Below are positions 1 to 34,126 of a stretch of DNA of 34,126 bases, one piece after another (within the stretch, counting starts at the first letter, position 1; each line of letters opens with the position of its first letter). The notes under the pieces are model-generated. The model was not told where the DNA came from. It searched no databases and saw only the letters and a program-made list of their open reading frames with translations. The position numbers were made by a program, and so were the translations under genes. Source of the stretch: an uncultured Planctomycetaceae bacterium (GTDB lineage Bacteria > Planctomycetota > Planctomycetia > Pirellulales > Pirellulaceae); assembly GCA_903863885.1 (NCBI GenBank), contig CAIPEB010000313.1:1-34126 (forward strand). Direction: 5' to 3'.

Positions 1-983
1 AGAAACGGCCGGACGTCGGGCACGTCCGCGTGGAGTTCGGCGTTCGGCGTCTCTCTGACAAGTTCCGCGAGCCATGATGGGGGCCGCCGCCCGACCAATT
101 GCAGACGGGCAGTCGAATCCCGGAGGAGTACTGCCGGAAAAATCCGGGTAAGCATCAGTTCGGCGGCGTCCAGGTTCGGACGCCAGTCGAGGCTGCCGAG
201 CATGAGTATTATCTTTTTCCGCGAGACATCGGCGTTGGGGTGAAAGAAGTCGACGTCCACACCGTTATCGACCACGGCAACATGAGTGGCGCCGAAACGG
301 CTGTGGGCAATTCCGGAGTCGTTGTCGCTCACGGCGATCACGTGCGACATGTGCCCGAGTACGCGACGCTCAAATCGCTCGCACTTGCGCCACTGTTGCC
401 TGATGTACCACCGCTTGAGCGGATTCGTTTCGTTTTCGTGGTAGCGCTGCCAGATAAGTGATTCCACCTTATGAGCAACAACGACTTGATTGGAGGGGTG
501 CTGTCCGTCGGGCAATCCTGTCGGGCCGCCGGGGCCGTCGTCGAGCACCCGGAGATTCTCGGCATAGGGGGTCCATTCGCAATGCCATACGTCGGGCCGG
601 TAAGCCAACTCGTAACTGCGAATCACCTCCATCATCTCTCGACTGTGATGAATCTGCACCGAATATGGCAATGAAGATGCGAGGTTCGCCAGCAGACGTC
701 CGTAAAACTCAAAGCCGCTCTTGCGGGGAAAGCGATGGGGAACCGCCACCGTGTCGATGCCCAGTGACCGGAAGTGTTCTTCGGCCTTAGCACTTTCGCT
801 CGCGTTTTCTCCACGGTGATAGATGTAACCGATATGATGTCGCCGGGCCAAACGGCTGACGAGGTTGTAGGTTCGGATTCGCTTGCCGGAATTCAGCGGG
901 TAGGGTAGTTCCTCCTCGATGATGGCGACGTGCAGTCGCTTCGTGTCGGGCATCGGCTCGAGAAGCAGTGGTGAGGTTATCAT
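1..983 (-). CDS. GT4-type glycosyltransferase, exosortase-locus associated (3' end outside window)
   Basis: The reading frame is open from an ATG at 983 down to base 1, giving 327 complete codons, and runs off the window, so the C-terminal part is missing. The N-terminus has the GT-B entry motif PYPLNSGKRIRTYNL (about residues 27-41), followed by an acceptor-binding Rossmann half. A linker reads VIAVSDND, and the second half opens with VDNGVDVDFF and ILMLGSLDWRPN, typical of GT4 donor-binding domains. The pattern resembles the Stp1-like sugar transferases of PEP-CTERM/exosortase systems (TIGR03087 type), which is recalled family knowledge. It probably adds a sugar to the lipid-linked repeat unit at the cytoplasmic face of the membrane. 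It is the last gene seen of the minus-strand locus, 85 bp after the GT2 gene. An internal ATG at 953 (MPDTKRLH) is an alternative start. The specific sugar cannot be told. Confidence 0.88.
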   Translation of the reverse strand, partial: MITSPLLLEPMPDTKRLHVAIIEEELPYPLNSGKRIRTYNLVSRLARRHHIGYIYHRGENASESAKAEEHFRSLGIDTVAVPHRFPRKSGFEFYGRLLANLASSLPYSVQIHHSREMMEVIRSYELAYRPDVWHCEWTPYAENLRVLDDGPGGPTGLPDGQHPSNQVVVAHKVESLIWQRYHENETNPLKRWYIRQQWRKCERFERRVLGHMSHVIAVSDNDSGIAHSRFGATHVAVVDNGVDVDFFHPNADVSRKKIILMLGSLDWRPNLDAAELMLTRIFPAVLLRDSTARLQLVGRRPPSWLAELVRETPNAELHADVPDVRPF

Positions 984-1068
984 ATGGCTCTTCTATCCGA
1001 TTGATGGCACGTGGCTTCAATAAGGACCGCCGGATCGAGGCAACCGGTAGGGTCGCAATCGCGGCCCG

Positions 1069-2340
1069 TTAACTGGACAACTGGAATCCTCGCCACGGTC
1101 GACATGCCTCGATGAGTAACCCAATCCCCGCAGCGACGTGTACCGTAAGAAACACCAGTGGCAGCCAGGGAAGCAGCCGGGGTTCGCGAAAGTGCTGCGA
1201 GATCCATATCGAAACGAGCAGTACGATTACGCCATAGGTTGCGAGGACGCCGAGGCAGGCGGGCAGCAACGACGGCCAGAGCCATGCCGCCAGCGGAAGC
1301 GTGACGCAGCCGCTCACGAAGACTGCGGGCAACAGCGTCTTGATGCCAAGCGTATCCGGGTGCTTGCGCAACAGGCGAATCCGTCCGCGACCGTAGCGGA
1401 CAAGTTGCCGGAACAGCCCATGGAGGCTTCCGCGGGGCTCGTACCGCACGGCAACTTCCGGCTCGAGATAACAACAGAGGCCCGCTTTGTCGCAACGATG
1501 ATTGAATTCGTAGTCCTCGCACGCGTCGAAAGACTCGTCGAAATAGCCGACGCGCGCAAACACCTCCCGGCGATAGGCCACCGCTACGCTGCCGGCCGGC
1601 ACAAATTGCGGCCGTGAGGAGTAGACAAACGAATCGGGATGGTGGCCCAGACGAGAGGACCGGGCCCTCGCGATGGCCTTCTGCAAAGTCGTCGCGTGGG
1701 TCATGCCGAGCGGCTGTGGACGTCCCACGCAGTCTGCTCCGCTGACTTCGAAAGCCCTCACCAGGTTTTCAAGCATCCGGTCGTCGGGCATCTCGCAATG
1801 ACCGTCGACGATCAAGATGATTTCGCCACGCGCGTGACGAATGCCGATGTTGCGCGCGGCGCTTGAGAGTCGTTTTCGATTGCTAAGCAGGACTATGTTT
1901 CCACAACGCGTCGCAAACTTCCTGACGAGGTCGCTGGTTCCATCCGTCGATTCTCCGTCGACGACGATGACTTCGAATTTGCTTCGGTCGTATTGCTGGG
2001 TCATTAACTGCCTCAACGTCTTCTCAATCGACCGAGCTTCATTGCGGATTGGCACCACGATACTGATCGTCAGATTTGTCTTGGAACGTGTTTCAGAATT
2101 CAGTCTTCCCTCGGGGAGAGTCGGCCCGGCAGAGCCGGAGAGGGCGAACTGCCCCTTCCCGGACGCTATCGTGTCCGACTCTCCCACGTTGGGGGAGGTT
2201 GGATTGCTTTCTACTAACACGTTCTCAGGAGCGGCAGCCTTCGGAGGCACTGTGGAAGCGTCGACAGGAGAGACTGTCGAACCGTTTGGAATCGTCGCGG
2301 ATACCATGACGTCCACCTCGGTGGGGCGATTGGAGGTCAT
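1069..2340 (-). CDS. GT2 family glycosyltransferase (ExoA-like) with C-terminal membrane segments
   Basis: This 423-residue protein has a GT-A catalytic domain starting near residue 88. SIVVPIRNEA opens the fold, VVDGESTDGT (about 127-135) binds the nucleotide, LIVDGHCE (about 177-183) is the DxD-like metal site, and ACEDYEFNHR (about 273-282) carries the ED catalytic-base region. Three hydrophobic segments follow at about 335-358, 362-380 and 392-412. The layout matches succinoglycan ExoA-type enzymes that extend lipid-linked oligosaccharides at the inner membrane. The start ATG overlaps the deacetylase stop by 4 bases (ATGA), which supports this start and translational coupling. Residues about 40-86 are encoded by a palindromic repeat inserted in frame (separate entry). 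The whole stretch before residue 88 is therefore not part of the conserved enzyme and is probably disordered. Donor and acceptor sugars are unknown. Confidence 0.92.
   Translation of the reverse strand: MTSNRPTEVDVMVSATIPNGSTVSPVDASTVPPKAAAPENVLVESNPTSPNVGESDTIASGKGQFALSGSAGPTLPEGRLNSETRSKTNLTISIVVPIRNEARSIEKTLRQLMTQQYDRSKFEVIVVDGESTDGTSDLVRKFATRCGNIVLLSNRKRLSSAARNIGIRHARGEIILIVDGHCEMPDDRMLENLVRAFEVSGADCVGRPQPLGMTHATTLQKAIARARSSRLGHHPDSFVYSSRPQFVPAGSVAVAYRREVFARVGYFDESFDACEDYEFNHRCDKAGLCCYLEPEVAVRYEPRGSLHGLFRQLVRYGRGRIRLLRKHPDTLGIKTLLPAVFVSGCVTLPLAAWLWPSLLPACLGVLATYGVIVLLVSIWISQHFREPRLLPWLPLVFLTVHVAAGIGLLIEACRPWRGFQLSS
2084..2224 (-). repeat. Palindromic dispersed repeat, copy A, in frame inside the GT2 gene
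   Basis: A 141-bp element is bounded by 9-bp terminal inverted repeats, GAACGTGTT at 2084-2092 and its complement AACACGTTC at 2216-2224. Inside is a perfect 11-bp inverted repeat, GGGAGAGTCGG (2114-2124) against CCGACTCTCCC (2175-2185), plus a smaller central stem around GTCCG/CGGAC. The minus strand matches copy B at 16029-16170 over nearly its whole length. Its length is exactly 47 codons, so the GT2 frame stays open through it. No clear target-site duplication is visible. Confidence 0.82.
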
Positions 2341-3245
2341 ACGACCTGCGGGGTGGTCGGCGAACGCCGCCGGGACGGTGCCGCAGGTTGTGTTGTCTCA
2401 GGCAATTCCGACAACACTGCATCGGACAGTGTGCCGAAGCGAAAGCGTGTGAGCAGAGCGTCGAGTTTTCGATCGGTTGATGCGAGGTTCACGTAGTGGC
2501 GGAATTTCGACCTTCGCGATGCCGCGTGGATTCGCGGCTGATCGGGGTCTATTTCCCAAGGGTGTACGTAGAACATAAAAGGTTTGCGCGTGGAGCGATT
2601 GAACCACCGCAGGCAGAATGATGTCCACCGCAACGGATACAGTCGGAAATACCCGCCACCGCTTATGGGAATGTTCACTCTACACATGCGGAGCACTGCG
2701 GGCGGGAATTCGACCAGCGAACCGGCGCTCGTCGATACGCGATAAGGATGGCGAGGAGCATTCGGAATCCCATAACGATCGTGATAGATAGGGAACACGC
2801 TGCTGTCGATTGTGAAGCCTTCTTCGATCAGTATGGCGTGAGCCCAACGGGTAATGTTCGTGATCGAGAAGCTCGCGGCCCGGTACGCTGTGGGGCGCAC
2901 GTTGGCTGCGTCCTCGATGGCCCGGATTGATTTGCGCAGGTCTGCGTGGAACTCCTCGGGCGTCTGGTTGTAAATCAGCTGATGCCAGTAACCGTGGCAG
3001 GCGATTTCGTGGCCTCTCGTGCGGATTTCGCGAACCATTTGCGGAAATCGCTCGGCGATCCAGCCCAGGATGAAGAACGTGGCCCGCACCTGATGGCGGT
3101 CCAACAGGTCAAGCATCCGCTGCGTGTTGCGCTCGACACGGCTCGGGTACTCGCCCCACCGCTCGCGCGGGATGTGCTTCTCGAATGCGGTGACCTGGTA
3201 GTAGTCCTCGACGTCAACCGTGAATGCGTTCAGGATGGCGTTCAT
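2337..3245 (-). CDS. Polysaccharide deacetylase, XrtA/PEP-CTERM-associated type (DUF3473 C-terminus)
   Basis: This 302-residue NodB-fold carbohydrate esterase begins with FTVDVEDYYQ (residues 8-17), the hallmark of the exosortase-associated deacetylase family (TIGR03006 type). ATFFILGW follows, and HGYWH (84-88) supplies the metal-binding histidines, with Asp in DVED (11-14). The C-terminal part contains FYVHPWEIDPDQPR (about 225-238), typical of DUF3473. Members are thought to remove acetyl groups from N-acetylated sugars of an exopolysaccharide. No signal peptide is visible, so it may act at the cytoplasmic face on lipid-linked intermediates. It lies 111 bp after the sugar transferase and overlaps the GT2 gene by 4 bases. 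A Pro/Arg-rich tail (about 285-302) looks dispensable. The family call is secure; the substrate is not known. Confidence 0.95.
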   Translation of the reverse strand: MNAILNAFTVDVEDYYQVTAFEKHIPRERWGEYPSRVERNTQRMLDLLDRHQVRATFFILGWIAERFPQMVREIRTRGHEIACHGYWHQLIYNQTPEEFHADLRKSIRAIEDAANVRPTAYRAASFSITNITRWAHAILIEEGFTIDSSVFPIYHDRYGIPNAPRHPYRVSTSAGSLVEFPPAVLRMCRVNIPISGGGYFRLYPLRWTSFCLRWFNRSTRKPFMFYVHPWEIDPDQPRIHAASRRSKFRHYVNLASTDRKLDALLTRFRFGTLSDAVLSELPETTQPAAPSRRRSPTTPQVV

Positions 3246-3356
3246 GGGAATGGGGTTACCGTTTCATGGTTGTGTGGGATCGACTGCCGGATTCCGCAGC
3301 CCCCAGGGCGTTGCCCTGACCGGGATGATTTACCAAGGAGTGGCTATGAAGAGACA

Positions 3357-4265
3357 TCATCCCGGCTGGGCTGCGGTACTCGGCTCGCGGTCACCTCGGC
3401 TTGGGGTGGCGCAGGATTCGGTGTCAGCGAGCGAGAGCGTCTCGGGCGACGCAATCCGGCGTCGTCGGTGCTTGCGTTTGGACGGCCTGCGATGGGTGGG
3501 AGCGGCGACCTTTTTGCCGCTTGTGGGATGCAGGCCTTCCAGGTGCGGGGCTTCTAGCCACGGTCCGAGGCCGGTCGCGATACTCAAGAGACGCACCGGA
3601 ATCTTGAATAGGCGGGCACCCGTGTAGAAGAGAATCCGCAAATCCATCCAAAGCGACGCGTGCTCGATGTAGCGGACATCGACGGCGAGTTTGCGGCGCA
3701 CGCTTTGAAGATCCGAGTCGGCGGGCAGGCCAAGCTGCGCCAAACCTGTCACGCCCGGGACGGCCAGCAACCGGTGTTCGTAGCCCGGGATCATCTGGCG
3801 GAGCACCACGACGAATTCCGGGCGCTCGGGGCGCGGACCGACCAGCGACATTTCGCCCTTGAGCACATTGAACAGCTGCGGCAGTTCGTCGAGATGCAGG
3901 CGGCGGAGCATGCGGCCCAGCCAAGTGGTACGCGGGTCGTCCTGCTTGGCCCAGACCGGGCCGCTGCCCGCCTCGGCGTCCACGTGCATCGAGCGGAGTT
4001 TGTACATCGTGTAGGCCCGGCCGTTACAGCCGACCCGCTCTTGTTTGAAGATGGCCGGGCCTCGCGAGGTGAGTTTGATGAATGTGGCGAGCAGGCCGAT
4101 CAAGGGCAAAACGGGGATCAAGAGCATCGCTGCCAGGATGCGATCCATGGTCATCTTGCGTGCAAGGTAGGCGGAAACGGGCACTTCGGCCGGGACCGGT
4201 GAGCCCTCGTTGCCCACGGTGCAATGAGCACTCCGTTTCAATCTCTGCGAGTCAATTGCGTCCAT
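3357..4265 (-). CDS. Initiating sugar transferase (bacterial sugar transferase, WcaJ/WbaP core)
   Basis: This is a 302-residue monotopic phosphoglycosyl transferase of the short form, lacking the four N-terminal membrane helices of WbaP. One hydrophobic re-entrant helix spans about 43-63 (ILAAMLLIPVLPLIGLLATF). The family motifs follow in order: GPAIFKQERVG (69-79), YKLRSMHVDAE (88-98), the catalytic LHLDELPQLFNVLKGEMS (123-140, D126 and E127) and LVGPRPERPEF (141-151). Such enzymes start repeat-unit assembly by transferring a sugar phosphate to undecaprenyl phosphate. The catalytic core ends near residue 235. A basic tail of about 65 residues (KKVAAPTHRR, PSKRKHRRRR) follows and is unusual. 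The gene sits between the EpsI-like gene (259-bp spacer with palindromes) and the deacetylase. The sugar specificity is unknown. Confidence 0.95.
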   Translation of the reverse strand: MDAIDSQRLKRSAHCTVGNEGSPVPAEVPVSAYLARKMTMDRILAAMLLIPVLPLIGLLATFIKLTSRGPAIFKQERVGCNGRAYTMYKLRSMHVDAEAGSGPVWAKQDDPRTTWLGRMLRRLHLDELPQLFNVLKGEMSLVGPRPERPEFVVVLRQMIPGYEHRLLAVPGVTGLAQLGLPADSDLQSVRRKLAVDVRYIEHASLWMDLRILFYTGARLFKIPVRLLSIATGLGPWLEAPHLEGLHPTSGKKVAAPTHRRPSKRKHRRRRIASPETLSLADTESCATPSRGDREPSTAAQPG

Positions 4266-4524
4266 GGTGGGGTCTCAACAAAACTGTGAGGGAGGGACGA
4301 TGCAGCAGGAATTGCGACGGTATCCGGGTTTCTTTAGGAAGCCCCGTCGGGGCTTGCGCTGATTTGATTGAGGGCGATTGCCCCGGGGGCGGCGCAGTGC
4401 TCTGCCCCGGGGCTGACATCGGGGCACCCCGGTCGGGGTTGGCCTGCCCGATCCCGTGTACACATCGCCACCGATCATGCGCCGATCAAGCTAACGGAGT
4501 GGTGTTGTGACCGAATCGTCACGA
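4266..4524. repeat. Intercistronic spacer with GC-rich palindromes
   Basis: No convincing gene lies in this 259-bp spacer between the EpsI-like gene and the sugar transferase. It contains a perfect hairpin at 4339-4355 (AAGCCCC, loop GTC, GGGGCTT), the self-complementary octamer CCCCGGGG at 4381-4388 and again at 4405-4412, and further GGGGC/CCCGG runs to about 4440. There is no T-run after the hairpin on either strand, so an intrinsic terminator is not clearly supported. An RNA-processing or attenuation structure within the operon, or an intergenic repeat, is equally possible. Confidence 0.5.
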
Positions 4525-5178
4525 TCAGAACATCTTCCTGGCCGCGGGGAGGAAGGCCATGAGGAATTCACGACAGGGGTCCGGCGTGTCGGGGGAAGGT
4601 TCCGCACGCAGCACGCTCTGGACCTGGATCTTGTACAGGTAGGGTGACCGGACGAATTCCGTCCTCGCGTTGTCGGGTGCCGACCATTTGCCGTCGGGGC
4701 TCCAGGCCCAATACGAGCGCACGTAGCCTCCTTCGAGCGATTTCGACTCGAACGTTGCCATCCAGAATTGGCCGAACCGTTCTTTGTCGCTGGATTGCAG
4801 CGTGACCCGCGCGCGTCCGCCGACCTGGCGGAACGCGCGCGACGAGAAACACACTTCGGGCGTGTGTTCCGCGGTGGGGCCCATCGGTCCGACAATGACG
4901 AACACGGAAGCCTCTTCGCCCGATTCTTCGTTTTCGTAGGTGGCGACGAATTGTCCCACGGATTGCAGCATGCGTGCCGAGGTCTCGCCGAGTTGGTCCT
5001 GGGACTTCAGTCGCCATTTGCCGAGGGCGGAGGGGACGCATTGTTCGAGGCGTTTTCCGGCCTCTTTCAGTTCGTTGGTGACGCCCCATCGATTGGACAG
5101 GTGGCCCTGGATGACGCCCGCCGCCAAGGTGACGCCCAATGCGATCGCAATGCCGAGGATGGAGGTGAGACGTTTCAT
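4525..5178 (-). CDS. EpsI-like exosortase-associated protein (DUF3485)
   Basis: This 217-residue protein has one N-terminal membrane segment (about 6-24). The rest is a periplasmic-type domain with the EpsI signature HTPEVCF at 105-111, near VFVIVGPMGP, followed by FWMATFES and YVRSYWAW strands. In exosortase systems EpsI is either fused to the exosortase or encoded nearby (DUF3485/PF11984; recalled). Its biochemical role is not settled, but it travels with exosortase and exopolysaccharide genes. Here it starts 39 bp after the TPR gene, in the same direction, so co-transcription is likely. The single conserved Cys and His suggest a thiol-based or metal site, which is inference. The length fits stand-alone EpsI proteins. 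Confidence 0.88.
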   Translation of the reverse strand: MKRLTSILGIAIALGVTLAAGVIQGHLSNRWGVTNELKEAGKRLEQCVPSALGKWRLKSQDQLGETSARMLQSVGQFVATYENEESGEEASVFVIVGPMGPTAEHTPEVCFSSRAFRQVGGRARVTLQSSDKERFGQFWMATFESKSLEGGYVRSYWAWSPDGKWSAPDNARTEFVRSPYLYKIQVQSVLRAEPSPDTPDPCREFLMAFLPAARKMF

Positions 5179-5217
5179 GGCTGGTTTAAGATGGGTCCGT
5201 GGGTCGTTTGAATTGAA

Positions 5218-8200
5218 TCAACCTTTTTTCGGCGGGAGAGATTTTCTCAGGTCCGCGAGCATTTTCTGGTCGGCGGGAGTGAGGATGTCGCGATCGAATT
5301 TGCCTTGTTCGGCTAGATCGAATGCGGCGCGTGCCTTGTCATCCTGGCCCATCTTGAGATAGGCGACTGCCAGGTGGAATTGATGCCGAGGATCCGGGCG
5401 GGGCACCGAGGTCGCTTTCTCCAATAACGGGATCGCCTTGTCGGCCTGCTGTTCCCGCAACAGGATCATCGCCTTGGTGTCCCACAGGAAAGGCGAGGCC
5501 TGGGGACTGGCATAGCTGAGTGCCTGTTCGACGTACTTCAACGCTTCGTCGGATTTCCCCAGCTGCTCGCCGACGACATTGGCAAGATTGTTCAGCGCGA
5601 GGACATGATTCGGCGTTAGCTGGATCACGCGTTGATACAGCGCGATGCACGCTTCGTATTTCTGCTGGACATAGCGCACTGTGCCGATCAGGAACAGTAA
5701 TTCGCTGTTATCCGGGAACTTCTTTTCGGCATCCGCCAGGAGGGGTTCCGCCAGTTCGTAATCCTGCGGCGTCGGCTTGGACTGCAGCAGCGCTCTGGCC
5801 AGTGCCGCGACGGGGACCGGCGAGCTGTCGGTGTGCGAGGCTTCCAGGCACAGGTTGATCGCCCCTTTCGCATCGCCCTGGCGGGCGAGCGACAGGGCCA
5901 GCTCGGGGTAGCCGGCGGGCTCGATCTTCACAAGGTATGCATACCAGCGCTGGGCCGCGGCAAACAGATCGAGCTGCGTGTACAGCCGCCCCAGCATGCC
6001 GGCCAGTTCCGCGCGGCGGCGCGGGTAGTCTTTGAGCTGCTCCAGCTGTTTCGCCGCATAGCTCTCGACCAGCGGTTCGACTTTCGCCGCCTGGCCCTCT
6101 CGGTTGAGCAACAGCGCCCGCAGTCCCACGGTTTCGGCCGCGTCGGGGTTGCGCTGTTCGAGTTGCTTCAGCCATTTGTCGGCCTCGGCCGTGTTGCCCG
6201 TATTGATCAGCAACTCGACGTACGGCGCGATGTGCGCTGCGGCCGGCCGGTCCGTATCGACGAGTGCCTTGTACTGTTGCAGCGCGGCCGGCACGTCGCC
6301 GGTGGACTCGCAGATTTGCGCCAACAGCAGGCGATCCGCATCGGCAGGCCGTGCGGCGGTGTTCATCATGGCTTCCAGGTTCCGCCGCGCCTCGGCCAGA
6401 TTCTGTTCACCGCCGCTGCGCAGCAGCATGTCGGTCTTCATGCGACGATCGGATTCGGTGGGATCGCCGCCGGCCTGATCGAGCAGCTGCAACGCTTCCT
6501 GAAATCTCGCACGATTCGGGGCGGCGGCCAGCAGGTTAGCGAGCATCCAGCGAGACTGCTGCGGCTCAACGCCCTGTTTCAACATGTCACGCAGAAGACC
6601 CTCGGCTTCGCTCAGCGTGGTCTCGTCCCGCATCAGCTGGTCCGCAAGGAACAGCGGAACGGCGGACCAGTTGGGATCGAGCTTGTGTGCCTCGCGAGAC
6701 AAGGCGACCGACATCTTGCGGTATTCGGAGCGTTTCGGCGGTTCCGACAAGTCCGCCAGACGTGCATAGCCTTGCGACATCACGAACTTCCGCTGCACGT
6801 CGGTCAGTTCGGCCTGTTTTTCCAGGGCCTGGAGCGACTCGAGGGCGCGGTCGGGCTGCTTTGAACGCAGGCAATAGGAGAATAAACCCTCGTGGGTTCG
6901 CACGTTCTTCGGTTCGAGCGTGACGGCCTTGCGGAACGACGCCTCGGCCTCGTTGGGTTTTTCCGCCGACAGCAGGATGTATCCCAGAGCCAGCTGAGCT
7001 GTGCCGTCCTGCGGGTTCTGTTCGGCTCGCCGCTGCGCTGCCTGGAGCGTCTGGCCGACATTGCCCAGACCGGCGGCCACGATCAACTCCAGCAGCGACG
7101 ACTCGTCCGAGGCGCCAGCGCCGCGGCTGCGAAATTCCTTGAGGCAGGCTTCCGCATCTTCGCCCCGTCCGGCCTCGAACAGCAGCATGATGAGTCGCTG
7201 GTAGGTGCCGGCCGAACGGTCGCCAAACGCGATGGCCTGACGCATCGCGCTGACCGCTTCGTCGGTCTTTCCGCTGCGCTGAAGGATAAGGCTTTGCAGC
7301 ACGTGGGCCGGCGGCCAGTTCGGTCGTTCCTTGACGAGCTTTGCCTGGAGCGTCTGGGCCGCGGCGATCGCCGCGGCGTTGGTGCCGCCGGCACCGGCCA
7401 GCAGTCGCCGAGCCTGGTAGTAGTCCGCCAGGATTGTGTTGTCGCCGCCCATCGCGCGGAGTTTGTTCTCCCACTGTTCCGCGGAGGGCAGATCGTTGAT
7501 GTCCAGTGAAAGTTCGATGATTTCGGCGATCGCGTCCGGCCCCGCCTTGTCGTCCGCCGCGACGATCTTTACGAGGCGCTGCTGTGCGGACCGCGAACCG
7601 CCACTGCTGCGATCCAGATTTGCGAGTCCGCGCTGAATTGTGCGTTGATCATCGGCACTCAGCGACGTATCCGCGGCCGCTTTCTCGAAAAGCTGCCTGG
7701 CTTCGTCTTTGTGTCCGCGAAGCGACAGCAGGCCCGACCGCAGCAGAAGTCCCGGCACCGGACTGCCGGCGGCATCGGCAATCGCAACGAACTGGCCGAC
7801 GGCGCGATCGGAGTCCTCGGGCGAATTCAGTTGCTGGTACATGAGCGCGAGTTGCCGCCACATCGGCGCCGAAGGCTGGGGCTTCGATTCGGCGGCGCGC
7901 AGTCGCGCCAGCCACTGGTCGCGTTTCGCAGTGTCCGCCGGTGCCCCCGCGGGTTGCGACATTATCTCGACGCCGACCGCCAGTAAATCGACTCGCCACG
8001 GCTGGCCGAGGATCTTCCGCAAATCGCTGGTTTCGATCTCGGCAAGGTCCGACTTGACAACGGTCCAACTGCGCTGGTCGGGCGGCAGTGCGGACTGTTG
8101 CATGAACCCGGCTTCGGCAGCGAGGAACTTGAGTTCGGCCCGCTGCGTCGCCTCGAGCGCCGGGATTGCAAAGAGGATGCCGTAGCACTGCAGGGCCTCG

Positions 8201-9948
8201 GCAGGATGACCGAGAGTGACCAGCGATTGCGCGGCGGCGATCAAACTGGACGGGTCGGAATCGGAAGCCTGAGCCGCTGAGCGGAACGCGGCGACAGCGT
8301 CTTCCCAACGCTGCAGCGCCACATAGCCCTGGAAGAGCATCCGCTGCGCATCGGCCAGGAAGTTCTCGGTGGGCCGTTCCTTGGTTACGAAATCTTCGAG
8401 CTGGCTCGTGGCCGCGGCGTAGTTGCGTTCGGCAAACGAAAACCGGGCCTGCATCAGCTGCTGTTCGCGGCGCAATTGAGTGCGGCTTTCGCGCTCCAGT
8501 TTCGGGCTCACCTGTTTGATCGCGGAGTTCAACTGGGCGGTGGCTTCACGCGCTTCGGCAAAGCTGTTCTTGGCGAGGTAACCGCGGACAATCTGCTGCC
8601 AGAGCGGCAGGCTGGCCTCGTTTGCCAGGTGTGCGGTGCCCCGCTTCCAGGTCTTCAGCGCCGTATCGATATCGCCCTTGCGGAAGTAGAGCGAGCCGAG
8701 TTCGAGGTAGGCCAGCTCGTTGTCCGGTTCCGAGTTCAGAATCAGGTCGTACTGCCTGACGGCCTCCTGAAGGTATTCGTCTCGAGCAGCTTTGCGATCG
8801 GCCGCTCGAGAAACACGGATCGCGATGCGCTGCAGATGGTTAGCCACGGCGAAATGGACCCGCACCGACTTGGGCTCGAGTTCCAATGCCTTGCGCAGGT
8901 CTGGATCGCCGATGACGGCCGTCGCGTCGGACGAGGCAGTCGGAACGGAATCGTCGGGCGAGAATTGCTGGTGATAGTAGTACCGTGCAAGATAGGCCTC
9001 GGCAACTGTGGCGGCGTTCGCCACCAGATCATCCATGACCTGATCCGCGAGCTTCATGCATTCGGCGGTCGTCTTTCCTCGCAGCGAATCGCTCAGGAAA
9101 TCCTGCTGGCGTCGTTCTCGATAGAGGGACGCGAGAAGGACAGACAGCGGCACATCCGCAGGATTCAACGTTCTGGCCCGCTCGAACAGCAGGTCCAGGG
9201 TCATGCCGAGTCGATCGGCTTCTTCGCCCACGGTGGACATTTCGTCCGGCGATCGTCGTTTTGCGGTGTCGGCGACGGCCGGCTTTTCCGGTGCGGCCGC
9301 GGGTTTGTCCGCGAGACCGTTGCGGACCTGTGCATAGCGGGAGATGGCCAGCTGTTTCCAGGCCTGAGCGTAGTTTTTTGCGGCGAGCGGCTCTTGTTTC
9401 GGAGGCGCGTCGGCTTTGAATGCACGCACCTTGCGAACTTCCTGCTCGGCCTTCTGGAAGCGGCTGGGATCCAGTGCGCCGATTTCGATCAGCAGTTGCG
9501 CGCGGCGGCACCGCATCTTATCCACGACGTCCGGGGCAAGGCCGCCGCGGACCTGGGGCCGTTCGGCTAATGCCAGGGCGGTGCCGAAATGCTGGACGGC
9601 GCGGGCCTTGCGGTTCTCGGTCTGTGCGGATTTGTCGTAGGATTCCGCGAGATGCTTCCATTGCTCGGCGCTGTCCGGATTGAGTTGCAGGTAGCGGTAG
9701 ACGTAGTCGGCCGCCTTGGACCACTCGCCCGCCTCTTCGAACCGTCCGGCTTGCACGAGCAGGTCATCGTCAAGGGACTGGACGGAGAAACGGTGCCAGA
9801 AGTACAGGCCGGGGGCCGCGAAAGCCAGAACAACCAGCGTCACGACGAGCAAAGGGATGTTGGCTGCGCAGCGAGTCGATCCAGATCGTTTGTCGCTGGA
9901 TGCAGCGGTTGCCGTGTCGTCTGCGGTATGCCGATCAGGCTTGGACAT
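5218..9948 (-). CDS. Very large membrane-anchored TPR protein of the exosortase/exopolysaccharide locus
   Basis: Starting at the ATG at 9948 the product has 1576 residues. A short cytosolic stretch is followed by one membrane helix at about 30-50 (IPLLVVTLVVLAFAAPGLYF). The remainder is helical repeats of TPR type, for example LAYLELGSLYFRKGDIDTAL, ALGYILLSAEKPNEAEASFR and LALNNLANVVGEQLGKSDEA near the C-terminus. The frame stays open upstream to a TTG at 10107 next to the previous gene's stop, but those 53 residues precede the membrane helix without any plausible function, so the ATG was chosen. It may be the functional counterpart of the PrsT-type TPR lipoproteins of PEP-CTERM systems, acting as a periplasmic scaffold for polymer export; that is inference. 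It lies between the Wzc-like and EpsI-like genes. No catalytic motif was seen. Confidence 0.9.
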   Translation of the reverse strand: MSKPDRHTADDTATAASSDKRSGSTRCAANIPLLVVTLVVLAFAAPGLYFWHRFSVQSLDDDLLVQAGRFEEAGEWSKAADYVYRYLQLNPDSAEQWKHLAESYDKSAQTENRKARAVQHFGTALALAERPQVRGGLAPDVVDKMRCRRAQLLIEIGALDPSRFQKAEQEVRKVRAFKADAPPKQEPLAAKNYAQAWKQLAISRYAQVRNGLADKPAAAPEKPAVADTAKRRSPDEMSTVGEEADRLGMTLDLLFERARTLNPADVPLSVLLASLYRERRQQDFLSDSLRGKTTAECMKLADQVMDDLVANAATVAEAYLARYYYHQQFSPDDSVPTASSDATAVIGDPDLRKALELEPKSVRVHFAVANHLQRIAIRVSRAADRKAARDEYLQEAVRQYDLILNSEPDNELAYLELGSLYFRKGDIDTALKTWKRGTAHLANEASLPLWQQIVRGYLAKNSFAEAREATAQLNSAIKQVSPKLERESRTQLRREQQLMQARFSFAERNYAAATSQLEDFVTKERPTENFLADAQRMLFQGYVALQRWEDAVAAFRSAAQASDSDPSSLIAAAQSLVTLGHPAEALQCYGILFAIPALEATQRAELKFLAAEAGFMQQSALPPDQRSWTVVKSDLAEIETSDLRKILGQPWRVDLLAVGVEIMSQPAGAPADTAKRDQWLARLRAAESKPQPSAPMWRQLALMYQQLNSPEDSDRAVGQFVAIADAAGSPVPGLLLRSGLLSLRGHKDEARQLFEKAAADTSLSADDQRTIQRGLANLDRSSGGSRSAQQRLVKIVAADDKAGPDAIAEIIELSLDINDLPSAEQWENKLRAMGGDNTILADYYQARRLLAGAGGTNAAAIAAAQTLQAKLVKERPNWPPAHVLQSLILQRSGKTDEAVSAMRQAIAFGDRSAGTYQRLIMLLFEAGRGEDAEACLKEFRSRGAGASDESSLLELIVAAGLGNVGQTLQAAQRRAEQNPQDGTAQLALGYILLSAEKPNEAEASFRKAVTLEPKNVRTHEGLFSYCLRSKQPDRALESLQALEKQAELTDVQRKFVMSQGYARLADLSEPPKRSEYRKMSVALSREAHKLDPNWSAVPLFLADQLMRDETTLSEAEGLLRDMLKQGVEPQQSRWMLANLLAAAPNRARFQEALQLLDQAGGDPTESDRRMKTDMLLRSGGEQNLAEARRNLEAMMNTAARPADADRLLLAQICESTGDVPAALQQYKALVDTDRPAAAHIAPYVELLINTGNTAEADKWLKQLEQRNPDAAETVGLRALLLNREGQAAKVEPLVESYAAKQLEQLKDYPRRRAELAGMLGRLYTQLDLFAAAQRWYAYLVKIEPAGYPELALSLARQGDAKGAINLCLEASHTDSSPVPVAALARALLQSKPTPQDYELAEPLLADAEKKFPDNSELLFLIGTVRYVQQKYEACIALYQRVIQLTPNHVLALNNLANVVGEQLGKSDEALKYVEQALSYASPQASPFLWDTKAMILLREQQADKAIPLLEKATSVPRPDPRHQFHLAVAYLKMGQDDKARAAFDLAEQGKFDRDILTPADQKMLADLRKSLPPKKG

Positions 9949-10103
9949 TAAATCGAAGTCCCGTGCGAGGTCGCATCGCAACACATTGGTGGACCAGCAA
10001 CCAGGTGCCACCAGCCCGCCGCGACTCTGGGCTAAGCGACGCAACCGTATTGAGGTTGAAGCAAGCGGAAGACGGAGAATAAGTTTCCGACATACTGGAG
10101 GAC

Positions 10104-12521
10104 TCAAGGCGTTTCGTTGTCGGCCGCGTCCTTGCGGTGCATGTAGGCGTAGTCACGGTCGCGGTAGCGATAGTAGTGGCTGCTGCGAACGCCGCTGAGC
10201 ACCACGCCGACAGGATTCGCGCCGGCCTGCAGAAGGCGGGTATGTGCTTCGGTGATGTAGGCCATGCGGCTCGTGCCGCGGATGGCGGAAATCAAGGTGG
10301 CATCGGCCGTGCGTGTGAGCACGAACGCCTCGCTCGCGATCAGCGCCGGGGGGGTGTCCACGATGATGAATCGGTATCGCGAGCGAAGTTGTTCCAGGAG
10401 CGCCGGCCACTGCGGGCCGCTGAGCAATTGATGAGGACTGGATTTCAGATCCCCGGCCGGAATGATGTGCAGCTGTTCGTCCCACTGGCTGGAGATGGCA
10501 TCGTCGAGGTCGGCTTCCCCTGCAAGCAGTTCGGCGAGTCCCGGAGTCAGGGGGATTTCGACGAGGTTGTGGATGTCGGGTGACCGCATATCGCCGTCGA
10601 CCACCAGCACGACTTCCCTCAGTGCCTGCCCGATGCTCATGCCGAGTTGCATGGCAATGCTCGTCTTGCCTTCGTGCGCGGTGCCGCTCGTGATGGCAAT
10701 GACTTGCGTGTGATTCAGCGAGCGGTTCAGCAGCAGGCGGGTCCGCAGCGCATCCACCGTTTCCACGAACATGGCGTACTCGTACGAAAGGTGCCGCGAC
10801 CTCGAGGCCGACCCGCTGAGGCGGACGGCAGGCAGAGGGGCAATTTCGCCGATGACGGGGATGCGAGTTCTCTGTTCCAGTTCCTGTTTGTTGCTCACCC
10901 GTCGCGTCCGCATTTCCCACAGGACGGCTAGAGCAAAGGGCGCGACCATGCAGGCCGCGGACGCCAGGCCGATGTTGCGCAGCAGAGGGCTTTCCATCGG
11001 CGCGCGGGGCAGCGGTGCCAGATCGCGAGGGATAGGCGTGATTCGATCCGGTGCCCGCTGTTCGATGTTCAGCCGGAGAATTCGTTCGGACACGAGCGAA
11101 TACAGCCCGTCGGCTTTTTCCAGTTCGTTCTGCAGGAACTCCATTCCCAACACGTCCTTGTTGTATTCGCCGAGTTTGCCGCGCTGGGAATCAAGCCATT
11201 CGCGCAGCACGTTCAATCGCGATTGGGCCTGGGCATAGCGTGTACGCGAATCGGCCAGCATGCGGTCGCGAAGCTGTTTGCGCACAACTTCCCTCTTGTC
11301 ATCGCGGGCCTTCTTCAGAGCGGCTTCCAGGGTGGCCACCTCGTTCAGCAGCCTCTTGTAGGCGAGCTGGGTCGGGTGTTCTTCGGCGCCGATGGCTCGA
11401 TCGCGAGCCTGAGCGACGGCTGGCCGCCGCTGGTTGAGTGCCGCGAGCATGCTCTGCAATTCCGGGTCCGTATCGAGGGCTTTCTCGACGTCGCTTTCGA
11501 GCACGCCTCCGTCCGCATCCGTCGTTGAGCCTTCGGCAGGCGGCTTCCCGCCGTCGGTATTTGCGGTCAATTGCCGCAGGCCTTCAAGTTCGGCCTTGAG
11601 AGTTGCGGCCTGCAATTCGGCATCGAACAGCAGCGACTGCAGGCTCTTGGTGCGGCTTCGCGAGCCCTCGTCGTCTTTGGCGGATCCAACCAGCGTCGCC
11701 GGCAGTTCCGCGGCCAGAGAGTCCGGCCCTTCCTTGGCCGTGCCGACGGCTTTGGATTCGAGTTCGCCGCGCAGCTGCCGTACCAGGGACTCCTGCTCTT
11801 TCTTGGCCCGTTCCAGTTCATCGAGCACGTAGCGGACGCGGGCCAATCGTTCCGACTCGTGGTAACCGAGGTAGGAGGTGATGATCGCGTTCACGATGCG
11901 CTGCGCGTTCCGGGCGTGGCTGCACGAGAGGGAGACGCGTAAGAGTTCCGATCCCTTGACGGGGGAAAGCTGCAGTTGTTTGGAGAGCCAGCGGATCGGA
12001 TCTTCTTCGCGGAGGATGTCCATCAGTTCCGCGAACTCCCCCGCGGAGATGTCGCTGGACTGGAGGTTTTCGGCGAGGCGGTCGATCTCGGTGTCGTCCT
12101 TCTTGGCGTTGAAGACATTGCGAAGCGCGTCTTCGAGCACGCTCTGGCTGCGCATCAGGCTGATCTCGGTTTCCACCAGGCGTTCGTAGTGCATCTCTTC
12201 CCTTTCGGGCGAAACCACGAAGGGCTCAGCCTCGGAGATGCGTACCATGAGAGACGCTTCGTACTTTTGCTCGCAGGTGAACCACAGTACGAGCGCCGCA
12301 ACTCCGGCCAGCAGCAGCCCCGCCGGCAGTGCCAGGTGCCACCAACTGCGCACGGCGCTGAGCACCAGCTGCGGTGAGACGACTTGATTCGAGCCGAACC
12401 CCGGCGGCGTGACGGGCGCGAAGGGCGGGGGCGGACCGAAGGCTGTCACGGGGTGAGGAACCACGAGTCCCTGCGGCGAGGGCGTCGGGGAAACGTGTTC
12501 GTTTCGGGGGGAGTCTGTCAT
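10104..12521 (-). CDS. Wzc-like polysaccharide co-polymerase / tyrosine autokinase
   Basis: This 805-residue fusion protein starts with a Pro-rich cytosolic stretch (1-50) and TM1 at about 62-81. A Wzz-type periplasmic domain follows, with long coiled coils (about 225-480), the PRAPMESP motif before TM2 (about 515-535), and a C-terminal BY-kinase. The kinase shows Walker A TSGTAHEGKTS (611-621), Walker A' VLVVDGDMRSP (638-648), Walker B FIIVDTPP (718-725) and a C-terminal Tyr cluster YYRYRDRDYAYMH (783-795), the usual autophosphorylation tail. Such proteins set chain length and control polymer export through cycles of autophosphorylation. The acidic/Gly-rich insert around 320-345 is unusual. 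The gene lies 329 bp after the exosortase gene and ends 155 bp before the TPR gene. Classification is secure. Confidence 0.96.
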   Translation of the reverse strand: MTDSPRNEHVSPTPSPQGLVVPHPVTAFGPPPPFAPVTPPGFGSNQVVSPQLVLSAVRSWWHLALPAGLLLAGVAALVLWFTCEQKYEASLMVRISEAEPFVVSPEREEMHYERLVETEISLMRSQSVLEDALRNVFNAKKDDTEIDRLAENLQSSDISAGEFAELMDILREEDPIRWLSKQLQLSPVKGSELLRVSLSCSHARNAQRIVNAIITSYLGYHESERLARVRYVLDELERAKKEQESLVRQLRGELESKAVGTAKEGPDSLAAELPATLVGSAKDDEGSRSRTKSLQSLLFDAELQAATLKAELEGLRQLTANTDGGKPPAEGSTTDADGGVLESDVEKALDTDPELQSMLAALNQRRPAVAQARDRAIGAEEHPTQLAYKRLLNEVATLEAALKKARDDKREVVRKQLRDRMLADSRTRYAQAQSRLNVLREWLDSQRGKLGEYNKDVLGMEFLQNELEKADGLYSLVSERILRLNIEQRAPDRITPIPRDLAPLPRAPMESPLLRNIGLASAACMVAPFALAVLWEMRTRRVSNKQELEQRTRIPVIGEIAPLPAVRLSGSASRSRHLSYEYAMFVETVDALRTRLLLNRSLNHTQVIAITSGTAHEGKTSIAMQLGMSIGQALREVVLVVDGDMRSPDIHNLVEIPLTPGLAELLAGEADLDDAISSQWDEQLHIIPAGDLKSSPHQLLSGPQWPALLEQLRSRYRFIIVDTPPALIASEAFVLTRTADATLISAIRGTSRMAYITEAHTRLLQAGANPVGVVLSGVRSSHYYRYRDRDYAYMHRKDAADNETP

Positions 12522-12850
12522 GATTGTGCACGCCGGGTGGGACGGTGCGGGCGGCCCTTTGACGGGGAAGGACGGGCGCCTCGAAGTGGTATCAAGAGCC
12601 TGGTCGATAACTCAGTGGGGGACCTGCGGTCGGAACTCACGGCTTGGTCGGAACTCCTCGCCGAGCGTGATTCGTGGATACGCCCTGTTCTCGCGAGCAT
12701 CAAGCAGGCTGGCAGGGAGCGATTCCCTACTTCAACGGGCTGATCAACAACCATGCAGAGCCTATCCAATAACCATACGACGAGCTCCCGCCGGAATTGC
12801 GACGGCATCGGAGAGCCGTGGTACGGTCGAACCGGTTTGCGGATGGACAC
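12522..12850 (-). other. Spacer between exosortase and Wzc-like genes; doubtful 110-codon frame
   Basis: This 329-bp gap holds no recognisable gene. A frame starting with GTG at 12850, directly after the exosortase stop, runs to a TGA at 12518-12520 that overlaps the Wzc-like start codon in an ATGA arrangement. This would be textbook coupling, but the product is rich in Arg, Ser and Pro, has no domain or membrane segment and resembles translated non-coding DNA. I treat it as a spacer or leader and leave the frame unannotated as a gene. Confidence 0.4.
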
Positions 12851-13840
12851 TCAGGCTTTCTGCCGGCGCAGGATTGTCCGCACATCTGCGACTTCGACCT
12901 GGCGGATCAGGCTGCCAAAATACAGGCTGACAGCCAAGAACAGGATGGCGGCCAGCGGGATCGTGAGCCAACCTGCTGCGTCATGGGCAAATTTCTGTGC
13001 GGTCTCGCCGGACACGTACTGGTACAGGAGGGCAGTAGCCACGATTCGCGTGACGTTGCTGGCCAGCGCGACGGGCAGCACGCTGAGCAGCACCACGCAG
13101 CGGAGCCACCAGGAACTGCGAACGAGCACCACGAAGGCATAGCCCAATGCGACGATGCCGATGAAGATGCGCAGGCCGCAACAGGCTTCGGCCACTTCCA
13201 GATGATAGTCGCCAAACAGAATCGTATTGCCTTCGGGGAATGCCGGTTGACCCAGCACCTGCAGGATCCAGCAACTGGCTTGCGTCGCGACGGTTTGCAG
13301 CGGATAGCTCAACCATCGTTCGATGCGGTACGGTGCGGGAACCATGAAAACCAGGAACACGATGGACGGCAGGCTCCACCCGAGGACGCGCCATCCTGCC
13401 AGCATCCACACAGTTCCCGCAATCCAAGGGACCATTGACCAGCCGTCGAATGCCTCCCAGTGGATCGATGCGCCGAAAATTCGCATCGCGACGCTGACTG
13501 CAATCAGGATCAGGCCGCCGAGTTGTATGTGAGGGCTGAACGCCGGCATGCGACTGCGGCGAGCCCACGCAAAGTAGACCGCCAACGGGACAACGAGAAA
13601 GCCGTGCGAATAGTCGGGAACATTGAGCCATGCATCGACGAGCGAACCGAAAGTCGGCCAATAGCACCAGACAAACGCGCCGGCCAGAACCAGTGCCGCG
13701 CAAACGCGGAGCCAGGGAAGCTGGATTTCGCCGGCTGCGCCCGCGGATCTCCCGCCAATGGCGTTGGGGGATCGAGCGGCGTCGGACAATCGCGGCGTGG
13801 TTCGCGCATTCGATTCCGGTTTCTTCAGCAGAGTCTTCAT
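12851..13840 (-). CDS. Exosortase (exosortase/archaeosortase family)
   Basis: This 329-residue polytopic membrane protein has about eight hydrophobic segments from residue 43 to 312. It carries the family's catalytic triad: Cys in VAEACCGLR (C220, the first Cys of the pair), Arg in SNVTRI (R265) and His in FAHDAAGW (H286). Early motifs PDYSHGFLVVP and FMVPAPYR also fit EpsH-like exosortases. Exosortases cleave C-terminal PEP-CTERM-type signals of exported proteins and probably attach them to a surface glycan. The gene follows the ECF sigma gene by 34 bp and precedes the Wzc-like gene, so it belongs to the exopolysaccharide locus. The first 40 residues are polar and non-conserved. The subfamily cannot be assigned without a profile search. 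A sorted substrate with a canonical VPEP tail was not found in this window. Confidence 0.96.
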   Translation of the reverse strand: MKTLLKKPESNARTTPRLSDAARSPNAIGGRSAGAAGEIQLPWLRVCAALVLAGAFVWCYWPTFGSLVDAWLNVPDYSHGFLVVPLAVYFAWARRSRMPAFSPHIQLGGLILIAVSVAMRIFGASIHWEAFDGWSMVPWIAGTVWMLAGWRVLGWSLPSIVFLVFMVPAPYRIERWLSYPLQTVATQASCWILQVLGQPAFPEGNTILFGDYHLEVAEACCGLRIFIGIVALGYAFVVLVRSSWWLRCVVLLSVLPVALASNVTRIVATALLYQYVSGETAQKFAHDAAGWLTIPLAAILFLAVSLYFGSLIRQVEVADVRTILRRQKA

Positions 13841-13874
13841 GGTTCGCGTTAGAGCCTTCGCTTCGTATTCACCT

Positions 13875-14567
13875 TCAATCGCCGTCGAGAAATGACTTGA
13901 GTTTGCGTCGCAGACGATGGCGGCGCTGCCAGACGTTGGCGTCGCTCATCTCCGGGGCGTCCGGGGCACGGCCTGCCCGGTCGTCGCCCAGCAGAAATCG
14001 CTGCAGGAAATCCCGTTCACGATCCGAAAGCGTCGAGGCGAACTCTCGCATGAGTTGTTCCATTTCCGCTTTCGAGTCCGAGTCGCTGACGATTCGCATC
14101 CGCCCGCCGATGCGTTCGCGCCGCAGTCGTCGGCGTTCGCTGCGGACGTAACGCAGGATTTCATTGCGCGCCAGCCCGACCAGGAACACGCCGAACCGGC
14201 AATCGCGCTCGGCGTCAAATCGCCCCAGCAGCCTGCCCGAGTCCCGCACGAGTGCGAACCAGACGCGTGCTGCGATCTCCTCGGTCAACTGATCCTGCTG
14301 GCCCAGCCGCCAGAGCATGTACTGGATGGCCTGGCACAGCCGCGGGTGACACTCCAGGTACAGCCGCTCCCACGCTTGCTGGTCGCCGTCCGCGCAGGAC
14401 CGCACGAGTATGCCGTCTCGTGTAACTTCGTCTCGAACCGTGGGTGGGGACGTTGCCGCGGCCGCCGGCGCAGCCGTCGCATTGCGAGAACGAGGCTTTC
14501 CCGACGTACGTCGTTGGTCGCGAGGCGTTTTCGCTGTCCGCCGGGACCGATTGGGGCTAACAGCCAT
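13875..14567 (-). CDS. RNA polymerase sigma factor, ECF-like, in the exosortase operon
   Basis: This 230-residue protein has a low-complexity Arg/Ala-rich N-terminus (1-45), then a sigma-70 region 2 (about 53-145). Region 2 shows DGDQQAWERLYLECHPRL, LTEEIAARVWFALVRD and the DNA-melting/-10 helix FLVGLARNEILRYVRSERRR. A region 4 (about 170-226) with LSDRERDFLQRFLLGD and a recognition helix MSDANVWQRRHRLRRKL follows. It lacks regions 1.1 and 3, as expected for group 4 factors. It lies between the FixJ-like regulator (58 bp upstream) and the exosortase (34 bp downstream) on the same strand, so it probably controls, or is induced with, the polysaccharide locus. No anti-sigma gene is adjacent. Target promoters are unknown. 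Confidence 0.87.
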   Translation of the reverse strand: MAVSPNRSRRTAKTPRDQRRTSGKPRSRNATAAPAAAATSPPTVRDEVTRDGILVRSCADGDQQAWERLYLECHPRLCQAIQYMLWRLGQQDQLTEEIAARVWFALVRDSGRLLGRFDAERDCRFGVFLVGLARNEILRYVRSERRRLRRERIGGRMRIVSDSDSKAEMEQLMREFASTLSDRERDFLQRFLLGDDRAGRAPDAPEMSDANVWQRRHRLRRKLKSFLDGD

Positions 14568-14625
14568 TAACCGGACTCATGACCTCGTTGCACCGGGGCT
14601 ATTACCGCCGTGTACCACTTGCTCA

Positions 14626-15393
14626 TCACTCGGCTTTTTCACGCGCCGATCCGCAGTTCTCGTCCCTTGTCGAGCGCACGCCCGGTGTGTACATTTTCGC
14701 GGTCAGCGGACGGAAATCTAACACGGCCGCGTCCCTATTTGTCTGGGACAGCTCATGCGTGACACGAAACACAAACCTCAGCAATTCGGCGGGCGATCGC
14801 AGTTCCAGCTTGCTGATGATCCTCGCGCGGCGCAACTCCACGGTGCGGACGGAGACGTTCAGGGCGGCCGCGATCGCTTGCGTCGAGTCATGCTCAGCGA
14901 GCAGAAGGAGAACATCCTGTTCTTTCGCATTCAGCAGCGCCAGTCGCTCGCGCAATAGATCTTGTACGGCAACGCGGTCTCTTCGCTGACGGTCCAACTG
15001 GATAGCGGCCTGCAAGGTCTCCCACAACGTTTGCTCCTCGCACGGCTTTCGGAGGAATTGGAAAGCTCCCATTTGCATGGCACGAACTACGGTGTCGTGA
15101 TTTGAGCATTCAGTTAGAAAGACCACGGGAAGGGGCGAGCCTTGCGCCCGCAGATACGTCTGAACCTGCAAGCCGCCCACATCGGGAATTCGAACTTCGA
15201 GCACGAGACAGCCCGGCCGGCGCGGATCAAACGTGTTGAGAAATGTCTGTCCCGAACGGAACCCGAGGTAGTCGAGTCGCATTCCACTGACCAGTTGCTC
15301 CATGAACTCCCGCGAAGCAGCGTCGCCGTCCAGATGACACACGGTCGTTGGGTGGTTGTCGTTCGCGGGGTTCACGGACACTTCTTCAGCCAT
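14626..15393 (-). CDS. FixJ/LuxR-type response regulator with Glu at the phospho-acceptor position
   Basis: This 255-residue protein has a receiver domain (about 15-130) and a LuxR-type HTH (about 155-205; LLLLAEHDSTQAIAAALNV then VSVRTVELRRARIISKL). The receiver keeps the acidic pocket (D22, D24 in HLDGDAA), Thr94 in VFLTE and Lys116 in FLRKP. The phospho-acceptor position is Glu66 (GCLVLEVRIPDVGG; codon GAA) instead of Asp. Asp-to-Glu changes often mimic the phosphorylated state, so this regulator may be constitutively active or respond to something else; that is inference. It is the first gene of the minus-strand locus, ahead of the ECF sigma factor, and faces the plus-strand NusG-like gene across 1.6 kb. 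Its sister at 17568 carries the same substitution. The tail after 210 is unconserved. Confidence 0.93.
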   Translation of the reverse strand: MAEEVSVNPANDNHPTTVCHLDGDAASREFMEQLVSGMRLDYLGFRSGQTFLNTFDPRRPGCLVLEVRIPDVGGLQVQTYLRAQGSPLPVVFLTECSNHDTVVRAMQMGAFQFLRKPCEEQTLWETLQAAIQLDRQRRDRVAVQDLLRERLALLNAKEQDVLLLLAEHDSTQAIAAALNVSVRTVELRRARIISKLELRSPAELLRFVFRVTHELSQTNRDAAVLDFRPLTAKMYTPGVRSTRDENCGSAREKAE

Positions 15394-16028
15394 TCAATCA
15401 AATGCACTCAATCGGCCCATTGCAGGAGTGCGGTACTTCTTCGGGCTCGGACCTGTGTTCGCGCACTCCGTTCCCGTCGCGCTTGCAACTTCTGGTCTTT
15501 CGTGATCCAGTACCCGAAGGAAAGCACCGCAACGTCCAGCGGCACCTGTCAAAGCAATCCAATGCAGGTGATAGCTTGCGAATCATATCGCCCACCGTCA
15601 ATGATTTTGAATCCGCGTTCATAGCAGTTTTCTGAAATATACTGCCTCGCAATGTTGCTATATGAGTTGTTGCGCATTTCAAGTGCGCATTCGCGCAAAT
15701 CGATTTCGCCACGTGATGTTTCAGTGACATTTGTGTCAGACGATCATCACCTCGCGTCGAAGTCCGCTCAGAGGTTTGCGGTCGTGTTTGCACGGAATCG
15801 TTTCAGTCAGTCGCTTCGTTGTCCTGTGCGGCTGGCCTGGCAACATGTCGCGGTCGTCAATTCGTGCGTACATCACCGGACTTTTAGGTCATCAGCGTTT
15901 CGCTGACGGGTTGCTTGTCCAGTCGACACGCCCAACTGGCGAAAGTCGGTGGTGGCGATGCGTTCTGCAGCGTGTGGCCGACATCGCACAATGCAGACGG
16001 GATTGCCGTAGTTGGGCCGCGTAACTCA

Positions 16029-16170
16029 GAACGTGTTTGAATAAGCCGTTTCACCCTCCTGCAATGCGGGAGTGTCGCACGCGAAAGCGTCCGGGGAGGG
16101 GGATTCGCCCCCTCTCCGGCCCTAGCGAGCCGACTTTCCTCAAGGGACGAGTGAATTTCAAAACGCCTTC
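16029..16170 (+). repeat. Palindromic dispersed repeat, copy B (intergenic)
   Basis: A 142-bp element starts with GAACGTGTT (16029-16037) and ends with AACGCCTTC (16162-16170), a decayed version of the matching inverted end. It aligns with the minus strand of copy A along its length, sharing the cores AGCGTCCGGG, TTCGCCC, CTCCGGC and TGAATT. The long internal inverted repeat is imperfect here. It lies in the non-coding region between the divergent regulators. No transposase is encoded, so it could be a MITE-like or other palindromic element. Confidence 0.75.
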
Positions 16171-16962
16171 TCAAAGCGGGTGCCATTGTCATCGGTCAGG
16201 GAGTGGACTTTTCGATTGGTGTAGGTTCGGTTGTGTGGGTGTCTGTCGCGGCGTCCGCATCGCCAAGATCCCCGGGCAGTATGGCGTGTGGGTGAAAGTC
16301 CTGTGCGAGTGTAGGAAAAACGGCAGTTGCGAAAGTGGAATGCTCGACCACAAATCGCCGCGTGTCGGCGCATTTAGCAACTCTTGCTATACGAAAATGG
16401 TTGACGACCGGCATTGTGTTTCCGGAGGACTACGCTGATAAATGAGTGCTCAGCGCAAAAGCGGCAAGAGATCAATGAAATGTGCGGAGGCTGGCGCAAG
16501 TAATGGGTAAATGTCGGTCGTGCATGTAGGGGTATTTCTTACATGAAACAGGTGGCACTCAAAAAGTGTGGCGGTGATGGCGGGAGTGCTCATGAAATGA
16601 TGGGTATCCCGGGCGTGTGGAGAGGCATGCTGGGCAGTCACAGTATGACACGCGAATAGTCCGCGGCAGCACAGTACTGGAGGTCTCGCCTTTTCCGACT
16701 GTGGCATGCGTGCGAGAGAACCGGCGGCGCTGCCAACCCTTTTAATTGTTGATTTGTTGGCGGCAAGTGAGCCGGCACGCGGATTCGGTGGCGAGACGCT
16801 TCTCAGCACATACATCGAAATCCCGGCGGAATTAGGCGTGTAGCGTTGCTTCGCCAGGGGAATTCGGCCGGCGGTTCTCGTGCCGCTGAACGATGGGTGC
16901 CGCGGTGAGGTGTGTGTCAGGTCGCATTCCGGCAGTCGCGTCTTCGGTCAGTGTTGGTCAAC

Positions 16963-16968
16963 TATAAT
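16963..16968 (+). promoter_or_regulatory. Candidate -10 box before the NusG-like gene
   Basis: TATAAT lies 11 bp before the ATG at 16980. No good -35 element is seen at 16-18 bp spacing. If used, transcription would start about 5 nt before the ATG and give a nearly leaderless mRNA that lacks the AGGA motif (16969-16972). The alternative is that AGGA serves as Shine-Dalgarno for a longer transcript and the box is chance. Confidence 0.3.
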
Positions 16969-16979
16969 AGGACTCAGGC

Positions 16980-17537
16980 ATGGCATCATCCCACAATTGC
17001 CCGGCGGTTTATCCGGGTGGACTTCTTGACGGATCACTGCATGACGAGTGCGATCGTCAGTGGTGGGCATACTACACGAAGGCCCGGCAGGAGAAATCGT
17101 CTGCGGAGGACCTGCGGGCCATGTCGATCCCGCGGTACCTCCCGCTGATCCATCGCTCGGTCTTGTACGGTCGAAGCAGAGTGCATCGGTGGATTCCTTT
17201 GTTCCCGGGATATGTTTTCGTCTTTGCGAGCGAGGACGAGCGTGTGCAATCGCTGACGACGAATCGCGTGACCACCACCCTTCGCGTGATGCAGCCCGAT
17301 CGACTGCGGCAGGACCTCCTGCAATTGCAGAGGCTGATCGAATCGGGCGAGCCGGTCACCGCAGAGGACCGTCTCGAAGAGGGCGATCGCGTGCGAGTCC
17401 GGAGCGGCGCACTGGCTGGTATTGAGGGGCTTGTGCTGCAGCGCCGCGGTCAACGTCGATTGCTGGTCAGCGTTGATTTTTTGCAAAAGGGTGCATCCAT
17501 AGCCATCGACCAGGACCTGCTGGAGGTGATCTCGTAG
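16980..17537 (+). CDS. NusG-like specialised transcription antiterminator (RfaH/UpxY type)
   Basis: This 185-residue protein has an NGN domain (about 27-115) with WWAYYTKARQEKSSAEDL, the typical PLFPGYVFVF strand (73-82) and a following helix region. After it comes a KOW domain (about 131-183; LEEGDRVRVRSGALAGIEGL). This is the layout of NusG paralogues such as RfaH, LoaP and UpxY, which bind RNA polymerase and let it read through long polysaccharide operons. Here it stands divergent from the 15-kb exopolysaccharide locus and starts a three-gene plus-strand unit; the FixJ-like gene follows after 30 bp. Its likely job is processive transcription of that locus, which is inference from context. 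The first 25 residues are extra relative to NusG. AGGA 7 nt upstream supports the ATG. It is unlikely to be the housekeeping NusG, which normally sits beside secE and ribosomal protein genes. Confidence 0.93.
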   Translation: MASSHNCPAVYPGGLLDGSLHDECDRQWWAYYTKARQEKSSAEDLRAMSIPRYLPLIHRSVLYGRSRVHRWIPLFPGYVFVFASEDERVQSLTTNRVTTTLRVMQPDRLRQDLLQLQRLIESGEPVTAEDRLEEGDRVRVRSGALAGIEGLVLQRRGQRRLLVSVDFLQKGASIAIDQDLLEVIS

Positions 17538-17567
17538 CATCGAAGACTCCCTAATTGAGGCTAACTC

Positions 17568-18287
17568 ATGGTACGGAAACAGACGCTGTTCGTGGTTGAC
17601 GGCGACGAGAAGCGCCGAGCGGAAATGGAAGAACTCGGTCGATCACTTTCTCTGCAGGTTGAAGGCTTCGACGGCGGCCAGAGTTTCCTGGCCGCGTATC
17701 GCTCCGGACACTGCGGTTGCCTGATTTCGGAGTTTCGGATTTGGGATATCAGCGGTCTCCAGATCCAACATCATCTGCAGGAGATCGGCGCATGGCTGCC
17801 GGTGATTTTTGTCTCCGCTTACGTGACAGTACCGCTCGCCCTGCGCGCGATCCGCAGCGGCGCGCTGGATGTGTTCGAGAAGCCGGCAGACGAAACGGAG
17901 CTGACTGAAGCGGTGCAACGAGCAGTTCGCCTCTGCAACCGGCGAGCGGAGCAGGCGGCAAGGCGTAGCCGGCTGTTGGCGTCGATAGAAAACCTGACCA
18001 AAGGGGAGGTTGAGGTGCTGGCGGCGCTTCAGACAGGATCCTCCCCGCACGAGATGGCCGCAACCTTGGCGGTCTCTCCGCGAACCGTTCAGTTACGGCG
18101 AAAACGCATATTGCAGAAGCTCGGCGCTCGGACGCTCGCCGAGTTGCTCGACATGTGCCATGAGATCGAAGGAGCCGGTGCCGGTTGCCTTTGGGGATGC
18201 GAGGAACGGCGATTCTCTCCTTGTGGGAAGTTGCATCGTGCGTCCGGGAGTGACGCCATGGAGCCGTCCGGCCGGCGCATGCAGTGA
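17568..18287 (+). CDS. FixJ/LuxR-type response regulator, second copy with Glu at the phospho-acceptor position
   Basis: This 239-residue protein has a receiver (about 5-120) with D11 and D13 in FVVDGDEKRR, Ser83 in VIFVSAY and Lys105 in FEKPADE. The residue that should be the phosphorylated Asp is Glu55 (GCLISEFRIWDISG; codon GAG). A LuxR-type HTH spans about 142-196 (LTKGEVEVLAALQTG, SPRTVQLRRKRILQKLGART). A Cys-containing tail without recognisable domain follows. It is clearly a paralogue of the regulator at 14626-15393, sharing GLQ.Q in the receiver and RTV.LRR.RI..KL in the HTH. GAGG about 8 nt upstream supports the start. It is 30 bp downstream of the NusG-like gene, so both are probably co-transcribed. 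The shared Asp-to-Glu change suggests phosphorylation-independent action on the exopolysaccharide locus (inference). Confidence 0.93.
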   Translation: MVRKQTLFVVDGDEKRRAEMEELGRSLSLQVEGFDGGQSFLAAYRSGHCGCLISEFRIWDISGLQIQHHLQEIGAWLPVIFVSAYVTVPLALRAIRSGALDVFEKPADETELTEAVQRAVRLCNRRAEQAARRSRLLASIENLTKGEVEVLAALQTGSSPHEMAATLAVSPRTVQLRRKRILQKLGARTLAELLDMCHEIEGAGAGCLWGCEERRFSPCGKLHRASGSDAMEPSGRRMQ

Positions 18288-18384
18288 TTAAGGGAAAAGA
18301 TGCAGCACGGGCGTGTCAGGATCCGGCCTCACGCGGCGAAATGATTAGACAGAGAGATTCGAGGTTCGAACGGGTGGTTACGCC

Positions 18385-19194
18385 ATGAAGAGTGTCAGAA
18401 TAATACTCGTTGCGTTCGTTGTGTCATGGGTGGCGGCAGTTTCCGTTGATGCGGCCGTCGTGGGTCCGTCGCCGATACTGGAACAGCTGAGGAACTGGCC
18501 GCCTTTCGACGGGGACCTTGCATCTGTTTCGTCCAGGGTCTCGCCGCGAAGCCAGATGTGCGCGGTTGGGAATCTGGCTCCGGGACTCACTTTGCAGCGG
18601 GCCAGCCTCATGGCTGCGCTCGAAGAGTGCCTCGGCCAACAGCTTTCGGCCGCCACGTCTCTTTATCCGCAGCGCGATCCGTCCGGCACTGAATCACTGG
18701 ATCCACCGCAGGGCTCATTCGGTCGCGCGGTGGAATGTCTTGGCGACAGCGGGCGGATCGGCCAGAGAGTGTTGTCAGCGGCAGTCTGGCTGGGCAGAGC
18801 GGATATCCGCCGCAGCGCGAAAGACGTGGTCTTTGTTCCGTTGCATCGGACGCTGCCCGCGCCGGCTGCGTTCGTTGCGTTCATGCTGCTTGCGGGCAGC
18901 ATCACGTCCGTACACTCCGGGCACGCGTTCTGGCGGAATTGGTGGCAAGGATGGGACGGCTCGAACGGCGGAGCAGTTGCTCGGGACGAGCCACGCCCTG
19001 CGTTGCCCGCTCGCGAAGACAGCGAGCATCAACTGCCGGCCGACATGCCTCGGTTGATGTGCAGCGAATTGCGCGACAACGCAATGCAGTTCGCGGCGCG
19101 ACGGACACGTACGGCACCTGGCCGAAGGGACGTTGTTTGCGCGGTGCCTGCTCGTTCTGCCGGATACGACCGATCGACGTCCGCCCTCAGGTGA
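18385..19194 (+). CDS. Unrecognised exported or membrane protein with internal hydrophobic segment
   Basis: The 269-residue product begins with a clear signal peptide (MKSVRIILVAFVVSWVAAVS, likely cleavage near VDAA). A moderately conserved-looking polar domain with two Cys (C59, C82) and another at C118 follows. At about 151-176 comes VPLHRTLPAPAAFVAFMLLAG, a Pro-Ala motif leading into a hydrophobic stretch. This recalls VPxPA/PEP-CTERM sorting tails, but about 95 more polar residues follow, so it is not a proper C-terminal signal as the frame stands. I do not recognise a family. It lies 97 bp after the FixJ-like gene on the same strand and may be the last gene of the NusG-like unit. A possible role as a surface protein of the exosortase system is speculation. 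The frame after residue 180 is Arg-rich and could be altered by a frameshift. Confidence 0.55.
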   Translation: MKSVRIILVAFVVSWVAAVSVDAAVVGPSPILEQLRNWPPFDGDLASVSSRVSPRSQMCAVGNLAPGLTLQRASLMAALEECLGQQLSAATSLYPQRDPSGTESLDPPQGSFGRAVECLGDSGRIGQRVLSAAVWLGRADIRRSAKDVVFVPLHRTLPAPAAFVAFMLLAGSITSVHSGHAFWRNWWQGWDGSNGGAVARDEPRPALPAREDSEHQLPADMPRLMCSELRDNAMQFAARRTRTAPGRRDVVCAVPARSAGYDRSTSALR

Positions 19195-19664
19195 AGTCCG
19201 GAACTCGCCAATCGGATCCTCGATATGCCGCGGAGCCGAGCCGCTCTGCGGCATGGCACGTAACTTGGATGTGCCGGACTGTGTGGTCGTCTCGGATCGG
19301 GGCGTCGTCGGACGGTGCATTTGGCTGCCTGTCTTCCAGTGCAGTGTCGCACAATCACATTCAAGCGTCGGGCACATTCAAGCGTCGGGGCAGACCGTCG
19401 TTCGCTGAACCGCTCGCTCGCTATTGACATTCCGAAATGCCGTGCCTTCGGCCACTCCCGCGAGGGACAATCCGGGTGACCGCCCGGGCCGGGACCGCCA
19501 AACCCGATCTGTGGAGCCTCGTCGTGCCGACATCTTTCCGGTTGTGCATGATGTCGGCAGCCTCTCTTTCGCAGTATTCTGTAGGCCGCAATCAGAAGAA
19601 GGACACGGGCTCTGCGTGCGAAAATCGCGGTGTTGCCGCGTGTGAGTTCCAGGAACCCAATATC
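19195..19664. other. Non-coding gap upstream of the GH43-like gene
   Basis: No gene is seen in these 470 bases. The GH43-like frame is open upstream to 19437, but the extension has no signal-peptide character and the ATG at 19665 has a better ribosome binding site. The gap holds a 17-bp tandem duplication (separate entry). No convincing promoter or terminator was found. Confidence 0.5.
19356..19389 (+). repeat. 17-bp perfect tandem duplication
   Basis: CACATTCAAGCGTCGGG occurs at 19356-19372 and again, directly adjoining, at 19373-19389. With two copies only it could be a slippage product or paired operator half-sites for a regulator of the downstream gene. Confidence 0.85.
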
Positions 19665-21623
19665 ATGAAGCGGCATCTCTTTGAAGCTCGCGTAACAAAC
19701 GCTTGTCGAGTCGTTTACACCGCCTCCAGACAACTCGTGGGTCGATACGGCAGCCGATTCGCCGACTGTGCTGCAATCAGAAAATTCCTGGCACGGCTGA
19801 CCTTCGCGGTATTCTGCATCGGAACCGGTTCGGTTGTCACAGCGCAGTTGGAGCATGGAACCGCCGTGCCGAACGCCGATCTGGCGCGAACCGCCGAGGT
19901 ATCCGTATCCGGCGAGTTGGACGGATTCTCCAAGTTCAATGCCATCGACGGGAATCCTGCGACGGAATGGGCCAGCCAGGGAGGACATCCTTGGATTGCA
20001 CTGAACTGGAAGGCTCCGCAGCAGATCGGGCGAATCGTCGTTCGCGGCCAGTCCAACGCCGAGAATCGAGCGCAGGGCGGCAAGGTCCGGTTCAACGATG
20101 GCAGCATCGTGCATATAGACGGCATCGCACCCGGCGGTGCCCCTTGCGAAACGCGATTTGCACCGAGAATGGTCACATCGCTCCGATTCGACATGTTCAG
20201 CGCGCTGGGCAGAAACCCCGGCCTTGCCGAAATCGAAGTCTACTCCGAATCGAGCGACTTGGTGCAACCCGCCGAGTCTTTTCCCGCACCGGGAACGCTC
20301 GTCTCCATCCCGGAAAACGATCCCCGTATTGAGACTGCCGACAATGTGCAAGCCGGGGACTGGTGCGCGGCTGCATGGTGCAGATTCGCCGGGACCAGCG
20401 TGAGAGTCGTCGGAAGCACGGGGCCGCGGAGCGGCATGGCGGACGTGTATATCGATGGCATCTGGCGAAAGACGGTGGACTGGTACAGCCAGAATCCGGC
20501 CGATGGCAAGGTCGTTTTTTCCGCCGAAGATCTGGCGGACGGCAAGCACATCGTGGGAATCATGACTCGCGGCGCCAAGAACGCCGCCTCGCAAGGCACA
20601 ACCATTCACTGGTCCCGCATTGAATACGTTGCCGGCAAGTATCCCGAACGTTTTGTGCCGGCGGCGCGTGAACGGTTCGATCCAAATGTCCCTCTTTGGC
20701 TTGACACGAGCGGCGAGCCGATCCAATGCCACATGGGCGGCATCATGTTCTTTGACGGGCGCTACTATATGCTGGGCAGCGACTGGCGGAGTTCCAAAAT
20801 CCCCGGCTTTTTCGCTGACTGGTGCAAGAACCGCGGCATGGTCGTCTACTCGTCGCGCGACCTGATGAATTGGACTTTCCACGGCGGTTTCTGCGGCGAA
20901 TCGAATGATCCAGAGAGTCCGCTGTACGACTACACGATCGCCGCCGGCCGAGGCAAACTCATGCGGGCCGCTGGCACGGGAAAGTTCATCGCCCTCTTTC
21001 AAATGGTCGACAACAGCTTCCGTGAGGTGAACTCGACGGGTATCGCCGTGGCCGACAAGCCGGAAGGCCCTTACCGATGGCACGGCTTCCTGCAGATGGA
21101 CGGCAAGCCCGTCCAGGGCGCCGACACCGCCGTCTTTACTGACGACGATGGCAAACAGTACTTCATTACGGGTAAACATGCAGACGATTGGAATGTGGCC
21201 GATTGCCTGTACGAACTGTCGCCGGATGGTCTGAACGTGGTGAGAGCAAAAGTTCTCGGCACGGGCGGCGAAGCTCCCGCGATCTTCAAGCATGACGGCA
21301 TCTACTACCTGCTGCACTCCGAATTGACGGGCTTGAACGTCAATGAGAACTTCTACCACACGGCCACCGACATCTGGGGACCATGGAAAGCGATGGGGAA
21401 GATCGCCCAAGGCGATCATGCGAAGAACACGTTCTTGACCCAGACCACGGACGTCGTGGCGGTCGCCGGAAAACCCGGGGCCTTCATCTGGATCGGCGAC
21501 AGCCTCCGCAACAATGCACTTCCCACGAGCCGCACGGTCTGGCTGCCCGTGACGATTAAGGGCAAAGGGGAAATGGAGCTTCGCTGGCGGGATTCCTGGG
21601 ATCTGTCAGCGTTCGGGAACTGA
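19665..21623 (+). CDS. Secreted GH43-like glycosidase with F5/8-type and jelly-roll domains
   Basis: From the ATG at 19665 (AGGA 9 nt upstream) the product has 652 residues. A long n-region and hydrophobic stretch (about 41-60, FLARLTFAVFCIGTGSVVTA) look like a signal peptide. An F5/8 type C (discoidin) domain at about 68-195 contains FNAIDGNPATEWAS and WIALNWKAPQQIGRIVVRG. A beta-sandwich at about 211-323 with YIDGIWRKTVDWYS follows. A five-bladed-propeller domain at about 340-652 begins LWLDTSGEPIQCHMGGI, FDGRYYMLGS, then YSSRDLMNW, ADTAVFTDDDGKQYF, GGEAPAIFKHDGIYYLLHS. This matches GH43, nearest subfamily 24 (exo-beta-1,3-galactanases), from recalled motifs. It probably trims galactan-like side structures outside the cytoplasm. 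The catalytic assignment needs a structural alignment. The upstream in-frame extension to 19437 is rejected. Confidence 0.87.
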   Translation: MKRHLFEARVTNACRVVYTASRQLVGRYGSRFADCAAIRKFLARLTFAVFCIGTGSVVTAQLEHGTAVPNADLARTAEVSVSGELDGFSKFNAIDGNPATEWASQGGHPWIALNWKAPQQIGRIVVRGQSNAENRAQGGKVRFNDGSIVHIDGIAPGGAPCETRFAPRMVTSLRFDMFSALGRNPGLAEIEVYSESSDLVQPAESFPAPGTLVSIPENDPRIETADNVQAGDWCAAAWCRFAGTSVRVVGSTGPRSGMADVYIDGIWRKTVDWYSQNPADGKVVFSAEDLADGKHIVGIMTRGAKNAASQGTTIHWSRIEYVAGKYPERFVPAARERFDPNVPLWLDTSGEPIQCHMGGIMFFDGRYYMLGSDWRSSKIPGFFADWCKNRGMVVYSSRDLMNWTFHGGFCGESNDPESPLYDYTIAAGRGKLMRAAGTGKFIALFQMVDNSFREVNSTGIAVADKPEGPYRWHGFLQMDGKPVQGADTAVFTDDDGKQYFITGKHADDWNVADCLYELSPDGLNVVRAKVLGTGGEAPAIFKHDGIYYLLHSELTGLNVNENFYHTATDIWGPWKAMGKIAQGDHAKNTFLTQTTDVVAVAGKPGAFIWIGDSLRNNALPTSRTVWLPVTIKGKGEMELRWRDSWDLSAFGN

Positions 21624-22263
21624 CCGGCGATCCGCGTTCTGGACGCTGATTCTGGCGGCAGCTGGATCGTTCAACAGACGAACCGGAAGTGTATGTCACC
21701 GGCGAAATGGTCTGGCTCGATTGGCTGCCGTCATTGCCCTCGTCACGCTCGACCTTTCGCGGTTCCTGGCACGTGGCGTGGGCTACCGTTTGCAGTGGAG
21801 AGAGCAGGCAGGTTAACAACGGTGGATTGACGTTTCGTTGACCCGGAATGGATGAGGATTCATTCGGATTTCCTGCTGAACTTGGTCAGCCGCGTGTTGC
21901 TGTTCTTGCAGATGCCTTCCGACCCCTTCACCATTCCACAGGAGGTGGTCGATGACGGCATGGTTATCCGCATGTCGATCTTCACGGTGCTATCCCCTTG
22001 CGTTGAGATCTTGAGGGAGTTGACGGGGTTTGGTTTTGCGTGAATGCGATGACCCTCACCGCTTATTTCGGGCCATCACATCAGTCACTGATGTCATTCG
22101 GAGCGAATAGGCAGTCGCATTCCCCTGAAAATGATGGAGCGACTTGATTCCAGCGCGAAGGGAAGGTTCAATACAGGGGTTCGATTATGGGCATAATACC
22201 CAGGAGAGTCGCGCACTTAGTAAACGCGAATTGACAGTGCACTACCATCGCGGAACTTCAGCG
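21624..22263. other. Non-coding gap between GH43-like gene and hybrid kinase
   Basis: There is no recognisable gene in these 640 bases. A 63-codon frame (21852-22043) has no supporting features. A perfect AGGAGG at 21940-21945 stands 6 nt before an ATG at 21952 that opens only a 20-codon frame ending before 22015; it may be chance or a leader peptide. The kinase frame continues upstream of its ATG to a TTG at 22144 without domain content. Confidence 0.45.
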
Positions 22264-25200
22264 ATGCACATATCCCATCCAGCCGACACCGATGCGGCCC
22301 CGGCACGACTGGCCGGCGAGCGGCGTCCGGGAGCGTTCATGGAGCAGTCCCTCGTCGGTTTCGCAGAACTCGATCTCAGCGGCCGTCACCTGCACGTGAA
22401 CGAACTTCTGTGCGAGATGACGGGGTACTCGGCTGAAGAGCTTCGCGGGATGCCTTTCTGGGACTTGACCGATCCCCGAGATGCACCGACCGATCAGGCG
22501 GCATGGGATACGGCGTTGCGTCTCGGCAAATCGTCGGTGTCGGAAAGGCGTTTCCGCCGTAAGGACGGCACAACGGGCTGGGCCCGTGTGTCGCTCGTGG
22601 CGGTACGCGACGCGACTGACGCTCCGCAGGGGGGCGTCGTCTTCGTGCTGGACATCACACAGCACAGGCAAGCGGACCAGATGTTGCGGGACAGCGAGTG
22701 GAAGTACCGCGTCGTCGCCGATAACACGTACGATTGGGAGTTCTGGCTCGATCCACACGGCAAGTTCGTTTACTGTTCGCCTTCCTGCGAGCGGATTACG
22801 GGGCATGCCCCCGATGCGTTCATCGCCGACATGTCGTTGATGACGGCAATCGTCCATCCGGAGGATCGTGCCCGATATATGGAGCACGCCTGCCACGCAG
22901 TCTCGGACGGCATGGCGGGCGAATTCTGCTTCCGCATCGTTCGGCCCGATGGCGGGCAACGCTGGATCGAACACGTCTGCCAACCCGTTCGCGACGGCGG
23001 CGGAGTCTTCGCGGGACGCCGCGGTTCCAACCGCGACATTACCGACCGCAAGGGACGAGAAGCACAGCTGGAGCAAACTCGAAATCAGCTGGATGACACG
23101 CAGCAGATTGCGCATCTGGGGAGTTGGGAGTACGTCGCAGCGACCCACGAAACCGTCTCGACGGATGAGCAGAAACGCATTTTCGGACTGACCCCGAACC
23201 AACCTTCCCCCTCCTACGAAGAAATACTCAACCGGTACATCCACCCGGAGGACGCGGCGGAATTGGACCTGTGTTTCCGCAACGCGTTTCGGAGCCGCAC
23301 GACCTTTGAAGCCGAAAGCCGGATCGTCCGCCCCGACGGCAGTGTGCGGTACATCTACAACAAGGCAGAGCCGTATTTTGATGAGTCGGGGAATCTGGTG
23401 CGGTATGTGGGCGTTACGCTCGACATCACCGACCGCAAGAAGGCCGAACTGGAACTGCTGCGCTCGAATGAGCGACTGGAACTGGCCAAGCAGGCCGCCG
23501 AGCAGGGAATCTGGGACTGGAATATGGTATCGGGCGGACTCGACTGGTCGCCCGAGATCTTCACACTGTTTGGTTTGAGACCGGAAGTCCACCGGCCGTC
23601 GTTTGCGGCCTGGGAGGCGGCGCTGCATCCGCATGATCGTGTCTCCGCGCGCTTCTGTATTGAAGAGGCCGTCCGAGATCACACCCTGCTCGACAGCGAA
23701 CATCGGGTCGTGCATGCGGACGGCCAGGTGCGTTGGATCCGCGTGATCGGCCGGGCGGCTTATGACGATGTCGGCCGCCCCCTCCGGATGACCGGCATCT
23801 GCGTGGACGTCACCGAGCGCCATGCGTTGCAGGAGAAGATCAGGCAGTGGACTGCCGAACTGGAAAACACTGTGGCGATTCGCACGGCAGAGTTGACCAA
23901 CGCGCAGACTCGCACTTCTCAGGCACTGGAGAGGATGACGGCTTCGGAACTGCGATTCCGCACCATCTTCGAGCAGGCTCCCCTGGGCATAGCGATGATC
24001 GACTCGCGGACGGGGCAGATACAGGAGCTGAACGAACGCTTTGCGGAAATCACCGGGCGGACCCGCGACGAGATGGTTTCGATCGATTGGATGAGCATCA
24101 CGCATCCGGACGATGCGCAGGCGGATCTGCAGAATATGGCGAGACTGGACTCCGGACAAATTTCCGGATTCCAGATGGATAAGCGATACCTCCGCCCCGA
24201 CGGTTCGTCGATCTGGATCAGCATGACGATTGCGCCTGTGGCCGTGGAAGCCGGCGAGAGTCCCCGCCACCTGTGCATGATCGAGGACATCACCGATCGC
24301 AAGGAGGCGGAGGACCGGATCCGCAGTATCACGGACGCAGCGCAGGACGCAATCATCATGATGGGGCCTCGCGGCACCGTCACGTACTGGAATCCCGCCG
24401 CCGAGTCCATACTCGGTTACTCTGCCGAGGAAGCGATTGGAATGAGTCTGCATGAGCAGCTTGCTCCGGAGCGATATCGGGCCGCCTTTCACGCGGCCTT
24501 CTCCGAGTTCTCGCGCACCGGGCGAGGCAATCTCGTCGGAAAGCGGGTCGAATTATTTGCGCGACGAAAAGACGGCCAGGAAATACCCGTCTCGATATCG
24601 TTGACGGCCGTGATGCTGCAAGGGAACTGGCATTCCGTCGGCATCCTCCACGACATCACCGAGCGTCTCGAGATGGAAGAGCAGATCCGCCGGTGGAACG
24701 TCGAACTGGAGCGCAGAGTGGCCGACCGCACCGTCGAGCTGGCTGTTGCCAATGCGGCCAAGAGCGAGTTCCTGGCCAACATGAGCCATGAAATCCGAAC
24801 TCCCATGAACGGCGTGATCGGCATGACACGACTGCTGCTGGACACTTTATTGACGTCAGAGCAGCGGCGCTATGCCGAAACGATTCGCGCCAGCGGCGAA
24901 TCGATGCTGACGCTGATCAACGACATTCTTGACCTGTCCAGAATCGAGGCGGGGAAACTCCAGTTGGAGATGATGGCGTTCGATTTGCATGCTCTGCTCG
25001 ACGATTGCGCCGCTCCGCTGGTTCTGCGAGCCCGGGAGAAAGGTCTGGATTTCACCTGGGGAGCCGCGCCGGGAATTCCCCGTCGGGTTACCGGGGATCC
25101 TGGGCGCCTGCGTCAGGTTCTGAACAACCTGGTCGGCAATGCCGTCAAATTCACCGACAAAGGCCGTGTTACCGTACTGGCCAGCCTGCTGAAGGAGACT

Positions 25201-26751
25201 CCTTCCGATCTGGTGATCCACTTCGCCATTCGGGACACGGGCATCGGCATAGCGGCGGAAAAGCAAGAGGCGATCTTCAGGAGGTTTTCTCAGGTCGATG
25301 CCTCGACGACACGCCGATTCGGTGGAACCGGTTTAGGACTGGCTATCGCCAAGGAACTCACGGAGCTGATGGGCGGTGAAATCGGTGTGGACAGCGAACT
25401 GGGGATGGGATCTGAATTCTGGTTCACGATACTCCTGCGGCGCGTACATCGGGAAAACTCGACGGACGCGGCCGCAGATGAAATACCCGTTCCATTGCCC
25501 GCGCCGATTACCGGACGGCAACAGAACCGGGCGCGGATCCTGGTTGCCGAAGACAATCCTGTCAATCGGGAGGTGACGATCGGCATCCTGGGCAGATTGG
25601 AAATCCAAGCGGATGCCGTGGCCGACGGAACCGAGGTGATCGAAGCGCTGAAGGCGGTCCCCTACGACCTGGTGCTGATGGACGTGCAGATGCCCGGACT
25701 CGATGGCTTGGAGGCCACTCGCGTCATTCGGAATCCGCAGTCGGCCGTCATGAATCACCAGATCCCGGTAATTGCCGTAACGGCCAACGCCATGCGAGGC
25801 GATCGCGAGCGCTGTCTGGTGGCCGGCATGAACGACTACATCAGCAAGCCGGTGTCCCCTCAGGCGCTGGCGGAAGTACTGGACGCATGGCTGCCGTCGA
25901 ACGCCCAACGAACGCGGCCCGGTGGTTCGGCTGATGCGGACTTGCCCGGCGAGTTCGCGCCTGCAGGATCGATATTTGATAGGGCCGGCATTGTGGCTCG
26001 ACTGATGGGAGACGAAGCACTGGCGGATCAAATCCTGTCCCGCTTTCTGGAATCCGTGCCGTCACAGATCGAGTCGTTGCGAAAGTGTGTGGAAACCGGC
26101 AGCTTGGCTGCGGCTCAGCGTCAGGCTCATGGCATCAAAGGGGCGGCCTCGAATGTCGGCGGGGAATTGCTGCGTCGCACAGCACAGCATATCGAGGAAG
26201 CTGCCCGCGCCGGGGACGCGGCAGCGGCCGGCCGACTGCTGCCGCAACTGGCGGAGCAGTTTGAACAATTTCAGAAGGTCGCATCGCCCTCCATCCGCGG
26301 GCCTCAGGCCTCGGTTGAGAAGCCCCTCGCGGTGCCGGACACGCGAACGCCGGACTTGGCGCAATCGGCCGGCTGCTCAGCAATTGCCGCTCACCAGGTT
26401 GAACGGATCGAGGGGTATTCGGGCAGGGAATTCGACATGCTGGACTTCGGAGCCATCCAGTTGGACAAGGACGGTACAATTCTCAAGTACAATGCTTACG
26501 AAGGCCGGTTGTCCGGGCGCGATCCGGTACGCGTGATCGGCAAGAACTTCTTCACGGAAGTTGCCCCTTGCACAAACGTGAAGGAGTTCGCCGGTCGCTT
26601 TCGAGCGGGTGTTGCTAACGGCGATCTCCACGAGACATTCCCTTACCGGTACCTATTTCCCGACCGCTATATCGACGTGGAGATTACGATGATCTCCAGC
26701 AGCGACGGACAAGGAGCGTGGATTTTTGTGGAGGAACGACGGTCGCATTAG
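22264..26751 (+). CDS. Cytosolic hybrid histidine kinase: six PAS, HisKA/HATPase, receiver, HPt and C-terminal PYP-like domain
   Basis: The product has 1495 residues (ATG 22264) and no membrane segment. Six PAS/PAC modules span about 20-145, 144-275, 276-400, 401-525, 560-685 and 689-805, each ending in a D-I/V-T-.-R/H type motif. HisKA carries H842 ([18 protein letters not shown]). The ATPase has [17 protein letters not shown] and GGTGLGL. The receiver (about 1091-1210) has D1140 (VLMDVQMPG) and the HPt (about 1235-1340) has H1289 (AHGIKGAA), completing an internal phosphorelay. The last 100 residues (about 1395-1495) align without gaps to photoactive yellow protein. They keep Y1409 (PYP Y42), E1413 (E46), R1419 (R52) and C1436 (the p-coumaroyl-binding C69), with Ser for T50 and Asp for M100. 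It therefore may be a blue-light sensor with the photoreceptor at the far C-terminus. No DNA-binding output domain or cognate regulator is adjacent. Confidence 0.95.
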
Positions 26752-27275
26752 CCGAGGCACTCGGCAAGCGGCGAGTCAACTGAGGCGGGAGCGGGCAACC
26801 CGCAAATCGAGCGATCCTCGCGGGTGTCCTGGGTGAACCGGCCGCGCAGGACGGGAATGCCGAATCAACCAGCGACCGCTCTCCCGCCAAGTCATCGGGG
26901 CTTCGTCCAGGCGGCTTGGCGGCGCCCTGGAACTCGCTTGAAAATGGGCAGAGTGATCGACTCGCGAGCGCTGATCGCCAGCGTCGAACCAGTTCGCTGA
27001 CGCCGGCGGAAGTGGCGAAGGGCAGGGGAGCCGCCGGCCCCCCTCGGGGCTTGTCTTACGGGCCGGTGCCGAACACTCGCGGATTTCTCATTCCGGAGTG
27101 TTGCCCGGTTTGTTTCCGGTCCGAGGCATCTCTTATCCACGCAGTCGCACGGTAAGATCTCCCAGTCAGGGACAGATCGCCGGAAATGCGGACAACACGG
27201 CAAGATTTCGCGTTACACCAAGGCCGCTGCGATCGACTATCGCATTGAGCCGCTGGGAATAACGAGTAACAGAGC
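26752..27275. other. Non-coding gap between hybrid kinase and ECF sigma gene
   Basis: These 524 bases hold no supported gene. Candidate frames are short, Arg/Pro-rich and lack domains. GC-rich inverted stretches around 27030-27055 could form hairpins, but no T-run follows them. The promoter of the sigma factor unit should be here; none can be named with confidence. Confidence 0.45.
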
Positions 27276-27794
27276 ATGACCGATTGGGAAGATGTGGTAG
27301 GCAGGCACATAGAAATCGTGCAGCGCACGGCCTATCGTCTCGTCGGAAATCATGCAGATGCTTGGGATTGCATCCAGGATACGTTTCTGGAGGCGGTGAA
27401 AATGAACCGGCGCGAATCGGTTCGAAACTGGTCTGCCCTGCTTCGGCATCTGGCCACAGTCAAGGCACTGGATCTGCTGCGCAGCCGCTTTCGGCGACGA
27501 GCTCGATGCAATTCGAACGCGGATCCGGCACAGGCCCTCAGTCGGGAACCGGAGCCAAACCGTCATGCCGAGGCGAATGAACTGGCTGACCGGTTGCGCG
27601 TTGCCGTGACCAAGTTGCCGCGCCGGCAGGCCGAGGTCTTTTGTCTGACCTGCTTCGAGCAGATGAGCAGCGAGGAAGTTGGCGAGCGGTTGGGGATCAG
27701 CCCGACCGCAGCTCGGATGCTGTTGTTTCGTGCGCGTGAGAGCCTGCGACATCTCTTGGAGCCACTCGACTGCAAAGTCGAACGAACTAACTGA
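27276..27794 (+). CDS. RNA polymerase ECF sigma factor
   Basis: This 172-residue protein has region 2 (about 8-75) with VQRTAYRLVGNHADAWDCIQ, DTFLEAVK and the NWSALLRHLATVKALDLLRS segment. Region 4 (about 108-165) has LPRRQAEVFCLTCFEQMSSEE and VGERLGISPTAARMLLFRAR. It is a compact group 4 factor. The next gene starts 11 bp later and encodes a protein with one membrane helix, so the two probably form a sigma/membrane-partner pair of the planctomycete kind. Its targets may include the carbohydrate genes downstream, which is only inferred from position. It is not closely similar to the sigma factor at 13875. Confidence 0.94.
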   Translation: MTDWEDVVGRHIEIVQRTAYRLVGNHADAWDCIQDTFLEAVKMNRRESVRNWSALLRHLATVKALDLLRSRFRRRARCNSNADPAQALSREPEPNRHAEANELADRLRVAVTKLPRRQAEVFCLTCFEQMSSEEVGERLGISPTAARMLLFRARESLRHLLEPLDCKVERTN

Positions 27795-27805
27795 GGAACG
27801 GGAGG

Positions 27806-29119
27806 ATGGGAGACCCCAAAGACTTCAATCCTGATGACTTGCTGGACCGGGCGGTGGACGCCGTGCTGCGCGTGCCGATCCCCGAGGAATTGCCGCCGGA
27901 TCGGGTCGCTCAATTAGTGGCTGCGGTACAGCAGGCGGCAAATCGGCCAAGTCCGTTCACGCTGATGGAGAGGATTCGGAACATGAAACTGACGACGAAA
28001 CTGACTGTGGCCGCCACTATCGCGGTCGCCCTTGTGGGGCTGATGCCTTGGCTGGTGCCGGGCAACGGGCTTGCCGTGGCGTTTGCCGATGTCTCCGAAG
28101 CACTGAACAACGTCCGCAGCGCAACCTGGAAAACCACATCGACCACCGAAATCGAGACGCCTGAAAAGAGGACCGTGACGCTGAGTTCGGATGCGATGTT
28201 CCTGGCACCATCCCGCGAACGGTCGGAGACGAAGGCATCGGGCGCGAAAACAGCGGCTGTAAGCATCGTTGACGGCCAGAAAAACAGGATCATCACGCTC
28301 GAGCCGACACAAAAGACGGCCACGATCATCGATCTGAAGAACTTGCCGGCCGGAGATAGTCCATTCGGCCGGACTTTCCAGAGTTTGCGAGAGCTTGTGG
28401 CAAATGCCCAATGCGAAAAAGCCGGCAAAGTGGAACGGCTTGGTCGTAAGGCAATCGATGGCCAGGCAGCCGAGGGATTCCGCGTTGAATTGGGGGCGAT
28501 GCAGGTCGAAATCTGGGCGGACCCGAAGACGTTACTTCCGATTCGCGTCGAGTATAGGGGCAAGGAACCACGCACCACCCTCATCATGACAGATTTCCGA
28601 TTCAACGTGCCCTTGGACGAGTCCTTGTTCAGCGTTGAAGTTCCGTCCGGTTACGCCGTCCAGCAGTCAGCGCAGGTCGACGCTTCCAAGCCCTGGGTAT
28701 TTTTGACCGGCGCGTTAAGGGTGGCGGCCGAATGCAACGAAGGTTTGTTTCCTCCATCATTGCGTGGCGAGCAAGGTATTGTCAGCGTCATACAGCGAGG
28801 CATGCCGGCGCTGCTGGAGAAGCACAAAGGCTCGCCAAGCGAACTGATGCAGTCGATCGCGGATGTCAGCATGAATCTCGGCGGTCTGCTGGGCTTCATC
28901 AATGCCGCGCCGCCCGATGCGGTGCATTATGCCGGCAAGAACGTGAAACTCGGTACGCCAAACCGGCCGGTTCTCTGGATTTCGCCGCCGAAACTGCGAG
29001 GAAGGTGCATCGTGATCTACGCCGACCTGACCGTCCAGGAAGTGCCGGCGGAGCAGGCGCCGAAGCTGCCGGAATCGAGCGACACTTCCAAGTCGCAAGC
29101 GACGGAAGCAAAAGAGTGA
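27806..29119 (+). CDS. Membrane-anchored LolA/RseB-like protein, putative ECF partner
   Basis: This 437-residue protein has a cytosolic N-terminus of about 60 residues (LLDRAVDAVLRVPIPEELPP), suited to binding a sigma factor. One membrane helix follows at about 62-80 (TKLTVAATIAVALVGLMPWL), then an external domain. That domain shows the LolA/RseB-like pattern: FADVSEALNNVRSATWKTTS, repeated beta strands, then GFRVELGAMQVEIWADPKTLLPIRVEY and FRFNVPLDESLFSVEVPSGY. This resembles planctomycete outer-membrane-lipoprotein-sorting-like proteins, many encoded after ECF genes. Like MucB/RseB folds, the domain may sense lipids or damaged surface components. GAGGAA 7 nt before the ATG supports the start, and the 11-bp gap after the sigma gene supports an operon. 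An extra C-terminal domain (about 300-415) and Lys/Glu-rich tail are not recognised. No zinc-binding ASD motif is seen. Confidence 0.8.
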   Translation: MGDPKDFNPDDLLDRAVDAVLRVPIPEELPPDRVAQLVAAVQQAANRPSPFTLMERIRNMKLTTKLTVAATIAVALVGLMPWLVPGNGLAVAFADVSEALNNVRSATWKTTSTTEIETPEKRTVTLSSDAMFLAPSRERSETKASGAKTAAVSIVDGQKNRIITLEPTQKTATIIDLKNLPAGDSPFGRTFQSLRELVANAQCEKAGKVERLGRKAIDGQAAEGFRVELGAMQVEIWADPKTLLPIRVEYRGKEPRTTLIMTDFRFNVPLDESLFSVEVPSGYAVQQSAQVDASKPWVFLTGALRVAAECNEGLFPPSLRGEQGIVSVIQRGMPALLEKHKGSPSELMQSIADVSMNLGGLLGFINAAPPDAVHYAGKNVKLGTPNRPVLWISPPKLRGRCIVIYADLTVQEVPAEQAPKLPESSDTSKSQATEAKE

Positions 29120-29335
29120 AGAAACCCGAGCGGGTGTGCAGGTTCATCGGCTTCATGAATTAGGCCGGCTTTCCCCGTCGGCCCGCAACTCATAGAGCGT
29201 GCATCTTCATGGGCTGACTGCGAAAGGGGCTCGTAAATGGGCCCGTTCCAAGAAACAATCAGTGTCGCACGGGGCATTCCTGCGGCAGTTGTTGTCGCTA
29301 TTGCCACCCTGGCCTTGTTCTGCAAGGAGCCTCGA

Positions 29336-31666
29336 ATGATCCGGCATTCGCGAACTGATCGCTTGGCGAGTTTCTTCATCACCGGCGCCGTTGCACTATG
29401 TTCGGCTTTCGCCTGGGCCGCTTCGCCCGTCGAGCCGAACGTGGAAATCGCATCGGCATGGTGGCCCGAAATGGAGAATACGTGGGTGCCGATCGGTTGG
29501 AAGGACCACCCGCTGCGCTTCAACGTTCTCTACAACGGCACGCTCGTTGCGCAACCGGTTCGCTATCCGGCCCGCGGTCAGGGTGTGCAGCTTTCTTTCC
29601 TGCTTTCGACTACTGGAGAACCGCCTGCAAACACAGGCCTGAAACCCTATCAATTACGTTCCAAAGACGGCGGCGTCGGGGACCAAGGCTGGACTGACAA
29701 CGCCGCTCCGGTTCTCTGGACACGCTCTCCATTCGACAGCCGGATCCTGCGCCAAGAGGTGTTTGCGCATCTGCCGGGCGGCGGTTCGGTGAAGACGGGA
29801 AACGAGCCGCTCTTTGCCTGGATGCGACTCGCCGCGGAGCATTCCACGCCGGGCGGTGCATTCCTGCTGATCAGGGTCAATCAGCCGCATCTCCAGACCG
29901 AGATGGATCGGTATATCAACCTCCTCGCAAATCCGGCGGCGTCCGCCTATCCGGGTTCGCTGCGTCTGGAGTCGACAACGCCCGGGATGCACTTGCTTCT
30001 TGACGACACTGGAAAAGTGCGATTGGTCGTGAGATCAAACCCACCGGCCGACCTGTCGCTCGTGGATCAGCGTCCAGCGTTGCCGGATGTCTATCTGAAG
30101 ATGGCGATTTCGGAAGGACATGCCGATTTGATTGTGCCGCTGGTGCCCGTCACGCGAGACGTGATGGACGCGGAACTGGCCGTGGGACGCGATGCTGCCT
30201 TGCAGGAAGCGGACTGCTTCTGGTCCAAGATTCCGGCTACCGCAGCCCGTGTCGACACGCCGGAGCGATTGGTGAACGAAGCGGCTCGGCAGGCGATCCG
30301 GTATTGCGAGGTGATTGCTGAGCGGCATCCGGACACAGGGCAGTACTCGCTTCTGTCCGGCTCCTGGCACTATGAGAAACTCTGGGCCACGCCGACGTCG
30401 ATGAACATCACGATGATCCTGGACGGCCTCGGACACCACGCGACGGCCGAAAAATACCTGGAGATCTTCAGGCAGGAGCAGGGGACGATCGTGCCGCCGG
30501 GCAAGGCCTACCATGCGCACGCCGGCCATTTCGCCACTCCCCGGCAGTTCACGTCGATCGATTGGCTGACGGACCACGGCGCGATTCTCTACGCTGCGTC
30601 GCGCCACGGGCTCGTGACCGACGATCCGCAGTTTCTCGATCGCTGGACGGAGCCGATCATCAAGGCTTGCGAGTTCATTCGCGATTTTCGTGCCAGCGGC
30701 GCGCAGGAAGGCGTGAAGGGCATTCTGCCCGCGGCGGTTCCCACGGACACGGGAGTTCAGGAGCAGTCTGTCTGGACCGACGGTTGGAACTACAAAGGGC
30801 TAAGCACGGCCGTGCGTCTGCTGCAGCGGATCCATCACCCGCGGGCGGCGGAGTTTGCCCGGGAAGCCGATGCTTACCGGGACGCTTTTCTTGCGGCGAT
30901 GCGTTCGGCTGCGCCGCAGATGCCGGAGTGGACGGATGCTGATGGCAACAAGCACCGACTTGTCCCCACTGCACTGCCCGCGGGCGGCGACCTGAAGTAC
31001 CCGTTCTACCTTGATACCGGGCCCTTGTTCCTCGTCTATGGTGACCTGATGACTGCTGACGACCCGCTGATGCGTTCGACCTTGCATTACTTTCGCAATG
31101 GTCCGAACCGGAGCAGCTACAGCTTGGCCGGTGCATGGTACCAGACGGTCAGCCTGCAGCACGAGATTTCCAGTTGCGAGCCCTGCTACAGCTGGAACGT
31201 GTTTCATGCCTGGCAGGCGGCCGATCGCGCCAAGTTTCTTGAGGGCCTGTACAGTCTGCTGACCGGTGCCATGTCTCGCCGCACTTCGATTGGCTGCGAG
31301 CACCGCGGCGGCGTCAGCGGCACACTGTTTTCCGTGCCATTGCCGATCGAGTTCGTCCGGCTGTCGGTCATCGACGACCAGCTCGAGCCGGGTGCACTGC
31401 ATCTTCTGCGAATGGTGCCGCTTGGCTGGCTGAAAGCCGACCGGCCCACGGTATTTGCAAGCATTCCGACGGAATTCGGTCCGGTGACTTTGCGTTTTCA
31501 ACTCCAGGAACAGGGGAGACGCCTGCGTGTGGACTTTGCACCCGAGTTCCGGCATGCGCCGCAACGGATTCAGCTGCACGTTCCTCCCCTCGGCGAACTG
31601 ACCGAAATCGCGATCGGCGACGCAGTGCGCGCAGCACATCCTGGCGATGTGATTCCGCTGGAATGA
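29336..31666 (+). CDS. Secreted six-hairpin ((alpha/alpha)6-barrel) glycosidase-like protein
   Basis: The ATG at 29336 has AAGGAG 7 nt upstream and begins a clean signal peptide (about 1-29, ending CSAFAWAASP), so it is preferred over the in-frame ATG at 29237. The mature protein of about 747 residues has an N-terminal beta-rich domain to about residue 300. It is followed by a helical-barrel part with LVNEAARQAIRYCEVIAERH, WHYEKLWATPTSMNITMIL, SIDWLTDHGAILYAASRHG and SVWTDGWNYKGLSTAVRLL. A C-terminal beta domain follows. The barrel pattern, with Trp-rich motifs and acidic residues in loops, is that of six-hairpin glycosidases. I cannot name a CAZy family. It sits tail to tail with the DUF2961 gene and probably acts on the same glycan outside the cytoplasm. 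No PUL-type transporter is nearby. Confidence 0.82.
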   Translation: MIRHSRTDRLASFFITGAVALCSAFAWAASPVEPNVEIASAWWPEMENTWVPIGWKDHPLRFNVLYNGTLVAQPVRYPARGQGVQLSFLLSTTGEPPANTGLKPYQLRSKDGGVGDQGWTDNAAPVLWTRSPFDSRILRQEVFAHLPGGGSVKTGNEPLFAWMRLAAEHSTPGGAFLLIRVNQPHLQTEMDRYINLLANPAASAYPGSLRLESTTPGMHLLLDDTGKVRLVVRSNPPADLSLVDQRPALPDVYLKMAISEGHADLIVPLVPVTRDVMDAELAVGRDAALQEADCFWSKIPATAARVDTPERLVNEAARQAIRYCEVIAERHPDTGQYSLLSGSWHYEKLWATPTSMNITMILDGLGHHATAEKYLEIFRQEQGTIVPPGKAYHAHAGHFATPRQFTSIDWLTDHGAILYAASRHGLVTDDPQFLDRWTEPIIKACEFIRDFRASGAQEGVKGILPAAVPTDTGVQEQSVWTDGWNYKGLSTAVRLLQRIHHPRAAEFAREADAYRDAFLAAMRSAAPQMPEWTDADGNKHRLVPTALPAGGDLKYPFYLDTGPLFLVYGDLMTADDPLMRSTLHYFRNGPNRSSYSLAGAWYQTVSLQHEISSCEPCYSWNVFHAWQAADRAKFLEGLYSLLTGAMSRRTSIGCEHRGGVSGTLFSVPLPIEFVRLSVIDDQLEPGALHLLRMVPLGWLKADRPTVFASIPTEFGPVTLRFQLQEQGRRLRVDFAPEFRHAPQRIQLHVPPLGELTEIAIGDAVRAAHPGDVIPLE

Positions 31667-31673
31667 GCAGTCT

Positions 31674-31688
31674 GCGGGTCATTCCCGC
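31674..31688. terminator. Weak hairpin between convergent genes
   Basis: GCGGG, loop TCATT, CCCGC forms a 5-bp stem in the 12-bp space and first codons between two convergent genes. It overlaps the stop codon of the minus-strand gene. With no T-run it is a poor terminator candidate, but its position suits a bidirectional role. Confidence 0.25.
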
Positions 31689-33757
31689 TTCACCCAGAGA
31701 TAGTCTAAACCTACGACGCCGGCTTCCACGCATTCGAGCGCGACCTCATGCGGGCCGGCCGTCAGTTCGATGGCAGGCAGGTTGACATTGAGGATGCGCG
31801 GCGCGAATGCGGAGCGCAGGCTGAACTGTCCGCCCTCGCCACCGGGCAACGGCTTGCCATCCACCAGCACGCGGACCACGGCGCCGTCGGGGCGATGCAG
31901 CGCCACCAGGTGAATCGCATTGTTCCCGCCTTCTTCCACAGGCAAAGTAAATTTCAGCTGAGCGCCCTTCTCGGCTTGCCACTGAGTGACCTTCAATTGC
32001 GTCGCCAGCGGACAGGCGGCGGGTTCAATGCGGCCCGCAGTGACGACGGGCTGCAGTTGTTCGGGGAACAGGAACCGAGCACCGGTGGCGCCTCCCGCGG
32101 CTTTCGGCTCGCGCTTCGGCAGTTGAGGAATTTTCAGGTCCGAGGGCATGAGTGCGCGATGATCGTCGATCGCGCCGGGCCGCGCGTAGAGATAAGCGAT
32201 CCGCGCGTAGCTCAGGCCCGGCGTGCGGTTGTGCGACCACAACTCCAGTATTGCGGCCCACGATTTCTCGAAGGGAATTGAATCCGGAATCTGGAAGCGG
32301 TGATTGGAAACGTAACCCGACGTATCCGGCCCGGAGTCGAGCGGCTGGCCGCAGTACGGATGCGAGAACAGATTTGACCGGCTCCATGAGTAGTTGAAAT
32401 AGTCTTCAGAGCCGGTGCCGAACGTGGACGGGACGGTCTCGCCGTCCACGACGAACTTCTCGTCACCCTCGCCCCACCAATTGCCGCCCGCCGTCGGGAC
32501 GCCCGACGGATTCATGATCATCGCCGCGCAGCCGACGAAAACGCCCTTTCCGATCGTGACGGTATACGGCAGGTCGATTGCCCTGGAGTCGGCCAACAAG
32601 TCGTGATCCGCCCTCCACTTGGCGCGGAAGTACAAGGACCGCTCGTCCCACTGCCACGGCGAGACCTGGATCGAACCTGCCAGTCGCACAGCTGCCGAAG
32701 TGTAGTTCACGATCTCAAGACGCAGCGATTTCTCGAACGGCATCACCCAGCGACAGGTCATCGTGCCGTCGGGGTCCACCGAGAACGGCAGGCTGGAGTA
32801 GGGATTGACGCCCGGACCCGAGGCAAAGAAATCGCCCACGGGGGCCTCGACCTGAGGCCGTTGCGAACCGTCGCAGGAAATCCGCAGCAGGCAGCCTCGC
32901 AATGCCGCATCCAACGCGTCCGCCTGCAATCGCAGCTTCAGTTCCCGCACGGCGCCCGAACCTTTTTCAGTCGGCGACCAAGTCCACGAGCGACCCGGTT
33001 CGATCGCGCCCTGCAACTCCACTCGCGGCACGTCGCATCCGCTGGACGCCGCAAGCAATCCCGCGGCAGCGGCACGCAGTTGTTGCTCAAAGTCCTTAAG
33101 ATCCTTCTGCGAGTCAAACGTGCGAACCTCGGTTCCGGCGGGATAGAGCCGCACCTGCAGATGATAGAAGTGGAGTTCGTCCAGCTTTCCTTCCCATGTG
33201 ACGCGCAGTCCGCGAGCGAAGGGGATCGGTAAGTAGTCCGCGTCTTCCTGCGAGATTGCGTTCTTGGTATCGAGGTCGCAGCCGGCCTTCCCCACGTAGT
33301 GAGCCGTGCGGCGAGCCAGAAAATCGGCCGCCGGGCCTTCCCAGATCAGTGTTCCGTCGCCGTTTGCGCCCGGATCAAGATAAACGCGGAGCACTCCTGC
33401 CATACCGGCCGTCCAGCCGCGTACGATGGCGCCGGGGCCGTTGACCTCGGCCAGCAGGAACAGACCAGGCTGTCCGTCACGCGGCTCACGCAGCACTTTC
33501 TGGAACCCCGGGATCGGCTCGCGGCCAAAACCATCGGCATTAGAGAACCAGCCCGGTGACTCGCTGGTCGTCGAACGTCGGTCAAAGCTCGAGAACTGTA
33601 TCGTGCGATATGCCGGCTGTGGCCAACGAGCCAATTGCGCAAGGTCGGTCATCTGCTCGAGGATCGTGCCTGTCGTGATAACCGGGCCGTTCGGCTCGGC
33701 GGCGGGCAGTGTGGCAGCGACGAGACAAAGCAATGCAAACGTAAGGTTGCGTGTCAT
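31679..33757 (-). CDS. DUF2961/GH172-type secreted glycoside hydrolase
   Basis: From the ATG at 33757 (GAGGAA about 5 nt upstream) the product has 692 residues with a signal peptide (MTRNLTFALLCLVAATLPAA). The DUF2961 domain shows FSSFDRRS near the N-terminus, GPGAIVRGWTAGMAGVLRVY and DPGANGDGTLIWEGP. The strongly conserved GEGDEKFVVDGE ... GTGSEDYFNYSW block carries E430 and E451. These are 21 residues apart, the same spacing as the catalytic glutamates I recall for the bifidobacterial GH172 alpha-D-fructofuranosidase. GH172 members act on D-fructofuranosides and D-arabinofuranosides. A C-terminal beta domain (about 590-692) ends in EAGVVGLDYLWVKRE, a carbohydrate-binding-like module. The in-frame extension to 34000 lacks a signal peptide at its front and is rejected. 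The precise substrate is unknown. Confidence 0.9.
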   Translation of the reverse strand: MTRNLTFALLCLVAATLPAAEPNGPVITTGTILEQMTDLAQLARWPQPAYRTIQFSSFDRRSTTSESPGWFSNADGFGREPIPGFQKVLREPRDGQPGLFLLAEVNGPGAIVRGWTAGMAGVLRVYLDPGANGDGTLIWEGPAADFLARRTAHYVGKAGCDLDTKNAISQEDADYLPIPFARGLRVTWEGKLDELHFYHLQVRLYPAGTEVRTFDSQKDLKDFEQQLRAAAAGLLAASSGCDVPRVELQGAIEPGRSWTWSPTEKGSGAVRELKLRLQADALDAALRGCLLRISCDGSQRPQVEAPVGDFFASGPGVNPYSSLPFSVDPDGTMTCRWVMPFEKSLRLEIVNYTSAAVRLAGSIQVSPWQWDERSLYFRAKWRADHDLLADSRAIDLPYTVTIGKGVFVGCAAMIMNPSGVPTAGGNWWGEGDEKFVVDGETVPSTFGTGSEDYFNYSWSRSNLFSHPYCGQPLDSGPDTSGYVSNHRFQIPDSIPFEKSWAAILELWSHNRTPGLSYARIAYLYARPGAIDDHRALMPSDLKIPQLPKREPKAAGGATGARFLFPEQLQPVVTAGRIEPAACPLATQLKVTQWQAEKGAQLKFTLPVEEGGNNAIHLVALHRPDGAVVRVLVDGKPLPGGEGGQFSLRSAFAPRILNVNLPAIELTAGPHEVALECVEAGVVGLDYLWVKRE

Positions 33758-34126
33758 CGATTTCCTCAGGCGTTTGTCATGGTGGGGCAGGATTCGCCGA
33801 ACTTGCCAAAGTGCGGGCCGCACCCTGCGACCTGCGCGGTTCGGCGCGGAAGTCGCGGCCGCCGCCGGCATGCTCCTGCGGAAAATCGCCGGCCTTACTG
33901 GCAACTCGCACGGCACCTGGAAATGCCGGGATCTCGCAGGAACCGCAGCATTTGACACTCTCCGAATGGCGCATTCAACCGAGCCGCGTTGGCGTAACAC
34001 GTCCGAGGCGCAGGGCAGGGAGGTGGTGCGGTATAGGAACCATTTGGAAATAACGACTTGCCTTCACCCGCCCGCGTGCGGAGGGTCGGCCGCGTAGCGG
34101 TCGGGGAGGGTCTTCCGAACCAGTAG
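33758..34126. other. Non-coding right edge
   Basis: No supported gene lies in these 369 bases. They contain the promoter region of the DUF2961 gene and, at the edge, the start of a third palindromic repeat copy. Confidence 0.45.
34062..34126 (+). repeat. Palindromic dispersed repeat, copy C (partial, cut by window end)
   Basis: The last 65 bases follow the pattern of copy B from its TTCACCC motif onward: a GC-rich stem, GGAGGGTCGG, CGCGTAGCGGTCGGGGAGGG and then CTTCC. The left terminal GAACGTGTT is not recognisable here, so this copy is diverged or belongs to a related subfamily. Confidence 0.55.

What the first reader, a model, noticed from the sequence alone, without database searches (positions are those of the whole stretch)
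14626..18287. Two paralogous FixJ-like regulators both have Glu in place of the phospho-acceptor Asp
Seen: the receiver at 15393-14626 reads GCLVLEVRIPD and the one at 17568-18287 reads GCLISEFRIWD, where FixJ-like receivers have LxxD.R.P. The acidic pair, Thr/Ser and Lys of the active site remain in both. Known: Asp-to-Glu at this site often mimics phosphorylation in response regulators. Inferred: both may be locked active, or read a non-phosphate signal, and the parallel change suggests it arose before their duplication. They bracket the NusG-like gene and head the two divergent units, so they probably control the exopolysaccharide locus without a kinase.
Basis: partly seen in the sequence, partly recalled or inferred. 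Interest (0 to 1): 0.75.

Follow-up and report, generated by a model that had tools for sequence, protein, structure and literature searches.

The report
Kinase-free regulators of exosortase loci
Two gene-control proteins beside a surface-polymer gene cluster of a planctomycete bacterium have lost parts needed to accept a phosphate signal, and they belong to a family of such proteins found at the same kind of gene cluster in related bacteria, which suggests that a switchable regulator was replaced by one that needs no partner kinase.

Summary
The core observation holds: both FixJ/StyR-type regulators (P1, 15393-14626; P2, 17568-18287) have Glu at the acceptor (GAA, GAG). One detail is wrong: the acidic pair is not intact; its second acid, the metal ligand, is Gly in both. 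It is no local error. A tree built without the trait columns puts P1, P2 and all tree rows from exosortase loci in one clade of 20 (100/100; 18 Glu, 1 Asp, 1 Ala), so Glu predates the P1/P2 split. Of 95 distinct exosortase loci read, 11 have such a gene upstream: 16 genes, all Glu. In two close pairs the Glu codon changes only synonymously and the receiver has dN/dS 0.05-0.19, while metal ligand and Thr/Ser can vary. They are pseudo-receivers (aspartate-less receivers), a known class; I found no description of this clade or its setting. Most likely they work without phosphate and are controlled by their own synthesis. 'Locked on by Glu' is possible but unproven: natural Asp and Ala members exist. 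A 26-bp coding-strand element lies upstream of 37 of 95 exosortase genes, and before P1; it may be a target of the NusG-like factor.

The parts
14626..15393 (-). P1: FixJ/StyR-type pseudo-receiver regulator; D22, G23 (lost second acid), E66 (acceptor), T94, K116; first gene of the exosortase unit
17568..18287 (+). P2: FixJ/StyR-type pseudo-receiver regulator; D11, G12, E55, S83, K105; 30 nt after the NusG-like gene
16980..17537 (+). NusG-like factor, nearest the UpxY/RfaH type (NCBIfam UpxY E 1.7e-21, 76.9 bits, below the cut-off of 100)
13875..14567 (-). sigma-70 (ECF-like) factor, second gene of the exosortase unit
   Evidence: below curated cut-offs
12851..13840 (-). exosortase (EpsH family)
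   Evidence: Pfam E 1.9e-60
10104..12521 (-). Wzc-type chain-length determinant / tyrosine autokinase
   Evidence: AAA_31 over its Pfam cut-off; NCBIfam matches below theirs
5218..10107 (-). PrsT-like TPR protein
   Evidence: below cut-off
4525..5178 (-). EpsI-like protein; counterparts in L071 and L151
   Evidence: (weak)
3357..4265 (-). bacterial sugar transferase
15461..15478 (-). core of a conserved leader element (GACGGGAACGGAGTGCGC on the minus strand), 67 nt before the P1 start codon; candidate ops-like site
15394..16979 (.). 1.6-kb divergent intergenic region between P1 and the NusG-like gene

Best explanation
P1 and P2 are DNA-binding regulators of FixJ/StyR architecture whose receivers no longer take phosphate (pseudo-receivers of the aspartate-less kind). 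They belong to a clade found so far in the window's order (which holds a MAG named Pirellulaceae) whose members sit upstream of an exosortase / exopolysaccharide locus and/or next to an UpxY/RfaH-like NusG gene. Glu replaced Asp once in this clade, before P1 and P2 separated; the metal-binding acid was free to change and was lost in several lineages. Working model (inferred): an ion-pair network of D22, K116 and E66 holds the receiver in a metal-free shape that is always competent to dimerise, so activity is set by when the protein is made, not by a kinase. P1 is the first gene of the exosortase unit, behind a conserved leader element, and P2 is made with the NusG-like factor. Together they would couple start (P1/P2, sigma factor) and elongation (NusG-like) of the exosortase operon. 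Shown: sequence states, clade, gene order, purifying selection, leader element. Inferred: no phosphorylation, dimer, DNA target, direction of control, NusG target.
For: Acceptor Glu and second-acid Gly in both. Clade of 20 rows at 100/100 with trait columns excluded: 18 Glu, 1 Asp, 1 Ala. 11 of 95 distinct exosortase loci read have a FixJ-like gene within 4.5 kb upstream: 16 genes, all Glu; counting only loci that are hits of the exosortase searches: 7 loci, 11 genes, 11 Glu. Seven of 51 distinct NusG-like loci (one NusG broken, on C102) have a clade-type regulator within 640 nt downstream: 6 Glu, 1 Ala. In the clade DD1 Asp, Lys and the Pro after it are kept in 20 of 20, the second acid in only 7 of 20. 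Receiver dN/dS 0.19 (L071/L308) and 0.05 (L309/L310), with synonymous GAA/GAG exchange at the acceptor in both pairs; L071/L308 differ at the second acid (Ser/Asp) and at Thr/Ser (Ala/Ser) yet both keep Glu. Kinase-like stretch within 1.5 kb: 63 of 184 Asp receivers, 1 of 28 Glu receivers, that one by its place L352, outside the clade. P1 model: receiver, long helix, HTH, mean pLDDT 85.3; nearest solved folds StyR and FixJ.
Against: No experiment or expression data. The Asp member L005 and the Ala member L312 show that Glu is not indispensable in this setting. The link between Glu and loss of the second acid (18 of 25 Glu against 2 of 128 Asp receivers, Fisher p 7e-16) is not independent of ancestry: only 4 independent pairs on starred branches, sign test median p 0.5. 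Seven clade members keep an acid there, so some might still bind metal. 84 of the 95 exosortase loci show no such gene in the stretch read (22 of the 95 have under 4.5 kb upstream), so it is optional. Two NusG-like genes (L219, L220) are followed by a NarL-like regulator with Asp. A hybrid kinase lies 3.9 kb from P2. The search profile A3 held 9 Glu rows of 10, which favours Glu types; 4 of the 11 loci came in that way.
Confidence: 0.6

Rival explanations
1. Heterodimer / coincidence detector: the Glu regulators of one locus (P1 with P2) work as a mixed pair, so the unit is switched only when both transcription units are on, as reported for BldM-WhiI in Streptomyces or RcsA-RcsB in capsule control. 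(This and the phosphomimic reading overlap with the best explanation, so the odds do not add up to 1.)
For: Two or three clade members share one locus in the window, L071, L337 (G513), L343 (G349) and contig C102. BldM and WhiI are orphan receiver-type regulators; WhiI lacks the Lys and one acid of the pair (PMC4125116, passages read).
Against: Seven of the 11 exosortase loci with such a gene show only one, some of them on short contigs. No complex was modelled or tested.
Confidence: 0.2
2. The receiver senses something else (a small molecule or a partner protein) at another surface; Glu, Asp and Lys only hold the fold together.
For: Receiver under purifying selection although phosphate chemistry looks lost. 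Bourret et al. 2025 (PMC12632262, section 19 read) describe pseudo-receivers that act through partner proteins. A natural Ala member exists (L312).
Against: I identified no conserved ligand site or partner gene, and made no dedicated search for either; the pocket residues DD1, Lys and Glu are among the best kept.
Confidence: 0.25
3. True phosphomimic: Glu itself mimics phospho-Asp through Thr/Ser and Lys and locks the active state.
For: Glu kept in 18 of 20 clade members with Lys in 20 of 20 and Thr/Ser in 17 of 20; synonymous-only change at the Glu codon in two close pairs. Glu is the commonest replacement in aspartate-less receivers, 26% (PMC4395418, passages read).
Against: Natural Asp and Ala members; three members with Ala at Thr/Ser; the K-3 switch residue is not Phe in 6 of 20, P2 included, though it is not Phe in 28 of 126 ordinary Asp rows either; Glu alone often does not activate (PMC4395418).
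Confidence: 0.25
4. Decaying or neutral receivers: phosphate control was lost and the pocket drifts without function.
For: The second acid, Thr/Ser and D+4 vary in the clade; contig C102 carries a broken NusG-like copy beside clade members.
Against: Receiver dN/dS 0.05, 0.17 and 0.19, lower than in the HTH part in the three pairs that could be scored (the 0.17 pair is near saturation, dS 1.5); DD1, Lys and mostly Glu kept across genera.
Confidence: 0.05

Closest known systems
StyR (1yio) and FixJ (5xso, 5xt2), FixJ-type response regulators
   Same: Same domain order, best sequence match in the PDB (E 1.4e-30 to 1yio for both); best fold match of the P1 model (Foldseek E 1.6e-16 to 1yio).
   Different: Acceptor Glu and second-acid Gly; below the curated cut-off of NCBIfam FixJ (119 and 132 bits against 255); no adjacent partner kinase seen.
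Aspartate-less receivers / pseudo-receivers (Maule 2015, PMC4395418, passages; Bourret 2025, PMC12632262, sections 4, 7, 18, 19 and part 1 of 9)
   Same: Acceptor replaced, by Glu (the commonest replacement, 26%); first acid and Lys kept, second acid usually lost, as those papers report for the class.
   Different: Here it is a coherent clade tied to one kind of locus, with natural Asp and Ala variants.
ChxR of Chlamydia trachomatis (PMC3960148: abstract start in a listing, its find call gave no passage; further facts from PMC4395418 passages)
   Same: Natural Glu at the acceptor; active without phosphorylation.
   Different: OmpR/PhoB subfamily, not LuxR/GerE output; an exosortase link is not known to me.
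BldM-WhiI of Streptomyces (PMC4125116, passages read)
   Same: Orphan atypical receiver-type regulators working as a pair; degenerate metal site in WhiI.
   Different: WhiI also lacks the Lys, which all 20 clade members keep; other targets.
PrsK/PrsR control of PEP-CTERM genes in Proteobacteria (Haft 2006, PMC1569441, passages read)
   Same: Regulatory genes tied to exosortase (EpsH) and exopolysaccharide genes; TPR protein PrsT alongside.
   Different: PrsR is a sigma-54-interacting regulator with a kinase; here a FixJ-type protein without an evident kinase.
RfaH, UpxY and LoaP specialised NusG factors (their biology and the ops sequence are recalled, not from a call)
   Same: NusG-like gene at a polysaccharide locus; a leader element on the coding strand.
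   Different: Below all curated cut-offs; the element is longer than ops and untested.

Membership tests
NarL/FixJ-type response regulator | Receiver fold followed by a GerE/LuxR helix-turn-helix | tested here: met
   Pfam over cut-offs for both; P1 model and Foldseek match to StyR and FixJ; P2 was not modelled
NarL/FixJ-type response regulator | Phospho-acceptor Asp and metal-binding acidic pair | tested here: not met
   Glu and Asp-Gly in both
NarL/FixJ-type response regulator | Partner histidine kinase | tested here: inconclusive
   None found beside clade members; a hybrid kinase 3.9 kb from P2; detection by one query
Aspartate-less receiver / pseudo-receiver | Receiver-family match with the acceptor Asp replaced | tested here: met
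   PF00072 matches and Glu at the acceptor
Aspartate-less receiver / pseudo-receiver | Activity without Asp phosphorylation | not testable with these tools
   needs biochemistry
Phosphomimic (locked-on) receiver | Glu needed for the active state | tested here: inconclusive
   Kept in 18 of 20 clade members, but natural Asp and Ala members exist; activity not testable here
UpxY/RfaH-type antiterminator (window 16980-17537) | Score over the curated cut-off of the family | tested here: not met
   UpxY 76.9 of 100 bits, RfaH 61.1 of 144.5; the NusG domain is over its Pfam cut-off (33.5 of 22.2)
ops-like element | Conserved on the coding strand in the transcribed leader and bound by the NusG paralogue | tested here: inconclusive
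   Strand bias and position shown; transcription start and binding not tested

The most novel reading that the evidence does not exclude
A clade of response-regulator descendants in planctomycetes gave up phosphate chemistry once, by Asp-to-Glu, and was then captured as the kinase-free regulator of exosortase loci. P1 and P2 would act as a mixed pair, a coincidence detector, joined in one circuit with a dedicated NusG paralogue that reads a 26-bp ops-like site in the exosortase leader. The 20 natural variants (Glu, Asp, Ala; metal ligand present or lost; Thr/Ser present or lost) then form a ready-made series for asking what Glu does in pseudo-receivers.
Probability: 0.2. Interest if true: 0.75.

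Novelty: new variant of a known kind. Interest (0 to 1): 0.56.

Why it matters
How pseudo-receivers are switched is called a mystery in a 2025 review (PMC12632262, abstract). This clade offers a natural test: Glu fixed by descent and mostly kept while the metal ligand and Thr/Ser vary, with Asp and Ala exceptions, in one locus type. It also points to how these planctomycetes may control exosortase and exopolysaccharide loci: a kinase-free FixJ-type regulator, a sigma factor and a NusG-like factor in different mixes, plus a shared leader element. The library searches that bear on this listed no paper describing it; I saw listings (20 of 35, 20 of 200 and 10 of 66 papers) and passages of PMC1569441, and most subscription journals are not held.

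Tried and rejected
Local sequencing error: rejected, since two genes and relatives in other genomes carry Glu. Strict rule 'Glu always goes with loss of the second acid' (my idea): rejected, 7 of 25 Glu receivers keep an acid there and the phylogenetic pair test is not significant. Single origin of all Glu receivers: rejected, p-AU 1.2e-11; seven Glu rows lie outside the clade, and none showed an exosortase or NusG-like gene in the stretches read. NusG in L071 at 2218-2784: rejected, by eye its translation does not look like NusG and the window's NusG gave no tblastn hit in L071. A FixJ operator as the meaning of the leader element: disfavoured, since 31 of 82 exosortase loci without FixJ have it, against 6 of 11 with FixJ. 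Rfam match in the intergenic region: none worth keeping (one at E 2.7, 16 bits against a gathering score of 50). The shared GC-rich stretch near 16060-16175 was not pursued; it looks like a dispersed repeat. One search stopped with an error after its tables were printed; the missing part (most discriminating columns) was not used. The find call on the ChxR paper gave no passage. The P1 model was not inspected for pocket geometry.
Full report
WHAT IS THERE. The two ORFs exist as stated. Both are FixJ/StyR-type: receiver plus GerE domain over Pfam's cut-offs, best solved match StyR 1yio at E 1.4e-30 for both. Against StyR and FixJ the acceptor position is Glu in both; the codons are GAA (P1, 15198-15196) and GAG (P2, 17730-17732). 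Lys and Thr/Ser are kept. The acidic pair is not: the second acid, which binds the metal directly in working receivers (PMC12632262, section 7), is Gly in both. An AlphaFold2 model of P1 has mean pLDDT 85.3 with receiver, long linking helix and HTH, and a low-confidence tail after about residue 221; its closest solved folds are StyR and FixJ.

THE LOCUS. On the minus strand: P1, sigma factor, exosortase, Wzc-type kinase, TPR protein, EpsI-like protein, sugar transferase, polysaccharide deacetylase, glycosyltransferase (several of these below curated cut-offs). On the plus strand: a NusG-like gene nearest the UpxY/RfaH type, then P2 after 30 nt. Between the divergent units lie 1.6 kb. So P1 heads its unit; P2 follows the NusG-like gene. 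A hybrid PAS-kinase-receiver-Hpt gene starts 3.9 kb after P2.

IN THE SAME GENOME. P2's nearest paralogues are on contig C102: L002 (53%, Glu, second acid Gly) and L003 (46%, Glu, Ser); P1's is L005 on the same contig (52%, Asp, His). C102 also has a NusG-like copy broken into pieces in different frames, so it looks like a second, partly broken copy of the control cassette; no exosortase was seen in the stretches read (1-20000 and 22000-41172). A further Glu receiver, L009 (contig C329), is outside the clade described below.

RELATIVES. A search of 241 genomes of the family with P2 gave no close orthologue: the best long matches outside the own genome are 36-38% identical; a fragment in G198, cut by a contig end, is 43% over 114 residues. 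With P1 the best outside hit is G058 (47%). I read upstream regions for 40 exosortase matches after, best first, plus loci fetched for other reasons; weaker listed matches were not read. Sorted to 95 distinct loci, 11 have a FixJ-like gene within 4.5 kb upstream, 16 genes in all, and all 16 have Glu. Four of these 11 loci (L315, L335, L336, L337) came in through a search with a Glu-rich profile. The other 7 loci (11 genes) are exosortase hits, and all 11 genes have Glu. The remaining 84 loci have a sigma factor (19), a NusG-like gene (15), both (4), or neither (46) in the stretch read; 6 of the 95 have under 1.5 kb and 22 under 4.5 kb of upstream sequence. Of 51 distinct NusG-like loci, 7 have a clade-type regulator within 640 nt downstream (6 Glu, 1 Ala); one of these (L201/L221) is cut by a contig end and was not in the tree, the NusG copy of C102 is broken, and four came in through the Glu-rich profile. 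Two others (L219, L220) are followed by a regulator with Asp that I read as NarL-like from its sequence.

DESCENT. 154 distinct FixJ-like receivers (155 rows less one truncated copy of P1): 128 Asp, 25 Glu, 1 Ala. A careful tree of 92 rows (all 28 unusual ones plus 64 ordinary Asp rows under 60% identical to each other), with the acceptor and acidic-pair columns left out, has one clade at 100/100 with 20 rows: 18 Glu, the Asp row L005 and the Ala row L312 (its bootstrap had not fully settled). All 16 exosortase-linked rows are in it, with the three C102 rows and L312, which follows a NusG-like gene; P1 and P2 lie in different parts. L005 is sister to P1 (100/99). The simplest reading is one Asp-to-Glu change at the base and later changes to Asp and to Ala. 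The acidic/non-acidic state of the second acid needs 5 changes within the clade; 7 of its 20 members still have an acid there. Holding all 25 Glu rows in one clade is rejected (p-AU 1.2e-11), so Glu arose elsewhere too. The raw link between Glu and loss of the second acid (18 of 25 against 2 of 128) is strong but does not pass an independent-pairs test.

SELECTION. Between L071 and L308 the receiver has dN/dS 0.19; between L309 and L310, 0.05; between L322 and L353, 0.17 but with dS 1.5. In these three pairs the acceptor codon differs only GAA/GAG. L071 and L308 differ at the second acid (Ser/Asp) and at Thr/Ser (Ala/Ser) but keep Glu and Lys. Across the clade DD1 Asp, Lys and the following Pro are 20 of 20, Thr/Ser 17 of 20, Phe at K-3 14 of 20. 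The receiver is thus in use; metal binding and the Thr switch are not what is strictly kept. P1/L005 and P2/L002 were too diverged for dS over the receiver.

KINASES. Using one hybrid-kinase query, a kinase-like stretch lies within 1.5 kb of 63 of 184 distinct Asp receivers and 1 of 28 Glu receivers (Fisher p 6e-4); the latter is, by place, L352, outside the clade. At a looser cut-off the query also touches the receiver of another regulator on C102 (E 1e-5). One query misses many kinases and can match receivers, so this is suggestive only, and it ignores shared ancestry.

LEADER ELEMENT. Comparing the intergenic region of the window with that of C102 showed a shared 23-mer before P1 and before L005. 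A 16-base core with up to 3 mismatches is present on the coding strand of 37 of 95 distinct exosortase upstream regions (mean 2.0 kb), against 5 of 95 on the other strand; of 167 shuffled regions 2 reach that level. Positions outside the core, not used for selection, are conserved too, giving 26 bp (GCAACC-S-ACGGGRACGGAGTSCGCGC). Controls, coding / other strand: Wzc 26 / 5 of 61 (it lies just downstream, so often the same site), sigma 7 / 9 of 24, NusG 1 / 2 of 48, TPR 0 / 0 of 9. In FixJ-headed loci it lies before the aligned start of the FixJ protein in the window, C102, L071, L334, L335, L336, L339 and, with 4 mismatches, L151, so FixJ sits between element and exosortase; it was not found at this level in L337, L343 and L353, and has 4 mismatches in L338. 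It is found without FixJ in 31 of 82 loci, hence is not a FixJ site by that test. In the own genome two sites have at most one mismatch, before P1 and before L005; six more have two. Over 15 genomes an 18-base pattern with up to 2 mismatches gave 29 sites against 11 for the pattern read backwards, so two-mismatch sites are partly chance. Strand bias, position and the NusG paralogue suggest an ops-like site; the likeness to ops (sequence recalled) is a lead, not a test. A promoter element is an alternative.

MECHANISM AND STANDING. Known class: aspartate-less or pseudo-receivers (PMC4395418, passages; PMC12632262, sections 4, 7, 18, 19 and part 1 of 9). Glu is the commonest replacement and the second acid is the most freely lost, as here. 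What is new is the clade, its tie to exosortase loci, and the pattern that first acid, Lys and mostly Glu are kept while metal ligand and Thr/Ser are not. I judge a kinase-free regulator controlled by its own synthesis most likely; Glu as a strict phosphomimic is possible but not needed; a P1/P2 mixed pair is an attractive, untested idea.

LIMITS. The order is inferred from L071, a MAG titled Pirellulaceae whose two regulators are identical over the aligned part to those of G484, listed as same order as the window's genome. No expression or binding data were available to me.

Noticed in passing
window 15461-15478 (-); C102:33451-33468 (+); 37 of 95 exosortase upstream regions: Conserved 26-bp coding-strand element upstream of exosortase units (GCAACC-S-ACGGGRACGGAGTSCGCGC), possibly an ops-like site for the NusG-like factor.
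   Followed up: partly
L036 9998-10481 (own contig C102:31997-32477): A NusG-like gene broken into pieces in different frames beside L002, in what looks like a second copy of the P1/NusG/P2 control cassette without an exosortase in the stretches read.
   Followed up: partly
window about 16060-16175; L036 about 10950-11051; L018 785-844: A GC-rich stretch with hairpins shared between the two divergent intergenic regions and a third contig of the same genome (86% over 43 nt with C102, 85% over 61 nt with L018); perhaps a dispersed repeat or RNA; no Rfam family.
   Followed up: partly
family-wide, 179 of 241 genomes at E 1e-8: A NusG paralogue related to the window's is common in the family, usually one match per genome; 7 of the 30 loci checked have an exosortase gene within 1.5 kb.
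   Followed up: partly
L219 8024-8746, L220 3827-4528: In G058 and G059 the NusG-like gene is followed by a NarL-like regulator with intact Asp, so NusG genes pair with different regulators.
   Followed up: partly
L040 5032-5787, L152, L341, L153, L078, L128, L352: Glu receivers of FixJ type outside the clade, with no exosortase or NusG-like gene in the stretches read; separate origins.
   Followed up: no
window 19437-21623 (+): Glycoside hydrolase family 43 protein with a discoidin-like domain downstream of P2; relation to the exosortase locus unknown.
   Followed up: no
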